Positions 1 through 58,646 of a DNA stretch of 58,646 nt are shown here, one piece after another. Origin of the DNA: an uncultured Clostridia bacterium (GTDB taxonomy: Bacteria > Bacillota > Clostridia > Oscillospirales > Ruminococcaceae); assembly GCA_947629335.1 (NCBI GenBank), contig CANRDI010000012.1, positions 1-58,646 on the forward strand, in the 5' to 3' direction. The notes under the pieces are model-generated. The model was not told where the DNA came from. It worked only from the letters and a program-made list of their open reading frames with translations, and did not search any database. Each line of letters begins with the position of its first letter. Within the stretch, counting starts at the first letter, position 1. The translations under genes and the position numbers were made by a program.

Positions 1-180
1 CTTTCCTTCAAAAAACTTATGTGCCGCGCCTTGCGGCGCGGTTGGAGAGTGGATACGTTTTCCTCTACAGCACGTTATATAAGTTTTTTGAAAAGGAGTT
101 TGAGGGAAAACTTTTTTTCAAAAAAGTTTTCCCTCAATGGGGGCGCGGGGGGGGAAAACTTTTGTTTCCCCCCAAAACAG
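1..180. repeat. Hairpin-repeat module cluster (family A), left edge
   Basis: This stretch holds no convincing gene. It contains a GC hairpin (GCCGCGCC/GGCGCGG around 20-41), a long palindrome GAGGGAAAAC...GTTTTCCCTC around 111-155, and a G-run/C-run hairpin GGGGGGGAAAAC...GTTTCCCCCC around 150-174. The same modules recur at 3.87-4.88 kb and at 58.17-58.65 kb. A 69-codon open frame across it is made of repeat sequence and is not considered a gene. Confidence 0.75.
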
Positions 181-207
181 CAATGATTAAAAACCTTTCG
201 TCAGATA

Positions 208-236
208 TAGACAAAGCCTTATTTTTCTGATATAAT
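208..236 (+). promoter_or_regulatory. Sigma-A promoter of the permease gene
   Basis: TAGACA (208-213), a 17-base spacer and TATAAT (231-236) lie about 60 bases upstream of the permease start codon. The -10 box is a perfect match and the -35 box has one mismatch. It lies just outside the repeat cluster. Confidence 0.7.
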
Positions 237-297
237 ATAATTAGAAAAAATTTATCTCTTACAATTTATAAGTCAGAGGTCAGGATCGAGGATTTGT

Positions 298-1410
298 ATG
301 AAAAAGGTAAAAGATTTTTTAAAAGCCGAGACAGTGTTATGTATTGCGTTTGTTTTAGCGGTCGCGTCCATGTTTATAACGCCGCCGAGCGCAGAATATT
401 TCGGATATATCGACTATTCGGTCATTGCCGTACTGTTTTGCCTTATGGTCACGGTTCAGGGATTTGTTAAAACGGGACTTTTCGATTATATGTCGAAAAA
501 ACTGACGGGGCGGTTTAAAAGTTCAAGGGGTCTTTCGGCGGCGCTGGCACTATTGTGCTTTTTCAGTGCAATGCTGATAACAAATGATGTTGCGCTTCTG
601 ACATTTGTGCCGCTTACGCTGGCGCTGTTCAGCGGAAGAGAAAAGATACTTATACGGTGCATTATCCTTGAAACCGCAGCGGCAAATTTAGGCTCTATGA
701 CCACTCCAATCGGCAATCCGCAGAACCTTTGTATCTATACAAAATACACCTATTCGCTCGGCGATTTCTTTATGACAATGGTTCCTATCAGTCTTTTAAG
801 CCTTATCATCATAATGCTGTCGCTTATTTTTATCCCAAATGAAAATGTGACGCATGGCGAGGCAACCGCGAAATTTTCTCCGACTCGAAATTTCTTTTTG
901 TATGCGGTCATTTTTGCGGTGTGCGTCAGTTCTGTGGCAAGGTTTCTTGATTACAGGATCTGCCTTTTGATAACGCTTATCGCGGTTTTGATATTCGACA
1001 GTAAAATTCTTGCAAAGCCCGACTATTCGCTTTTAGCAACTTTCGTCTGTTTTTTCATTTTTGTAGGCAATGTTTCGGCAGTTCCTGCCGTAAAGGAATT
1101 TATAAGCGGAATACTTAGCGGGCGGGAAATGCTCGTTTCCTGCGGACTTTCGCAGATTATCAGCAACGTTCCTTGCGCAATTATGCTTTCGGGTGTTGTG
1201 GAGGCACAAAATGCTGACGCGCTGCTTATCGGAGTAAATATCGGCGGCATGGGAACGCTTATCGCCTCTTTGGCAAGTCTTATTTCATTTAAGCTCTATT
1301 CGCGCTCGGAAAAAGCCAAAAAGGGACGGTTCTTTGCAGAGTTTACGGTGTATAATTTTGCGTTCCTGGCGGTACTTATCGCGGCAGTATATTTACTGAA
1401 GCTCGTATGA
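298..1410 (+). CDS. ArsB/SLC13-type (citrate transporter-like) permease
   Basis: This predicted inner-membrane secondary transporter of the ion transporter superfamily has about ten hydrophobic segments over 370 residues. Family-type hairpin motifs are visible in both halves: TNDVALLTFVPL (95-106) followed by NLGSMTTPIGNPQNL (130-144), and SQIISNVPCAIML (285-297). Such Asn/Thr/Pro-rich re-entrant loops bind anion and sodium in SLC13 and ArsB-like proteins. The substrate cannot be told from sequence; a dicarboxylate, citrate, arsenite or other anion are all possible. No arsR or arsC lies nearby. The ATG is preceded by GAGGA and a good promoter at 208-236. The gene is monocistronic and ends at a hairpin shared with the convergent XRE gene. 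At 370 residues it is shorter than the usual 420-450. Confidence 0.8.
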   Translation: MKKVKDFLKAETVLCIAFVLAVASMFITPPSAEYFGYIDYSVIAVLFCLMVTVQGFVKTGLFDYMSKKLTGRFKSSRGLSAALALLCFFSAMLITNDVALLTFVPLTLALFSGREKILIRCIILETAAANLGSMTTPIGNPQNLCIYTKYTYSLGDFFMTMVPISLLSLIIIMLSLIFIPNENVTHGEATAKFSPTRNFFLYAVIFAVCVSSVARFLDYRICLLITLIAVLIFDSKILAKPDYSLLATFVCFFIFVGNVSAVPAVKEFISGILSGREMLVSCGLSQIISNVPCAIMLSGVVEAQNADALLIGVNIGGMGTLIASLASLISFKLYSRSEKAKKGRFFAEFTVYNFAFLAVLIAAVYLLKLV

Positions 1411-1423
1411 TAAATTGATAATA

Positions 1424-1462
1424 AAAACAGGTGCGCGCCGTTTTGCTCCGCACCTGTTTTAT
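1424..1462. terminator. Bidirectional intrinsic terminator
   Basis: AAAACAGGTGCG (1424-1435) pairs perfectly with CGCACCTGTTTT (1449-1460) over a 13-base loop. A-run and T-run flanks let it serve both the + strand permease and the convergent - strand XRE gene. Confidence 0.85.
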
Positions 1463-1495
1463 TATCAGACCTCGTGCTGTCAAGAAAGCCTGATA

Positions 1496-2005
1496 TTATG
1501 CCCTTTTTTTTGTTAAGACTATTCCTAAAACACAGCCTGTTAAAATAAATGGCGTTAATCTTACAAAAAGCCATTCAAAGCAGTGATAGACTGTTCCGAG
1601 AACAGCGGTTTCAGGGTCGCTGAAATCCCATTTCAAGTAAGGACTGTTCGTGAATATCATAAACGTCCAAATAACTGCCGTAAGGACTAAACATAAGATA
1701 AACATCAGACTTAAAACTTTTCTCCGAAATGTTTTTCTCTTGGCAAGCTCTGAGTTTAGGATTTCAAGTTTTTCGGAAATGTTCTCAAATTCATTTGCTT
1801 CCTGTTCGGTAACTGTTTCTCCGAGCAGAGTACTTACAGGAGTTTCAAGCACTTCCGAAATTGCCGTCAGCATATCGGCATCGGGAACGGATAAACCCTG
1901 TTCCCATTTTGAGATAGTTTGTCTTACGACGTGCAGCTTTGAGGCAAGTTCTTCCTGAGAAAACCCTTTGGATATTCTGATAGCTTTTATGTTTTCATTA
2001 AGCAT
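1496..2005 (-). CDS. XRE-family HTH regulator with two C-terminal membrane segments
   Basis: Residues 5-60 are a Cro/C1-type helix-turn-helix with the usual signature (SQEELASKLHVVRQTISKWE). A helical linker (65-95) follows, then two hydrophobic segments, about 97-118 and 148-164, so the DNA-binding domain is probably tethered to the cytoplasmic face of the membrane. Membrane-bound XRE regulators of this shape are common in Clostridia, often near transporters. The ATG is well placed behind AAAGGAGGTG. Upstream is an extended -10 promoter whose -35 box lies inside a 15-bp palindrome, which fits autoregulation. The convergent neighbour is a permease; a regulatory link with it is only a guess. 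The ligand and targets are unknown. Confidence 0.85.
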   Translation of the reverse strand: MLNENIKAIRISKGFSQEELASKLHVVRQTISKWEQGLSVPDADMLTAISEVLETPVSTLLGETVTEQEANEFENISEKLEILNSELAKRKTFRRKVLSLMFILCLVLTAVIWTFMIFTNSPYLKWDFSDPETAVLGTVYHCFEWLFVRLTPFILTGCVLGIVLTKKRA

Positions 2006-2028
2006 AAGCGCACCTCCTTTCTGCTTAT

Positions 2029-2062
2029 ACTATAGCATAAAAGCTCTGTTGCTACAAGCAAC
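2029..2062 (-). promoter_or_regulatory. XRE promoter with overlapping palindromic operator candidate
   Basis: Read on the - strand: TTGTAG (2057-2052), a 17-base spacer, then TG-C-TATAGT with the -10 at 2034-2029 (an extended -10). The -35 box is embedded in the inverted repeat GTTGCT-TGT-AGCAAC (2048-2062). A repressor bound there would block polymerase. That the neighbouring XRE protein binds it is an inference. Confidence 0.55.
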
Positions 2063-2228
2063 GTAAATTAACATTTTGATTTTTTGACATTTTCGGTCGG
2101 AAAATATCCTTTTACCTATGACAAAGCTCCGAAATTTTTTTAAGGCAGGATAGAGCTTTCGGTAAAAGGACACGTCCGAATGAGTTTGGTCAAAGCCGTT
2201 TTGGCATATCGGTTTTTACCAAAAAACA

Positions 2229-2395
2229 ATTCGGGCTGTCGATAAAGTTCCATCTGCGTTAGCATTATCCGCCGCAGGCGGATAATGCGGCGGCTTAATG
2301 CAATAGCCACAAAGGTTAGTCGCATTGCCGTTTCAGCGTTTTGCGCGAAGCACATAATGCGTGCAATACCTGAACTTTCTCAACAGCCTGAGTTT
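2229..2395. repeat. MITE-like intergenic repeat, family B copy 1
   Basis: An element of about 165 bp begins with GGGCTGTCGATAAAG and ends with CTCAACAGCCTGAG, which are imperfect terminal inverted repeats. Inside is a strong hairpin, TTATCCGCC-GCA-GGCGGATAA (about 2265-2286), followed by GCGGCGGCTTAATGCAATAGCC. It is closely related to the copy at 16,456-16,620. No open frame or transposase is present. The rest of the 2,063-2,431 gap shows nothing else clear. Confidence 0.7.
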
Positions 2396-2431
2396 TAATT
2401 TTTTATGCAATCCGAATAATTTACCGTGACA

Positions 2432-3787
2432 TTAATTTTCGTCGGGTGCGGTTTCTTTCACTGAAATGTCAAGCCGAATGTCCGAAACTCCGCTTTCTTG
2501 CGCAACAAAATTGCGGATAACCTGCTGTTCGGGGTCGGAAAATTCTCTGCTTGAAACTCCCGAAAACAGCACATATTTTCCGTTTTCGCCGTACATTACT
2601 CCACAGCGTATTTCTTCAAGGTCTGTGAAAATTCCCGCCGCTTTTTGGGTTATCGCCGAGCAGTCCACAATGTTTCCGAGATCTTTTGAAAGCTCGGCAT
2701 TTTTCTCCTTTTCCGCGTCAAGCTGGGCTTGAAGGTCGCGTATGGTGTTCTCTTGAACGGCTATGGTAACTTTGTCGCTGTCGGCGTCGGTTTCGAGGCT
2801 TTTGTTCTGAGTGACTTGAAGCGAAAAACCGCCGAGGTCGTATTCGCCGAGCTTGCTTTCAAGCTCGGATATTTTTTCGTCCGAAACAGGTATCCCGACC
2901 AGCGACACGGAGATTTTTTTGTCAACATAATCGACGTTGCTCTGGACAAGTTGGGTATCGCTGAACACAAATTCCTTTTTCAGATAGTCGCCTGCGTTTT
3001 TTTCAAGCACGGATTTGTAGACGGTAAGTCCCGCGAAAAGTGCGCTCGGAACGACTGTGATTATAACTGCCGCAGTAATTGCGCGGCGTATTCTTTTTTC
3101 TTTTTTTGCGTCAAGCTCGGTGTGTGCGGGAACTCTCAAAAGTTTTGTCACAAAAAATGCCGACAGCGCAATGAAAAGCATATTTATCAAAAACAAATAA
3201 GACGCGCCGAGAATAAAGCTGAGCTGTGCCGTGGCAATTCCATAGCCGACCGTGCAGATAGGCGGCATAAGCGCGGTTGCGATAGCTACGCCGGGGATAA
3301 CGTTGCTGGTTTTCTTGCGGGTGTTTCCGATGCTTCCTGCAATGCCGCCGAAAAGCGCTATCAAAACGTCCCAAAGCGTGGGGCTTGTGCGGGCTATCAT
3401 TTCGCTTGTGGCTGTATGAAGCGGCGACAGCAGGAAATAGACTGTTGAAGTTATAAGGCTTATCACAACCTGTGTAGCAAAGCGCGAAGCAGCATGCTTT
3501 AACATTGAAATGTCGCGTATAGCAAGCGAATATCCCATTGTTAATATACCGCTCATAAGCGGCGAGATAAGCATTGCACCGATAATAACGGCGGTTGAGT
3601 TTACGTTTAGTCCGATAGACGCGATAAGTATTGCCATCATCAGTATCCACATATTCGCCCCGTGGATAATGGTGTTTTCCTCCATCATATCGTGAAGCTC
3701 GTCATAGCTGAGCATATTGCTTCGCATATCGAGGAGCTTTCTGAAATAATCTTTCACACTATGGCTGTTTTTTACCTCTGTTTTCAT
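2432..3787 (-). CDS. DUF389-family membrane protein
   Basis: The N-terminal half holds the conserved DUF389 block (ANMWILMMAILIASIGLNVN, then STAVIIGAMLISPLMSGILT) and about five to six membrane helices. The C-terminal half (about residues 260-451) is soluble, with a coiled-coil-like Glu/Lys stretch. The biochemical role of DUF389 (TIGR00341) proteins is not established. An upstream TTG at 3808 is possible in frame. The ATG at 3787 is preferred because AGAGG sits nine bases before it and because the promoter would start RNA near 3807, leaving no room for a TTG start. Monocistronic. Downstream lies repeat copy B1. Confidence 0.85.
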   Translation of the reverse strand: MKTEVKNSHSVKDYFRKLLDMRSNMLSYDELHDMMEENTIIHGANMWILMMAILIASIGLNVNSTAVIIGAMLISPLMSGILTMGYSLAIRDISMLKHAASRFATQVVISLITSTVYFLLSPLHTATSEMIARTSPTLWDVLIALFGGIAGSIGNTRKKTSNVIPGVAIATALMPPICTVGYGIATAQLSFILGASYLFLINMLFIALSAFFVTKLLRVPAHTELDAKKEKRIRRAITAAVIITVVPSALFAGLTVYKSVLEKNAGDYLKKEFVFSDTQLVQSNVDYVDKKISVSLVGIPVSDEKISELESKLGEYDLGGFSLQVTQNKSLETDADSDKVTIAVQENTIRDLQAQLDAEKEKNAELSKDLGNIVDCSAITQKAAGIFTDLEEIRCGVMYGENGKYVLFSGVSSREFSDPEQQVIRNFVAQESGVSDIRLDISVKETAPDEN

Positions 3788-3813
3788 TTTAACCAACCTC
3801 TTTTCCAAAAAGC

Positions 3814-3842
3814 ATTATACACCTATTCGGGGGAATTGTCAA
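3814..3842 (-). promoter_or_regulatory. Sigma-A promoter of the DUF389 gene
   Basis: On the - strand: TTGACA (3842-3837), 17 bases, TATAAT (3819-3814). Both boxes match consensus exactly. The predicted start near 3807 gives a 5' leader of about 20 bases. Confidence 0.85.
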
Positions 3843-3871
3843 GGGGAGTTTTGAACAAAGGGGAATAACGT

Positions 3872-4195
3872 TTCATCTTTCGTACCGCGCCGTAAGGCGC
3901 GGTATAAAAGTTTTTTGAAAAGGAAGACCAGAGGGAAAAACTTTTTTTCAAAAAAGTTTTTCCCTCTGGTCGCGGCGAAGCCGCGAAACTTGCGCAAGCA
4001 AAGCGCTAAAGGGTGTGGGGAAAACAAGAGTTTTCCCCACATTGAGATTTTCAAAATGAAATTTTGAAAATCTCAATCCGCTGGAGGGGGAGCGGGGGAA
4101 CCGGCAGGTTCCCTCCGCGGTTTGGTTCTTCCACAGTAATAAACAGAAGAACCACAAAACGGGTGCGTGCGTTTGAAGCAAAGAAACGAAATAAA
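3872..4195 (+). repeat. Family A hairpin mosaic, left locus
   Basis: A chain of hairpins runs nearly without gaps: ACCGCGCC/GGCGCGGT (about 3885-3903), GAGGGAAAAAC...GTTTTTCCCTC (about 3932-3968), TCGCGGC-GAA-GCCGCGA (about 3969-3985), GTGGGGAAAAC...GTTTTCCCCAC (about 4015-4040), TTGAGATTTTCAAAA...TTTTGAAAATCTCAA (about 4042-4077), a GGAACC-GGCA-GGTTCC hairpin (about 4097-4112), and GGTTCTTC (4124-4131) with GAAGAACC (4146-4153). The reverse complement of almost the same chain lies at 58,340-58,646. No protein-coding signal was accepted. Confidence 0.85.
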
Positions 4196-4261
4196 AATGT
4201 GAATTTCTTTCGGCAATGCACCTATAAATCAAAACAAGTTAATAAAGGAAAAACAACGTTT

Positions 4262-4528
4262 CCGCTCTCCGACCGCCGCGCAAGTGGCGGGACGAAAGTT
4301 TTTTGAAATTTTTTGGGGGAAAACTTTTGAAAAAGTTTTCCCCCAAGCCCCCTTTCAAAACTTTTATGTAACTTGTTGTGAGGGAAAAGTGCTTCCGCTC
4401 TCCGACCGCGCCGTAAGGCGCGGTACGAAAGTTTTTGCGAATTGTTTTGGGGGAAAACTTTTGAAAAAGTTTTCCCCCAAACCCCTTTTCAAAACTTTTA
4501 TGTAACTTGCTGTAATGGAAAAGTGCTT
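4262..4528 (+). repeat. Tandem pair of 133/134-bp family A units
   Basis: Unit 1 (4262-4394) and unit 2 (4395-4528) are direct repeats. Each begins CCGCTCTCCGACCGC, carries a GC-rich hairpin and then a perfect 15-bp stem, TTGGGGGAAAACTTT/AAAGTTTTCCCCCAA, with a TGAA loop, and ends with a CAAAACTTTTATGTAACTTG-type sequence and GGAAAAGTGCTT. A truncated third unit starts at 4529. The same units occur inverted at 58,165-58,345. Confidence 0.85.
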
Positions 4529-4880
4529 CTGCTCTCCGACCGCGCCGCACGGCGCGTCCGCTCGGAGCGCATGCGGGGCGGGGAAGATGGCTGCGGGTGC
4601 GTGTGTTTGAACCAAAGCAACGTAAAGTAAAATGTTAAAAGTGCAGGTTTTTTTAGGTTTGTTTTTTCCACAGTATAAAGTAAACGGAAAATGAAACGGG
4701 CGCGTGCATATGAACCAAAACAATAAATAAAATAGCAAAAATCGCAAGATTATCAATGTAAAAAACCGCAAGGGAGAAAACCTTTTAAAAAAGGTTTTCT
4801 CCCTTGAACCCTCTTTCCAAAACTTTTATGTGCCGCGCCTTGCGGCACGGTCGGAAAGCGGAAACGTTATCTCTCAACAA
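4529..4880 (+). repeat. Family A remnants downstream of xylB
   Basis: This holds a partial unit start (4529-4570), two copies of a GGGYGCGTGYRTWTGAA-type tail (about 4596 and 4699), a third copy of the CCACAGT hairpin with TTTTCC (4664-4669) and GGAAAA (4686-4691), then AGGGAGAAAACC...GGTTTTCTCCCT (about 4770-4804) and a GCCGCGCC/GGCACGG hairpin (about 4831-4850). The GGTTTTCTCCCT hairpin may also end transcription from xylB. No gene is supported between 3,843 and 4,889. Confidence 0.75.
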
Positions 4881-4889
4881 CACCGCATA

Positions 4890-6407
4890 TTAAATCTCGG
4901 AAAGCTCCGAAAACTGCTCTTTGAGCACAGGATAGAGCTTTCGGTAAATTGCGTAATATTTATCGTACTGTGCCGAGTTCTTACTGTCGGGAACGCAGCT
5001 TTCCTTTGTCTTTACTATTGCTTTGCAGGCTTCGGAAACTGAGCTGTAAGCACCCGTTCCGACCATTGCGAGAATTGCCGCGCCAAGAGCAGGTCCTTCT
5101 TTCGACTTCGTGATTGATATAGGGCAATTGTACAAATCCGCGAGCATACTTCTCCATAGCGGAGAATTTCCTCCTCCTCCGCAAACCGTCATTTCCCCGA
5201 CTTCAACACCCATTTCGCGGAAGATTTCAAGACAATCCCTGAGCGAATATGAAACTCCCTCCATAACTGCGCGTATCAGGTCGCGCTTTTCGTGCATTGC
5301 CGAAAGTCCGAAGAAAACGCCTCTGGCGTTTGGGTCAAGGTGGGGCGTGCGTTCGCCCATAAGATACGGCAGGTAGATAAGGCGGTTTGCTCCGATAGGT
5401 GATTTTTCCGCTTCTTTGTCCATTAAATAATACTCGTCAACGCCCATATTTTTCGCGGTCAGCTTTTCGGCTTCGCAAAAATTGTCACGAAACCATTTGA
5501 GCGACAGCCCCGCGCCTTGAGTTACTCCCATGATATGCCAGCAGTTCGGAACTGCACAGCAGAATGTGTGAACTCTGCCTTTCGGATCAATCGACAGCTT
5601 TGATGTATGTGCGTATACTACGCCGCTCGTACCTATTGTTGTAAACGCTTTTCCGTTTTCAACTGTTCCCGTTCCAACGGCTGCCGCGGCATTGTCGCCC
5701 GCTCCACCGACTACGGGAGTTCCCGCGTTCAGTCCTGTCCTTTCGGCAATTTCCTTTGTGACAAATCCCGTTATTTCGGGAGATTCATAGACCTTTCCGA
5801 GAAGCGTTTTGTCTATTTCCAGTTTATCAAGCACTTCCTCTGACCATCTACGCTTGGGAACATCAAGAAGCTGCATACCTGAAGCGTCCGAAACCTCCGT
5901 CGCAAATTCTCCCGTGAGAACATAGCGGATATAATCTTTCGGCAGCAGTATATGCGCGCATTTTTGGTAATTTTCGGGTTCATTTTTTCTGACCCAAAGT
6001 ATTTTCGACGCAGTAAAACCCGTGAGCGCGGGGTTTGCGGTTATCGTAACAAGACGCTCGGCGCCGACGCGCTCTGTAATTTCGTTACATTCGTTTGCTG
6101 TGCGCTGGTCGCACCAGATGATAGCGGGACGTATCACATTGCATTCTTTGTCGAGCATGACCAGCCCATGCATTTGCCCCGAAAGTCCTATTCCTTTTAC
6201 CTGTTCTTTTGGAACGCCGCTTTTGCTCATAACGTCCGATACCGTGTCAATGACCGCATTTGCCCAGTCTTTCGGATCTTGCTCCGCATAGCCGTTCTGC
6301 GGATGATAAAGCGGATATTCCTTCGCGCTGTGAGCAATAACAGCGCCGCTTATATCAAACAGAACAGTTTTTGTTCCGCTTGTGCCTATGTCAATGCCGA
6401 GATACAT
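4890..6407 (-). CDS. xylB: Xylulokinase
   Basis: This cytoplasmic FGGY-family sugar kinase phosphorylates D-xylulose with ATP to xylulose-5-phosphate for the pentose phosphate pathway. At 505 residues it has the normal length. Visible motifs are GIDIGTSGTK (4-13, ATP phosphate binding), GQMHGLV (77-83, the xylulokinase substrate loop), and GGAGDN (234-239), whose Asp238 is the expected catalytic base. A late Gly-rich segment, CGGGGNSPLW, belongs to the second actin-like lobe. The ATG follows CGGAGGAA. It starts only 11 bases after the xylA stop, so the two form one transcript in the order xylA-xylB. No XylR-type regulator is adjacent. Confidence 0.97.
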   Translation of the reverse strand: MYLGIDIGTSGTKTVLFDISGAVIAHSAKEYPLYHPQNGYAEQDPKDWANAVIDTVSDVMSKSGVPKEQVKGIGLSGQMHGLVMLDKECNVIRPAIIWCDQRTANECNEITERVGAERLVTITANPALTGFTASKILWVRKNEPENYQKCAHILLPKDYIRYVLTGEFATEVSDASGMQLLDVPKRRWSEEVLDKLEIDKTLLGKVYESPEITGFVTKEIAERTGLNAGTPVVGGAGDNAAAAVGTGTVENGKAFTTIGTSGVVYAHTSKLSIDPKGRVHTFCCAVPNCWHIMGVTQGAGLSLKWFRDNFCEAEKLTAKNMGVDEYYLMDKEAEKSPIGANRLIYLPYLMGERTPHLDPNARGVFFGLSAMHEKRDLIRAVMEGVSYSLRDCLEIFREMGVEVGEMTVCGGGGNSPLWRSMLADLYNCPISITKSKEGPALGAAILAMVGTGAYSSVSEACKAIVKTKESCVPDSKNSAQYDKYYAIYRKLYPVLKEQFSELSEI

Positions 6408-6418
6408 AAGTTCCTCCG

Positions 6419-7744
6419 TCAGATATTCATAATAACATTGTTTAAGATAGCCTCAAGCATTTCCTGTCTGCCGCTCGAAAGAGAATTTGTAACTTCTCCT
6501 TTTTCGAGCGCGTATTTTTCGAGAACTTCAAAATCAGCCTTTCCGTCGATTATGTCCTTTCCAATTCCCGTTTCCCAGCTTGAATAGCGCTCTTTTACAA
6601 ACTCGTCTATCCTGCCGTCGGCAATAAGCGCCCGCGCCGCCATAAATCCGAGCGCAAATGTGTCCATACCCGCGATATAGCTGTAGAAAATATCCTCGTG
6701 AGTAAAACTTCCGCGGCGCGCCTTTGCGTCGAAGTTAAGCCCGCCGTTTGTAAAGCCGCCCGCTTTTATTACTTCGTACATACAAAGCGCCGCGTCATAG
6801 ATATTTGTCGGGAACTGGTCTGTATCCCAGCCTAAAAGCGTATCGCCCTGATTTGCGTCTATCGAGCCGAATTTTCCGTTTTCGCGCGCTACTCTTAATT
6901 CATGCTGGAAAGTATGCTGTGCAAGCGTCGCGTGGTTGGCTTCGATATTAAGTTTGAAATCATCCGTAAGACCGTATTTTTCCAGAAACCCCAAAACTGT
7001 CGCAGCGTCGAAATCATACTGATGTTTAGTAGGCTCTTTCGGTTTTGGTTCAATATAAAAATCGCCGTCAAATCCCTTTTCGCGCGCGTATTTTACCGCC
7101 ATTTTCAAAAGCCGCGCCATATTGTCCTGTTCAAGAGCGTAGTTTGTATTCAAAAGAGTTTCATATCCCTCTCTGCCGCCCCAGAAAACATAACCCTTTC
7201 CGCCAAGCCGTATTGTTATATCAATAGCCTTTTTTATCTGCGCAGCAGCAAACGCAAAAACGTCCGCCGAGGGAGAAGTTCCCGCGCCGTGCATATAGCG
7301 GGGATGATCGAAAGCCTTTGCCGTTCCCCAGAGAAGTTTTTTTGACGGATGAGCTTTCATTGTCTCAAAAAGATAGTCGACTACATCATCGAGCTTTGCG
7401 TTTGTTTCGGAAAGCGTTCCGTATTCGGGCGAGAGATTGCGGTCGTGAAAACAGAAATAATCGACCGAAAGTTTTTCCATAAGCTCGAATGCCGCGTCAA
7501 CTTTTGCTCTTGCGCGCGCTTCGGGGCTTTGTTCTCCCCATGTTTTATCAGCAGTTCCAACGCCGAACATATCTGTGCCGTCGCCGCCCATAGTGTGCCA
7601 CCAGCTAAGCGCAAATTTCAGATGTTCCCGCATTTTCTTTCCGTCGATTACCATGTCTGGGTCGTAATACTTGAACGCAAGCGGATTTTTCGACTGTTTG
7701 CCCTCAAAAGGGATCTTACCGATGTTTGGGAAAAAATTGCTCAT
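6419..7744 (-). CDS. xylA: Xylose isomerase
   Basis: The enzyme interconverts D-xylose and D-xylulose in the cytoplasm and needs two divalent metal ions. The 441-residue TIM barrel is the class II form. Catalytic His100 lies in FCFHDRNL. Metal ligands are visible as Glu232 and Lys234 (EPKPKEP), Glu268 and His271 (IEANHATL), Asp296 (SIDANQGD), Asp307 and Asp309 (GWDTDQ). An in-frame start at 7771 is possible, but the ATG at 7744 has AAGGAGG eight bases upstream and is preferred. The only upstream hairpin, AAGCC-GGCTT in the 90-base gap after the ABC gene, is weak, so read-through from that gene is possible. I saw no clear promoter or catabolite-repression site. Confidence 0.97.
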
Positions 7745-7833
7745 AAAAATAACCTCCTTATAGATTGCCAAGCCAAAAAAACGGCTTGTAATTCATAACT
7801 TACTGTTCAGCGCAATTACTCAAGGCTTACGCT

Positions 7834-9741
7834 TCAGGTAGACAGGCTCTGACCGCTGTCCTGATAGCGTTTTGCCTGAGTTGAAAACAGTTTATAATAT
7901 TCGCCCTTTGCTTTCATAAGCTCGGAATGAGTGCCTATTTCTTCGATTGTTCCGTTGTTCAGCACAACTATCTTGTTCGCAGTTGTTGCGCTCGAAAGTC
8001 TGTGAGAAACAAAAACCGAGGATTTGCCGTTTCGGAGTGCTTCAAACTGATTAAATATCTCCTGTTCGGCAATCGCGTCAAGAGAAGCAGTCGGCTCGTC
8101 AAGTATAAGAACGTCCGAATCGGCGTAAAATGCCCGCGCAATTGCTATCTTCTGCCATTGACCTATTGAAAGCTCAGTTCCGCTGTCCTCGAAATATCGC
8201 ATAAGCGGGGTGTCGTATTGTTCGGGGAGTTTTTCGATAAAACTCTGGGCGTTGCTGTAAGCGGCGGCTTTTTTAATTTGTTCGTCATCAATGCCCTTCA
8301 TTATCTCTCCGAACGCTATGTTTTCGCGGACGCTCACGGCATATTTTCCGTAATCCTGAAAAACAATGCCGAACATATCATATAAAGACCTTACGTTATA
8401 TTCACGTATATCGTGACCGTCGAGCTTTACTGTTCCCTCCGTCGGGTCATAAAGCCGCATAAGAAGTTTTATGAGCGTTGTTTTTCCCGCCCCGTTAAGT
8501 CCTACTAAAACCACGGATTCATTCGGCGAAATCGTAAGATTTATATCCCTCAGGACATAATTTTCAGCGCCCGGATAGCGGAACGAAACGTGTTCAAATT
8601 CAATAGTATGCGCTCCTTTTTCAACCATTCTCGGCGGGTCTATAGTCGGAACAATCTTCGGTTCTTCTTTCATAAATGCGATCATATTATTGATAAAAAG
8701 AGTGGATTCGTATATAGACGCCGTTGTGGTTATAAGAGAAGCTATTCCTCCTGCAATGGAGTTTAATGCTCCTGTATATAGAGCGTAGTTTCCGACCTCA
8801 TATTGACCGCCGTAAACGCCTTTTGCTATCATCACAAACAGTACGCAGTTTACCGCCGTCGAAAGTATGCCCGCACAGGAATTCCAGACGCACTCCTGTA
8901 TCATAAGTTTTTTAAGTCCGCGGAAATAAATATCAAAAACACTTTTGTATTTTCCGATAAATGTATCTGTTAAATTCAGAGTACGCATTTCTTTTACGAG
9001 GTCTTTGTTTGTGATAAGCTCGGAATAATATGAAAGCTGTCTTCGCTCTTTGCTGCGGCGGGAAATATAGGAGTGGTTCTTTCTGCGGAAGTAGAAGTTT
9101 ATTATTGTCGAGGGAATTGCAACCGCGATTATTACAAGCGCAGGTATAATGCCTATTGCAAGAATGATAACGATATAGCTTATGATGCTGATAAATGTCG
9201 AAATTATCGAAAAAGTCGCGGTAAGCGATTCTATAGGACGCCGCGCCGCTTCGCGCGTAGCGTTTTCAAGCTTTGTGTAATATTCGGGGCTGTCATAGCT
9301 CGAAAGATCGACCTCTTTTGATTTTATCATAAGCTTTATTTTGATATGATTTGCGACAAGCTCGCCCGATATCCTCAGAACAGTCGAATATATCCGCGAA
9401 ACAGCGTCTTTAAACAGCAGATATACAAACTGTATTATCAAAAGCACAGCTATTATTTTAAAACTTGAAAGCTCGTTTGTATATGACTTTGCGAGGTCGT
9501 TTAATATTTCCTTTCCGATAAGCGAGCCTATGACGGGCATAACGCCGTTAAAAAGCGTCATAAAAGCCATCATGAACATAATCTTGCGGTTCGCTTCCCA
9601 GACGAGCTTTATGATATAGAACATACGCTCGCTTGTTTCGCCGACAACTTTTTTAATATATTTCGGTATATCCCGAAATCGCTTCGGGGGCTGTGCGCGG
9701 TACTGGTCGTTTACCATTCCGCTCGGCGGGGACATATTCAT
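7834..9741 (-). CDS. ABC exporter, fused permease/ATPase subunit
   Basis: This 635-residue half-transporter has a six-helix ABC_membrane domain (about 40-350) and a nucleotide-binding domain (about 378-620), and probably works as a dimer. Walker A is GLNGAGKTTL (414-423), the signature is LSIGQ (524-528, a variant of LSGGQ), Walker B is DVLILDEP, and the switch His is in FVSHR. The substrate cannot be inferred; related proteins export peptides, lipids or drugs. The start ATG is preceded by GGAGAAG. It lies downstream of the hybrid kinase gene with a 14-bp inverted repeat between them, and upstream of xylA. Confidence 0.9.
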   Translation of the reverse strand: MNMSPPSGMVNDQYRAQPPKRFRDIPKYIKKVVGETSERMFYIIKLVWEANRKIMFMMAFMTLFNGVMPVIGSLIGKEILNDLAKSYTNELSSFKIIAVLLIIQFVYLLFKDAVSRIYSTVLRISGELVANHIKIKLMIKSKEVDLSSYDSPEYYTKLENATREAARRPIESLTATFSIISTFISIISYIVIILAIGIIPALVIIAVAIPSTIINFYFRRKNHSYISRRSKERRQLSYYSELITNKDLVKEMRTLNLTDTFIGKYKSVFDIYFRGLKKLMIQECVWNSCAGILSTAVNCVLFVMIAKGVYGGQYEVGNYALYTGALNSIAGGIASLITTTASIYESTLFINNMIAFMKEEPKIVPTIDPPRMVEKGAHTIEFEHVSFRYPGAENYVLRDINLTISPNESVVLVGLNGAGKTTLIKLLMRLYDPTEGTVKLDGHDIREYNVRSLYDMFGIVFQDYGKYAVSVRENIAFGEIMKGIDDEQIKKAAAYSNAQSFIEKLPEQYDTPLMRYFEDSGTELSIGQWQKIAIARAFYADSDVLILDEPTASLDAIAEQEIFNQFEALRNGKSSVFVSHRLSSATTANKIVVLNNGTIEEIGTHSELMKAKGEYYKLFSTQAKRYQDSGQSLST

Positions 9742-9772
9742 TTTTTATCTTCTCCATTTAAATTAAAACTGT

Positions 9773-9821
9773 AAGAGGATAGAAAATGCACTCTTAAATC
9801 AAGCTTTTTTTCTATCCTCTT
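9773..9821 (-). terminator. Inverted repeat after the hybrid kinase gene
   Basis: AAGAGGATAGAAAA (9773-9786) and TTTTCTATCCTCTT (9808-9821) form a perfect 14-bp stem with a 21-base loop. It lies between the kinase stop and the ABC start. There is no strong T-run on the - strand side, so it may attenuate or stabilise RNA rather than fully terminate it. Confidence 0.55.
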
Positions 9822-9838
9822 CTTTTGATCTCCGACTT

Positions 9839-12800
9839 CTAATCAAGCAGCTCGTCGAGCGCTTTTATCAATACGTTTATATCTATGGGCTTCGCAATAT
9901 GACCGTTCATTCCGCAGGCAAGCGCGGCTTCTTTATCCTCTGCAAATGCATTGGCAGTCATGGCAAGAATAGGTATCTGAGCGCGGTCTTTGTCGTAAAA
10001 CTGTCTTATCTCACGGGTAGCTTCATATCCGTTCATCACGGGCATTTGCACATCCATAAGTATCGCGCGGTAATATCCTGCCTCATGCACAAATACCATA
10101 TTGACCGCTTCACGGCCGTTTGCAGCTATTTCGATCTCAAAACCTGCTTCTGTCAGAAGCGCCGCGGCTATTTCCTGATTAAGCTCGTTATCTTCGGCAA
10201 GAAGTATCCTTCCGAAATGTTTCTTTTCTTTTTCCGCATCTGGCGAAACGTCGTCTTTTGCTTTTGTCGAGAGCGACGAAAGGCAGTTCTTCAGCTCGGA
10301 CATAAACAGCGGTTTTGAGCAGAAAGACGAAACTCCCGCCTCGCGCGCTTCGCCCTCGAACTCTGTCCAGTCATATGCCGTAAGAACAATTATAGGAACA
10401 TTCTTTTTCGTTTCTCTGCGTATTCTTCGGATAACTTCTATTCCGTTAAGGTCGGGCAGGAAACAGTCTATTATGTAAACATCATAGCTGTCGCCGCGGG
10501 AAACAGCCTGTTTTGTGCGAAGCACGGCTTCTTTTCCCGAAAGCGTCCATTCCGCGCGAAGTCCTAATTGTTCGAGCATATATGAAACACTGTCGCAGGT
10601 ATTGAAATCATCATCAACGACAAGCGCGCGGCAGTTTTTAAACTCTTCCATTCCGTGATGCGGGATATGCTCTGTATTTATACGGAACTCAAATTCGACG
10701 GTCACTTCTGTGCCTTCGCCCTGTTTGCTCTTTACGACAATGCTTCCGTTCATCATATCGACGATATTTTTGGTTATCGCCATTCCCAGACCCGTACCCT
10801 GAATGCCGCTTATGGTGGTATTGCGCTCGCGCTCAAACGGCTCGAAAATGTGCTTTATAAACTGCTCGCTCATACCTATGCCCGTGTCTTTTACGACAAA
10901 TCTGTATCGCGCAAAGCCCTCCGGCGCGTCTTTGAGCTGGCTTATCCTGAATGAGATCTTTCCGCCCGCAGGGGTATATTTTACGGCATTTGAAAGCAAA
11001 TTCAGCATAACCTGGTTCAATCTCAGTTTATCACAGAGTATCTCCTCGTTTACAATATCCGCCGTGTCAATTGCAAGTTCAAGCTGTTTTGTATTTATAT
11101 CGGCATAAAGGATATTTCTAAGCCCGTGGATTATTTCCGAAAGGCTTGCGGGTTTTTCATCGAGGTGCATTTTGCCGCTCTCTATCCTGCTCATGTCAAG
11201 AACGTCGTTTATCAGCGACAGAAGGTGGTTTCCCGAAGCCATAATCTTTTTCAGACATTCTTCTACACGATCCCGGTTTTCGGGATGTGAAAGCGCGAGG
11301 GTCGTAAAACCCATAATGGCGTTCATGGGGGTTCTTATGTCGTGGGACATATTCGATAAAAACGTGCTTTTGGCGTGGTTTGCGCGGTTTGCTTCCGCAA
11401 GAGCCGCTTCAAGCTGATGCTCTTTTTCAAGCTCTTTTCTTATTTCCGTATCTACGCTTCTTAGTCCTATAACAACGCTCGGATCGGTTTCCCAATCTCC
11501 CGTGCGCACGATCTTTAACTGGAAAAAATGTTCTTGGTCCATGCATGAACAGCGGTAATTGAGATATAGTGTGTCGCGTCCGCAAAGCTCTTTTCGGAGA
11601 TTTTCGCGCGTCAGCCTTTTGCGGAGCATTTCCTTGTCGTCTTTAACAACACAGTTGTCTATGTACTTTCCCATGCTTTCTTCAAGAGAGATGTTATCAT
11701 GAAAAACAGTTTTCAGAAAATTGCTTTTACACGCTTCATTTACGCGAAGCGCATTTCCGAGACCCGTTAAAAGGCTGAAAAAGCACACGAGGTTGAAATC
11801 GACGGAAAGCGCGCGTATAAGCGCCTCAGAGTGGCGCTGGTGTTCGCGTTCTCTGAGCTTCTGTTCGGTGCAGTCTATGAGAAAACGTCTGTAGAAAAGC
11901 TCGCCGTTTTCGCTCAGAAGTCTTACGTTTCCGAGAACGTGTATTATCTCGCCGTTGTCGTGCAAAACGCGGTATTCGACGTCTACTGTATCTCCTTCGG
12001 CTTTCAGCGTCATTATCTTTTCGCGCAGCATCGGTTTATCCTCTTCAAAAACCGACTTCGCTATCATGTCAAAGCCCGCTTTAAACATTTCCTCGGCGCT
12101 GTTATAGCCGAGGATACGGAGCGCCGCGTCGTTTACGCTGATTATCTTCTTTCCGTCGACTGAATGGCACAGAACGCCGCAGTCTATTGAGGTGAGGACC
12201 TTTTCGAGCGTGCGGTTTCTGTGTATTATTTCCTCTTCAAATGCGCGCTCGCGGGTTATATCAATTCCTATGCCGACTGTTCCCATAACGGTATTGTCCC
12301 AGTCGTACAGAGGCGCTTTATATGTCGTAAGCAGTTTTTCGCCCTGTCCTGTAGATATTTTTTCCTCGGAGATCTGAAGCTGTTCGGAATTCATTACAAG
12401 ATTGTCCGACTCAACACAAGCGGGGTCGTCTTCTTCTACGTCCCAGATATAAGCGTGTCCTTGTCCTTCGACCTGTTTTTTGGTCTTATTTACCGCCTTG
12501 CAGAAAGCGTCGTTCACCTTTTCATGGATACCCGCCTTGTTCTTGAACCACACAAGGCTCGGAGAGGTATCTGTCGCGGAGCGCAGAAAGTTTTCCGCTT
12601 CCCATTTGTCGAGGTAGAATTTAATATCTCTCAGAAGTTTAGAGAACTTGTATTCGATTTCCGAGCCGTTCAGCGGAAGTTCCCACACCTCGTCTGCAAC
12701 GTTTTTGACTTCTTCAAATCTTTCGCGTTTGCACACCGTTATGAATACGGAAGGATCTTTTCTCTCTGAACAAATATGTTCTGTCTCATTTGCGCTTATA

Positions 12801-12946
12801 TCTCCCGCAACGATAACGTCGGCTTTATTAAGCTCGTTTTCGGAAAAATCATGAGTAAAATTTTCCGACGGGGGAATTTTTTTAATTATTTCAATATACT
12901 CCTGCGGTAAATTGATAAAACAAAATTTAAGCCTGCAATGGTACAC
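9839..12946 (-). CDS. Soluble hybrid sensor histidine kinase with two receiver domains
   Basis: This 1,035-residue signalling protein has no membrane segment, so it should sense a cytoplasmic signal. Residues 120-230 and 245-365 are PAS domains, and a third PAS-like region spans about 375-500. HisKA follows with the H box SNMSHDIRTP (His535), then the ATPase domain with N box (649-658) and DTGIGM (687-692). Receiver 1 (about 774-885) has the DDD cluster and Asp827; receiver 2 (about 912-1033) has Asp965 (MDVQMPVMNG) and Lys1019. No Hpt domain is present, so relay to another protein is likely. Residues 1-110 resemble a degenerate receiver fold. The GTG start has AAGGAGG seven bases before it. 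The output partner is not evident here. Confidence 0.92.
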   Translation of the reverse strand: MYHCRLKFCFINLPQEYIEIIKKIPPSENFTHDFSENELNKADVIVAGDISANETEHICSERKDPSVFITVCKRERFEEVKNVADEVWELPLNGSEIEYKFSKLLRDIKFYLDKWEAENFLRSATDTSPSLVWFKNKAGIHEKVNDAFCKAVNKTKKQVEGQGHAYIWDVEEDDPACVESDNLVMNSEQLQISEEKISTGQGEKLLTTYKAPLYDWDNTVMGTVGIGIDITRERAFEEEIIHRNRTLEKVLTSIDCGVLCHSVDGKKIISVNDAALRILGYNSAEEMFKAGFDMIAKSVFEEDKPMLREKIMTLKAEGDTVDVEYRVLHDNGEIIHVLGNVRLLSENGELFYRRFLIDCTEQKLREREHQRHSEALIRALSVDFNLVCFFSLLTGLGNALRVNEACKSNFLKTVFHDNISLEESMGKYIDNCVVKDDKEMLRKRLTRENLRKELCGRDTLYLNYRCSCMDQEHFFQLKIVRTGDWETDPSVVIGLRSVDTEIRKELEKEHQLEAALAEANRANHAKSTFLSNMSHDIRTPMNAIMGFTTLALSHPENRDRVEECLKKIMASGNHLLSLINDVLDMSRIESGKMHLDEKPASLSEIIHGLRNILYADINTKQLELAIDTADIVNEEILCDKLRLNQVMLNLLSNAVKYTPAGGKISFRISQLKDAPEGFARYRFVVKDTGIGMSEQFIKHIFEPFERERNTTISGIQGTGLGMAITKNIVDMMNGSIVVKSKQGEGTEVTVEFEFRINTEHIPHHGMEEFKNCRALVVDDDFNTCDSVSYMLEQLGLRAEWTLSGKEAVLRTKQAVSRGDSYDVYIIDCFLPDLNGIEVIRRIRRETKKNVPIIVLTAYDWTEFEGEAREAGVSSFCSKPLFMSELKNCLSSLSTKAKDDVSPDAEKEKKHFGRILLAEDNELNQEIAAALLTEAGFEIEIAANGREAVNMVFVHEAGYYRAILMDVQMPVMNGYEATREIRQFYDKDRAQIPILAMTANAFAEDKEAALACGMNGHIAKPIDINVLIKALDELLD

Positions 12947-13011
12947 AAAAAAACCTCCTTTTCAACATACGTCTTAATGTATTCGGAAAACTATGCAAAC
13001 AAAGCAAACTA

Positions 13012-13180
13012 AATGCGCAAGGCATTTAAATCATATAATAAAAGCATTTATGCTTTTATTATATCATATCCGAAGGATATGATATAATTTGCCGATATGC
13101 GCGGAGCAAAATTTTAAAAAAATTTTGCGTATGCGCAAGGCTTTGCAATTATTATATCATATTGAAATTTTTTTGTCAAG
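13012..13180. repeat. Overlapping perfect palindromes upstream of the hybrid kinase
   Basis: Two perfect palindromes overlap: 13033-13064 (15-bp arms, 2-base centre, AAAGCAT/ATGCTTT core) and 13058-13088 (14-bp arms, GAA loop, ATCATATCC/GGATATGAT core). A third hairpin, GCAAAATTTT/AAAATTTTGC, lies at 13106-13128. ATGCGCAAGGC-type and ATTATATCATAT words recur on both sides (13012 and 13131; 13150). The gap 12,947-13,288 holds no gene. This looks like a third small repeat family or a regulatory array. Confidence 0.65.
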
Positions 13181-13288
13181 AATAAAGGGAAGTGCCTTAA
13201 ACGGATTTTATAAAAATATTAAAACGCGGGCTGCTGAGAAATTCGGTATGATATTTTTTCGGCAGTTATCGGACAGCCGCTCCTGCTC

Positions 13289-14674
13289 TCACTTATCATA
13301 CCTGACAGCTAACCTTTTCCTGACCGAATTATAACACGCAAAGAACGCGGGAATAAGGAAAATATCCGCGAGTATCCATGCCATGGGATTTGCAAAGCAT
13401 ACCGCTTCAAAACCGAAAACCGGCACAAACGCCAGCGCCACAACTCCCCTTGCGGCAAGCTCAAAAACTCCCGCATAGAGCGCCACCTGAGAAGAACCCA
13501 TTCCCTGTATCATAAATCTTACTATATTGACAAATGCGAGCGGTATGTAAAACAGCGCGTTTATTATCAGAAAATGCTGAGCATAATCTCTGATAAGAAC
13601 GATATTCTCGGCGGTTTTCGGGTCGCTTTCGTCAAGAAACAGCGCCGCAAGATCCCCGCCGAAAAAGTAAGCGATAATAAGCGCGGTTATTGACCAGATT
13701 ATTCCCAAGAGTATGCAGTCGAAAAGTCCGCGCTTTACTCTTTTAAGTTCTCCTGCGCCGATGTTCTGACCGCCGTATGTAGCCATTGTGCTTCCCATTG
13801 CGTCAAACGGACAGCACATAAACTGCCCGACTTTGTTTCCTGCCGTCACAGAAGCCATATATACCGATCCAAGACCGTTTACTGCCGTTTGGAGGATTAT
13901 CGTCCCTATCGCAGTTATTGAATACTGAAGCCCCATAGGAAGCCCCACTGCGCAGAGTCTGCCGACATAATAGAAGTCGAGCTTTAAGTCGTTTTTTTTG
14001 AGGTGGAGTATCTCAAAGCGCTTGATAATAAATATCATGCACAAAAGCGACGAGAACGCCTGTGAGATGACCGTCGCCCAGCCCGCTCCCGCAACTCCCA
14101 TTTTCAGCACCACAATAGTGAAAATGTCAAGCGCGATATTCAGAAGGCTTGAGATAACGAGGAAAATAACCGGAGTTTTGCTGTCGCCGAGAGAACGGAT
14201 AAATCCCGAAAGAATGTTGTATAAAAACGTTACGGGAATACCCAAAAAAATCACGAAAATATAGTCGTAAGCCTCGTTGAAAACATCTTTCGGAGTTTTC
14301 ATCCATTCGAGTATATTCCCGCACAGCAGACACGTCGCCGCCGTAAGCACAGCCGCAAACGCAATCGACACCCAGACGGTGTTTCCTACATATTTTTTAA
14401 GCTCGGCTATTTCCTTAGAGCCGAATTTTTGCGCAACGGGTATCGCAAATCCCGCGCACATTCCTATAACAAATCCCAACACCAGAAAGTTTATCGAGCC
14501 TGTAGAACCTACCCCCGCCAAAGCATTCAAACCTATAAACCGCCCCACGACAATGGTGTCCACCATGTTGTAGAACTGCTGGAACAACATTCCCAAAAGC
14601 AGCGGGAGCATAAATCCCAGAATAAGCTTCATCGGACTTCCTTGCGTCAGGTCGCGGACAGAAGTTTTCGCCAT
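13289..14674 (-). CDS. MATE-family efflux transporter
   Basis: This multidrug and toxic compound extrusion-type antiporter has 461 residues and about twelve membrane helices in two homologous halves. The N-terminal segment (LTQGSPMKLILGFMLPLLLG), followed by FQQFYNMVDTIVVGRFIG, is typical of clostridial MATE proteins. The substrate is unknown; family members export cationic drugs with H+ or Na+. The frame stays open to 14740, inside gltX, but ATG 14674 with GAGGTGA upstream gives a normal N-terminus and lies 16 bases after the gltX stop. It is probably cotranscribed with gltX. Confidence 0.93.
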   Translation of the reverse strand: MAKTSVRDLTQGSPMKLILGFMLPLLLGMLFQQFYNMVDTIVVGRFIGLNALAGVGSTGSINFLVLGFVIGMCAGFAIPVAQKFGSKEIAELKKYVGNTVWVSIAFAAVLTAATCLLCGNILEWMKTPKDVFNEAYDYIFVIFLGIPVTFLYNILSGFIRSLGDSKTPVIFLVISSLLNIALDIFTIVVLKMGVAGAGWATVISQAFSSLLCMIFIIKRFEILHLKKNDLKLDFYYVGRLCAVGLPMGLQYSITAIGTIILQTAVNGLGSVYMASVTAGNKVGQFMCCPFDAMGSTMATYGGQNIGAGELKRVKRGLFDCILLGIIWSITALIIAYFFGGDLAALFLDESDPKTAENIVLIRDYAQHFLIINALFYIPLAFVNIVRFMIQGMGSSQVALYAGVFELAARGVVALAFVPVFGFEAVCFANPMAWILADIFLIPAFFACYNSVRKRLAVRYDK

Positions 14675-14690
14675 ACAGCCGTCACCTCGG

Positions 14691-16328
14691 TTATGCCCAT
14701 TTTCTAAGCCTGTTTTCGGACAGTTCCTTTCCGAGGACATGACTTATTTCCCATATATCGGGAGCGTTTGAATGACCCGTCAGCGCTATTCTCAGCATAT
14801 TTGTAATATGAACGATACTGCCCTTATACTGTTCGGGATTTTTCTTGTAGTCTTTCGGCTTTGCCGCAAAACCAAGCTCTTCCGTTATTGCCTTAACTTT
14901 TTCAAACCACGCCGATTGGTCGTCGCTGTGGTCGTAGCCTGCAATATATTTTTCAAAGAACAGCTTTCTTGTCGCCTCGTCAACCTCTGCGGGCATTTCG
15001 TCGAAGATCTTAAATGTTTCGTCATAGTAGAACGACATAAAATCGCACGCTTGTTTCCAGCTCGTTATGTCCTTACGGGGATTGTTCCCGCTTTTCCCTA
15101 CGCCGAGAGCGTTTTTCGTGCGTTCGGGGTATTTCTTTAAAAGCTCGGCAAACTGAGCGTTATATTTTTCACACCAACCGAGCCACTTTTCGTATACCTC
15201 GCTCGGTTTCATTCTTCCGATGACTTCTTTTGAAATATTGTTCAGTTTATCAAGGTCTACAAGCGCGCCCGAATTTGACATTTTGTCAAGCGAGAACTTG
15301 AAGTCAAGATAACTGCTGTCGGGATCTGCAATGCGCCATTCTTCAAAATTGGAGTTCAGTATTGTAAGCAGAAATTCCCACACAGCCGCCTGATAAAACC
15401 CTTCTTGCTGATAAAATTCAAGCGACAGTTCGGGGTCTTTGCGTTTTGAGAGCTTTCGCTTTCCTCCGTTTTCAAGTTTCTGGAGCGTCGCGGTGTGGCA
15501 GTATATCGGCATTTCCCAGCCGAATACCCTGAACAGCTCAACATGCATAGGCAAAGACGAGATCCACTCGTCGCCGCGTATAACGTGAGTTGAACGCATT
15601 AAATGGTCGTCAACGACATGCGCGAAATGATAAGTAGGTATTCCGTCGCTTTTCAGAAGCACAAAGTCCATATTGTTTCTCGGCATTTCGAGCTTTCCTC
15701 TTATTGCGTCGTTTACACTTATATACTCGTCTGTTTCAACACCGCGATAGCGCAGTACCCACGGCATTCCCGCCGCAATATTTTCTTTTATCTGTTCAAG
15801 CGTGAGCGAGCGGCTCTTTTCGGCATATTTTCCGTAAATGCCGGGGTTTTCCTTGTTTTTCTCCTGTTCTTCGCGGATAGCCGAAAGCTCGTCCTCGGTG
15901 AGAAAGCAGGGGTAAGCAAGCCCCTGTCCGACCAGCCATTTTGCAAAAACATGATAAATTTCCCTGCGCTGACGCTGACGGTAAGGACCGTAATTTCCTT
16001 TGTCACCGTCGGATGTTGCGCCCTCGTCGAACAAAACGTCATAAAACGCCATTGAATTTATTATTGTTTCAACTGCGCCCTCGACCTCGCGCTTGTTGTC
16101 GGTGTCCTCGATACGAAGATAGAAAACGCCGTCCGACTGGTGAGCGAGGCGCTCGGCTATTATGGCGTTATAGAGGTTTCCGAGGTGGACAAAGCCCGTA
16201 GGCGACGGACCTATTCTCGTAACGCAGGCGTTTTCGGGCAGTTCTCTCTTTGGAAAACGCTTTTCCATATCATCGCGGGTCTGTGTCGTTTCAGGGAATA
16301 ACAACTCTGCAAGCGCATTAAAGTCCAT
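14691..16328 (-). CDS. gltX: Glutamate--tRNA ligase
   Basis: This class I aminoacyl-tRNA synthetase charges tRNA-Glu (in many Firmicutes also tRNA-Gln). The HIGH-type motif is PSPTGFVHLGN (41-51) and the KMSKS-type motif is KLSKR (292-296). At 545 residues it is longer than the usual 470-490 because of an N-terminal extension of about 35 residues and internal insertions, a form I recognise from Clostridia. Translation starts at an ATG behind AAAGGAAC. A consensus sigma-A promoter lies 45-75 bases upstream. The MATE gene follows in the same direction. Confidence 0.96.
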   Translation of the reverse strand: MDFNALAELLFPETTQTRDDMEKRFPKRELPENACVTRIGPSPTGFVHLGNLYNAIIAERLAHQSDGVFYLRIEDTDNKREVEGAVETIINSMAFYDVLFDEGATSDGDKGNYGPYRQRQRREIYHVFAKWLVGQGLAYPCFLTEDELSAIREEQEKNKENPGIYGKYAEKSRSLTLEQIKENIAAGMPWVLRYRGVETDEYISVNDAIRGKLEMPRNNMDFVLLKSDGIPTYHFAHVVDDHLMRSTHVIRGDEWISSLPMHVELFRVFGWEMPIYCHTATLQKLENGGKRKLSKRKDPELSLEFYQQEGFYQAAVWEFLLTILNSNFEEWRIADPDSSYLDFKFSLDKMSNSGALVDLDKLNNISKEVIGRMKPSEVYEKWLGWCEKYNAQFAELLKKYPERTKNALGVGKSGNNPRKDITSWKQACDFMSFYYDETFKIFDEMPAEVDEATRKLFFEKYIAGYDHSDDQSAWFEKVKAITEELGFAAKPKDYKKNPEQYKGSIVHITNMLRIALTGHSNAPDIWEISHVLGKELSENRLRKWA

Positions 16329-16373
16329 AGTTATGTTCCTTTCAGTTTATTATAATTATATTGAACAATTTTT

Positions 16374-16402
16374 ATTTTACTATTTTTAGTAAGTTTTGTC
16401 AA
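16374..16402 (-). promoter_or_regulatory. Sigma-A promoter of gltX with palindromic spacer
   Basis: On the - strand: TTGACA (16402-16397), 17 bases, TAAAAT (16379-16374). The spacer contains the inverted repeat TTACTA-TTTT-TAGTAA (16377-16392), which could be an operator or chance A/T symmetry. Confidence 0.8.
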
Positions 16403-16455
16403 GCGGATTTTTTATATTTGCAGATATGCCGCTGTCATAAATACGAATAAATATT

Positions 16456-16620
16456 TAGACTGTAGATAAAGCCCCGTCTGCGTCGTAGCATTATCAGCCT
16501 CAGGCGGATAATGCGGCGGCTTAATGTAACAGCCACAAAGGATAGTTGCATTGCCACTTCAGAGTTATCCGCCGCAGGCGGATAATGCGTGCATACGGTG
16601 GTATTTCTCAACAGTCTGAT
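16456..16620. repeat. MITE-like intergenic repeat, family B copy 2
   Basis: The element runs from TAGACTGTAGATAAAG to CTCAACAGTCTGAT, with terminal inverted repeats and two internal hairpins of the type TTATCCGCC-GCA-GGCGGATAA. It is nearly collinear with copy 1 (2229-2395), including GGATAATGCGGCGGCTTAATG. It sits between the gltX promoter and the trp operon terminator. Confidence 0.75.
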
Positions 16621-16660
16621 ATATGACTTTTTATACAGTCTGACTAATTAAACAGCTTGT

Positions 16661-16704
16661 ATAAAAAACAAAAAGGGAAAACCGCCGACGACAGGTTTTC
16701 CCTT
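16661..16704 (-). terminator. Terminator of the trp operon
   Basis: AAGGGAAAACC (16673-16683) and GGTTTTCCCTT (16694-16704) form an 11-bp stem. On the - strand it is followed by a T-rich run (TTTTTGTTTTTT). It lies 14 bases beyond the trpA stop. Confidence 0.9.
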
Positions 16705-16717
16705 GGTGAAACTATGT

Positions 16718-17488
16718 TCAGATAGCGTCTTTAAGCGACTTTACAAACTTGTAAATTTCATCCGGAGCATTTTCCCCGTACTTTTCCACAAGCCTTACTA
16801 TCGCCGAGCCGACGATAACTCCGTCGGAAATATCGGACATTTTCTTCGCCTGTTCGGGAGTTGATACTCCAAAGCCTATCGCGGCGGGAACTTTCGCGTA
16901 TTTTCTGACGCTGTTCATTATTGAGGCAAGGTCGGTCTTTATCTCGCTTCTTACTCCCGTAACGCCCAGAGAGCTTACTATGTACAAAAATCCGTTTGCG
17001 CTTTCGGCAATGGACTTTATACGCTGTTCGCTGGTCGGAGCTATCATTGAGATTAGAGATATGCCGTGCGCTTTTGCCGCGCCGTCGGCTTCGCTTTTTT
17101 CCTCAAACGGAAGGTCGGGGCATATAAGCCCGTCAACTCCTATCTCGGCGCATTTTGCGAAAAATCTGTCATATCCGTATTTGTAAACGGGGTTTACATA
17201 TGTCATAAACACAAGCGGAATGTCCGTTTGCGAGCGTATTTTTTCAGCCAGCTCAAACGCTTTGTCCGTCGTCATTCCCGCTTTCAGCGCTCTTACGTCC
17301 GCGCCTTGTATAACAGGACCTTCGGCTATGGGATCGGAAAACGGTATTCCTATCTCGACCATATCTGCGCCCGCTTTTATCATTGCCATAATGTTGTTAT
17401 AAGAAGCGTCATAGCTCGGATCGCCCGCCGTAAGAAATCCTATAAACGCTTTTTTGTTTTTAAACGCATTTTCAATTCTGTTCATCAT
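16718..17488 (-). CDS. trpA: Tryptophan synthase alpha subunit
   Basis: It cleaves indole-3-glycerol phosphate to indole and glyceraldehyde-3-phosphate, passing indole to TrpB in the alpha2-beta2 complex. The 256-residue TIM barrel has catalytic Glu45 (VEIGIPFSDP). The position of the second catalytic acid, Asp60 in the Salmonella enzyme, is Glu56 here (SDPIAEGPVIQ), a conservative change. The phosphate loop near SNGFLYIVSSLGVTGVR is present. Two adjacent ATG codons could start; AAGGAG lies five and eight bases upstream. It is the last gene of the trp operon, 9 bases after trpB. Confidence 0.96.
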   Translation of the reverse strand: MMNRIENAFKNKKAFIGFLTAGDPSYDASYNNIMAMIKAGADMVEIGIPFSDPIAEGPVIQGADVRALKAGMTTDKAFELAEKIRSQTDIPLVFMTYVNPVYKYGYDRFFAKCAEIGVDGLICPDLPFEEKSEADGAAKAHGISLISMIAPTSEQRIKSIAESANGFLYIVSSLGVTGVRSEIKTDLASIMNSVRKYAKVPAAIGFGVSTPEQAKKMSDISDGVIVGSAIVRLVEKYGENAPDEIYKFVKSLKDAI

Positions 17489-17497
17489 TTGCTCTCC

Positions 17498-18682
17498 TTA
17501 TTCGTGCAGATCAATTCCGCGGTAGCGCGCAATTGCCGCAACATCTTTATCTCCGCGTCCCGAAAGACAGCAGATTATGATGTCGTCTTTTTTCATTGTC
17601 GGAGCGATCTTCATAAGATGTGCAACGGCATGCGCGCTTTCTATCGCGCAGATTATCCCCTCGGTGCGCGCGATATATTCAAACGCGTTTACCGCTTCGT
17701 CGTCCGTCACGGGAACATATTCCGCCCTGCCTATCGAGTGAAGATAAGCGTGTTCCGGACCGATACCGGGGTAGTCAAGCCCCGCAGATATCGAGTAAAC
17801 AGGCGCAATCTGTCCGTATTCGTTCTGACAGAAAAGGCTCTTCATTCCGTGGAAAATGCCGAGAGTTCCCGTTGCAATGGTTGCCGCTGTTTCGCCCGTA
17901 TCCACGCCGCGCCCTGCCGCTTCGCAGCCGATAAGCCGAACGTCCTTGTCGTTTATGAAATTATAGAACATTCCCATAGCGTTTGAGCCGCCGCCGACGC
18001 ACGCCATAACTGCCGTCGGAAGTTTGCCCTCTTTTTCGAGTATCTGTTCTCTTGCTTCTTTTGAGATAACGCTCTGGAAATCGCGTACTATCATCGGAAA
18101 CGGGTGAGGACCCATTACCGAGCCTAAAACGTAAAGCGTGTCGTCAACTCTGTTAGTCCAGTCGCGCATTGCCTCGTTCACCGCGTCTTTAAGCGTCATT
18201 GTTCCGCTTGTGACGGGGTGAACCTTTGCGCCTAAAAGCTCCATTCTGTAGACATTGAGCGCCTGTCTTACGGTATCTTCCTTGCCCATAAAAATTTCGC
18301 ACTCTAAGTCCATAAGCGCCGCCGCAGTTGCCGCGGCAACTCCGTGCTGACCCGCGCCCGTTTCGGCGATAATGCGCGTTTTGCCCATTTTTTTCGCAAG
18401 CAGGCACTGCCCCAAAACGTTGTTTATCTTGTGAGAACCCGTGTGATTAAGATCCTCGCGCTTGAAATAAATTTTCGCACCGCCGAGGTCGCGCGTCATT
18501 TTTTCTGCATAGTACAGCAGGGAAGGTCTGCCCGCATATTCGCGGTTCAGCTTGTCGAGTTCCGCGACAAAATCGGGATCGTTTTTATAATGCTCATAAG
18601 CTTCTTCCAGCTTATGTATTTCGTTCATAAGCGTTTCGGGGATATACTGTCCGCCGAAATCGCCGTATCGTCCTGTAGACAT
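17498..18682 (-). CDS. trpB: Tryptophan synthase beta subunit
   Basis: This PLP enzyme condenses indole with L-serine to make tryptophan. It has 394 residues, the normal length for TrpB1. The PLP lysine is Lys85 in HTGSHKIN, and the phosphate-binding loop GGGSNAMG is near residue 230. The frame continues upstream to 18721, but the ATG at 18682 has AAAGGAG seven to eight bases before it and gives the usual start, [19 protein letters not shown]. Genes trpF and trpA flank it in the same operon. Confidence 0.97.
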
Positions 18683-18695
18683 AATTAAACTCCTT

Positions 18696-19313
18696 TCAGA
18701 AAGTAACTTTTTTTGCGGCATTTACTGCGGCAAGCATTTTCGCGCGGTCTTTTACACGGTCGGTTTCAATGCCGCTGCTCAGATCCACCGCATAGGGCTT
18801 GAATTTTTCGGCAAGTTCCGTTAAATTTTCGGGAGTAAGTCCTCCCGCAAGAAAGAACGGCGTCTTGATTTTTTCGGGGTCGATAAGCGAATGGTCGAAG
18901 GCTTTTCCCGAACCCGTTCCGCTGTCGAGCAGCAGAAAGTCCGCCCCCATGTCGTCCGCTCTTTTTATGTCGTCCGTGCTTGTCACCTTTACGGCTTTGA
19001 TTATCGGAACGCCCGTAAGCTCTTTCAGCCGTGCGATATATTCCGCGTCCTCGTTTCCGTGACACTGTAATATATCTGCTATTCCGCGCCTTGCAAATTC
19101 CGCAAACTTATATATGTCGGCATTTACCGAAACAGCGACCGACTTTATTTTCGAGGAAAGCCGCGATTTCAGTTTTTCGGCGGTTTCGATATCAATGTTT
19201 CTGTGGCTTTTCTCAAACATAACTATAAAGCCGATATAGTCGGGGCTTGCCTCGTTTGCGTATTCAATATCTTCTTCGCGGAACATTCCGCATAATTTTA
19301 TTTTAACGCTCAT
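18696..19313 (-). CDS. trpF: Phosphoribosylanthranilate isomerase
   Basis: It converts N-(5-phosphoribosyl)anthranilate to the carboxyphenylamino deoxyribulose phosphate by an Amadori rearrangement. The 205-residue TIM barrel has the N-terminal KLCGM motif with catalytic Cys8 and a [14 protein letters not shown] segment carrying the catalytic Asp. The C-terminal phosphate-binding segment (LAGGLTPEN, then VDLSSGIE) is intact. Its ATG overlaps the trpC TGA by one base (TGATG at 19315-19311), a sign of translational coupling. Confidence 0.95.
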
Positions 19314-20095
19314 CAGTATCCCCTGAGTTCTTTTAGTTTTGCGGTTTTGTCGTCCGCTCTCATAAGCGTTTCTCCTATCAGAGCCGCGTCTGCACCTATC
19401 TCTCGGAGCTTTTCCACATCATCTGCCGTCTTTATGCCGCTTTCCGAAACGAAAATTCTGTCGCGCGGAACAAGCTCGCGCAGCCGAGCGGAATTTCCCA
19501 CGTCAACCGAAAACGATTTTAAATCGCGGTTGTTTACTCCGATTATCTTCGCGCCGATTTTAACTGCGGTCTTTATTTCGTCCTCGCTGTGAGTTTCGAC
19601 AAGCGCCGAAAGTCCCAAAGAGTGGCTGAGTTCAAGATAACCTTTTAACTGCTGTTCACTAAGAATTGAGCATATAAGCAAGACCGCGCCTGCGCCGAGA
19701 ATTTTCGCTTCGTATATCATATACTCGCTTATTGTAAAATCCTTTCGCAGAACGGGAATTTTTACCTCGCTCGTTATTTCTTTGAGTATCTCGTCGCTGC
19801 CCTTAAACCAGAATGGCTCTGTAAGGCAGGATATCGCCGCCGCGCCCGCTTTTTCATAGTCCTTTGCGATTTGCAGATACGGAAAATCCTCGGCAATAAC
19901 GCCCTTTGAGGGAGATGCTTTTTTCACCTCGCAGATAAACGAGATGTCACTTCCCGAAAGCGCCCTATAAAACGGAAATCCCGTGTCTTTCGGCAATTTT
20001 TCCGCAAGCGCTTTTACCTCTGCGAGCGGTGTTTTTTCAGCTTTTTCGGCAATTCTCAGGCGCGTTTTTTGTGCAATTTCTTCAAGAATGTTCAT
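19313..20095 (-). CDS. trpC: Indole-3-glycerol phosphate synthase
   Basis: It closes the indole ring from the TrpF product with loss of CO2 and water. The 260-residue barrel carries ICEVKKASPSKG with the catalytic Lys, and the C-terminal phosphate motifs VSESGI and LIGETLMRAD. It starts at an ATG one base after the trpD stop, and its own TGA overlaps the trpF start, so the trpD-C-F stretch is tightly coupled. Confidence 0.96.
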   Translation of the reverse strand: MNILEEIAQKTRLRIAEKAEKTPLAEVKALAEKLPKDTGFPFYRALSGSDISFICEVKKASPSKGVIAEDFPYLQIAKDYEKAGAAAISCLTEPFWFKGSDEILKEITSEVKIPVLRKDFTISEYMIYEAKILGAGAVLLICSILSEQQLKGYLELSHSLGLSALVETHSEDEIKTAVKIGAKIIGVNNRDLKSFSVDVGNSARLRELVPRDRIFVSESGIKTADDVEKLREIGADAALIGETLMRADDKTAKLKELRGY

Positions 20096-20096
20096 A

Positions 20097-21107
20097 TTAT
20101 TCCACGCTGTTTGAGACCTTTATGTATTTTTCGAGAGTTTCGAGAGCTTTTCCGCTGTCTATCATTTCGGCAGCCGTTTTAATTCCCTCGTCAATGGTTA
20201 TTCCTTTATAAATATGGAGCGCCGAGCCTGCGTTAAGCAATACGGCGTCGCGTCCCGCGCATTTCTTTCCTCCGAGTATCTCGCGCGCGATAGCTGCGTT
20301 TTCTTTGGGTTCGCCGCCGCGTATCTCTGACATATCATGACGCGTAAATCCAAACTGTTCGGGAGTTATCTCGTATTTTGTAAATTTTTCGCCCTCAAAC
20401 TCGACTATTGAAGTAGGAGCGCCGACCGATATCTCGTCAAGTCTGTCCTGCCCGTAAACAGCCATTCCGCGCTTTACTCCTAACTTTACGAGCGTTTTCG
20501 ACATCGGTTCAAGAAGGCTCTCGTCATATACTCCCAAAAGCTGATAAGAAGCGTGAGCGGGGTTTGTGAGCGGACCGAGCAGGTTGAAAACGGTCGGTAT
20601 TCCGATTTCCTTGCGGACAGGACCGACGTATTTCATTGCCGTGTGGTATTTCTGCGCGAACATAAAGCACATTCCCACCTCGTCAAGCAGCTTTACACAA
20701 CCTTCGGGAGATACCGAAATGTTTATGCCGAGCGCTTCTAAAACGTCCGCCGCTCCGCATTTTGAAGACGCCGCGCGGTTTCCGTGCTTTGCTATCTTTG
20801 CTCCTGTCGCAGCGCATACAATGCCCGACATTGTGGATACGTTTATCGACTGCGCTCCGTCGCCGCCCGTGCCGACTATTTCAAGAATGTCGCCGCTGTA
20901 ATTTACTTGTGTTGCAACATCGCGCATTACATATGCGCTCGCCGAGGTTTCCTCGACGGTCTCGCCTTTAAGGTGAAGCGCGGTAAGATATGCGGCGGTC
21001 TGGGCGGGAGTTGTGTTTCCCGTCATAATTTCGCGCATTACTTCGCCTGCTTCGTCAAAGGTAAGGTTTTCGCCCTTTGCGGTTTTGATTATCGCTTCTC
21101 TTATCAT
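20097..21107 (-). CDS. trpD: Anthranilate phosphoribosyltransferase
   Basis: It joins anthranilate to PRPP. The 336-residue protein has the PRPP-binding Gly-rich loop [14 protein letters not shown] (from Gly79) and the [21 protein letters not shown] block typical of TrpD. AAAGGAGAT precedes the ATG. It is a separate protein from TrpG, unlike the fused form of enterobacteria. Confidence 0.97.
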
Positions 21108-21128
21108 AATAACATCTCCTTTAAAAAT

Positions 21129-21701
21129 TTACAGTTTAATGTTAAGAAAATTTTCGGCAAAGGCTTTGCCGTTTGTCGTCAGTATACTTTCGGGGTGGAA
21201 CTGAAGTCCGAATATCGGATATTCTCTGTGTTCTACCGCCATTATCTCGCCGTCTGCCGTCCGCGCCGTTATTTTAAGCGTTTCGGGCATTGTGCTTTCG
21301 TCCGCCGCAAGCGAATGATAGCGCGCAACTTCGAGTTTGCCGCTTATTCCATTGAATATCGGGGAAGAAGTATCGTATTCAATAGCGGACTTTTTGCCGT
21401 GCATAAGTTTTTTCGCATAGGTTATCTTAGCGCCGAATGCTTCGCAGATAGCCTGATGTCCGAGACATACTCCCAAAACGGGAACTTTTCCCGCCGCTTT
21501 TACGATAAGTTCTTCGCATATTCCCGCGTCGGCGGGTCTGCCCGGACCGGGGCTTATTATGATATGCGAGGGTTTAAGCGCGAAAATTTCTTCGCATGAA
21601 AGCTCGTCGTTCCTTATTACCTTTATATCGGGTTCTATTGCTCCGATAAGCTGATATAAATTATATGAAAAGCTGTCGTAATTGTCTATAAGCAATATCA
21701 T
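21129..21701 (-). CDS. trpG: Anthranilate synthase glutamine amidotransferase subunit
   Basis: It releases ammonia from glutamine for TrpE. The class I amidotransferase triad is visible as Cys79 (GVCLGHQ), His169 and Glu171 (FHPES) in 190 residues. It lies 3 bases after trpE and has GAGGTAT before its ATG. The same subunit type can serve folate synthesis (PabA), and no second copy is in the window, so it may be shared. Confidence 0.96.
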   Translation of the reverse strand: MILLIDNYDSFSYNLYQLIGAIEPDIKVIRNDELSCEEIFALKPSHIIISPGPGRPADAGICEELIVKAAGKVPVLGVCLGHQAICEAFGAKITYAKKLMHGKKSAIEYDTSSPIFNGISGKLEVARYHSLAADESTMPETLKITARTADGEIMAVEHREYPIFGLQFHPESILTTNGKAFAENFLNIKL

Positions 21702-21704
21702 GGT

Positions 21705-23171
21705 TTATACCTCCTGTGAGGCTTCGAGCGCATTTACAACCGCCTTCGCCTTATTTATACATTCGGTAAATTCGTTTTCGGGTACGCTGTCGGCTACTAT
21801 TCCCGCGCCGCTTCTTACAAATACCTTTCCGTTTTTCTTAAAGCAAAGCCGAATAGCTATGCAGGTGTCGAGGTTTCCTCTGAAATCGATGTAGCCTATC
21901 GCGCCGCCGTAGATACCGCGCTTGTTGTTTTCAAGCTCGTTTATTATCTCGCAGGCGCGTATCTTCGGCGCACCCGAAAGCGTTCCTGCGGGAAGCACCG
22001 CGTCTACCGCGTCAAGCGCGGAAAATTCGTTTCTTATCTGCCCTCTTACCGTCGAGCCTATATGCATAACGTGAGAATACCGTTCAATCGACATATATTT
22101 TTCAACTTCAACACTTCCGAACTCGGAAATTTTGCCAATGTCGTTTCTTCCCAGATCAACAAGCATATTATGTTCGGAAAGCTCTTTTTCGTCTTTCAGA
22201 AGTCCCCGTTCAAGCTCTTTGTCCTCTGCGTCGGTCTTTCCGCGCGGTCTTGTTCCTGCAAGAGGGAATGTGTGCAGAACGCCGTTTTCGAGTTTTACGA
22301 GCGTTTCGGGGCTTGACCCCGCGACTTCCATATCGTCGCTCGAAAAATAGAACATATACGGCGAGGGGTTTGTTGTCCTTAACATTCTGTAGGTGTTTAA
22401 CAGGCTGCCCTCAAAGTCCGCGTCGAGGCGGTTTGAAAGCACGACTTGAAAAATATCGCCCTCGTAGATGTACTTTTTCGCGCGTTCAACCATTGCGCAG
22501 TACTGATCTTTGCTGAACAGCGGGCGAAATTCGCTTTTAAGACAAGCCTGTTTATCGGGTTCGGGCTTTCCCTCGCGTATAAGCCGCGCCATTTCATCAA
22601 GCTCTTTTTCGGCTTTTTTATATTCCTCGTCAATATTGTCGCCCGAAATATTCGTAATAAGTATCATCTTCTGGCGGATATTGTCAAAGGCTATTACATT
22701 ATTAAACAGCATAAGGTCAACATCTTTGAAATGTTCTTCGTCGAGCGCGTCGAGCGTGAGCCTCGGTTCGCTGTATTTAATATAGTCATAGCTGAAATAT
22801 CCCACAAACCCGCCCGTAAAGCTCGGAAATCCAGAAATAACAGGCGACCGGAACTTTGCCATAAGACCTCTGATATAGTCCGCAGGGCTTTTGACGTCGA
22901 GCGTTTCACATTCACCCGAAAGCACGTTTTTTGCTGTCAGCTTTCCGTTTGTGCATGAAATTTCAAGCGTCGGATTATATCCCAAAAATGTGTAGCGCCC
23001 CCATTTCTCCTGATTTTCGACCGATTCGAGGATATAAACGTGGCGGCTCACGGATTTAAGGATTTTAAGGACCTCTATGGGCGTCCTTATGTCCGAGAGA
23101 ATTTCCCGCTTTATCGGTATTCTGCTGTAATCGGAATACTTTTTTGCTTCTTCAAAACTTGGGGTCAACAT
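21705..23171 (-). CDS. trpE: Anthranilate synthase component I
   Basis: It makes anthranilate from chorismate and ammonia, the first committed step to tryptophan. The 488-residue chorismate-utilising enzyme has an N-terminal ILES-type motif near the usual tryptophan feedback site. Its C-terminal catalytic blocks include SPETLVKL, GTRPRGKT, GRNDIG, and PAGTLSGAPK. It is the first gene of the operon, with AAAGGAG before the ATG and a T-box leader upstream, so it is expected to be controlled both by tRNA-Trp charging and by feedback. Confidence 0.97.
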   Translation of the reverse strand: MLTPSFEEAKKYSDYSRIPIKREILSDIRTPIEVLKILKSVSRHVYILESVENQEKWGRYTFLGYNPTLEISCTNGKLTAKNVLSGECETLDVKSPADYIRGLMAKFRSPVISGFPSFTGGFVGYFSYDYIKYSEPRLTLDALDEEHFKDVDLMLFNNVIAFDNIRQKMILITNISGDNIDEEYKKAEKELDEMARLIREGKPEPDKQACLKSEFRPLFSKDQYCAMVERAKKYIYEGDIFQVVLSNRLDADFEGSLLNTYRMLRTTNPSPYMFYFSSDDMEVAGSSPETLVKLENGVLHTFPLAGTRPRGKTDAEDKELERGLLKDEKELSEHNMLVDLGRNDIGKISEFGSVEVEKYMSIERYSHVMHIGSTVRGQIRNEFSALDAVDAVLPAGTLSGAPKIRACEIINELENNKRGIYGGAIGYIDFRGNLDTCIAIRLCFKKNGKVFVRSGAGIVADSVPENEFTECINKAKAVVNALEASQEV

Positions 23172-23212
23172 ATCGTTCTCCTTTCCGAAATCCCGCCGCA
23201 GGCGTCCGCGTT

Positions 23213-23594
23213 CTCAAAATAAAAACCGTCCTTATGACAGTATTCTCCTGTCATAAGGACGGTGAAAAAATCGCCGCGATACCACCTTAATTCGCAAGGC
23301 TCGCCCCTGCGCACTCTGCGGGTACAAACATACCCCCGCGATTAACGCTCGCACACGTCGCGCAATACTCGCCGCGCATTCCATTCTGCAATCACGGTTT
23401 TCCGCGCGCCCTCGGCAGTCCATTTAAGAGCTTTTTTACAACAACGGGCATTATCATTATAACAACCCCGAATATTTCCAAAAAAGCTCAGACGTTTTGC
23501 TTTCTGCGGTACTCTCACCAACGACCGCTCTCTGTGAGCGCTTTATGCGTCTTTATCTCTGCTTCAACGGTTTATAAGGCATATTCAATTCAAC
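23213..23594 (-). promoter_or_regulatory. Tryptophan-type T-box leader
   Basis: The - strand carries the T-box core AAGGTGGTATCGCGGCG (23288-23272), which pairs in the antiterminator and binds the tRNA acceptor end. A perfect 15-bp terminator stem follows (23226-23240 with 23248-23262, then TTTTTATTTT). A stem III hairpin (GCGGG...CCCGC, near 23318-23339) and a stem I-like region with AGAGAGCGG and GGTGAG words (23510-23540) lie upstream. The specifier should be UGG. A TGG followed by A at 23480-23478 is a candidate and another lies at 23422-23420; I could not settle which. The tRNA identity is inferred from the trp genes. Confidence 0.92.
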
Positions 23595-23600
23595 ACGAAT

Positions 23601-23629
23601 ATTTTATCATATTTTTTTGTATTTGTCAA
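23601..23629 (-). promoter_or_regulatory. Sigma-A promoter of the trp operon
   Basis: On the - strand: TTGACA (23629-23624), 17 bases, TAAAAT (23606-23601). It places the RNA start near 23594, just ahead of the T-box stem I region. Confidence 0.88.
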
Positions 23630-23785
23630 GCGGAATTTCCGAAATATTTTAAGTGCTTTGTGTAAATTAGGTGAAAAATTTTGGCAATAAAATTTGGATA
23701 TTGTGCAAAATTACTGAAAATATATGGCGGATTTTGTCTGTTTAATGCTATGTGCCAAAAAACAGAGCTGTTTTTGTGCAGGATT

Positions 23786-23846
23786 TTGACAGCTTGTTGA
23801 AAAATTTAAAAAAGCTGTTGAAATTTTTTAAAATATGTTGTATAAT
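23786..23846 (+). promoter_or_regulatory. Promoter of the flagellar operon with inverted repeat
   Basis: TTGAAA (23818-23823), 17 bases, TATAAT (23841-23846) forms a good sigma-A promoter about 90 bases before flgB. ACAGCTT (23789-23795) and AAGCTGT (23812-23818) form an inverted repeat that touches the -35 box, a candidate operator for a flagellar master repressor. The leader has a second hairpin, AGCTTATG (23863-23870) with CATAAGCT (23898-23905). Confidence 0.75.
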
Positions 23847-23938
23847 GATTATGGATAATTGTAGCTTATGGGATTATTGCGCCTAAAAACAGGCTGTCAT
23901 AAGCTGAAATACATTTTTTCCGGCAAGGGGGTTTTATC

Positions 23939-24304
23939 ATGGCTCTATTTGATACCACTGCTTTCAGGATTGGCGAACAGGGACTTACCGTCCTGTGGCA
24001 GAAAATGCAGATAATCGAGCAGAATATCGCAAACGAGGATACGCCCGATTATAACTGCAAATACCTTACTTTTCACGGCGTGCTGAAGGATAAACTGCGC
24101 GCAAACGGCACTGTTAAGAAGGAGCTTAACCTTGCTCAACAACTTGTTGTTGATACTGTCACGGATGACCAGGCCGACGGAAACAACGTCGATCACGATA
24201 CACAGGCGGGCGAACTCTCTAAGGTGAGCTATCAGTTTGATACGCTTATAAATGAGATGAACGGAAATTTTGCCCGTATGAGAAGCGCTTTGGTTACTAA
24301 GTAA
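23939..24304 (+). CDS. flgB: Flagellar basal-body rod protein FlgB
   Basis: This proximal rod subunit is exported by the flagellar type III system. Its 121 residues carry the N-terminal rod signature (QIIEQNIANEDTPDY). It has a C-terminal helix for coiled-coil packing, as in other axial proteins. CAAGGGGG lies about ten bases before the ATG. It is the first gene of the operon and is followed 11 bases later by flgC. Confidence 0.95.
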   Translation: MALFDTTAFRIGEQGLTVLWQKMQIIEQNIANEDTPDYNCKYLTFHGVLKDKLRANGTVKKELNLAQQLVVDTVTDDQADGNNVDHDTQAGELSKVSYQFDTLINEMNGNFARMRSALVTK

Positions 24305-24315
24305 GGAGGACGGAA

Positions 24316-24774
24316 ATGGCTTTTTTGAGTTCTTTTGATATTCCTATTTCGGCTCTCACCGCTCAGCAGCTGAGGCTCGACATTATCGCGCAGAACGTTG
24401 CGAATGCCGACGATTTTGCGACAACTCCCGAAGACGCCTACAAAAGGCAAATGGTCGTTTTTAACGAGGACAGAAGCTTTAAGCGTATCCTCTGGACGAA
24501 AATGGGACAGCATGTCGCAAAGCGCTTTAATTATGTTCAGCTGAAGGGTGTTGAGTGTACGCAGGTGGTTGAGGACCCGACGCCGCCAAATCCTGTTTAC
24601 AGCCCCGACAATCCTCTTGCGGACGAGTTCGGATATGTCTACAAGAGCAACGTTGACGAAGCAATCGAGGAAATGGACGCGGTTGAGGCTACGAACAGCT
24701 ATAACGCGAATGTCGAGGTCTTTAATCTTGTAAAGAGCATGGCGTCTGCGGCGCTGAGGATTGGACAGGGCTGA
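24316..24774 (+). CDS. flgC: Flagellar basal-body rod protein FlgC
   Basis: A proximal rod subunit of 152 residues. The N-terminal motif LRLDIIAQNVANADDFATT is the FlgC form of the rod signature, and the C-terminal NSYNANVEVFNLVKSMASAA is typical. AAGGAGGACGG precedes the ATG. It is placed between flgB and fliE as in most Firmicutes. Confidence 0.95.
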   Translation: MAFLSSFDIPISALTAQQLRLDIIAQNVANADDFATTPEDAYKRQMVVFNEDRSFKRILWTKMGQHVAKRFNYVQLKGVECTQVVEDPTPPNPVYSPDNPLADEFGYVYKSNVDEAIEEMDAVEATNSYNANVEVFNLVKSMASAALRIGQG

Positions 24775-24827
24775 CGCTGTTGAATGACGGGATAATTTAA
24801 GCTATTATTAATAGGAGATACATAATT

Positions 24828-25142
24828 ATGGAATTTGTACCTTTTGTTTCACTTACGGAAATGAAGCCCATGACGGAAATGAAGGATATGGACACGCAAA
24901 AGTATGCGGTAAACGTGGACAGCGCGTCGTTTCTCGACATTTTCAGAGGACTTGTCGATAATGTCGTTGAGACAAACGAGCAGGTAGACCGCGATATGAT
25001 CGATGTTATGCTCGGAAATATCGATAATTTAGCCGAAGTACAGGCCAATATCGAAAAGGCAAATATGGCGGTTGAGCTTCTTGTTACAGTAAAAAATGAA
25101 GTCATAAGCTCATATAATTCTATTATAAATATGCAGATATAA
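24828..25142 (+). CDS. fliE: Flagellar MS-ring/rod junction protein FliE
   Basis: This 104-residue protein links the MS ring to the rod and is exported early. The C-terminal half (QANIEKANMAVELLVTVKNE) matches the conserved FliE helix. TAGGAGAT precedes the ATG. Identification also rests on its position between flgC and fliF. Confidence 0.93.
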   Translation: MEFVPFVSLTEMKPMTEMKDMDTQKYAVNVDSASFLDIFRGLVDNVVETNEQVDRDMIDVMLGNIDNLAEVQANIEKANMAVELLVTVKNEVISSYNSIINMQI

Positions 25143-25158
25143 GGTGGCATAAATAAAT

Positions 25159-26832
25159 ATGGGTGAAAGAGTAAAAAAAGTTACAGTATTTGTTAAAGAT
25201 AAATGGACGGGTTTTTCGACAGCCGTAAAAATTATGGTCGTGGCTATTCCTGTTGCGCTTATAGCTATAATAGTCATTCTTTCCGTTCTGCTCAATCATA
25301 GGAACGAGGCTACGCTGTATTCGGGACTTACAAGCACCGAGGCGGGAGAAATCGTTGCGCTGATACAAGAACAGGGCGTTACGGACGTCAGAATGACGAC
25401 GGCGGGAGATATAATAGTACCCGAAGATAAGGTAGACCAGCTCAGAATGAGCCTTCTTGTTCAGGGCTATCCGAAAAACGCCACAAACTACGATATCTGG
25501 AACGACGGAATAGACCTTTGGAGTACCGATTCGGATAAGCGCGAGGTTCAGCGTCAGCAAAGAGAAGCCCGCATTGCGGCTACGCTGGCGCAGCTTGACC
25601 CTGTAGCGACGGCGACTGTTATTTTAAACATGCCCGATACGCCGAATTATGTAATAACCGGCAAGGACGAAGTTCCGAGCGTTTCGGCTACCCTTAAACT
25701 GAGGGACGGTGAAAAAGGTGAGCTGACAAACGCCGAGGTAAGGGCGATATTCAGACTTATTGAAACAAGCGTCGAGGACCTTACCATTGACAATATTTCT
25801 GTTGTGGATACACAGGGGCGCGCTTATGAGTGGATCTCCGAAGAAGAGGAGAAAAACGGTCAGGTAGACGCGTCGGGCGTTCCCGTTGCGCGCAGAAGAC
25901 AGCAGTTTACGCTTGAAATAACCGAGGCGCTGAAATCACAGCTTGACACAATGCTCAAGAAAATTTGGGGCGAAAACGGATATACGCTCAATGTCGCGGC
26001 AGACCTCAACTTTGATGCGAAAAAAGTCGAGAGCACCGAGTATTTCCCCGTCGGCAATACCGACCACGGCGTAGCTAACCATGAGGACAGCGAGCAGGAG
26101 TGGATAGGCGAAACAAATTCGGGCGGACTTGTGGGAGTATCGCCGAACGGCGACAGATCGCCCGATGATTACCCGACGATAGACGGACTTGTTGACGGAG
26201 AGTCGTACTATTATAATAAGCACGAAATTCAGTACGACGTTACAAACGTTGTTACTACTATCGAGAAAGACGGCTATGAAATTGATAAACTGTCGGTGGG
26301 CGTGTGCATAAACTCCGACTCGCTGACGGAGGCTCAGCGCGAGGAAATCGAAGAAATGGTCGCAAGAGCGGCGGGAACAGAAGTAGATAACGTTTCTGTC
26401 TGGAACACAGTGTTCTCGCTTAACGGAACGGTCGGCGGCTCTACGTCAGGCGGCGATTTCACGGGAATTGTTACAAGACCCGTAGATACATACAGAAATA
26501 TGCTTCTGTTTATCGTTATCGCGCTCGGTATCATACTTGTGCTTTTGCTTATAGCTTCGCTGTTTATGAGCAGAAGCCGCAAGAAAAAGATCAGAAAACG
26601 CCAGGAAGCGGCGGCTGTGGCGGCTTCTTCGCAGTACAGCGGCGCTGCAAACGGCGGTATGGCATATGATGATTCTCCGAAAGAGGTCGATTTCAATATT
26701 GCGAGCCTTACGGAAGAAGCCGGAAAGGATTCGCGCGAAACTATCCTCAAACGCGAGATTTCGGAGTTCGCAAAGTCAAATCCCGAAATCGTCGCCTCGA
26801 TCATCAAAAATATGCTCAGAGAAGAGAGCTGA
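25159..26832 (+). CDS. fliF: Flagellar MS-ring protein FliF
   Basis: This 557-residue inner-membrane ring protein is the base on which the motor is built. Two membrane segments flank a large extracytoplasmic part: about residues 20-48 and 433-466. The ring-building motif region contains YSGLTSTEAGEIVALIQEQG and NMPDTPNYV. The acidic C-terminal tail (about 490-557) should bind FliG. The ATG follows AAGGTGG. It is spaced 16 bases after fliE. Confidence 0.96.
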   Translation: MGERVKKVTVFVKDKWTGFSTAVKIMVVAIPVALIAIIVILSVLLNHRNEATLYSGLTSTEAGEIVALIQEQGVTDVRMTTAGDIIVPEDKVDQLRMSLLVQGYPKNATNYDIWNDGIDLWSTDSDKREVQRQQREARIAATLAQLDPVATATVILNMPDTPNYVITGKDEVPSVSATLKLRDGEKGELTNAEVRAIFRLIETSVEDLTIDNISVVDTQGRAYEWISEEEEKNGQVDASGVPVARRRQQFTLEITEALKSQLDTMLKKIWGENGYTLNVAADLNFDAKKVESTEYFPVGNTDHGVANHEDSEQEWIGETNSGGLVGVSPNGDRSPDDYPTIDGLVDGESYYYNKHEIQYDVTNVVTTIEKDGYEIDKLSVGVCINSDSLTEAQREEIEEMVARAAGTEVDNVSVWNTVFSLNGTVGGSTSGGDFTGIVTRPVDTYRNMLLFIVIALGIILVLLLIASLFMSRSRKKKIRKRQEAAAVAASSQYSGAANGGMAYDDSPKEVDFNIASLTEEAGKDSRETILKREISEFAKSNPEIVASIIKNMLREES

Positions 26833-26903
26833 GCTGTTTAAAAACGGTTCTCCTTTCGGGGCGGGCGTATTTGTGCCAATGTTGAATTAAGAGGTGTTGA
26901 TTT

Positions 26904-27932
26904 ATGCCGGGTTCTGAAAAAATAACAAAAGCCGACGAGCTTGCGCCTTCAAAAAAGATAGCGCTTGTACTCGCGTCAATGGGCGCGGAAAATGCGTCGG
27001 CGGTATATAAGCATTTGTCCGACGACGACGTTGAGAATATTTCAATAGAGCTTGCGCGTATGGATTTCCCGTCAATAGATGTTGTGGAAGAAGTACTGAA
27101 CGAGTTTTATGAGCTGTGCTTAACGCAAAAGGTAGTGACCGAGGGCGGTATCGATTATGCAAGAAGCGTTCTCGAAAAAGCTTTCGGCGCTGAAGCGGCG
27201 GATATGCTGCTGAACAAAATTACAAAACAGCTTGAATCGAAGTCGTTTGATTTCGTGAGAAAAGCCGACTATAAAAACCTGCTGGCTATCGTTCAGAACG
27301 AACACCCGCAGACTATCGCGCTTATTCTGTCTTATGCGAGAACAGACCAGGCGTCTGCTATACTTTCGGAGCTTCCGAAAGAAAAGCGCGTGGAAGTTGT
27401 CGAGAGAATAGCGACAATGGACAGAGCGTCGCCTGATGTTGTAAAGTCGATAGAGGCTTCGCTCGAAAAGAAATTCGCTACGCTTGCGTCAACCGACAGT
27501 ATGGAAGTCGGCGGTATAAACTATGTTGCCGAGATCATGAACAACGTTGACCGCGCGACGGAAAAATACATCTTCGACGAGTTGGGCGCGCGCGACCAGA
27601 AGCTTGCCGACCTTATCAAGCAGAAGATGTTCGTATTCGAGGATATCGTGCGTCTTGACAGCAAGGATATACAGGAGTTTGTCAAGCAGGTGGATTCCAA
27701 AGACCTTGCGGTCGCTATCAAGGGTTCGACGCAGGAAGTTGCGGAGTGTATCTTCTCGAACATTTCGAGCCGTGCAAGAGAAAACTTGCAGGCGGATATC
27801 GAGTACCTGCATAATGTGCGTATGCGTGACGTTGATGAGGCTCAGCAGAGGATCGTTGCAATCATCAGACGTCTTGAGCAGGAGGGTACTATTACTATTA
27901 CCCGCGGCGGCGGAGATGAGATTATCGCGTAA
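26904..27932 (+). CDS. fliG: Flagellar motor switch protein FliG
   Basis: This C-ring rotor protein of 342 residues contacts FliF (N-terminal), FliM (middle) and the MotA stator (C-terminal). Middle-domain sequence NEHPQTIALILSYARTDQAS contains the conserved EHPQ motif. The C-terminal charged helix region (RDQKLADLIKQKMFVFEDIV) carries torque residues. AGAGGTG precedes the ATG. Confidence 0.96.
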   Translation: MPGSEKITKADELAPSKKIALVLASMGAENASAVYKHLSDDDVENISIELARMDFPSIDVVEEVLNEFYELCLTQKVVTEGGIDYARSVLEKAFGAEAADMLLNKITKQLESKSFDFVRKADYKNLLAIVQNEHPQTIALILSYARTDQASAILSELPKEKRVEVVERIATMDRASPDVVKSIEASLEKKFATLASTDSMEVGGINYVAEIMNNVDRATEKYIFDELGARDQKLADLIKQKMFVFEDIVRLDSKDIQEFVKQVDSKDLAVAIKGSTQEVAECIFSNISSRARENLQADIEYLHNVRMRDVDEAQQRIVAIIRRLEQEGTITITRGGGDEIIA

Positions 27933-27971
27933 TTTGTTTTTGGCTGAAACAAATTAAGTGAGGTGAATTTA

Positions 27972-28937
27972 TTGGCGATATACAAATATAATTCCGTTCG
28001 GTATAACGGCGGAATTGACATCTCTAATTCTGTCGCGCTTCGCAAAAATGAGGCGGCTGAAATAAAGCCTGAGGCGGAGATATCGGAAGAACAGGAAGAT
28101 ACTCAGCCAAAACAGGAAAAGCCGAGATATACGGCAGAGGAAATTCTCGCCCAAAAGGAAACCGAGCTTATATTTGCGCTCAGAGATGTCGAGCAGAAAC
28201 AGCGCGAGCTTGCAAAACTCAAAGAGCAGTACATAGAACAGGGTAAAGAAGTAATTCTCGAAGCAAAGCGCAGAGCGGAGGGTATTGTCAAAAATGCCGA
28301 AACACAGGCACAGGAGATAGTAAACGACGCGGAAAATAAGCGCGGAGACGTTTTTATAAAGGCAAGAGCCGAGGGTTTTGAACAGGGAAAAAAGGACGGA
28401 AAGGCTCTGATGATGTCCGAGGGAAAGGGTATCCTCGACGAAGCGAGGGACTTTTCGGACAGGATAAACGAGCAGAAAATAAAACTTTTCGAGCAGTACG
28501 AAAAGGAAATTTACGAGACCGTTATGGAAATAGCAAACAAGGTGACGCTCAATTCCATGTCGGTAAAGGACGGAACTGCCGCTAAAAAACTTATAAAACA
28601 GGCGGCGAAGGATTTCCGAAATTCTCAGGTCATTCGCATTACTCTTGACGAAAACGAGGCGACGACAGAGCTTTCGGGGGATTATGAGTATCTTAAACAG
28701 CTTTGCGGAGGACTGGCGCACGTTGAAGTCGAATTGCTTGCAAACGGAGATCCCGGAACGGTGATTGTCGATAACGGCGAGGAGATAACCGACGCGGGGA
28801 TCAATACCCAGCTCAAGATGATAAGAGAGCTTGGGGACGGGAAATTCCGCGGAGAAATGCCGAAAAAGCGTACAAGAAAAAAGAAAACAGAAGAGCCGGA
28901 ACTTTCAGATGAAGAGCCTTCGGAAGAGGAACAATGA
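27972..28937 (+). CDS. fliH: Flagellar export ATPase regulator FliH
   Basis: It should bind and restrain the FliI ATPase at the export gate. The 321-residue protein has a long charged coiled-coil centre with EAKRRAEGIVKNAETQAQEI, then NDAENKRGDV, like the stalk subunits b and delta of F-type ATPases. The open frame begins at a GTG at 27963, but that codon overlaps the ribosome site AGGTG; the TTG at 27972 six bases later is the better start. The extreme C-terminus is Lys/Glu-rich. Its sequence is weakly conserved, and position supports the call. Confidence 0.88.
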   Translation: MAIYKYNSVRYNGGIDISNSVALRKNEAAEIKPEAEISEEQEDTQPKQEKPRYTAEEILAQKETELIFALRDVEQKQRELAKLKEQYIEQGKEVILEAKRRAEGIVKNAETQAQEIVNDAENKRGDVFIKARAEGFEQGKKDGKALMMSEGKGILDEARDFSDRINEQKIKLFEQYEKEIYETVMEIANKVTLNSMSVKDGTAAKKLIKQAAKDFRNSQVIRITLDENEATTELSGDYEYLKQLCGGLAHVEVELLANGDPGTVIVDNGEEITDAGINTQLKMIRELGDGKFRGEMPKKRTRKKKTEEPELSDEEPSEEEQ

Positions 28938-29041
28938 CATTTCCTCGGCAATTGTAAGCGACGGCAAAAAAGTAAATGCCTTATGCGGCAGAACGCTTTA
29001 TTTTTTCAGATGTCTGCCGATATAATAAATGGAGTGGTAAG

Positions 29042-30367
29042 ATGCTTGATTTAGCGGGATTTCGTAATGATATTGAAAACGCCGAGCTGTTCCGCTATAT
29101 GGGCAAGATCGAGAAAATATCGGGTCTTACGATCGAGGCGAGCGGTCCTACCGCAAGCGTCGGAGATGTTTGCAGGATATTCTCGAAGGATATGAAAAGC
29201 TATATAAAAGCGGAGGTTGTCGGATTTAATAAGAGCAACATTCTGCTTATGCCTTATACGGAGATAGAGGGGATCGGTCCGGGGTCTATTGTTGACAACA
29301 CGGGCGACAAGCTCACCGTAAAGGTCGGCGCGGAGCTTAAAGGGCGCATTATTGACGCCATGGGAAACGCGCTCGACGGAAAACCCGAAATCGACTATGA
29401 CGGAGAGGTCTCAATTACGGGTATTCCCGTAAATCCGTTTACGAGACCGCCTATTCACGAAACCATTGAGCTTGGAGTAAGAGCTATCGACGGAATGCTC
29501 ACAATGGGCAAGGGTCAGAGAATGGGCATTTTCGCGGGTTCGGGCGTCGGAAAATCCACGCTTATGGGTATGATTGCGCGAAAGGTAAAGGCTGACGTAA
29601 ACGTAATTGCCCTCGTGGGAGAAAGAGGCAGAGAGGTTCGTGAATTTATCGAGCGCGACCTCGGCGAAGAGGGTATGGCGCGGTCGGTGCTGGTGGTGGA
29701 GACTTCGGACAGACCGGCGATGCTTCGCTCTAAAGCGCCGCTTACTGCTACGGCAATTGCTGAATATTTTATGAAGCAGGGAATGGACGTTCTGCTTATG
29801 ATGGACAGCTTGACGAGATATGCAATGGCGCTCAGAGAGGTCGGGCTTTCCACGGGCGAGCCGCCGATTGCAAGAGGTTATACGCCGTCAATTTACAGCG
29901 CAATGCCGAAACTTTTAGAAAGAGCGGGGAATTTTCCCGAAGGTTCTATCACGGGTATCTACACGGTGCTTGTAGAGGGCGACGATACGAACGAGCCTAT
30001 CGCGGATACTGTGCGCGGTATTATCGACGGACACATTATCCTTTCACGAAAGATAGCGGCGCAGAACCATTATCCCGCGATCGACATTTTGTCGAGCGTT
30101 TCGAGACTTATGAGCGAGATAGCTACTCCCGCGCATAAAGAGGCAGCGGGAAAGCTCAGAAATCTGCTTTCGTTGTACAATGCAAACTACGACCTTATTT
30201 CAATAGGCGCGTATAAACACGGTACAAATCCCCAGCTCGACGAGGCTATAAAGAAGATAGACGCAATAAACGGCTTCCTTATGCAAGGGACAAAGGAAAG
30301 TTTCCCGCTGGAGGATACCGTTAAAATGCTGATAGACGCTGTTGGAGACAGCAAGGCTCACGAGTGA
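29042..30367 (+). CDS. fliI: Flagellum-specific ATP synthase/export ATPase FliI
   Basis: This hexameric ATPase of the flagellar type III export apparatus has 441 residues. Walker A is AGSGVGKST (165-173, Lys171), Walker B is VLLMMDS, and the family block (GERGREVREFIERDLGEEGM) is intact. An open frame continues upstream to 28976, but the ATG at 29042 behind GGAGTGG begins at the normal N-terminus. The 104-base gap after fliH shows no clear signal. Confidence 0.97.
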   Translation: MLDLAGFRNDIENAELFRYMGKIEKISGLTIEASGPTASVGDVCRIFSKDMKSYIKAEVVGFNKSNILLMPYTEIEGIGPGSIVDNTGDKLTVKVGAELKGRIIDAMGNALDGKPEIDYDGEVSITGIPVNPFTRPPIHETIELGVRAIDGMLTMGKGQRMGIFAGSGVGKSTLMGMIARKVKADVNVIALVGERGREVREFIERDLGEEGMARSVLVVETSDRPAMLRSKAPLTATAIAEYFMKQGMDVLLMMDSLTRYAMALREVGLSTGEPPIARGYTPSIYSAMPKLLERAGNFPEGSITGIYTVLVEGDDTNEPIADTVRGIIDGHIILSRKIAAQNHYPAIDILSSVSRLMSEIATPAHKEAAGKLRNLLSLYNANYDLISIGAYKHGTNPQLDEAIKKIDAINGFLMQGTKESFPLEDTVKMLIDAVGDSKAHE

Positions 30368-30387
30368 TTTTCGGACGGTGATATAAG

Positions 30388-30849
30388 ATGAAGAAATTTC
30401 AGTTTACTCTGCAAAGATTAAAGGATTTCAGAGAGCAGGAACTTGACAGGCAGAAAAACACGCTCGCTGTTTTGCAGGGAGAATTAAGACGGCTCGAAGA
30501 GGAACTTGAAGAACTGAAAAACACTCTCGAAAAGCAGAGCGAAGAGCTTACGTCGGTTTGTATGCGCGGGGCAAGAGCGACCGATGTCGCAGTCAGAAAA
30601 CGTTATATCGTAACGCTCCAGCAGGACGTTCATATAAAAGAACAGCAGATTATCAAGAAAAATGAAGCGATAGAAAAACAGCTCTCGGTAGTTGTAGACG
30701 CGACAAAAGATGTAAAAACGCTCGAAATGCTCGAAGAAAAACAGCTCGAAGAATACAAACTTGCTTCGGGAAAAGAAAACGAGCAGTTTATCGAAGAGTT
30801 TGTGAGCGGACAGACAATAAGACAGTCGATTGAAAGCCGAAGCAATTAA
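30388..30849 (+). CDS. fliJ: Flagellar export chaperone FliJ
   Basis: A 153-residue, highly charged coiled-coil protein with the N-terminal FTLQRLKDFREQELDRQKN pattern of FliJ. In other bacteria FliJ acts as the central stalk of the FliI ring and recycles chaperones. Sequence alone is weak evidence; its position between fliI and fliK is strong. Confidence 0.9.
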   Translation: MKKFQFTLQRLKDFREQELDRQKNTLAVLQGELRRLEEELEELKNTLEKQSEELTSVCMRGARATDVAVRKRYIVTLQQDVHIKEQQIIKKNEAIEKQLSVVVDATKDVKTLEMLEEKQLEEYKLASGKENEQFIEEFVSGQTIRQSIESRSN

Positions 30850-30911
30850 TTCGTTATCATGGCAAATGCCTTGATATATAAATCATTTATTACTTTTAAG
30901 GAGGTGAACAA

Positions 30912-32690
30912 ATGGCAGTATCAGTTAATTCAAGCGCAAGCAAAGTAAGAAGCGATTTTATGGTCTCGGACGCGGCTATACCTCAGAGAGTTTCCGAGCA
31001 GAACGATCAGATGCAGAAGTTTGAGGAAATGCTGTCGAAAGCCGACGATAAGCTCAGAAAGTTTTCGGACATTAAAAAAGCCTTTGACGAAGGAAAATAT
31101 GATGTACCGACAGTGGATGAGCTTAAAAAAGCGGGCGTTATTGCAGACCATACGGCGGTAAACGATACGAAAAGCCTTGCGGAAAAGATCGTAAGCGGCG
31201 AGGTCAGCGCAGAGGATATTCCCGAAGACGAAATTACTCTGAAACTCCTGCGGGAGATAACGGAAATGGTCGAGGCTGAGTCGGAAAACGACGAGGACGT
31301 CTTTTTGAAGTTAAAGAAACTCGGCTTTGAAGAAGAGATAAAGCTCCTTTCGGGAAAGTTAGTTTCGGACATTGAAGACAACGAAAAGACCGAAAGCGTT
31401 GACGCAAACATTCTTGCGAGCCTTTTGAGCATTGACGTGTCGGACGAAATAACAGGGCTTCTGAAAAAACTTGCGGAAGATGAGGCGGACCGCGTAGAAG
31501 AAGTAGTATGCATGGACGCTCAGGACGTGGAAGAAGAAAGCATTATCGACCACCACATCAGAATTGCCGAAGAGCTTTCCGGAAAAACGTCGGAGGAAAA
31601 TATTTCAGATTTGAATGATATGTTTTCTCAGAAAAATGAAAGTTTCGCCGATGTACAGTTGACGGACGAATTTTTACAAAACTCGGCGGAAATGAATGCC
31701 GGAAACGAAGCGGAGCATACGGACGGCGCGCTGAACGAGGTCGGAGCAGATGTTTTCGGTAAAGTTTCCGAGCTTGACGTGAATGCTGAAACGAAAGTTG
31801 AGGCAGACGCAGGAAATGTTGCGGTCGGAGAACAAACCGAAAGCGAGGCAATATCCTACGAGCAGAATGCCACAGAAATTTACGGGCAGAACTCCGCAGA
31901 GACCTATGTGCAGAATGCAGCAGAAACGCTCGGTCAAAAAGCAGACGAACAGGCTCAGATAAGTGCCGAAGCAGCAGAAATCCTCAAAAATTCAGCTCAA
32001 AACGGCGAGATCTCAAAGCCCGAAGTAAATGCGGCAGAAAAGACTGACGCTGACGGGGAAAAAGCAGAAATGCTTTCCGCAGAAGAAGGGAGCGTTTCCG
32101 TAAAGGCGGCGGACGACCGCTCAAAGGCGCTCGGCGAGGAACTTGAAATGCTTAAAAACGCTAAGCAGAAGCCCGAAGCGGAGCAAAAGCCGCAGGAGGA
32201 CGTCGGAAAGACCTCGATCTTACAGCCGAACATTTCAGAAAGTCAGATGATTTTCAGAAAGGACAACGGCGAGCTTCTTGTTGTTTCGCAGAAAGAGCTT
32301 ACGTCACAGGTCATGAAACTTGTCGAGCAGGTTGTTTCCGAAAACAAGGAAAACACCGAGTACAGCATTATGCTTGATCCTGAGGATCTCGGAAAGATAA
32401 CGGTCAAGATGACAAAAGCTGCGGACGGAGCTGTTTCCGTAACGATCGTGGCGGAGAATGCAAGAACACAGCGTATCCTCGAACAGAACAGCGATCTTAT
32501 GCAGTCGAACCTCAGAAATAACGGCATAAACCTCGAAAGCTGGCAGACGGTAAATGAGTCCCAGCAAAACCACCCCGCGCAGGACTATAGAGGCAGCGCG
32601 AAAAATCCGTATTATGCACAGGAAAACAACACTGATGAAGAAACGGATGAAAACGGAAAATCTTTTGCCGATATAATCGCGGCAATGTGA
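30912..32690 (+). CDS. fliK: Flagellar hook-length control protein FliK
   Basis: This 592-residue secreted ruler protein has a long, acidic, low-complexity N-terminal and middle part and a conserved C-terminal Flg_hook domain (about 455-550) with YSIMLDPEDLGKITVKMTKA, followed by the usual DLMQSNLRNNGINLESW block. Residues about 315-365 show degenerate short repeats around QNxAExxGQ. FliK length correlates with hook length in other systems. AAGGAGGTG precedes the ATG. Confidence 0.9.
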   Translation: MAVSVNSSASKVRSDFMVSDAAIPQRVSEQNDQMQKFEEMLSKADDKLRKFSDIKKAFDEGKYDVPTVDELKKAGVIADHTAVNDTKSLAEKIVSGEVSAEDIPEDEITLKLLREITEMVEAESENDEDVFLKLKKLGFEEEIKLLSGKLVSDIEDNEKTESVDANILASLLSIDVSDEITGLLKKLAEDEADRVEEVVCMDAQDVEEESIIDHHIRIAEELSGKTSEENISDLNDMFSQKNESFADVQLTDEFLQNSAEMNAGNEAEHTDGALNEVGADVFGKVSELDVNAETKVEADAGNVAVGEQTESEAISYEQNATEIYGQNSAETYVQNAAETLGQKADEQAQISAEAAEILKNSAQNGEISKPEVNAAEKTDADGEKAEMLSAEEGSVSVKAADDRSKALGEELEMLKNAKQKPEAEQKPQEDVGKTSILQPNISESQMIFRKDNGELLVVSQKELTSQVMKLVEQVVSENKENTEYSIMLDPEDLGKITVKMTKAADGAVSVTIVAENARTQRILEQNSDLMQSNLRNNGINLESWQTVNESQQNHPAQDYRGSAKNPYYAQENNTDEETDENGKSFADIIAAM

Positions 32691-32719
32691 TTTTATTAAT
32701 TTGAAAAGGAGGAAAATTT

Positions 32720-33517
32720 ATGGCAGATTCTACGGGAAGAATTTTATCCTCGGCAGAACAGATGCAGGCAAATTATGAAAAGTATAAGGACAAGTTTGTC
32801 GATTCACAGGACGATCTGATAAACTCCGATACGTTTTTGAAGCTTTTGGTCGCTGAAATGTCACAGCAGGATCCCCTTGAACCGACTTCAAACACCGAGT
32901 TTATTTCACAGCTTGCTTCTTTCAGCCAGATGGGCTATATGCAGGACGCAAGCAAGTATTCTATGGCGACATACGCTTCGAGCCTTGTAGGAAAGGTTGC
33001 AACGGCTACGAGGGTCGAGGGAAAGAACGTTATCACAAAGACGGGAATTGTTGAAAGCGTGACAAAAACCGCGGACAACAGCAGCTATACCGTGAAAATT
33101 GACGGAGAAAGTTTCGACATTTCAAAGGTTACTTCCGTTCAGGAAGCGCCAAACAGCGGGAATACGGGTTCAAGCGGCTCGGTCGGCTCTGTGGGCGACA
33201 GCTTCCTCGGCGACAGCATTTCGAGAGCAAGTATGATGATCGGAATGTACGCGACAATTTCGGGAAAATTGCCTGACGGCGCGAACTATGTTGACGCGGG
33301 CTTTATCGAAGCGATAAGAGTTATGGACGGAAAAATTTACGTTGTCGTAAACGGAAGTTCAAGACCTATCGAGGACATTGTAGAGCTTACATATGCGACT
33401 ATTGACGACGGAACGGGCGAAGAAGGCGGAGATACGGGCGAAGTTGAAGATCCCGGCGAAGCCGAAAATCCCGATGAGACTGTCGGCGAGACCGATACGG
33501 AAAACAAAGAGGACTGA
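32720..33517 (+). CDS. flgD: Flagellar hook-capping protein FlgD
   Basis: This is the scaffold cap for hook assembly. Residues 35-75 hold the conserved DTFLKLLVAEMSQQDPLEP segment followed by NTEFISQLASFSQ. The C-terminal half has a beta-rich FlgD/tudor-like region, and the last 35 residues form an unusual acidic, Gly/Glu/Asp-rich tail. AAAGGAGGA precedes the ATG. Confidence 0.93.
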   Translation: MADSTGRILSSAEQMQANYEKYKDKFVDSQDDLINSDTFLKLLVAEMSQQDPLEPTSNTEFISQLASFSQMGYMQDASKYSMATYASSLVGKVATATRVEGKNVITKTGIVESVTKTADNSSYTVKIDGESFDISKVTSVQEAPNSGNTGSSGSVGSVGDSFLGDSISRASMMIGMYATISGKLPDGANYVDAGFIEAIRVMDGKIYVVVNGSSRPIEDIVELTYATIDDGTGEEGGDTGEVEDPGEAENPDETVGETDTENKED

Positions 33518-33541
33518 TTTATTGCAGAAAGGGTATGAATT

Positions 33542-33937
33542 ATGCTTATAAGTGAATACCTTGCGCTGCGTAATCAAATCACAGTTACTACAGGAAACAG
33601 CGTTTCTCCCGCAGAAACCGCGAAAGAGCAAAGTACAGAGAGCTTTGCCGAGGCGTTAAAGCAAAAAATCGAGGAAAAGCAGGGCGTTGAATTTTCAAAG
33701 CACGCAATGCAGAGGATTTCCGAGAGAAATATCGACATAACCGAAAACGGCACTCTCGACAGGCTTAATAAAGGCGTTGAGATAGCGGCGGACAAGGGAA
33801 GTCAGGACGCGCTTATTCTTGTAGGCGATAATGCGTTTGTTGTCAGCGTGAGAAACAACAAGGTCATTACGACCATTGCTCAGGAAGAGCTTAAAGGAAA
33901 TATTTTTACAAATATCGACTCTACCGTGATAATATGA
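33542..33937 (+). CDS. Flagellar operon protein, TIGR02530 type
   Basis: A 131-residue protein with the diagnostic segment FSKHAMQRISERNI, then a C-terminal half ending in VGDNAFVVSVRNNKVITTI. This small family sits between flgD and flgE in many Firmicutes and is thought to help hook assembly; its function is not well defined. It overlaps no neighbour and uses an ATG with AAAGGGT upstream. Confidence 0.85.
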   Translation: MLISEYLALRNQITVTTGNSVSPAETAKEQSTESFAEALKQKIEEKQGVEFSKHAMQRISERNIDITENGTLDRLNKGVEIAADKGSQDALILVGDNAFVVSVRNNKVITTIAQEELKGNIFTNIDSTVII

Positions 33938-33958
33938 ACGGACCTTCGGGAATTCATT

Positions 33959-33983
33959 GCGGGAACTGCGACTTAGTTCCCGC
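33959..33983 (+). promoter_or_regulatory. Hairpin in the flgE 5' region
   Basis: GCGGGAAC (33959-33966) pairs with GTTCCCGC (33976-33983) over a 9-base loop, 38 bases before the flgE ATG. No T-run follows directly, so RNA processing or stabilisation is more likely than termination. Confidence 0.5.
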
Positions 33984-34021
33984 TCACGGAGAGAAAAATT
34001 AAGTTTTTTTGGAGGTCAATT

Positions 34022-36232
34022 ATGGTTAAATCATTGTATTCAGGCGTTTCGGGACTTAAAACACACCAGGCGAAAATGGACGTTATAGGTAACAACATCG
34101 CAAACGTAAATACTACGGGCTTTAAAGCGGGCGTTGTTACATTCCGCGACATTTACTATCAGTACAAAATAAACCCCTCTGCGGGAACGGCTACTTCGGG
34201 CGGCGTAAACCCCGCAATGGTCGGCTACGGCGTAAGGCTTAACTCGACAACCGCAAATATGACCCAGTCGGGATTTACCCAGTCTGACTGGTGGGCGGAC
34301 GTTGCGCTCGACGGAGAGGGCTTTTTCCAGGTAATGGATTCTACGGGCAATATTTACTATACAAGAGCAGGCAGATTTGACGTTGACGCAGACGGCTATC
34401 TGATAAACGCTTCGGGCAACTACGTTCTGGGCGTTACGGGCGATCCGCAGGGCATCGAGCCAAGCTCCAACAGAATAAGAATAGTTATTCCCGACACCGA
34501 GGACAACTGCTCAAGCGCTACAAATAAGGTAAACGGCGTAAACGTTACGCTTTCAATGTCCGCACCCTCAAATAATACAAATATTTCCGTTACATTTACC
34601 GAGGCGGAGTTCCCTTATGCGACATTCAACAACGGCATACTTAACATTTTCTTCAACCCCGACGACCAGTATGGTTCTCAGGACGATTTCGAGGCGGCGA
34701 TAGCTACTGCGCTCCAGGCGGGCGGTGTTCAGCTCCCTGATGATGTAGAGCTTAAATTCGATTTTGAGAGCATTCCTGACGATTATCCCGCGCGCGCGGC
34801 AAGCAATATTGTCGAGGATTTCAAAGTTTCCACTAAGACTGCCGAGTATCAGTTCCACCAGACTTATGTAGAAGCAGGAATTACAAAGCACGCTTATATG
34901 ACCTTTGGTGTTCCCGATCCGACTTGTACGGATAAGGTCGCTATAACGGTAAAGGACGCTACTGACGGTGTTGACGCAGATGTTGAAGCTAAATATGAAA
35001 AGGGCGTTTGGAACCTTACTATTTACGGCGACAGTACTGCCGCGGACATAAACGAGGCAATAAAGAAAGAAATCGACAGAATAGAAGCTGCGGGCGGAAC
35101 AGTTTCAAAGCTCAACTGCGACAATATGGTTCTTCCTTCGGGCGATAAAATGAGGGAGGATATGCTCAAAAAACTTGTCTACGGTGTTGATGCTGATGGA
35201 AATGCTAATCCAGCTCCTGCTGATCCTGCTACTGCTCCGCAGGTCGAGCTTGTAGGCGGAACTAAGACGGGCGTTACGCTTGATGTCGAGGTTCAAGAAG
35301 CGGGCGAGTTCGGTAACAACTACAAAGTTGTATTCAGCTATAAGGCAGGCTATGGAAAGACAAGCGCCGTATGGGACGAGGGAACGCTTAATGTTACGAT
35401 TTGCGCGGACTCTACAATCGGCGACGTAAACCAAGCTATCAAAGAGGCGGCAAACGGTGACCAAAAGAAGATGTTGAAGTTCAATGAGATTTCGGGACTT
35501 GACTATGGTCCGAAATACGACTTTGACAGAAAGATAGAGCCGAGTACGGAAGAAGGTAAGTATGTTATAACCGAAACCGACAGAAACGGTGTTCAGAGAA
35601 GCGCGACAGTTGAAGATTTAAATGATTTAAGTGATATAAAGTGGGAAACTTATACTGCCGCAGACGGAACTGAAATTGAAGATGACGGTGCAGAACAATT
35701 TGAGGACGAAAAGGATCCCGATGATATCTGGCAGCCCGTATTCAGAGAGTCGTTCTTCGGCGGAAACCCTGCGATAAAGCCGACAAACGGAAAGGACAGC
35801 TTCTTTACCGAAACCGCGAAGAGCCTCGGAACATTTAACCTTGAAAACGGAAGAATAGGCGGTCCGCAGAGCTACGGCGACCTTCTCGATATCGTCGTTC
35901 AGACAGACGGAACTATCGTCGGACTGCACGCCGTACACGGCTATATCACGTTCGGCAGAATAGACATAGCTACGTTTGATAACGTAAACGGTCTGGCACA
36001 GGTCGGCGGAACGAATTTCAAGGAGACCGTTGCTTCGGGAGGTCCAAAGCTCAAGACCGCAGGCACTGACGGCGCAGGCGCGATACTCTCAGGCTCGCTC
36101 GAAATGTCGAACGTCGATCTTTCACAGGAATTTACCGATATGATAACCACGCAGAGAGGATTCCAGGCAAACTCTCGTGTTATCACGGTTTCCGATACAA
36201 TGCTCGAAGAGCTTTTGAGCCTAAAGAGATAA
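34022..36232 (+). CDS. flgE: Flagellar hook protein FlgE, enlarged
   Basis: The universal joint between rod and filament. N-terminal residues 1-40 (DVIGNNIANVNTTGFKAG) and C-terminal 690-736 (SNVDLSQEFTDMITTQRGFQ) form the conserved core. At 736 residues it is much longer than the usual 400-500. The extra central part contains three related segments, about 172-235, 303-360 and 416-479, each ending in a pattern like GxLNVTIxxDSTIGDVNQAI, similar to the flagellin hook IN motif. These should form surface-exposed domains. Between repeats two and three is an Ala/Pro-rich stretch (390-405) with codon use unlike its surroundings. GGAGG precedes the ATG. Confidence 0.95.
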   Translation: MVKSLYSGVSGLKTHQAKMDVIGNNIANVNTTGFKAGVVTFRDIYYQYKINPSAGTATSGGVNPAMVGYGVRLNSTTANMTQSGFTQSDWWADVALDGEGFFQVMDSTGNIYYTRAGRFDVDADGYLINASGNYVLGVTGDPQGIEPSSNRIRIVIPDTEDNCSSATNKVNGVNVTLSMSAPSNNTNISVTFTEAEFPYATFNNGILNIFFNPDDQYGSQDDFEAAIATALQAGGVQLPDDVELKFDFESIPDDYPARAASNIVEDFKVSTKTAEYQFHQTYVEAGITKHAYMTFGVPDPTCTDKVAITVKDATDGVDADVEAKYEKGVWNLTIYGDSTAADINEAIKKEIDRIEAAGGTVSKLNCDNMVLPSGDKMREDMLKKLVYGVDADGNANPAPADPATAPQVELVGGTKTGVTLDVEVQEAGEFGNNYKVVFSYKAGYGKTSAVWDEGTLNVTICADSTIGDVNQAIKEAANGDQKKMLKFNEISGLDYGPKYDFDRKIEPSTEEGKYVITETDRNGVQRSATVEDLNDLSDIKWETYTAADGTEIEDDGAEQFEDEKDPDDIWQPVFRESFFGGNPAIKPTNGKDSFFTETAKSLGTFNLENGRIGGPQSYGDLLDIVVQTDGTIVGLHAVHGYITFGRIDIATFDNVNGLAQVGGTNFKETVASGGPKLKTAGTDGAGAILSGSLEMSNVDLSQEFTDMITTQRGFQANSRVITVSDTMLEELLSLKR

Positions 36233-36276
36233 TTTTTGCGGCAGTTAATGCTGTTGAATAAGCAATGTTTGATGCG

Positions 36277-36314
36277 GAGCGCGCCTCGGCGGCTTCGGCG
36301 CGGAAAGCGCGCTC
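36277..36314 (+). promoter_or_regulatory. GC-rich hairpin between flgE and flbD
   Basis: GAGCGCGC (36277-36284) pairs with GCGCGCTC (36307-36314), with an inner CGCC...GGCG pairing. It is not followed by a T-run. In a 113-base gap, it may protect the 3' end of hook mRNA or reduce read-through. Confidence 0.5.
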
Positions 36315-36345
36315 TGCTCTCTTGCGTATAAAATTCGGTGGTTAT

Positions 36346-36576
36346 ATGATTTTTTTAACAAAGCTTGACGGAAAAACTTTTATGCTCAACGAGGAACTTA
36401 TTGAAACTGTAAACGAAACGCCCGATACGGTGATCGTTCTTGAAAACGGACACAGCTATATAGTTCGAGAGAGTATGAACGAGCTTCAAAATCTTATTTT
36501 GGAAAATAACAGGCAAAAGCGCAGAGCGCGCCTTATCGGAAGAAAAGATGAGCAGAGCCTGTCAAATAAAGAATAA
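36346..36576 (+). CDS. flbD: FlbD-family flagellar protein (SwrD-like)
   Basis: A 76-residue small protein with the family opening IFLTKLDGKTFMLNEELIE and the PDTVIVLENGHSYIVRES block. In Bacillus the homologue SwrD increases stator power. The frame is open from 36265, but those residues are encoded by the GC hairpin region; the ATG at 36346 gives the conserved start. Its ribosome site (GGTGG) is weak. It sits between flgE and motA as in other Firmicutes. Confidence 0.88.
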   Translation: MIFLTKLDGKTFMLNEELIETVNETPDTVIVLENGHSYIVRESMNELQNLILENNRQKRRARLIGRKDEQSLSNKE

Positions 36577-36615
36577 AATCCGGTGCTTCCGGAATAAAAA
36601 AGTGAGGGGTAAGTT

Positions 36616-37404
36616 TTGAATATTTCGCTTATCATAGGCTGGGTCGTTGCGTTTGGACTGGTACTTTTCGGCATATTCTTTCAGGACGGTGCGATAGTTC
36701 CGTCGAATATGATGAACTTTATCGAAATTTCATCATTGGCAATTACCGTCGGCGGCACCATAGGCTGTCTTATCGCGTCATTCCCGATGTCGTATCTTAA
36801 AGGCTTGGGAAAGCGCTTTATGATCGCAATAAAACCAAAGAAGTACGACCCGACAAAGTACATAGCAAATATCGTCGAGTATGCACAGGTCGCTCGTACA
36901 AGAGGTCTTCTTGCGCTTGAAGAAAGCGCGAACCAGTGTCCCGACCCGTTTATGAAGTCAAGCCTTATGCTTATCGTCGATGCAAACGACCCCGAAAAAG
37001 TGCGCGGAATGTTGGACGATACAATTATGTTCATGTGCGAACGACACGAAAACGGACGATCGTTTTTTGAAAAGGGCGTCGGAATTTTCCCTGCGTTCGG
37101 AATGTTGGGTACGCTGATAGGACTTATCAACATGCTTAACCAAATGGACTTCAACCACCCCGAACGACTTACGGGCGGTATGGCGCAGGCGCTTATCACA
37201 ACATTTTACGGCTCGCTTTTCGCAAACGTTTTGTTTGCTCCTGTCGGAATGGCGTTAAAAAATACTCACGAGCAGGAATTGCTTTGTATGCAGATAATCG
37301 AAGAGGGAGTTCTGGCGATCGCGGGCGGCTCTAACCCGCGTTATATCCAAGAAAAGCTCGAATTTATGCTTCCTAAGAGCCAACATTCGGCAGATAAGCA
37401 CTAA
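36616..37404 (+). CDS. motA: Flagellar motor stator protein MotA
   Basis: This stator ring subunit of 262 residues has four membrane helices and conducts ions with MotB. The conserved blocks GIFPAFGMLGTLIGLINML and TTFYGSLFANVLFAPVGMAL, with the channel prolines, are clear. The cytoplasmic loop (about 60-150) has charged residues for contact with FliG. It starts at TTG behind GAGGGG. A separate promoter precedes motB, so motA is on the upstream transcript. Confidence 0.96.
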   Translation: MNISLIIGWVVAFGLVLFGIFFQDGAIVPSNMMNFIEISSLAITVGGTIGCLIASFPMSYLKGLGKRFMIAIKPKKYDPTKYIANIVEYAQVARTRGLLALEESANQCPDPFMKSSLMLIVDANDPEKVRGMLDDTIMFMCERHENGRSFFEKGVGIFPAFGMLGTLIGLINMLNQMDFNHPERLTGGMAQALITTFYGSLFANVLFAPVGMALKNTHEQELLCMQIIEEGVLAIAGGSNPRYIQEKLEFMLPKSQHSADKH

Positions 37405-37568
37405 AAATCGGAATATTCAATAAAAATGAAGCTCGAAATGTAAACAGATTTTGTGAAAAACGGAGAATTTTTGCGGCTGAAAGTGGGTAATTTCCGCTTA
37501 AAACAGCAAAATTAAAGAGGCTCTTTCGTTTTTTAATTGAAATTTTGATAAAAATTTAAAAAAACTAT

Positions 37569-37597
37569 TTGCATTTTTGAGTGAAATATGGTATAAT
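37569..37597 (+). promoter_or_regulatory. Internal sigma-A promoter before motB
   Basis: TTGCAT (37569-37574), 17 bases, TATAAT (37592-37597) lie in a 276-base gap between motA and motB. The gap has otherwise only A/T-rich sequence. It would give motB, the C-ring, export and sigma genes a second start. Confidence 0.72.
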
Positions 37598-37680
37598 TGT
37601 TTTAAGCAATTGTGTGTTAGTGCGGTTTTTCATAAATCGCGGGATATTGTGAGTTATTTCGCTGAAAGGAGTGAGCGGTT

Positions 37681-38661
37681 GTGGCAAAGAAACTTCCTAA
37701 AAAACCGGAAGAAAATACGGGCGAGTGGCTTAATACATATGCGGATATGGTTACGCTGCTGCTGACGTTCTTCGTGCTTCTGTTCGCCTGCTCAAACCTC
37801 GATGAAACAAAGCTCCAGCTTATTTTCCAGGCTTTCCAGAACAGGGGCAACTACATAAATACGATAGTTGACGACCTTGACGCGAGCGCTGAGAACCAAG
37901 GCGGCGTTACCGACGACGAGCCGAACACAACCGGCGGCGAGGGCGAACTTCCGCAGAGCTTTGAAGAACTGTACCAGTATTTTGTCGAGTATATCGACGA
38001 AAACAATCTGTCGGACGCTATAGCTGTTGAAAACGGCGCGGCGCATATTACGATAAGATTTGACAACTCTGTTTTCTTCGACGGAAACAGCTATATACTC
38101 AAAGACGAGGGTAAAAAAGTTTTAAACGGCTTTATCCCCGCGATAAAGTATGTCCAGCAATCTATTCATACAATGACGATTTCGGGTCATACCGCCGACG
38201 ACGGAACGGCAAAATTACGCGATATGCAGCTTTCGGCGCTCAGAGCGAACAGCGTGCACCTTCACCTGATGTCTAAGGACACGATAGACTATTCTAAATA
38301 CAGGCTTAAAGCCTGCGGACCGAACGAGCCTGTCGCGTCAAACGACACGCTTGAGGGAATGGCGAAGAACAGGCGCGTTGAGATAATGTTGCTGAAAAAC
38401 GAGATCGACACCACGGATATGGACGTTATCCAGGACATTCTCCAGCACGACTATGGTATCGGAAACGGAAGCTTCGACCCGGAAAATCAGCAAAAGCCAA
38501 ACTATGAAACGCTTCCCGAAGGTTCGGCGGATAAGATCATAGGCTTTATCCAGGACAGCATAAAGGATAATGACGTTCCTGCGGCAAACGACGGCCCGTC
38601 AATTATCGACAGCAGCCAGTTTGTTGTGAGTGAAGAAAGCGAAGAGGAAGATTCCGAATAA
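37681..38661 (+). CDS. motB: Flagellar motor stator protein MotB
   Basis: A 326-residue protein with one N-terminal membrane helix (about 20-40) and Asp22 (YADMVTLLLTFF) as the expected ion-binding residue. A C-terminal OmpA-like peptidoglycan-binding domain (about 120-245, including ISGHTADDG and NRRVEIML) anchors the stator. The last 80 residues are acidic and disordered-looking, longer than usual. The GTG start follows AAAGGAG. The usual fliL does not follow. Confidence 0.95.
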   Translation: MAKKLPKKPEENTGEWLNTYADMVTLLLTFFVLLFACSNLDETKLQLIFQAFQNRGNYINTIVDDLDASAENQGGVTDDEPNTTGGEGELPQSFEELYQYFVEYIDENNLSDAIAVENGAAHITIRFDNSVFFDGNSYILKDEGKKVLNGFIPAIKYVQQSIHTMTISGHTADDGTAKLRDMQLSALRANSVHLHLMSKDTIDYSKYRLKACGPNEPVASNDTLEGMAKNRRVEIMLLKNEIDTTDMDVIQDILQHDYGIGNGSFDPENQQKPNYETLPEGSADKIIGFIQDSIKDNDVPAANDGPSIIDSSQFVVSEESEEEDSE

Positions 38662-38718
38662 CTCTTCGGCATAAAGTAAAGAGGAAATTCTCTGATTTGA
38701 TTTTTTGGGGGGATTGTT

Positions 38719-39708
38719 TTGGCTGATGTTCTGACGCAGGCGCAGATCGACGAAATGCTTAAAAACGTCGCAAGCGGCGTAGAGCCGGTCGTATCTTCTT
38801 CAAGTGATACAAAAATAAAAGAATATGACTTCCGAGCCCCGAAGAAATTTACAAAAGAGCAGATAAAACTTCTTGAAAGCATTTTCGAGAACTATTCGAG
38901 ACTTTTGTCGTCATATCTCACGGGATTATTGAGGCTGTATTGCAGAGTTTCTCTGGTAAATATCGAGGAGCAGAGATACAGCGAATTTAATAATGCCCTG
39001 CCCGACTATGTTATAATGGGTATGGTAGACCTCGGAATAAAGAACGACGAAATAAACGAGACCGATATAATCATACAGGTTTCAAATGCCGTTACATATA
39101 CAATGATAGACAGACTTCTCGGCGGTAAGGGCGAGTATTCGGATACAAACCGTGATTTTACCGACATCGAGACTACTATAATGAACGGCGTTATGAAAGC
39201 GTTTGCGGCGGCAATGAAAGAGCCGTGGCTGACGCATATAGATCTTGAGCCGAGGCTTATAGGCATAGAAACGAACTCAAGAGTTGTTCAGACGATAGGT
39301 CACGAGGATACGGTAATAATCGTGGCTCTTGAAGTGGAGATAAACAACACAAAGTCCGTTATTTCGGTATGTATGCCCGCAATAAACCTCGACGAAATAA
39401 TGAGCAAGTTTATAAACCGCTATAGTATTACAAAACGTAAGACCGACGAAAAGCGCGAGGCAGAACGCCGCGACAGCATTATGTCGGGAATTTCGACGAC
39501 CGATCTCCAGATAAAGGCTATTCTCGGAGAGATAAATCTCGATATGTACGAGGTGCTGACGCTTCAAGTGAATGACGTTATACCGCTGAATAAAAAGATA
39601 AGCGAAAATATTCTGGTGAGAGTAGGAAACAAGGATTGGTGTGACGGAAAGCTTGGCACATACAATAATAAAAAAGCTATTATGATTGAAAATTTTATAG
39701 GGAATTGA
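38719..39708 (+). CDS. fliM: Flagellar motor switch protein FliM
   Basis: This C-ring protein of 329 residues has an N-terminal CheY-binding helix (LTQAQIDEMLKNV), a CheC-like middle domain with the GG-type motif DRLLGGKG, and a C-terminal SpoA domain. TTG start behind GGGGGGA, which is a strong site. It follows motB by 57 bases, with no fliL between. Confidence 0.95.
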   Translation: MADVLTQAQIDEMLKNVASGVEPVVSSSSDTKIKEYDFRAPKKFTKEQIKLLESIFENYSRLLSSYLTGLLRLYCRVSLVNIEEQRYSEFNNALPDYVIMGMVDLGIKNDEINETDIIIQVSNAVTYTMIDRLLGGKGEYSDTNRDFTDIETTIMNGVMKAFAAAMKEPWLTHIDLEPRLIGIETNSRVVQTIGHEDTVIIVALEVEINNTKSVISVCMPAINLDEIMSKFINRYSITKRKTDEKREAERRDSIMSGISTTDLQIKAILGEINLDMYEVLTLQVNDVIPLNKKISENILVRVGNKDWCDGKLGTYNNKKAIMIENFIGN

Positions 39709-39721
39709 GGTATAGTTTCTG

Positions 39722-40942
39722 ATGGCAAACGGAAATGATGAAAACATTGAGTTTGACTCATACGAAATAGATGCGGTCGGAGAGATATTGAATATCAGTA
39801 TGGGTTCCGCGGCAACGGCTGTTTCAGAGCTGCTCAATGCAAAAACCTGGATAACGACTCCGCAGGTAAACGTTGTTAAAGTCGGCGACCTGAATTACGA
39901 TAATCTCGAACCTGCGATCTGCGTAAAAATCGTATATGTTCAGGGCATTAACGGACTTAACATGATGGTTTTAAAGCAGAACGATGTTCAGCTTATTTTA
40001 AACCAGCTTTTGGGAAATCCGCTTGTTATTGATCCGAATTTTGAGTTTGATGAGCTTAATATAAGCGCAGTTAGCGAAATAATGAACCAGATGATGGGTG
40101 CGTCGGCAACGGCGCTGTCCGATCTGCTCGGAATAACGGTCGATATTTCCGTTCCCACTCCGTATATAATTGAACAGACAAAGTTCGGAGATCTGTGCGA
40201 GATGCCGCTTGACGCGACGATAGTTGCGGTCACGTTCAAGCTCACGGTAGACGGCGTTATGGAAAGCGAATTTATGTCGGTGCTTTCGCTTGACCTTGCA
40301 AAGACCCTTTCAAGCAAGATGATGGAGAAGTTCCAGATGTCCCAGGATGAGCCTCAGTCTAAGGGTTCGTCCGCAGGAGATTCGGCTGCTCCCGCTTCAT
40401 CGGGCGCTCCGGCTGCTGCGGCTCCTGCGGCGTCTGCTCCAAAAGCCCCTCAGAATGGCGCACCCGCGCCGGCAGCTTCGCAGATGCCTGCGCCGGATAT
40501 GTCTCAACAGCAGATGATGTATCAGATGCCTCCCCAGGGCTATCCTCAGCCCGGATACGGCTATCCGAACCAGTATGCCGCTTATGGAGCGTATCCGATG
40601 CCTGCTCCGCCGGTCAATGTCCAGAACGCTCAGCTTCACCAGTTTGACGCTATGGATTTCGGCATACCTGCCGACCAGAAGGATAACCTGAAACTCCTTA
40701 TGGGAGTTCCGCTGGAGATCTCGGTTGAGATAGGAACGGCGAAGAGAAAGGTAAAGGATATTCTCGAATTTACACAGGGTACGATAATTGAACTCGAACG
40801 TCAGGCCGGCGCGCCTGTCGATGTCGTGGTAAACGGAAATCTTATCGCGCGCGGAGATGTGGTGGTAATTGACGACAACTTTGCGGTGAGAATAACCGAG
40901 ATTGTCAAAAACAAGCTTGTAGATAGCTTGGGCAAGGAATAA
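39722..40942 (+). CDS. fliY: Motor switch phosphatase FliY (FliN fusion)
   Basis: In 406 residues it joins a CheC-like CheY-P phosphatase domain (about 10-200) to a FliN/SpoA domain (about 325-400). Both phosphatase motifs of the form [DS]-x3-E-x2-N are present: Asp17-Glu21-Asn24 and Ser115-Glu119-Asn122, so it should be active on CheY-P. The linker (205-300) is rich in Ala, Pro, Gln, Met and Tyr, and looks unfolded. It is the third switch protein, 13 bases after fliM. Confidence 0.94.
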   Translation: MANGNDENIEFDSYEIDAVGEILNISMGSAATAVSELLNAKTWITTPQVNVVKVGDLNYDNLEPAICVKIVYVQGINGLNMMVLKQNDVQLILNQLLGNPLVIDPNFEFDELNISAVSEIMNQMMGASATALSDLLGITVDISVPTPYIIEQTKFGDLCEMPLDATIVAVTFKLTVDGVMESEFMSVLSLDLAKTLSSKMMEKFQMSQDEPQSKGSSAGDSAAPASSGAPAAAAPAASAPKAPQNGAPAPAASQMPAPDMSQQQMMYQMPPQGYPQPGYGYPNQYAAYGAYPMPAPPVNVQNAQLHQFDAMDFGIPADQKDNLKLLMGVPLEISVEIGTAKRKVKDILEFTQGTIIELERQAGAPVDVVVNGNLIARGDVVVIDDNFAVRITEIVKNKLVDSLGKE

Positions 40943-40993
40943 TAAAATTTTCTGAAACTTTAACCAGTAAATTTTAATCAAGGAGACAAAATT

Positions 40994-41356
40994 ATGGATA
41001 AGAAGATTTTACTTGTGGATGACGCGGCTTTTATGAGAATGCTTATCAAGGACACTCTTACAAAAAACGGCTATACAAATATTCTCGAAGCGTCTGACGG
41101 TGTGGTTGCGTGCGAGGTATATGCCGCAGAAAAACCCGACCTCGTTATTATGGATATAACGATGCCGAATAAGACGGGAATTGACGCGCTGAAGGATATT
41201 AAGGCGGGAGATCCTATGGCAAAGGTCGTTATGTGTTCGGCTATGGGTCAGGAGGCGATGGTTGTCGAGGCTATTAAGCTCGGCGCGCTTGACTTCATTG
41301 TAAAGCCCTTTAAGGCAGACAGAATTCTCCAGACTGTTAAAAAGGTGCTCGGCTGA
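40994..41356 (+). CDS. cheY: Chemotaxis response regulator CheY
   Basis: A single receiver domain of 120 residues. Acidic pocket Asp9 and Asp10, phosphorylation site Asp54 (IMDITMPNKTG), Ser82 and Lys104 (VKPF) are in place. As in Bacillus it likely binds FliM when phosphorylated and is cleared by FliY and CheC. It lies inside the operon between fliY and fliO. AAGGAGAC precedes the ATG. CheA is not in the window. Confidence 0.96.
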   Translation: MDKKILLVDDAAFMRMLIKDTLTKNGYTNILEASDGVVACEVYAAEKPDLVIMDITMPNKTGIDALKDIKAGDPMAKVVMCSAMGQEAMVVEAIKLGALDFIVKPFKADRILQTVKKVLG

Positions 41357-41372
41357 TTTCTGCATATCATCA

Positions 41373-41425
41373 GGCGGGTAAAAAGCCCGCCTTTTGCAGT
41401 TTAAGCCGCTTTAAAATGCGGCTTA
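41373..41425 (+). terminator. Two successive hairpins between cheY and fliO
   Basis: GGCGGG (41373-41378) and CCCGCC (41386-41391) form a short stem followed by TTTT, which is a plausible intrinsic terminator. A second stem, TAAGCCGC (41402-41409) with GCGGCTTA (41418-41425), follows. They lie in the middle of the operon, and I see no strong new promoter before fliO, so partial read-through is likely. Confidence 0.65.
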
Positions 41426-41479
41426 TGCTGAAAAACGATTTTTGCAGACAGCAGAGCAAGTTGTCAGGGGGCAAATTTT

Positions 41480-41827
41480 TTGGAATACTTTAAGTTGATT
41501 ATGGCTCTGATCGGCGTACTTGCGCTGGTTTTTGTGCTGTTTTGGCTGATGAAAAAGCTGAATTCCCGCGTATATATGAACAGCACCAGAAACCTAAAGA
41601 TACTCGAAAGGGTCAATATCGGACAGGACAAGTGTCTGCTGCTTATAAGCGTATGCGGAAAGTGTATGGTTATCGGGGTTTCCCAGAATCATACGGAAAA
41701 GCTGTGCGATCTCGAACAGACGGAGGAGGAAATTGCCGCGGCAATTGAGAGCAAAAGCGGCGAAAACCCCTCGTTTTCGGAGAGTCTGAAAAAAGTTATG
41801 GGAAATATGTTCGATAAGAAGAAATGA
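41480..41827 (+). CDS. fliO: Flagellar biosynthesis protein FliO
   Basis: A small 115-residue membrane protein with one N-terminal helix (about 4-25). The cytoplasmic part contains LKILERVNIGQDKCLLLISV, the conserved FliO/FliZ pattern. It assists FliP assembly in the export gate. TTG start behind AGGGGGC. Its position directly before fliP supports the call. Confidence 0.9.
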   Translation: MEYFKLIMALIGVLALVFVLFWLMKKLNSRVYMNSTRNLKILERVNIGQDKCLLLISVCGKCMVIGVSQNHTEKLCDLEQTEEEIAAAIESKSGENPSFSESLKKVMGNMFDKKK

Positions 41828-41845
41828 AACGCAAAGGAAGGGTAT

Positions 41846-42772
41846 TTGTTGCTGAAACGTTTATTTGAAACGGATAAGAAATTGGTACTGAAATTCTGCG
41901 TTTCGCTGTTTCTTACCATTTTATTTACGTTTGTTTTTGTCGGAACAACAGCATACGCTCAGGCAAACGGCGACGAAAACAACACTTCGGTCACCGACAG
42001 TCAGGATAATGAGGAAAACTCAAACGGCGGAGCACTGAATTCCGGAGATTATCTCGATACGCCTGAGTCGAATGTCGGCTCTTCGCCGACGGCTTCGGTG
42101 CTTCAAGAGCTTATCGGAGTAGACGCTTCACAGCCGCTTGAGGTCATAATACTGCTGACGCTTATAGCGCTTTTACCGTCGCTGTTGATGATGGTGACGT
42201 GCTTTGCGAGGATAGTTATAGTTCTCGGATTTTTGCGCTCGGCGATGCAGACGCAGAATACTCCGCCGAATATGGTTATTACGGGTCTGGCGCTGTTTCT
42301 GACGCTTTTTATTATGGCGCCTGTTTTTGCGGAGATGAACGAGATCGCTTATCAGCCTTATGTAAATGAAGAGCTTACTCTCGAAGAGGCTCTCGACAAG
42401 GCAAGCGTTCCGCTGAAAACGTTTATGCTCAAGCAGACCTCAAATGATGATTTAGAGTTTTTTGTAAAATTGTCAAACACGGAAGTTCCCGAAGAGGGTA
42501 TGACCGATGAATATAAAGAAAACGAGCTTCCGCTCACAACGATAATCCCCGCGTTTATGATTGGAGAGCTTAAACGCGCGTTTCAAATGGGATTTATGAT
42601 ATTCCTGCCGTTTTTGGTAATTGATATCGTGGTCGGTTCGACACTTATGTCAATGGGCATGATGATGCTTCCGCCCGCGATGATATCAATGCCGTTCAAG
42701 ATTTTGGTGTTTGTCCTGGCGGACGGCTGGAACCTTATGATAAGCTCTATAGTGGCGAGCTATAACTGGTAG
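41846..42772 (+). CDS. fliP: Flagellar export gate protein FliP
   Basis: It forms the core of the type III export gate with FliQ and FliR. The 308 residues start with a probable cleavable signal peptide ending near TTAYAQA, then a variable acidic stretch, then the conserved region (ITGLALFLTLFIMAPVFAEM) and a C-terminal pair of helices (MMMLPPAMISMPFKILVFVL). Two consecutive TTG codons (41846 and 41849) could start, behind GGAAGGG. Confidence 0.96.
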   Translation: MLLKRLFETDKKLVLKFCVSLFLTILFTFVFVGTTAYAQANGDENNTSVTDSQDNEENSNGGALNSGDYLDTPESNVGSSPTASVLQELIGVDASQPLEVIILLTLIALLPSLLMMVTCFARIVIVLGFLRSAMQTQNTPPNMVITGLALFLTLFIMAPVFAEMNEIAYQPYVNEELTLEEALDKASVPLKTFMLKQTSNDDLEFFVKLSNTEVPEEGMTDEYKENELPLTTIIPAFMIGELKRAFQMGFMIFLPFLVIDIVVGSTLMSMGMMMLPPAMISMPFKILVFVLADGWNLMISSIVASYNW

Positions 42773-42801
42773 CGGCGCAGTACATAAAGAGAGGTTTTCT
42801 T

Positions 42802-43074
42802 ATGACTCAAGATCTGGTTATGGAAATAATGCACGAAACGATTATGCTTGCGTTTAAGTTAGCGCTGCCCGTGCTTATTGTGGCAATGCTCGTCGGACTG
42901 ATAATTGCAATATTACAGGCGGCAACGCAGATACACGAGCAGACAATCTCTTTCGCGCCGAAAGCGGTTTGCGTAGGACTTACGCTGTTTTTCCTTGCGC
43001 CGTGGATGACGAATGAGTGTATAGATTATTTCAACTGGCTTATGGAAAAGCTGGCGGAAATCCCGATCACATAG
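42802..43074 (+). CDS. fliQ: Flagellar export gate protein FliQ
   Basis: A 90-residue protein with two membrane helices and the family segment LIIAILQAATQIHEQTISF followed by PK. It packs around FliP/FliR in the gate. ATG start behind AGAGAGG. It lies between fliP and fliR. Confidence 0.95.
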   Translation: MTQDLVMEIMHETIMLAFKLALPVLIVAMLVGLIIAILQAATQIHEQTISFAPKAVCVGLTLFFLAPWMTNECIDYFNWLMEKLAEIPIT

Positions 43075-43109
43075 CGCTGTGATAGGACAAGTGGGAAGTT
43101 GGTAGATCT

Positions 43110-43889
43110 GTGGCTGATATATGGAATGTCTTATTTACAGACGCAGTGGTTTTTATTATGGTCTTGGCAAGGACCGCAGGGATATTTTCATTTAACCCGA
43201 TTTTTTCAAGAAGAGGCGTTCCGAACACCTTCCGCGCGGCAGGGTCGTTTGTGCTGGCGCTTGTAATGACGGCAGCGGGAAATTTTGACTATAAACTGCC
43301 CGACGGACTTTTCCCGTTTGCGTTCGATCTGGTAAAAGAGCTTTTGGTTGGGGCAATACTGGGTTTTTTTGTAAACCTTATGCTTCAGGTCTTTTCATTG
43401 GCGGGCGAAGTCACAGATATGCAGCTCGGTCTTTCAATGGCGAAAAGCTACGATCCGACATTCGGAAACGCAGGACTTACAACGAATTATTACAGCTATT
43501 GGTTTATGCTGTACTTCTTTGCAGTAGGGGGACATAAAAGTTATATAGAGCTTATTTCGGTCTCGTTTGAAAGTATTCCTATCGGCTATCAGAGCTTTAA
43601 TACAAACGTTCTGTATATTATAGTGATGTATTTTGAAACGGTATTGACGCTCGCGCTGAAACTGGCGATGCCTGTTGTGGCGGCGTCGCTGATAACCGAG
43701 TTCTGCATAGGCGTTCTGATGAAAGCAGTTCCGACTATTCACGTTTTCGTGCTGAATATCCAGCTTAAAATGCTGGTGGGATTTATAGTTTTAGCGGCAA
43801 GCGCGCCCGCTGTCGGAGAATTTATGGAGATGATAATGGGCGTACTTTTTGAAAACCTGAACGGTATCGTGACGGAATTTACCGGATAG
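43110..43889 (+). CDS. fliR: Flagellar export gate protein FliR
   Basis: A 259-residue gate protein with about six hydrophobic helices. The N-terminal ARTAGIFSFNPIFSRRGVPN and the MPVVAASLITEFCIGVLMKA blocks are typical. It starts at GTG with a GGGAAG site upstream. In several species FliR is fused to FlhB; here they are separate and 281 bases apart. Confidence 0.95.
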   Translation: MADIWNVLFTDAVVFIMVLARTAGIFSFNPIFSRRGVPNTFRAAGSFVLALVMTAAGNFDYKLPDGLFPFAFDLVKELLVGAILGFFVNLMLQVFSLAGEVTDMQLGLSMAKSYDPTFGNAGLTTNYYSYWFMLYFFAVGGHKSYIELISVSFESIPIGYQSFNTNVLYIIVMYFETVLTLALKLAMPVVAASLITEFCIGVLMKAVPTIHVFVLNIQLKMLVGFIVLAASAPAVGEFMEMIMGVLFENLNGIVTEFTG

Positions 43890-43911
43890 CGGCAGGGCAG
43901 CAGAGCCGTGA

Positions 43912-44071
43912 ACATATAACTGCAAGGCTGATATGATATTGAAGCAAGTATTATTGCAAGGCTGATAATATGAGCCGTAAACAGTATTATTGCAAAGCTG
44001 AAAGGATATTGCAGCAAAACCGAAAACAGTATTATTTAAAGGCTGAAAGATATTGCTATAAACCGAAACGG
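43912..44071 (+). repeat. Degenerate direct repeats between fliR and flhB
   Basis: Three to four units of about 36-45 bases share the words CAGTATTATTGCAAGGCTGA, GATATTG and AAACCGAAA. Unit starts are near 43948, 43983 and 44027, with a weaker one at 43920. No open frame crosses it. The whole gap 43,890-44,170 has no gene. Confidence 0.65.
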
Positions 44072-44170
44072 CAGTTTAACAGAGATTATAAATAACGCAG
44101 TTCAATAAAGTGCATTAAAGCGATATTTGCGGTATAGAAACAGTTTCTTTTGCGCGGGGGTGGAGTTTGA

Positions 44171-45235
44171 TTGGCGGGAGAGGAAAAAACCGAAAAAGCC
44201 ACTCCGAAAAAGCGGCGCGACCAGAGAAAAGAAGGTAACGTTCTACAGTCGAAGGAGATCGTCACAGCGGCGTCTGTTCTCGGCATTTTTACCGCGATGC
44301 GCCTTCTTGCCGGGTTTATGATAAAAAATATACTGAATTATTCCGCGGACGTGTTTGAACACAGCGCGGGGTATGAGGTAAATACAGATACGATAATGCC
44401 GCTGGTGGTTGACATAATGACGGTCGCGGTCATAGTGGTCATGCCGATATGTCTTATAGCAATGGTGCTGGGGATAATACCGACAGTCGCACAGACGCGG
44501 GGCTTGTTTACAATGAAGTCGCTCATGCCGAAGTTTTCTCGGCTTAATCCGCTCGAAGGCATTAAAAAGCTCTTTTCCATGCAGGCAATAGTCGGCATTT
44601 TAAAGGGACTTATAGAGGTCATAGTCGTCGGGGTATTGGTCTATAACGAGGTGTCGGACAGACTTCCGAGGATAATCGCCCTTATGGACGCGGGTATTAT
44701 GCAGGGAATAGCATATGCCGCGCTTTCGATATATGACGTAGTTATGCTTATATGCATTATGCTGGTATTTGTAGCAGCGGGGGATTTCCTTTTCCAGTGG
44801 TGGCAGTTTGAGAAAAAGCTCAAAATGTCCAAACAAGAGGTCAAAGAAGAATATAAACAAATGGAAGGCGACCCGCAGGTAAAGTCCAAAATAAAACAGC
44901 GGCAGCAGCAAATGGCGCAAAGGCGTATGATGCAGGACGTTCCGTCGGCGGACGTTGTTATAAGAAACCCTACGCACTATGCGGTTGCGCTCAGGTATGA
45001 TCAAGACAAAAACCGCGCGCCGGTGGTTGTGGCAAAGGGTGCGGACTATCTGGCGCTGAGGATAATAGATATTGCAGAAAATCACGATGTTATGTGCATT
45101 GAAAATCCCGCGCTTGCGAGGGCAATTTACGCTCAGGTCGATTTGCAGAGGGAAATTCCCGTAGAGCTTTACGACGCAGTTGCGGAAGTATTGCTCGTTG
45201 TATATAAAGCGAAGCATAAGACGCTTCACGCTTAA
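44171..45235 (+). CDS. flhB: Flagellar export switch protein FlhB
   Basis: This 354-residue membrane protein switches export from hook to filament substrates. Four membrane helices (about 30-215) are followed by a cytoplasmic domain with the self-cleavage motif NPTH at 266-269. The N-terminus GEEKTEKATPKKRRDQRKEG is the family hallmark. It starts at TTG behind GGTGGAG. It is followed 33 bases later by flhA. Confidence 0.96.
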   Translation: MAGEEKTEKATPKKRRDQRKEGNVLQSKEIVTAASVLGIFTAMRLLAGFMIKNILNYSADVFEHSAGYEVNTDTIMPLVVDIMTVAVIVVMPICLIAMVLGIIPTVAQTRGLFTMKSLMPKFSRLNPLEGIKKLFSMQAIVGILKGLIEVIVVGVLVYNEVSDRLPRIIALMDAGIMQGIAYAALSIYDVVMLICIMLVFVAAGDFLFQWWQFEKKLKMSKQEVKEEYKQMEGDPQVKSKIKQRQQQMAQRRMMQDVPSADVVIRNPTHYAVALRYDQDKNRAPVVVAKGADYLALRIIDIAENHDVMCIENPALARAIYAQVDLQREIPVELYDAVAEVLLVVYKAKHKTLHA

Positions 45236-45268
45236 AATCTTTTGAATGAACAGGGGTGAGCAGAGCCT

Positions 45269-47362
45269 GTGAGTATGATAAGAAAGATATTGAGCAACTC
45301 TATGGTTTTGTTCATTATCTTTATTGTTTTAGCAATCATTATTCCGCTGCCGTCATGGCTGTTGGATTTTCTTATAATGGTGAATATAGCGCTTTCACTT
45401 ATTATCCTTATTATGACTATGTTCATAAAAGAAGCGCTCGAATTTTCGGTTTTCCCGACAGTTCTCCTGCTTTCAACAGTTTTCCGACTGTCGCTTAATA
45501 TCTCGACCACAAGAGGTATCCTCTCCACAGGTTATGCGGGCGAGGTAATAAGGGCGTTCGGCGACTTTGTTATGGGCGGAAACGCCATTGTCGGATTTCT
45601 GATATTCATAATCATAGTTTTGGTAAACTTTATAGTCATCACCAAAGGTTCCGAGCGTGTATCCGAAGTCGCTGCAAGATTTACGCTCGACGCAATGCCC
45701 GGAAAGCAAATGGCAATCGACGCGGACCTTAACTCAGGACTTATAAACGAAGAACAAGCTAAAAAGCGCAGAAACAATATCCAGCGCGAAGCGGACTTCT
45801 ACGGCTCTATGGACGGTGCGACGAAGTTTGTAAAAGGCGACGCGATAATGTCGATAATAACGACCCTCGTAAACCTTATCGGCGGCGTTATTATCGGAAT
45901 GGTGCAGGGAAACGGCGATTTCGGCACGATTTTAAGCACATATTCACTTGCGACAGTCGGCGACGGTCTTTGCTCGCAGATACCTTCGCTGCTCATCTCC
46001 GTGGCTACGGGTATGATAGTTACTCGCGCGGCAAGCGAGGACAGCCTTATCAAAGATCTGAAGTCGCAGTTTACCGCACAGCCGTTTGTTATGCTGATAG
46101 CGGGAATTGTCGTTCTGGTAATGATGTTTATTCCGGGATTTCCCGTGTTTATCCTGCTTATTTTGGGAGTTCTGCTCATAGTAGGGTCGGTGTTCTTAAA
46201 CAGAAACAAGAAGAAAATGGCGCAGTTAGAGCTTGCCGAGCGGCAAAAAGCCGAACAGGCGGAGCTTGACAAGCCCAAAACCGACAACGATTATTACCGC
46301 GACATTGATAACGTTTTCAAGCTGCTTAATGTCGAGCCGATAGAAATGGAGTTCGGCTACAGCTTGCTGAGGCTTGTTGATGAAAAAAGCGGCGGAAACT
46401 TTATAGACCGCGTTGTTATTTTCAGAAAACAGTTCGCGCTTGATATGGGTATGGTCATTCCGTCGGTAAGAATGACAGATAACCCCGAAATAAACCCCAA
46501 CTTGTATATAATCAAGATAAAGGGCGAAGAAGTTGCCCGCGGCGAAATTCTTGTTGACCATTATCTTGCGCTCGATTCGGGAGATGTTACGACTCAGATC
46601 GACGGAATTGACACGGTAGAACCCGCGTTCGGACTTCCCGCAAAGTGGATTTCCGAGGACAAGAAAATTATGGCGGACGTTGCGGGATATACCCTTATAG
46701 ACCCCATTTCGGTTATGATAACTCACTGGAGCGAGATAATGAAGCGCTATGCTCATGAGCTTCTCTCGCGTCAGGACGTAAATACCATGATTGAAAACGT
46801 CAAGAAAACAAACCCGATTGTTGTTGATGACTTAATACCGAAAGTAATATCCGTCGGATATTTACAGAAAGTATTAGGAAATCTGCTTAAAGAGGGTATT
46901 CCTATCCGCGATATGGAGACAATTCTCGAAACGCTCGGCGACCACGCAAATGTTCTCAAAGATATTGACATTGCGACAGAATATGTAAGACAGTCGCTTA
47001 AACGCACGATCACCCACCGTTTTGCAGAGGCAAACTCGCTTCGCGTTATAACTCTCGATACGCAGATAGAGGATATGATAGTAAGCTCGGTAAAGAAAAA
47101 CGAACAGGGAAGCTATCTCGCTATGCCGCCCGACATTATCCAGAGCATTGTCGCCGCAACAAATAACGAAATAGATAAAATCAAGGATGTTATACCGACT
47201 GTAATAATTTTGACATCACCTGTCGTGAGGATCTACTTTAAAAAGCTTACCGAGCAGTTTATTCCAAACATAACCGTTCTTTCGTACAGCGAGATCGACG
47301 CGTCGGCTCAGATACAGGCTATAGGAAATATTTCGCTTGGAGTAGGGGCGAGGACTGTTTAA
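45269..47362 (+). CDS. flhA: Flagellar export gate protein FlhA
   Basis: A 697-residue export gate protein with about eight N-terminal membrane helices (1-320) and a large cytoplasmic ring domain (345-697) that docks chaperone-substrate complexes. The conserved loop EVAARFTLDAMPGKQMAID followed by ADLNSGLI is intact. GTG start behind AGGGGTGA; an ATG six bases later is an alternative. The usual flhF and flhG do not follow; the sigma factor gene begins 20 bases later. Confidence 0.97.
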   Translation: MSMIRKILSNSMVLFIIFIVLAIIIPLPSWLLDFLIMVNIALSLIILIMTMFIKEALEFSVFPTVLLLSTVFRLSLNISTTRGILSTGYAGEVIRAFGDFVMGGNAIVGFLIFIIIVLVNFIVITKGSERVSEVAARFTLDAMPGKQMAIDADLNSGLINEEQAKKRRNNIQREADFYGSMDGATKFVKGDAIMSIITTLVNLIGGVIIGMVQGNGDFGTILSTYSLATVGDGLCSQIPSLLISVATGMIVTRAASEDSLIKDLKSQFTAQPFVMLIAGIVVLVMMFIPGFPVFILLILGVLLIVGSVFLNRNKKKMAQLELAERQKAEQAELDKPKTDNDYYRDIDNVFKLLNVEPIEMEFGYSLLRLVDEKSGGNFIDRVVIFRKQFALDMGMVIPSVRMTDNPEINPNLYIIKIKGEEVARGEILVDHYLALDSGDVTTQIDGIDTVEPAFGLPAKWISEDKKIMADVAGYTLIDPISVMITHWSEIMKRYAHELLSRQDVNTMIENVKKTNPIVVDDLIPKVISVGYLQKVLGNLLKEGIPIRDMETILETLGDHANVLKDIDIATEYVRQSLKRTITHRFAEANSLRVITLDTQIEDMIVSSVKKNEQGSYLAMPPDIIQSIVAATNNEIDKIKDVIPTVIILTSPVVRIYFKKLTEQFIPNITVLSYSEIDASAQIQAIGNISLGVGARTV

Positions 47363-47382
47363 ACTCAAAAAGGAGTGATACA

Positions 47383-48132
47383 ATGGCAGACGAATATAAT
47401 TCTTCCGAGCAAGTCGCATTGTATCAGCAGAATAAGGATATTGCGCTCAGAAATGAGATTGTTCTAAAAAATATGGGGCTTGTAAAAACGGTCGCAATGT
47501 CTATGAGAAATATGTATATAAAGTTCGGCGATGTGGACGATGTTGTAAACGAGGGCGTTATTGCTCTTATGAATGCCATTGAGGAATACGACCCCGAAAA
47601 AGGCGCGAAATTCGAGACCTTTGCGTCTATCAAAATAAAGGGTTCGATCATTGACTATATCCGAAAACAGGATTGGATTCCGAGAAATGTCAGAAAATTT
47701 GCTAAGGCGCTTGACAAAGCAAACTCTTTGTTGTATAATTTATATGGGAGAGTTCCGACAACCGCAGAACTTTCTCAGCACCTCGGAATGGACGAAAATA
47801 AACTGCTGAAATATATGGCGGATTGTTCATGTTCGATAACGATGTCCTTTGAAGAGCTTTTGTACGAGGATAACATAAACGAGCCTATGGCAAAGGACGC
47901 CTCGACGGATAAAAACCTTATGCGCGAGGAAATGATAAACGTCGTGGCAGAGGCGGTAAATTCGCTCAAAGAAAACGAGCGCAAGGTAATAACCCTTTAC
48001 TATTATAAAAATATGAAATATTCGGACATAGCTAAGGCTCTCGGAGTTTCGGAGAGCAGGATATGTCAGATACATACAAAGGCGGTGCTTTCGCTGAAAG
48101 CGAGGCTCGAACCGTATTTTAAAAATAATTGA
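47383..48132 (+). CDS. fliA: Flagellar sigma factor (FliA/SigD/WhiG type)
   Basis: A 249-residue sigma-70 family group 3 factor that should direct late flagellar promoters (flagellin, stator, chemotaxis). Region 2 includes EGVIALMNAIEEYDPEKGAKF and FASIKIKGSIIDYIRKQDWI; region 3 has GRVPTTAELSQHLGM; region 4 has YSDIAKALGVSESRICQIH. AAAGGAGTG precedes the ATG. An anti-sigma factor FlgM is not in the window. Confidence 0.94.
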   Translation: MADEYNSSEQVALYQQNKDIALRNEIVLKNMGLVKTVAMSMRNMYIKFGDVDDVVNEGVIALMNAIEEYDPEKGAKFETFASIKIKGSIIDYIRKQDWIPRNVRKFAKALDKANSLLYNLYGRVPTTAELSQHLGMDENKLLKYMADCSCSITMSFEELLYEDNINEPMAKDASTDKNLMREEMINVVAEAVNSLKENERKVITLYYYKNMKYSDIAKALGVSESRICQIHTKAVLSLKARLEPYFKNN

Positions 48133-48145
48133 ACGGAGGTAGTAT

Positions 48146-48883
48146 ATGAACAGAGGATTTTACTATGCCTGCAACGGTATGATTATGAACAGCCGTAAGA
48201 TCGACTGTGTGGGAAACAATATCGCAAACCAGAGTACGGCGGGATATAAGAGGGATACGATCCTTGTAAACAGATTTAAAGAACAGCTTATACTTGTTCA
48301 GCACCGCCGCGAAACCTCAGGAACTTTCGCGCAGACCTATGTCGATACATCATATACCGACCTCGAACAGAGCAATTTCGAGTATACCGACAGCCCGTTT
48401 GACGTGGGAATTTTCGGAAACGTTTATTTCAACATCAGGGCATATAACGGCGAAACGATGCTTACCAGAAACGGACAGTGGGAGCTTGACAGCGAGGGTT
48501 ATCTTGCGCTTTCCACTTCGGGGCGCGTTCTCGGTGAAAGAGGAGAAATATACCTCGGAAATAAGGATTTTGTCATTGACGCTGACGGCTCTATCTATCA
48601 GGACGGGGAGTTTGTTGACAGGCTGAGGCTGAGCTATATCGATCCGGAGTCTGATGTGACGAAGTTCGGAGTGAATATGTTTACCGAGGTCGAAGCACAA
48701 GACCCGCCCGAAGGAATGAAGTACGATATTATTCAGGGAGCGTATGAGCGCTCAAATGTTGACCTTAACTACGAGCTTACGATGATGATGAACGCGAGCA
48801 GGCTTTACGAGGCTTCGAGCCAGATATTCAAGCTCTGCGACAGCATAAACCAAGTCAGAGCAAGCCTTTGCAAGAAGGTTTAA
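48146..48883 (+). CDS. Flagellar rod/hook-basal body protein (FlgF/FlgG family, FlhO-like)
   Basis: A 245-residue axial protein of the FlgF/FlgG family. N-terminal CVGNNIANQSTAGYKRD and C-terminal SNVDLNYELTMMMNASRLYE are the conserved ends. Paired genes of this kind (flhO-flhP in Bacillus) encode distal rod proteins; which is FlgF or FlgG cannot be settled without a tree. GGAGGT precedes the ATG. Confidence 0.88.
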   Translation: MNRGFYYACNGMIMNSRKIDCVGNNIANQSTAGYKRDTILVNRFKEQLILVQHRRETSGTFAQTYVDTSYTDLEQSNFEYTDSPFDVGIFGNVYFNIRAYNGETMLTRNGQWELDSEGYLALSTSGRVLGERGEIYLGNKDFVIDADGSIYQDGEFVDRLRLSYIDPESDVTKFGVNMFTEVEAQDPPEGMKYDIIQGAYERSNVDLNYELTMMMNASRLYEASSQIFKLCDSINQVRASLCKKV

Positions 48884-48899
48884 AGGAGGGCTTTAGTAT

Positions 48900-49694
48900 A
48901 TGAACATAGCTTTTCATACGGGTAAAACGGCAATGATAGCCCAGTCAAAGGCGCTCGAAGTATACGGAAACAATATAGCAAACGTTAATACTTACGGCTA
49001 TCAAACTCTCAGAGCAGACTTTGCAGACTGCATTTACGAAAGCTACCGCAGAGATTTTGTTGACAGCGACGGTGACGGCGAAAAGGACATTCTTGAAACC
49101 GACTGGCAGACAGGACACGGAGCGTATATGCAGAAAACTGCATTTATGTTCAGCGAATCGCATTTCTATGAAACGGGAATAATGCTCGACTATGCAATAG
49201 CGGGAGAGGGCTTTTTTGCAGTTCAGAACCGCTGGGGCGAAACGAATTATACCCGCGACGGCTCTTTCGCCATGACGCAGATTGCAGACGAGGTTGAAGA
49301 GCTTGGACAGGAAAACGCAAACTGGTATCTTGTGAGCGACGCGGGAGAATATGTGCTCGATTACGAAGGAAACCGCATTATCGTACCGTTTACTGACGAG
49401 AACAGAACAGATGTTGATTACAGCTCTCTGAACGCAATGATAGGCGTGTATGATTTTCCAAATCCATACGGACTTGACGCGCTCGGAACAAACCGCTATT
49501 CCGCTACGGGCAGAAGCGGCGAGCCTGTCGCGGACCGCGGTCAGGAAAAGCTCCAAGGCGTTCTTATCGTTTCAAATGTTGACCTTGCGACGCAAATGGT
49601 AAAACTTATTGAAACGCAGAGAGCTTATCAGATAAGTTCGAGGGTCGTAACTACCGCCGACGAGCTTGCGAGAATTGCAAATAATTTGAGATAA
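48900..49694 (+). CDS. flgG: Flagellar distal rod protein (FlgG family, FlhP-like)
   Basis: A 264-residue axial protein with N-terminal VYGNNIANVNTYGYQTLRAD and C-terminal SNVDLATQMVKLIETQRAYQ, which matches the FlgG ending more closely than its neighbour does. AAGGAGGG precedes the ATG, 16 bases after the previous gene. A hairpin and repeat copy B3 follow. Confidence 0.88.
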   Translation: MNIAFHTGKTAMIAQSKALEVYGNNIANVNTYGYQTLRADFADCIYESYRRDFVDSDGDGEKDILETDWQTGHGAYMQKTAFMFSESHFYETGIMLDYAIAGEGFFAVQNRWGETNYTRDGSFAMTQIADEVEELGQENANWYLVSDAGEYVLDYEGNRIIVPFTDENRTDVDYSSLNAMIGVYDFPNPYGLDALGTNRYSATGRSGEPVADRGQEKLQGVLIVSNVDLATQMVKLIETQRAYQISSRVVTTADELARIANNLR

Positions 49695-49699
49695 TAAAA

Positions 49700-49731
49700 A
49701 ATGCGCTTTGAAATATTTTTTAAAGCGCATT
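49700..49731. terminator. Hairpin after flgG
   Basis: AATGCGCTTT (49700-49709) pairs with AAAGCGCATT (49722-49731). On the + strand there is no T-run after it; on the - strand T-rich sequence follows. It could reduce read-through from flgG into cheC. Confidence 0.55.
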
Positions 49732-49737
49732 ATAAAT

Positions 49738-49853
49738 GACAGACTGTATAAAAAGTTTAAAGCTTAGGCTATTGCATTAAACCGCCGCATTATCCGCCTA
49801 CGGCGGAAAACGCTGACGACGCAGATAGGGTTTTATCAACAGTCTGATAAATA
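49738..49853. repeat. MITE-like intergenic repeat, family B copy 3
   Basis: The element runs from GACAGACTGTATAAAAAG to TTATCAACAGTCTGATAA. The inner sequence CTATTGCATTAAACCGCCGC and the CCGCCTACGGCGG hairpin are the reverse complement of the same parts in copies 1 and 2, so it is inserted in the other direction. It ends within 20 bases of the cheC start. Confidence 0.72.
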
Positions 49854-49871
49854 ATATATCAGGGGAAATAA

Positions 49872-50501
49872 GTGTATATGTATAAAAATTATGAAGAGCT
49901 TTCGCCGATCGCCTTGGATTGTCTGAAAGAGATAGGAAATATCGGTTCGGGAAGCGCCGCTTCGGCATTGTCTGAAATGCTCGGAAAAAATGTCCAGATG
50001 AGAGTGCCGGATGTAAAGGTCCTTGATTTCCAGCGCGTTATAGATGAAATGGGCGGACCGGAAAAGATAATTACGGGTATCTTGGTAGATCTTGAGGGCG
50101 ATATAAGCGGAATAATTATGTTTTTGCTTGAAGACAACTTCGCAAAGATAGTGCTTAAAACTTTCCTCGGCAAAGAAGATGTGATAGTGTCGAGCCTCGA
50201 TGAAACAGACGTTTCCGTGATAAAGGAAATGGGAAACATAATGGCCGGCTCTTATCTTCAGGCTCTTGCAAAACTGACTGAACTTACGATAGATATGAGC
50301 GTTCCGTCGATGAATGTCGATATGTTGGGGGCAATTATGAGCGTCCCCGTGGCGACGTTTGCAGAAATAGGCGACAAGGTGCTGTATATAGACGACGGCT
50401 TTGTAATCGACGGTGTTGACATCAAGTCAAACATCATTCTGATCCCTGAGATGAGATCTCTGGACATTCTTATGAAAAAGCTTGGTGTGACAGATGGCTA
50501 A
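49872..50501 (+). CDS. cheC: CheY-P phosphatase CheC
   Basis: A 209-residue chemotaxis adaptation protein. Both [DS]-x3-E-x2-N catalytic motifs are present: Asp16-Glu20-Asn23 and Ser115-Glu119-Asn122. In other Firmicutes CheC removes phosphate from CheY and controls CheD. The GTG at 49872 has AGGGG six bases upstream and is preferred over the ATG at 49878. The end overlaps the cheD start by eight bases, so the two are translationally coupled. Confidence 0.95.
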   Translation: MYMYKNYEELSPIALDCLKEIGNIGSGSAASALSEMLGKNVQMRVPDVKVLDFQRVIDEMGGPEKIITGILVDLEGDISGIIMFLLEDNFAKIVLKTFLGKEDVIVSSLDETDVSVIKEMGNIMAGSYLQALAKLTELTIDMSVPSMNVDMLGAIMSVPVATFAEIGDKVLYIDDGFVIDGVDIKSNIILIPEMRSLDILMKKLGVTDG

Positions 50502-50973
50502 TTTGACGATCGGAATAGGGGATTTTAAGGTTTGCAAAAAACCTGATGTGCTTGTGACATACGCGCTCGGTTCGTGTGTAGGTATCTGCCTGCTTGATGA
50601 AATGTCAGGCGTCGGCGGTCTTTCACATATCATGCTCCCCGACAGTACTACTGCCGTAAACGGCTCGGCTACGCCGATGAGATTTGCGGATACGGCTATA
50701 CCGATGATGATAAGGAAAATGGAGAGCATGGGAGCTGTAAAAAGCCGCCTTCGCGGGAAAATTGCGGGGGGAGCTACAATGTTTGCCATTGCGAGCGACA
50801 AGTTTAATATCGGAGAAAGAAACGTTACGGCAGTAAAAAAAGTACTCTCACAGTTAAGGATACCGATAATCGCTGAAGATATCGGAGAGAATTTCGGACG
50901 AACGGTTTTTTTCTATACCGAGACGGGAACAATGGAGATCCGCTCTACCGTAAAGGGAACTACAACTCTTTAA
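50494..50973 (+). CDS. cheD: Chemoreceptor glutamine deamidase CheD
   Basis: It deamidates glutamines in chemoreceptors and is stimulated or held by CheC. The 159 residues contain the expected catalytic triad: Thr22, Cys28 (ALGSCVGI) and His45 (GGLSHIML). It begins inside the last codons of cheC, as in Bacillus and Thermotoga. It is the last gene of the flagellar operon. Confidence 0.96.
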   Translation: MANLTIGIGDFKVCKKPDVLVTYALGSCVGICLLDEMSGVGGLSHIMLPDSTTAVNGSATPMRFADTAIPMMIRKMESMGAVKSRLRGKIAGGATMFAIASDKFNIGERNVTAVKKVLSQLRIPIIAEDIGENFGRTVFFYTETGTMEIRSTVKGTTTL

Positions 50974-50995
50974 ATACAAAATTACATATATATAG

Positions 50996-51018
50996 CCCGA
51001 AGTTTTATCAACTTCGGG
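50996..51018 (+). terminator. Terminator-like hairpin after cheD
   Basis: CCCGAAGTT (50996-51004) pairs perfectly with AACTTCGGG (51010-51018) with a 5-base loop. The following sequence (TCGATTTG) is only weakly T-rich. A further hairpin, GTTATCCG (51091-51098) with CGGATAAC (51106-51113), resembles the core of family B and may be a remnant. Confidence 0.65.
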
Positions 51019-51122
51019 TCGATTTGTATAAAAACACTGTTTAATCAAAAAAACGTTTCGGTTTGCTGGTACTGTCGCGCACTTGATGGTGTTATCCGTC
51101 TACAGCGGATAACAATGCTCCT

Positions 51123-51692
51123 TTACTTATGCATTAGTCCCGACATCACACAGACCGCGCTTGCTCCAGCGTCGATACAGCTCTGCATATTTTCGGGCGT
51201 AATTCCGCCTATAGCGTAAACGGGAATTTTCACGCTCCCGCAGACGGTTTTCAGAAATTCAAGACCGCGCGGCGCTAAGCCCTTTTTGCAGTCGGTAGCG
51301 AAAATATGCCCCGCCGTAACATAAGACGCGCCGAGTTTTTCAGCCGTTTTTGCGTCTTCAACGCTATGCACCGAAACGCCTACCGTTTCAAATTCAGAGC
51401 ATATCTCCCTGCTCAAAAGACCAAGGGGAAGATGAAGTCTGCTCACAGAAAGTTTTTTCGCGGCATTCGGGAAATTGTGGACAATAAGCTCTATTCCCGA
51501 AATACCCGAAATCTTTTCCGCAAGAGCGGTGTATTCTTCCTCGCTTAAATCCTTTTCACGGAGGATAAATTTTTTTACCCCAAGCGACGCGAGTTCTTTT
51601 ACGCGCTCTTCAAGCGGAACTTCGCAGAGCCTTCTGTTAGTCACGCAGATTATTTTATCAAAATTTTCAAACATTTCACTTGACATAAACAT
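51123..51692 (-). CDS. thiE: Thiamine phosphate synthase, short form (ThiE/TenI family)
   Basis: It is expected to join the thiazole phosphate and the pyrimidine diphosphate into thiamine phosphate. The 189-residue barrel has FILREKDLSEEEY, YVTAGHIFATDCKKGLAPRG (a pyrophosphate-loop pattern seen in ThiE) and YAIGGITPEN. It is about 20 residues shorter than usual. The start is uncertain: ATGs at 51692, 51686 and 51674 are possible, the first overlapping the thiH end by 17 bases. TenI, a related protein with another role, cannot be fully excluded. Confidence 0.82.
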   Translation of the reverse strand: MFMSSEMFENFDKIICVTNRRLCEVPLEERVKELASLGVKKFILREKDLSEEEYTALAEKISGISGIELIVHNFPNAAKKLSVSRLHLPLGLLSREICSEFETVGVSVHSVEDAKTAEKLGASYVTAGHIFATDCKKGLAPRGLEFLKTVCGSVKIPVYAIGGITPENMQSCIDAGASAVCVMSGLMHK

Positions 51693-52836
51693 AGTCGTTC
51701 ATAACGGGCTGAAGTCCGCGCGAGCGGATAGCGTCGCACACTTCTGTGAGCGTTCTGCCGTCGCTTATCTCAAACTGGTCGTCGCCGAGGGATTCTTCTT
51801 CGGTGTGCGAGCCTATTCCCGTGCTTACGCCTGCGGAAATTTTCGTCGCGCACATTCCCACAACATTGTCCCTAAATCCCGCTCTTTCGCGGGTTGAGAT
51901 AGTAAGTCCCGCAAACGGCATAAAAATGCGGAACGAGGTCATTACCTGCAATAATTGTTTTTCGTGAACATCGCGCGGATTTATCTTGTCGTTGTTTATT
52001 ATCGGGCGCAGTCTTGGACAAGAAAACGAAATTTCCGCATGCGGGTACTTTCTTTGCAGCAAATACGCGTGAACTCCTGCCGCAAACGCGTCCGTTCTGA
52101 AATCATCAAGCCCCAGAAGCGCCGCAAACGCAACTCCCCTCATTCCTCCGCGGATTGCACGCTCCTGCGCGTTCAGACGGTAAGGGAAAATGCGCTTGTG
52201 ACCGCCGAGGTGCAGCGTTTCGTACTTGTCGGAGTTGTAGGTTTCCTGAAATACCGTTACATAATCCGCTCCGCACTCGTGAACATATTTGTATTCATCT
52301 GTGTTCATCGGATAGACTTCAATTCCCACGTTTTTAAAGTATTCGTGCGCTATTGAGCAGGCGTTTCCGATATACTCAACGTCCGACTTCTTGCGGCTCT
52401 CGCCCGTGAGAATGAGAATTTCTTCCATTCCAGTTTTGGCAATTGCCTCCATTTCGCGGCGTATTCCGTCCGTATCCAGCTTTGCGCGGCGGATTTTGTT
52501 GTGACAGTTGAACCCGCAGTAAACGCAGTAGTTCTCGCAATAATTGGAAATATAAAGCGGCGTGAAAAGATAGACGCTGTTTCCGAAATGCTTTCGCGTT
52601 TCAATTGTCGCCTTTCTCGCCATTTCCTCAAGAAACGGCTCTGCGGCGGGCGACAACAGCGCCGCAAAATCCTCAATCGACGGATATTCCGCCGCCAGCG
52701 CGCGCTTTACGTCCAAAGCCGTGTATTTTGTATAGTCATACGCTTTCATTTTCGCTATGACCTGCTCGCCGATATCGGAGTCCAAAACCTCCATATCGGG
52801 AAGATAGGTCATATGGTCAATTCTTTTCTGTTCCAT
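51676..52836 (-). CDS. thiH: 2-iminoacetate synthase ThiH
   Basis: This radical SAM enzyme splits tyrosine to give dehydroglycine for the thiazole ring. The 386 residues contain the cluster motif CENYCVYCGF (CxxxCxxC) and the family C-terminus with GMCATKISAGVSTGIGSHTE. AAAGG precedes the ATG. Its partner ThiG, which builds the thiazole, is not encoded next to it. Repeat copy B4 separates it from the upstream thiS-thiF-GNAT genes, and I see no clear promoter of its own. Confidence 0.95.
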   Translation of the reverse strand: MEQKRIDHMTYLPDMEVLDSDIGEQVIAKMKAYDYTKYTALDVKRALAAEYPSIEDFAALLSPAAEPFLEEMARKATIETRKHFGNSVYLFTPLYISNYCENYCVYCGFNCHNKIRRAKLDTDGIRREMEAIAKTGMEEILILTGESRKKSDVEYIGNACSIAHEYFKNVGIEVYPMNTDEYKYVHECGADYVTVFQETYNSDKYETLHLGGHKRIFPYRLNAQERAIRGGMRGVAFAALLGLDDFRTDAFAAGVHAYLLQRKYPHAEISFSCPRLRPIINNDKINPRDVHEKQLLQVMTSFRIFMPFAGLTISTRERAGFRDNVVGMCATKISAGVSTGIGSHTEEESLGDDQFEISDGRTLTEVCDAIRSRGLQPVMNDYVYVK

Positions 52837-52921
52837 TTTTTGCCTTTCTTTATTCTGTTATATTTTAACCATCTGTAACGGGTGGTTTTTTCTTGATTTC
52901 AAAAGCAGTTACGCCGGTTTT

Positions 52922-53070
52922 ATCAGACTGTTGATAAACCCTTATATACGCGCATTATGCACGCATTATGCGCTGCGCGCAAAAGCTGCAAAGCGCTGAA
53001 ACGGCTTTAGACTAACCTTTGTTGTTGTCTAAAAGGCGTTGACGAAGTAGGGATTTATCGACAGTCTGAG
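52922..53070. repeat. MITE-like intergenic repeat, family B copy 4
   Basis: The element runs from ATCAGACTGTTGATAAACCC to GGATTTATCGACAGTCTGAG, giving terminal inverted repeats of about 14 bp. The interior has GCGCATTATGC words and a GGCGTTGACGAAGTAGGG end like the GACGACGCAG end of other copies. It splits the thi cluster and reaches the end of the GNAT gene. Confidence 0.78.
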
Positions 53071-53514
53071 TTATGTGTCAATTCTTTTAAACTCGTGTAT
53101 GTTCTTGTTGCGGTATATTATGTCAGTCCTTACAGTAAACCCCATTTTCTCCCAGAATTCATTTCCAAGCTTGTTTCTCTCAAAAACAACAAGCGCCGCT
53201 TTATTTATGCCCTCTTTTTCCAAGGCGCACATTGCGCTGTCAACAAGCATTTTTGCTATGCCCTTGTTTCTGTACTCGGACAACACCGCTGTATGATAGA
53301 TATAGCCCCTGCGCCCGTCATGACCCGAAAGTATTGTGCCGACAATTTTGCCGTCGTCGCAGGCTACAAAGTTTGTCGCAGGATTTCGCCTTAGAAACTT
53401 TTCTATGCCGTCCTTTGTGTCGTCTGCGGAATTAAGTCCCATTCCCTTTGTGTTTATCCACAATTCGTAAATGCCGTCATAGTCATCAATAGTCATTATC
53501 CTTATGTTTATCAC
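53071..53514 (-). CDS. GNAT-family N-acetyltransferase
   Basis: A 147-residue protein with the acetyl-CoA-binding block EYRNKGIAKMLVDSAMCALE (motif A, Arg/Gln-x-x-Gly-x-Gly/Ala type) and a C-terminal NKLGNEFWEKMGFTVR segment. The substrate is unknown. The frame is open to 53559, but GTG 53514 is preferred because AAAGGA lies seven bases before it and the domain begins there (INIRIMTIDDYDG). It is in the thi gene string, where thiG or another pathway gene would be expected, though a role in thiamine synthesis is not established. Confidence 0.85.
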   Translation of the reverse strand: MINIRIMTIDDYDGIYELWINTKGMGLNSADDTKDGIEKFLRRNPATNFVACDDGKIVGTILSGHDGRRGYIYHTAVLSEYRNKGIAKMLVDSAMCALEKEGINKAALVVFERNKLGNEFWEKMGFTVRTDIIYRNKNIHEFKRIDT

Positions 53515-53562
53515 TTTTAATTCCTTTGCTCTGCAATTTTTAGTTTTTTCAGCGCCCAAAAG

Positions 53563-54189
53563 TTATCTGTTCAGAATAAGCTCTACAGCCTTGCTTGCCT
53601 GATGACCCGCGCAGACCATAACTCTTGACGCAGAAAGCCCCTCGCCGTCAGAAACATCTGTTTTCATATCGCCGCAAACAAAAAACCGTTCTGAAACGGT
53701 CTTGGTGGTTATGTCGTTCGCTCTGCCAAATCCCGCCATACCTGAGCCTGAAATCAGCTTAACTTCCTTGTTGCTTAAAAGCAGCCCGTTTACAAGCGCG
53801 GCTTTGCTTTCTGCATTGTCAAATGCCTCGCATACTATCTCACAGCCGTTGAAAATTTCCGCGCAGTTTTGCCCGTCAATGAAAATGTCGTGAGTTATGA
53901 CCTTGCAGAACGGGTTTATCTCGCTTATTATTTCTTTTATCGCCTGAGTTTTTTTCATTCCGATATGTTTCAGAGTATACATCTGCCGGTTTATGTTGGA
54001 AAGCTCAACCTCGTCGAAATCCGCGGCTATAAGCGTCCCCGCGCCGCTTCTTGCAAGCGCACAGGCAATGTTCGACCCAAGTCCCCCAAGCCCCGCAACG
54101 CCTATCACAGCACCTTTCATTTTTTCATATATCGGAAACTTCGAGCGCGAATTTACCGCTCTCGCAAATTCTTCTTCGGTAATTTCCAC
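53563..54189 (-). CDS. thiF: ThiS adenylyltransferase ThiF
   Basis: This E1-like enzyme adenylates the C-terminus of ThiS so that sulfur can be loaded. The 208 residues contain GVAGLGGLGSNIACALARSG (nucleotide-binding loop) and DFDEVELSNINRQMY with the catalytic Asp/Arg. It is the short clostridial form without the zinc-binding Cys pairs and rhodanese domain of MoeB. It lies 20 bases after thiS. Confidence 0.93.
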   Translation of the reverse strand: MEITEEEFARAVNSRSKFPIYEKMKGAVIGVAGLGGLGSNIACALARSGAGTLIAADFDEVELSNINRQMYTLKHIGMKKTQAIKEIISEINPFCKVITHDIFIDGQNCAEIFNGCEIVCEAFDNAESKAALVNGLLLSNKEVKLISGSGMAGFGRANDITTKTVSERFFVCGDMKTDVSDGEGLSASRVMVCAGHQASKAVELILNR

Positions 54190-54209
54190 GCTCTCACCAC
54201 CTCTTTTAA

Positions 54210-54404
54210 TTAACCGCCGCCCACAAATCCGACAATTTCAACCTCGTCGCTGTCTGAAATTCTCGTCGCCGCATAGTCCGCTTTCGGCAGTATTTCGCCG
54301 TTTATCATAACGGCTACGCGCTCCGCAGAATAACCCTTTTCCTTTATAAAGTCAATAACGAGCGCGTTTTTCGCGTTTATTTCTTCACCGTTTATTTTAG
54401 CCAT
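54210..54404 (-). CDS. thiS: Sulfur carrier protein ThiS
   Basis: A 64-residue ubiquitin-like protein ending in FVGGG, the Gly-Gly tail that becomes a thiocarboxylate. The VAVMINGEILPKADY segment is typical of ThiS. GTTGGAG precedes the ATG. It is first in the cluster, about 115 bases after a consensus promoter, leaving room for a leader RNA that I could not match to the TPP riboswitch. Confidence 0.92.
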   Translation of the reverse strand: MAKINGEEINAKNALVIDFIKEKGYSAERVAVMINGEILPKADYAATRISDSDEVEIVGFVGGG

Positions 54405-54524
54405 TTTCTACTCCAACATTAATTTTAAACATTCCGCGGTCTCAAAACTAAGTCCATTAATTATTGCAAAACAGGGAAAACTTTTATTCCGCATATTCCC
54501 CCGATATCTTACTATACACTGATA

Positions 54525-54553
54525 ATTATATCATTTTTGAACTGTAAAGTCAA
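54525..54553 (-). promoter_or_regulatory. Sigma-A promoter of the thi cluster
   Basis: On the - strand: TTGACT (54553-54548), 17 bases, TATAAT (54530-54525). The RNA start would be near 54518 and the leader about 115 bases. Confidence 0.8.
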
Positions 54554-54615
54554 TAGTCAGAAATATATTTACTGTGAATTTTTGTAAAAAAAAGAATGTT
54601 GTTTAAGGAAATTTG

Positions 54616-54644
54616 TTGACATTTATTCTAAAAAGGTTTATAAT
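54616..54644 (+). promoter_or_regulatory. Sigma-A promoter of trkA-trkH
   Basis: TTGACA (54616-54621), 17 bases, TATAAT (54639-54644), a perfect match. It is divergent from the thi promoter and lies about 250 bases before trkA. Confidence 0.85.
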
Positions 54645-54661
54645 ATGATAACGGCTTGCAG

Positions 54662-54769
54662 AAAAATTCGGACTTGCGGTAAAGTTTTATCTGCCTAAAT
54701 GGCGGTTATGACGTCCGAAATTTTTTGGGGTCGGAAAACAGTATTGTCTTTTATATTAAAAGACGATAC
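54662..54769 (+). promoter_or_regulatory. Structured trkA leader with terminator-like hairpin
   Basis: TTCGGAC (54667-54673) pairs with GTCCGAA (54713-54719), followed at once by ATTTTTT, as in an intrinsic terminator with a large loop. A second stem, GTATTGTCTTTT (54741-54752) with AAAAGACGATAC (54758-54769), follows. An attenuation role is an inference; no known riboswitch consensus was recognised. Confidence 0.5.
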
Positions 54770-54882
54770 ATACTGTATAAAAATTCAAAATTCAGGCGGT
54801 TGAGAAAGTCTCAATATGCACGCGTTATGCGCCTGCTGCGCAAAACGCTGACGACGCAGGGGCTTTATCAACAGCATGATAA
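54769..54882. repeat. MITE-like intergenic repeat, family B copy 5
   Basis: It begins with ATACTGTATAAAAATTC, like the left end of copy 3, and ends AACGCTGACGACGCAGGGGC followed by TTTATCAACAGCATGATAA, like its right end. An internal GCGCCTGCTGCGC stem is present. It ends exactly at the ribosome site of trkA. Confidence 0.72.
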
Positions 54883-54899
54883 GGAGGCAAAGACTTCTT

Positions 54900-56258
54900 T
54901 TGGATATTATAATAATAGGCTGCGGAAAAGTCGGAGAGGCTCTCGCAGAACAGCTTAACGAACAGGGAAACAACATCACTGTAATTGATACGGATATGAA
55001 AAAGCTGAATGCAGTGTCGTCAAAATGCGACGTTATGGGTGTAAACGGAAACGGCGCAACTCACCTCGTTCAGCAGGAGGCGGGAATTGAACACGCGGAT
55101 CTTATGATAGCCGTTACAGGCTCGGACGAACTGAACCTTTTGTGCTGTCTTATCGCAAAAAAAGCGGGAAACTGTAAGACAATTGCAAGGGTAAGAAGTC
55201 CCCAGTACAGCAGCGAAGCGCCGTTTTTAAAGGACGAGCTGGGTCTGGCAATGGTCATAAATCCCGAACAGGCGGCTGCCGAAGAGATAGCGCGCGTTTT
55301 GCGCTTTCCGTCCGCAATGAAGATCGAAACATTCTGCCGCGGCAGGGTAGAGCTGATAAAGCTGAGGCTTCCCGAAAACTGTCCGCTGGTCGGGGTCGCG
55401 GTAAAGGAGCTTTCCTCAAAACTCCGCTGTGATGTTCTTGTCTGCACGATAGAGCGCGGAAACGACGCATACATAGCAAACGGAAACACCGTTTTTGAAG
55501 AGCGCGACGTTATTTCCATAATTGCCTCGCCGAAAAAAGCCAACGATTTTTTCAGAAAGATAAATTACAAGTCAAAGTCAGTAAAGGACGCAATGATCGT
55601 CGGCGGCGGAGAGCTGGGACATTATTTGTGTGATATACTGGTAAACGACGGCATTTCCGTAAAGATAATCGAAAAGGACGCCCGCCGCAGCGACGAGCTT
55701 TGCGCACAGTGGGGAAACGCCGTTACGATAATAAACGGCGACGCGTCCGATCAGGAAGTTCTTCTTGAAGAGGGTTTACAGCAGGCGGGAGCTTTTGTCG
55801 CGCTTACAAATCTTGACGAGGAAAACATTCTGCTGTCGCTTTTTGCGAGAAGCGCGGGAAACGCGAAACTTGTCACGAAAATAAACAGAATTGATTTCGA
55901 GGACGTGATAAAACACCTTGACCTCGACACTATCATCTACCCGAAAAATATAACCTCGGACAACATTGTGCGTTATGTCCGCTCGCTTAAAAACACACAG
56001 GGCAGCAACGTCGAGCAATTGCACCAAGTCATAAAGGGAAAGATCGAGGCTGCGGAGTTCATTATAAGAGATAAAAGTTCGGTTACGGGAACGCCTCTTA
56101 TGAATTTAAAACTTAAAAGCGGTATTCTTGTTGCGGCGATACTTCGCGGAAAGAACGTCGTTATTCCGCGCGGTTCGGATACTATTGAAAAGGGAGATAC
56201 GGTCGTTATTGTTTCCGACAATTCGGAACTGCATGATATTAACGATATTTTAAGATAA
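54900..56258 (+). CDS. trkA: Trk potassium uptake protein TrkA
   Basis: This cytoplasmic gating subunit of the Trk K+ system has two RCK units in 452 residues, each with a dinucleotide loop (IIIIGCGKVGEALAEQL near the N-terminus and MIVGGGELGHYLCDILV near the middle) and a TrkA_C domain. The frame is open from 54876, but AAGGAGG at 54881-54887 and the normal N-terminus point to TTG 54900. The ribosome site abuts repeat copy B5. TrkH follows 10 bases later. Confidence 0.93.
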   Translation: MDIIIIGCGKVGEALAEQLNEQGNNITVIDTDMKKLNAVSSKCDVMGVNGNGATHLVQQEAGIEHADLMIAVTGSDELNLLCCLIAKKAGNCKTIARVRSPQYSSEAPFLKDELGLAMVINPEQAAAEEIARVLRFPSAMKIETFCRGRVELIKLRLPENCPLVGVAVKELSSKLRCDVLVCTIERGNDAYIANGNTVFEERDVISIIASPKKANDFFRKINYKSKSVKDAMIVGGGELGHYLCDILVNDGISVKIIEKDARRSDELCAQWGNAVTIINGDASDQEVLLEEGLQQAGAFVALTNLDEENILLSLFARSAGNAKLVTKINRIDFEDVIKHLDLDTIIYPKNITSDNIVRYVRSLKNTQGSNVEQLHQVIKGKIEAAEFIIRDKSSVTGTPLMNLKLKSGILVAAILRGKNVVIPRGSDTIEKGDTVVIVSDNSELHDINDILR

Positions 56259-56268
56259 CAGGTTTTTT

Positions 56269-57705
56269 ATGAATTACAGAATGATAACTTATATCCTCGG
56301 CTGGATATTGATATTTGAAGCCATTTTTATGGCGGTGCCCGCGGTGACGGCGATATGTTACGGTGAAAGCGCGGTGTGGTGGTTCCTGGCGACGGCGGCG
56401 GTCTGCGTCGGGATAGGACTTATGCTGACGAAAATAAAAAAGCCCGAAAATAAAAAGCTCTATTCCCGCGAGGGATTTGTGATAGTTTCGCTGAGCTGGA
56501 TAGTGCTTTCGGTTTTCGGGGCGCTTCCGTTTTTCCTTTCGGGGGAGATACCGTCGTTTGTTGACGCGCTTTTTGAAACGGTTTCGGGATTTACGACAAC
56601 GGGCGCGAGCATTCTCGGCGACGTTGAAAAGCTCTCAAAGTCCATGCTTATGTGGAGAAGTTTTACGCACTGGGTCGGCGGAATGGGCGTGCTTGTATTC
56701 ATTATGGCGTTTGTTCATTTGTCGGGCGCGCAGAATATGCACATTATGAAAGCCGAGTCGCCCGGACCGTCTGTAAGCAAACTTGTGCCGAGAGTAAAAA
56801 CGACTGCGCTTTTGCTTTATTCAATTTATTTTGTGCTTACTTTAGCGGAGTTTATTTTGCTTTTAGCGGGAGGAATGACGCCGTTTGAGGCGCTGAATAC
56901 CGCGTTTGCCACGGCAGGCACGGGCGGTTTCGGCATTTACAACACGAGCATAGGCGGATTTTCGGCGTTTATTCAGGTCGTAATAATCGTGTTTATGCTG
57001 TTGTTTTCGGTAAATTTCAACAGCTATTACTTCATCATAAAGGGCAAGTTCAAAGAGGCTCTTAACACCGAAGTATGCGTTTTTTTCGGCATAGTCGCGG
57101 TATCCGTATTGATAATAACCTTTAACATAATGAGTACATCGGGCGGTTTCGGAAATGCTCTGCTCAATTCGTCATTTGCGGTGTCGTCAATAATTTCCAC
57201 CACGGGATTTTCCACAGCCGATTTTGACCTCTGGCCCGAACTTTCGAGAACAATACTTGTACTTCTAATGTTTATAGGAGCTTGCGCGGGCAGTACGGGC
57301 GGCGGAATAAAGGTGTCGAGGATAATCATATTGTTCAAGAGCCTCGGCAGAGAGCTTCTTATGATGATACACCCTAAGCTCGTGAAAAAATTAAAGATAG
57401 ACGCTCGCCCTGTCGATAATGAGACGGTGCGGTCGGTAAGCGTTTATCTTGTAGCATATGTGCTGTTGTTTACTGCGTCGCTGATAATCATTTCGTTTGA
57501 CAACCACGACCTTATCACAAATTTTACGGCTGTCGCGGCAACTGTAAACAACATAGGTCCTGGGCTTGAAATGGTCGGACCGACGGCGAATTTCGCCTTT
57601 TTTTCAGGGTTCAGCAAGATCGTTCTGATCTTCGATATGCTCGCGGGAAGGCTTGAACTTTTCCCGATGCTGTTGTTGTTCACTCCCTCGATATGGAAGA
57701 AATAA
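56269..57705 (+). CDS. trkH: Trk potassium transporter TrkH
   Basis: This 478-residue K+-translocating membrane subunit has four M1-P-M2 repeats. The P-loop Gly motifs are visible as SGFTTTGAS, TAGTGGFGIYNTS, ISTTGFSTADFD and NNIGPGLEMVG. Its partner TrkA is encoded just upstream, so the two likely form one complex in the inner membrane. The ribosome site is weak, fitting coupling to trkA. Confidence 0.95.
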   Translation: MNYRMITYILGWILIFEAIFMAVPAVTAICYGESAVWWFLATAAVCVGIGLMLTKIKKPENKKLYSREGFVIVSLSWIVLSVFGALPFFLSGEIPSFVDALFETVSGFTTTGASILGDVEKLSKSMLMWRSFTHWVGGMGVLVFIMAFVHLSGAQNMHIMKAESPGPSVSKLVPRVKTTALLLYSIYFVLTLAEFILLLAGGMTPFEALNTAFATAGTGGFGIYNTSIGGFSAFIQVVIIVFMLLFSVNFNSYYFIIKGKFKEALNTEVCVFFGIVAVSVLIITFNIMSTSGGFGNALLNSSFAVSSIISTTGFSTADFDLWPELSRTILVLLMFIGACAGSTGGGIKVSRIIILFKSLGRELLMMIHPKLVKKLKIDARPVDNETVRSVSVYLVAYVLLFTASLIIISFDNHDLITNFTAVAATVNNIGPGLEMVGPTANFAFFSGFSKIVLIFDMLAGRLELFPMLLLFTPSIWKK

Positions 57706-57716
57706 GGAGGTAAAAT

Positions 57717-58145
57717 ATGGCAAATACAACTGAAATTACCGTGAGATACGCCGAAACCGACTGTATGGGCGTGGTACATCACGCGGTCTATCCCGTGTGG
57801 TTTGAAATTGCGCGGACGGATTATATCAAAGCCGCGGGAATGAGCTATGCCGAGATAGAAAAATCGGGGATAATGCTCCCTGTTGCGGGGATAACGTGCA
57901 AATACCGTTTTCCCGCGAAATATGACGAAACGCTTTTGATAACCGCGAAGATAACGCGCCTTAACGCCGCGCGGATAGAGTTTTCATATACCGTTACGAA
58001 AAAGGGCGAAAGCGCGGTGCTTGCCGAGGGAACAAGCTCCCACGGCTTTGTTGACGCAAAGACGTTTAAGCCGATAAATTTCAAAAAACAGTGTCCCGAA
58101 TTTTTCGCGGTGCTGGAAAAATACGCGAAAATTGACGAAGAGTAA
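57717..58145 (+). CDS. Acyl-CoA thioesterase, 4HBT (YbgC-like) family
   Basis: A 142-residue hotdog-fold protein. The N-terminal segment RYAETDCMGVVHHAVYPVWF has the Asp and His positions of the YbgC/4-hydroxybenzoyl-CoA thioesterase active site. Substrate unknown, probably short or aromatic acyl-CoA. AAGGAGG precedes the ATG, 11 bases after trkH, so it is likely cotranscribed although no functional link to potassium uptake is evident. Confidence 0.9.
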   Translation: MANTTEITVRYAETDCMGVVHHAVYPVWFEIARTDYIKAAGMSYAEIEKSGIMLPVAGITCKYRFPAKYDETLLITAKITRLNAARIEFSYTVTKKGESAVLAEGTSSHGFVDAKTFKPINFKKQCPEFFAVLEKYAKIDEE

Positions 58146-58164
58146 ACGATTTGTCAGAAAATTA

Positions 58165-58345
58165 GCGACGTTACATAAAAGTTTTGAAAAGGGGTTTGGG
58201 GGAAAACTTTTTCAAAAGTTTTCCCCTAATAAAGAAGTAAGAGGAAAAGTCGGAGAGCGGAAACGTCTTTCCCTTACAGCACGTTACATAAAAGTTTAAA
58301 AAAGGGGCTTGGGGGAAAACTTTTTCAAAAGTTTTCCCCCAAAAA
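58165..58345 (-). repeat. Inverted tandem family A units
   Basis: Two units read on the - strand carry the GGGGGAAAACTTTTGAAAAAG stem pair and the ACTTTTATGTAAC tail, matching those at 4262-4528. The first stem ends in CCCCTAA rather than CCCCCAA. They follow the thioesterase gene and may act as its terminator. Confidence 0.78.
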
Positions 58346-58646
58346 ATTTTAAGCGCGTTATTCGTTGCTTTGCCTCAAATGCATGCGCCCGTTTTGTTTT
58401 CCGCTTGCCCATCACTGTGGGAAAACCAAACCGCGGAGGGAACCTGCCGGTTCCCCCGCTCCCCCTCCAGCGGATTGCCGTTTCAAAACAAGGTTTTGAA
58501 ACGGCAATGCGGGGAAAACTCTTGTTTTCCCCGCACCCAAGATAAAAAGCCATAGGCTTTTTATCTGATGCGCTTTGCTTGCGCAAGTTTCGCGGCTTCG
58601 CCGCGACCAGAGGGAAAAACTTTTTTGAAAAAAAGTTTTTCCCTCT
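58346..58646 (-). repeat. Family A hairpin mosaic, right locus (runs off the window)
   Basis: The reverse complement of the 3872-4195 chain: stems GTTTTCC (58426-58420) with GGAAAAC (58402-58396), GGAACC/GGTTCC, TTGCCGTTTCAAAA/TTTTGAAACGGCAA, GCGGGGAAAAC/GTTTTCCCCGC, TCGCGGC/GCCGCGA, and GAGGGAAAAAC/GTTTTTCCCTC at the edge. An extra hairpin, AGATAAAAAGCC/GGCTTTTTATCT (about 58541-58567), is present only here. The element is cut by the end of the window. Confidence 0.85.

Follow-up and report, generated by a model that had tools for sequence, protein, structure and literature searches.

A modular family of hairpin repeats in a Clostridia genus, with stems that change while pairing is kept

A chain of long hairpins between two genes of an uncultured Clostridia bacterium is one copy of a dispersed repeat family. 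The family is built of distinct modules and is over-represented between convergent genes; its stems are replaced while pairing is kept, and the few mispairs in its multi-hairpin core are mostly G.U rather than A.C. It appears comparable in kind to the pneumococcal BOX repeats, to which we liken it by architecture and context and not by sequence homology. The explanation that we favor, and regard as fairly probable, is that these are BOX-like modular repeats whose stems are rewritten by exchange between copies and by template switching and are filtered by the folding of one strand. Repeats of the BOX-like kind are already known; the pattern of stem turnover is new. The window that we analyzed (58,646 nt) is the entire contig C12 of the source genome (G000; 2.48 Mb in 50 contigs), and G002, G005, G007 and G010 represent four sister species.

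Anatomy and distribution of the repeat units

The window contains 17 perfect hairpins with an arm of at least 10 and a loop of at most 10, compared with 0, 0, 1, 0 and 0 in five dinucleotide shuffles, and 11 of the 17 fall inside the three clusters named in the original prediction. The RNA fold of the 3872-4195 strand (-155.8 kcal/mol) is far more stable than that of 100 shuffled sequences (mean -89.3, s.d. 5.8; z = -11.4). The chain of palindromes at 3.9-4.2 kb and the order of its modules, both described in that prediction, are thus real, and the two tandem units of 133/134 bp are present as two 124-nt copies that are 90% alike at a spacing of 134. A 55-nt repeat family recurs at spacings of 388 and 133. 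As had also been claimed, the copy at the right end of the window is inverted with its order unchanged (80% identity over query positions 59-319). The extent of the cluster had to be revised: the chain and the tandem units are where they had been placed, but the cluster runs on to about 4870, and its last unit, at 4769-4870, points the other way. The symmetry reported for both ends of the window proved to be an effect of assembly: the window coincides with one complete contig, and of the 100 contig ends in G000 at least 22 (13 starts and 9 ends, counted by hand) lie within these repeats.

The repeats have two layers (Table 1): palindromic S units arranged in tandem, and a core of several hairpins, L. 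The S unit (~134 bp) combines the GC-rich hairpin A with a long GGGGGAAAACTTTTGAAAAAGTTTTCCCCC-type palindrome, has inverted ends and is tandemly repeated; a 76-base piece of it has 157 matches in G000, antisense half-matches counted in. The L unit opens like S and continues with hairpins B, C and D, sometimes E, then F and G, and mostly H and I. Hairpin E, of the AGATAAAAAGCC type, is present in 9 of 45 G000 cores, and a AGGTTAAATGCC-type hairpin occupies the same slot in 8 of 78 sister-species cores. That the extra AGATAAAAAGCC hairpin is restricted to the right copy is true within the window, where it occurs at 58540-58566 alone.

Table 1. Positions of the repeat units, their hairpins and the flanking genes in the window
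Feature	Position	Strand	Remarks
Left-end cluster: S-type unit at contig end	11-137	-	
DUF389 gene	2432-3808	-	one flank of the hairpin cluster
Hairpin A, GC-rich, CCGCGCCGTAAGGCGCGG	3882-3905	+	common to S and L; elsewhere swapped for CCGCCGCG..CGGCGG
Hairpin B	3926-3971	+	22 perfect pairs; L core starts here
Hairpin C (CGCGGCGAAGCCGCG)	3971-3985	+	
Hairpin D (TTGCGCAAGCAAAGCGC)	3990-4006	+	small, variable; optional hairpin E directly after D in other copies
Hairpin F (TGTGGGGAAAAC..GTTTTCCCCACA)	4014-4041	+	
Hairpin G	4041-4077	+	17 perfect pairs; most variable stem
Module H (CCGCTGGAGGGGGAGCGGGGGAACCGGCAGGTTCCCTCCGCGG)	4078-4120	+	nearly invariant where present
Hairpin I (GGTTCTTC..GAAGAACC)	4124-4153	+	GGTTTTCC..GGAAAAC forms elsewhere (by eye)
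S unit 1	4249-4381	+	A hairpin and long palindromic core
S unit 2	4382-4515	+	
Degenerate leftovers of I/tail segment	4594-4735	+	
S-type unit, opposite orientation	4769-4870	-	adjoins 3′ end of FGGY kinase gene; scored cluster end 26 nt away
FGGY sugar kinase gene	4890-6407	-	other flank of the hairpin cluster
Two S-type units after right-end L unit	58170-58358	-	
Right-end L unit with optional hairpin E (58540-58566)	58361-58646	-	cut by contig end

Module H (43 nt, at most 6 mismatches) was found in 32 of the 40 G000 cores whose downstream sequence was long enough to hold it, and in 12 of 76 cores from the sister species. Among these 44 copies, 19 are identical to that of the window and 17 have one base different. 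Such near-invariance beside changing stems suggests either a sequence-specific role or a recent spread. A single orientation was kept in 46 of the 53 clusters in G000 stretches, the other 7 being mixed. The four sister species have the same B-to-G core with other ends (TTTTGAGCGGC..), and head-to-head inverted pairs of cores, ~600 bp when complete, occur in 18 of their 62 clusters. Because the same core lies within different ends across species, exchangeability extends to the core and the ends as well. Runs of CTAGAGGCTAGAAGC-like heptamers were seen in the sister species directly outside the GAGCGGC ends (flanks of L110, L111, L112 and L113) and also elsewhere; the heptamer repeat occurs in L042 and L043 as well, upstream of the DUF389 gene.

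As the original prediction had called for, together with a search of the genome and its relatives, a covariance model was built for the core from an alignment of 50 distinct, pattern-extracted B-to-G stretches. Counting non-overlapping matches of at least 50 bits as cores, we found 45 in 35 stretches of G000 and 78 in 40 stretches of the four sister species. The G000 number derives from 49 matches of that score, contig-cut ones included, after four that overlapped a core on the other strand were dropped (L085 +, L096 4080 -, L077 4407 + and L100 +); all 78 sister-species matches were retained. Within the genus, 25 of 43 genomes match at E <= 0.001. The core is strong (E below 1e-20) in nine of the 43 (G000, G002, G005, G006, G007, G010, G013, G023 and G034) and weaker in 16 further genomes (weakest 5e-4), and 18 of the 43 gave no core match. 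Up to 71 candidates were scored per genome, a ceiling that G002, G005, G007 and G010 reached.

Beyond the genus, 9 of 197 genomes in an order-level sample match the core model, but the eight besides G000 score at most 37.2 bits and are read as single-hairpin matches; among the sampled genomes, strong matches are confined to one Clostridia genus. Searches of 50,697 phage and 72,556 plasmid records gave no core match, and viral contigs gave no exact match to one 34-base pattern of the repeat; these results speak against carriage by phage, plasmid or virus. The DUF389-gene loci of 30 relatives, 11 of which were also inspected by eye, contained no core and nothing at E <= 0.001 except one 31.3-bit match (L069). 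For a protein adjoining the cluster, named relatives reach 85% identity and come from bins called "Lapin" that are labelled uncultured Clostridia bacterium; we read the bin name as pointing to rabbit. No account of the repeat family was found in the titles and abstract openings of the open-access papers searched.

Stem turnover and the bias of mispairs

Across the 50 aligned cores, the linkers flanking hairpin F are almost invariant, and hairpins B, F and G vary with pairing kept. The consensus fold has 39 predicted pairs, 14 of them with two-sided changes. Hairpin G exists in 53 distinct forms among 109 copies. The variable pair of hairpin F is CG in 26, UA in 19 and UG in 5 of the aligned sequences and never CA; the CA form occurs once among 117 copies.

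The strongest evidence for whole-stem change comes from orthologous sites, where the stretches of sister species are ~88-95% identical. Across 14 comparisons, which are not all independent (one site was compared three ways, and another is judged orthologous solely by its position), we counted 17 two-sided pair changes in stems of equal length and 4 one-sided ones, each of the four going to or from G.U. Stems of unequal length fall outside this count; they held two more one-sided changes, both from A-U to G.U. Hairpin G was replaced in 10 of the 14 comparisons, identical in 3 and changed by an inverted loop only in 1.

Inverted loops are the footprint that template switching within hairpins is expected to leave. 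When distinct, equally long loops of G hairpins that share an inner arm are compared two by two, 4 of the 41 pairs are reverse complements, where at most ~0.6 would be expected at random by our own arithmetic. Loop inversion is likewise seen in E, B and S, each time in one or a few copies. In the part of PMC8794818 relevant here, template switching is proposed as a route to compensatory stem change, and compensatory change together with an inverted loop, expected to be its strongest support, is described as extremely rare in the rRNA data of that study. Exchange between copies is a likely second source of new stems, because many stem forms recur across copies and species, and a given change may be due to either process.

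Mispairs in the L core are so few (38 of 2078 cells) that the pairing could be maintained by template switching alone. The 138 distinct stems in 117 of the 123 cores (six without a recognizable hairpin F were skipped) have 24 G.U, 5 A.C and 9 other mispairs against 2040 Watson-Crick pairs (binomial p = 5e-4). Stems that are related to one another do not represent independent events, and if each shared G.U allele is taken once, we estimate that roughly a dozen events remain. The 50 aligned sequences gave 18 G.U and 2 A.C, and a stricter count, in which stems were cut short of end-proximal mispairs, gave 6 G.U, 2 A.C and 4 others. An early count over B, F and G (33 G.U, 18 A.C, 45 others) was discarded for wrongly framed hairpins. 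Rare substitutions in the alignment were 9 C>T and 10 G>A, indicating no general strand bias. The S-core and A hairpins had 5 G.U and 7 A.C; against the L core, Fisher's test gave only p = 0.02.

A paired DNA process is symmetric between the strands, so that G.U and A.C would be expected to be equally common. The simplest reading is that the strand given here for the chain at 3872-4195 (+) probably takes a single-stranded fold, as RNA or as single-stranded DNA, and is under selection for it. RNA seems the likelier folded form, because gene ends adjoin many copies.

Gene context and mobility

Of the core-bearing intergenic gaps, 28 of 67 are convergent, compared with 6 of 73 element-free gaps of at least 150 nt in the same stretches (Fisher p = 3e-6); these counts pool five genomes, orthologous sites included, with genes called by a simple longest-ORF script. 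Where the neighboring genes are in tandem, the core lies sense to them in 20 cases and antisense in 17, so a simple sense 3′-UTR role is not supported there. An upstream gene lies within the stretch for 41 single-orientation clusters of G000 and is co-directional in 28. Twenty-two of these 28 clusters start within 45 nt of the stop codon (four overlap it), whereas only 3 of the 13 whose upstream gene points away start that close.

Repeats occupy the same gene junctions in four species (L096, L116, L136 and L147), with 81-95% DNA identity in the flanks; we take the genes at these junctions to be thiC-like and MATE-like. In a comparison of G007 (L119) with G000, synteny breaks near the repeat, the left flank leading to contig C2 and the right flank to C1, a pattern that would fit a chromosomal rearrangement by recombination at this place.

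The elements have terminal inverted repeats, which are imperfect. Neither a clean target-site duplication nor a clean empty site was seen at selected sites compared by eye. Sister species mostly share the element at the compared sites, in stretches that were picked for holding it, so that gains and losses are under-counted; at one site, an L core in G007 and G002 stands where G005 has an S-type unit alone. Since sites are mostly shared, present dispersal looks slow. Four copies at separate places in G007 have nearly identical core and H-I stretches, which indicates that some copying or conversion is recent.

Genes for a Y1 transposase (PF01797) or a reverse transcriptase (RVT_1, PF00078) do not track the repeat family. 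PF01797 has three matches in G000 and occurs in 9 of 41 genomes but not in G001, G002, G005, G007, G010 or G034. PF00078 occurs in 17 of 43 genomes, G000 and G001 included, with no match in the core-rich G002, G005, G007, G010 and G034. Mobilization by Y1/RAYT and mobilization by a reverse transcriptase are both weakened by these five core-rich genomes, which lack both domains. The one Y1 gene examined of the three lies within an IS200-like unit whose ends, by eye, are unlike the repeats. This unit seems to be inside another transposase gene (L107 1000-2600), which is presumably IS3-like.

The original prediction had offered a mobile hairpin family or a structured RNA of exchangeable stems. 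Each of the two is partly right. A dispersed multi-copy family, stems exchanged whole and a G.U excess were all found, and with further copies present in the genomes searched, the idea of an organized element withstood that part of its stated refutation; current mobility was not borne out, the compared sites being mostly shared and the two enzyme families not tracking the repeat.

Known repeat systems and alternative explanations

REP/BIME elements are dispersed palindromes in mosaics, often at the 3′ ends of genes. The present family is likewise made of dispersed palindromes in mosaics, but it forms chains of long, nearly perfect stems where REP has one short imperfect hairpin, and, unlike in REP/REPIN-RAYT systems, the richest sister genomes have no Y1 transposase match. 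The earlier statement that the cluster is not a REP element is right for the RAYT-driven kind; the family is close in kind to BOX/BIME mosaics. Bacterial MITEs, or foldback elements, have inverted-repeat ends and are intergenic. The family resembles them in both respects, and no conserved coding sequence was noticed in an unsystematic look; it differs in that no parent transposase was identified, target duplications were not seen at the sites compared by eye and the compared sites are mostly shared between sister species.

No intrinsic terminator was found for the L-core hairpins B to I on the + strand of the window copy, consistent with the earlier view that the cluster is not a simple terminator. 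Sites were found at hairpin A on the + strand and at hairpin B and the 4769-4806 hairpin on the - strand; the scan yielded 5 sites compared with 2.9 expected by chance. A CRISPR had also been excluded, rightly, as the architecture is unlike identical short repeats with unique spacers and no Rfam match reached its gathering score. The window has 0 Rfam matches at the curated score, and the 55 matches up to E = 5 within 3800-4900 are all below their gathering scores, among them one to Staphylococcus S35 on the minus strand (27.7 bits, 69 required). A known Rfam RNA was rejected for this reason.

Palindromic candidate structured RNAs from human microbiomes are reported in PMC8040213, where some are suggested to be REP-like. 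Judged by their description in the relevant part of that paper, they resemble the present family as palindromic structures of gut bacteria; the examples given there are single motifs of 80-132 bp, and 230 of the 250 palindromic candidates have predicted terminators.

The BOX repeats of Streptococcus are a close match in kind. The portion of PMC3049150 that concerns them describes a boxA-boxB-boxC organization, modules gained or lost whole, predicted RNA hairpins and enrichment between convergent genes; in the boxE/boxF variants of S. suis the same inner modules are held in different end modules, and convergent enrichment is also shown by tolerated insertions. The family described here is likewise a set of modular, dispersed, intergenic repeats with modules gained and lost whole, and it too is over-represented between convergent genes (28/67 vs 6/73 gaps). 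It differs from BOX in belonging to another bacterial class, in its core of 6-8 hairpins, in having whole-stem alternatives with pairing kept and, in the sister species, in its head-to-head inverted pairs.

Under the explanation that we favor, new stem forms would arise on DNA, through exchange between copies and through replication template switching inside hairpins, and the almost invariant linkers between stems would guide the exchange. The forms would then be filtered by how one strand of the L core folds, most likely in read-through RNA, because surviving mispairs are mostly G.U and not A.C. Many copies lie where the 3′ ends of two genes face each other, which would be why they are tolerated, and any effect on the host (protection of mRNA 3′ ends, for example) is probably secondary. 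More tentatively, the L core may be a multi-copy structured RNA with its hairpins as alleles, in which whole stems would be replaced in one step by template switching and copy exchange and selection on the folded RNA would act as the filter. If this were true, a two-megabase genome would hold more than 40 parallel records of how stems evolve by compensatory change, and inverted loops would be the footprint of that process.

Several other explanations were weighed against this proposal of BOX-like repeats with a one-strand filter. The L core might be a functional structured RNA (a 3′-end stabilizer, an insulator or trans-acting) that host selection keeps, its copies being functional sites. We consider this rather unlikely: the strand-specific mispair bias, the covariation, the near-invariant module H, the sites common to sister species and the starts close to co-directional stop codons (22/28 vs 3/13 G000 clusters) are in its favor, but tandem contexts are without orientation bias (20 sense, 17 antisense), 18 of 43 genus genomes have no match, module H is absent from 64 of 76 sister-species cores, and, given the tolerated insertions described in PMC3049150 as far as it bears on this point, the convergent enrichment fits such insertions equally well. 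It is also rather doubtful that the repeats are purely DNA palindromes, with pairing as a by-product of template switching and gene conversion and no selection for folding. The excess of G.U over A.C in L cores (24 vs 5), in an alignment without a C>T over G>A bias, counts against such a process, because a symmetric DNA process gives no strand difference; the inverted loops, the predominance of two-sided changes and the S-core and A hairpins without G.U bias are what it would produce.

A non-autonomous transposon moved today by a host Y1 (RAYT/IS200) transposase or reverse transcriptase is improbable. The core-rich genomes G002, G005, G007, G010 and G034 have no match to PF01797 or PF00078, no clean target-site duplication was seen at the sites compared by eye, and the IS200-like unit of the examined Y1 gene has ends unlike the repeats by eye; these points outweigh the inverted-repeat ends, the near-identical core stretches at four G007 sites and the three Y1 and the PF00078 matches in G000. 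That contigs end in repeats could point to an artefact of assembly or binning, which we regard as extremely improbable, as copies also lie inside contigs between different genes, 25 of 43 genomes match at E <= 0.001 and the same gene junctions recur in several species.

The family is a useful natural test of how long, perfect stems evolve without passing through a broken state: the same hairpins are available in dozens of copies, both paralogous and orthologous, among which whole-stem changes and inverted loops can be observed.

Two further features of the window were noted. A consensus promoter-like site (TTGACA, 17, TATAAT) lies at 3814-3842 (- strand) before the DUF389 gene, between that gene and the cluster. 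A flagellar gene region with FlgE/F/G-type and FHIPEP family genes extends over 34022-47362, in an uncultured gut Clostridium.
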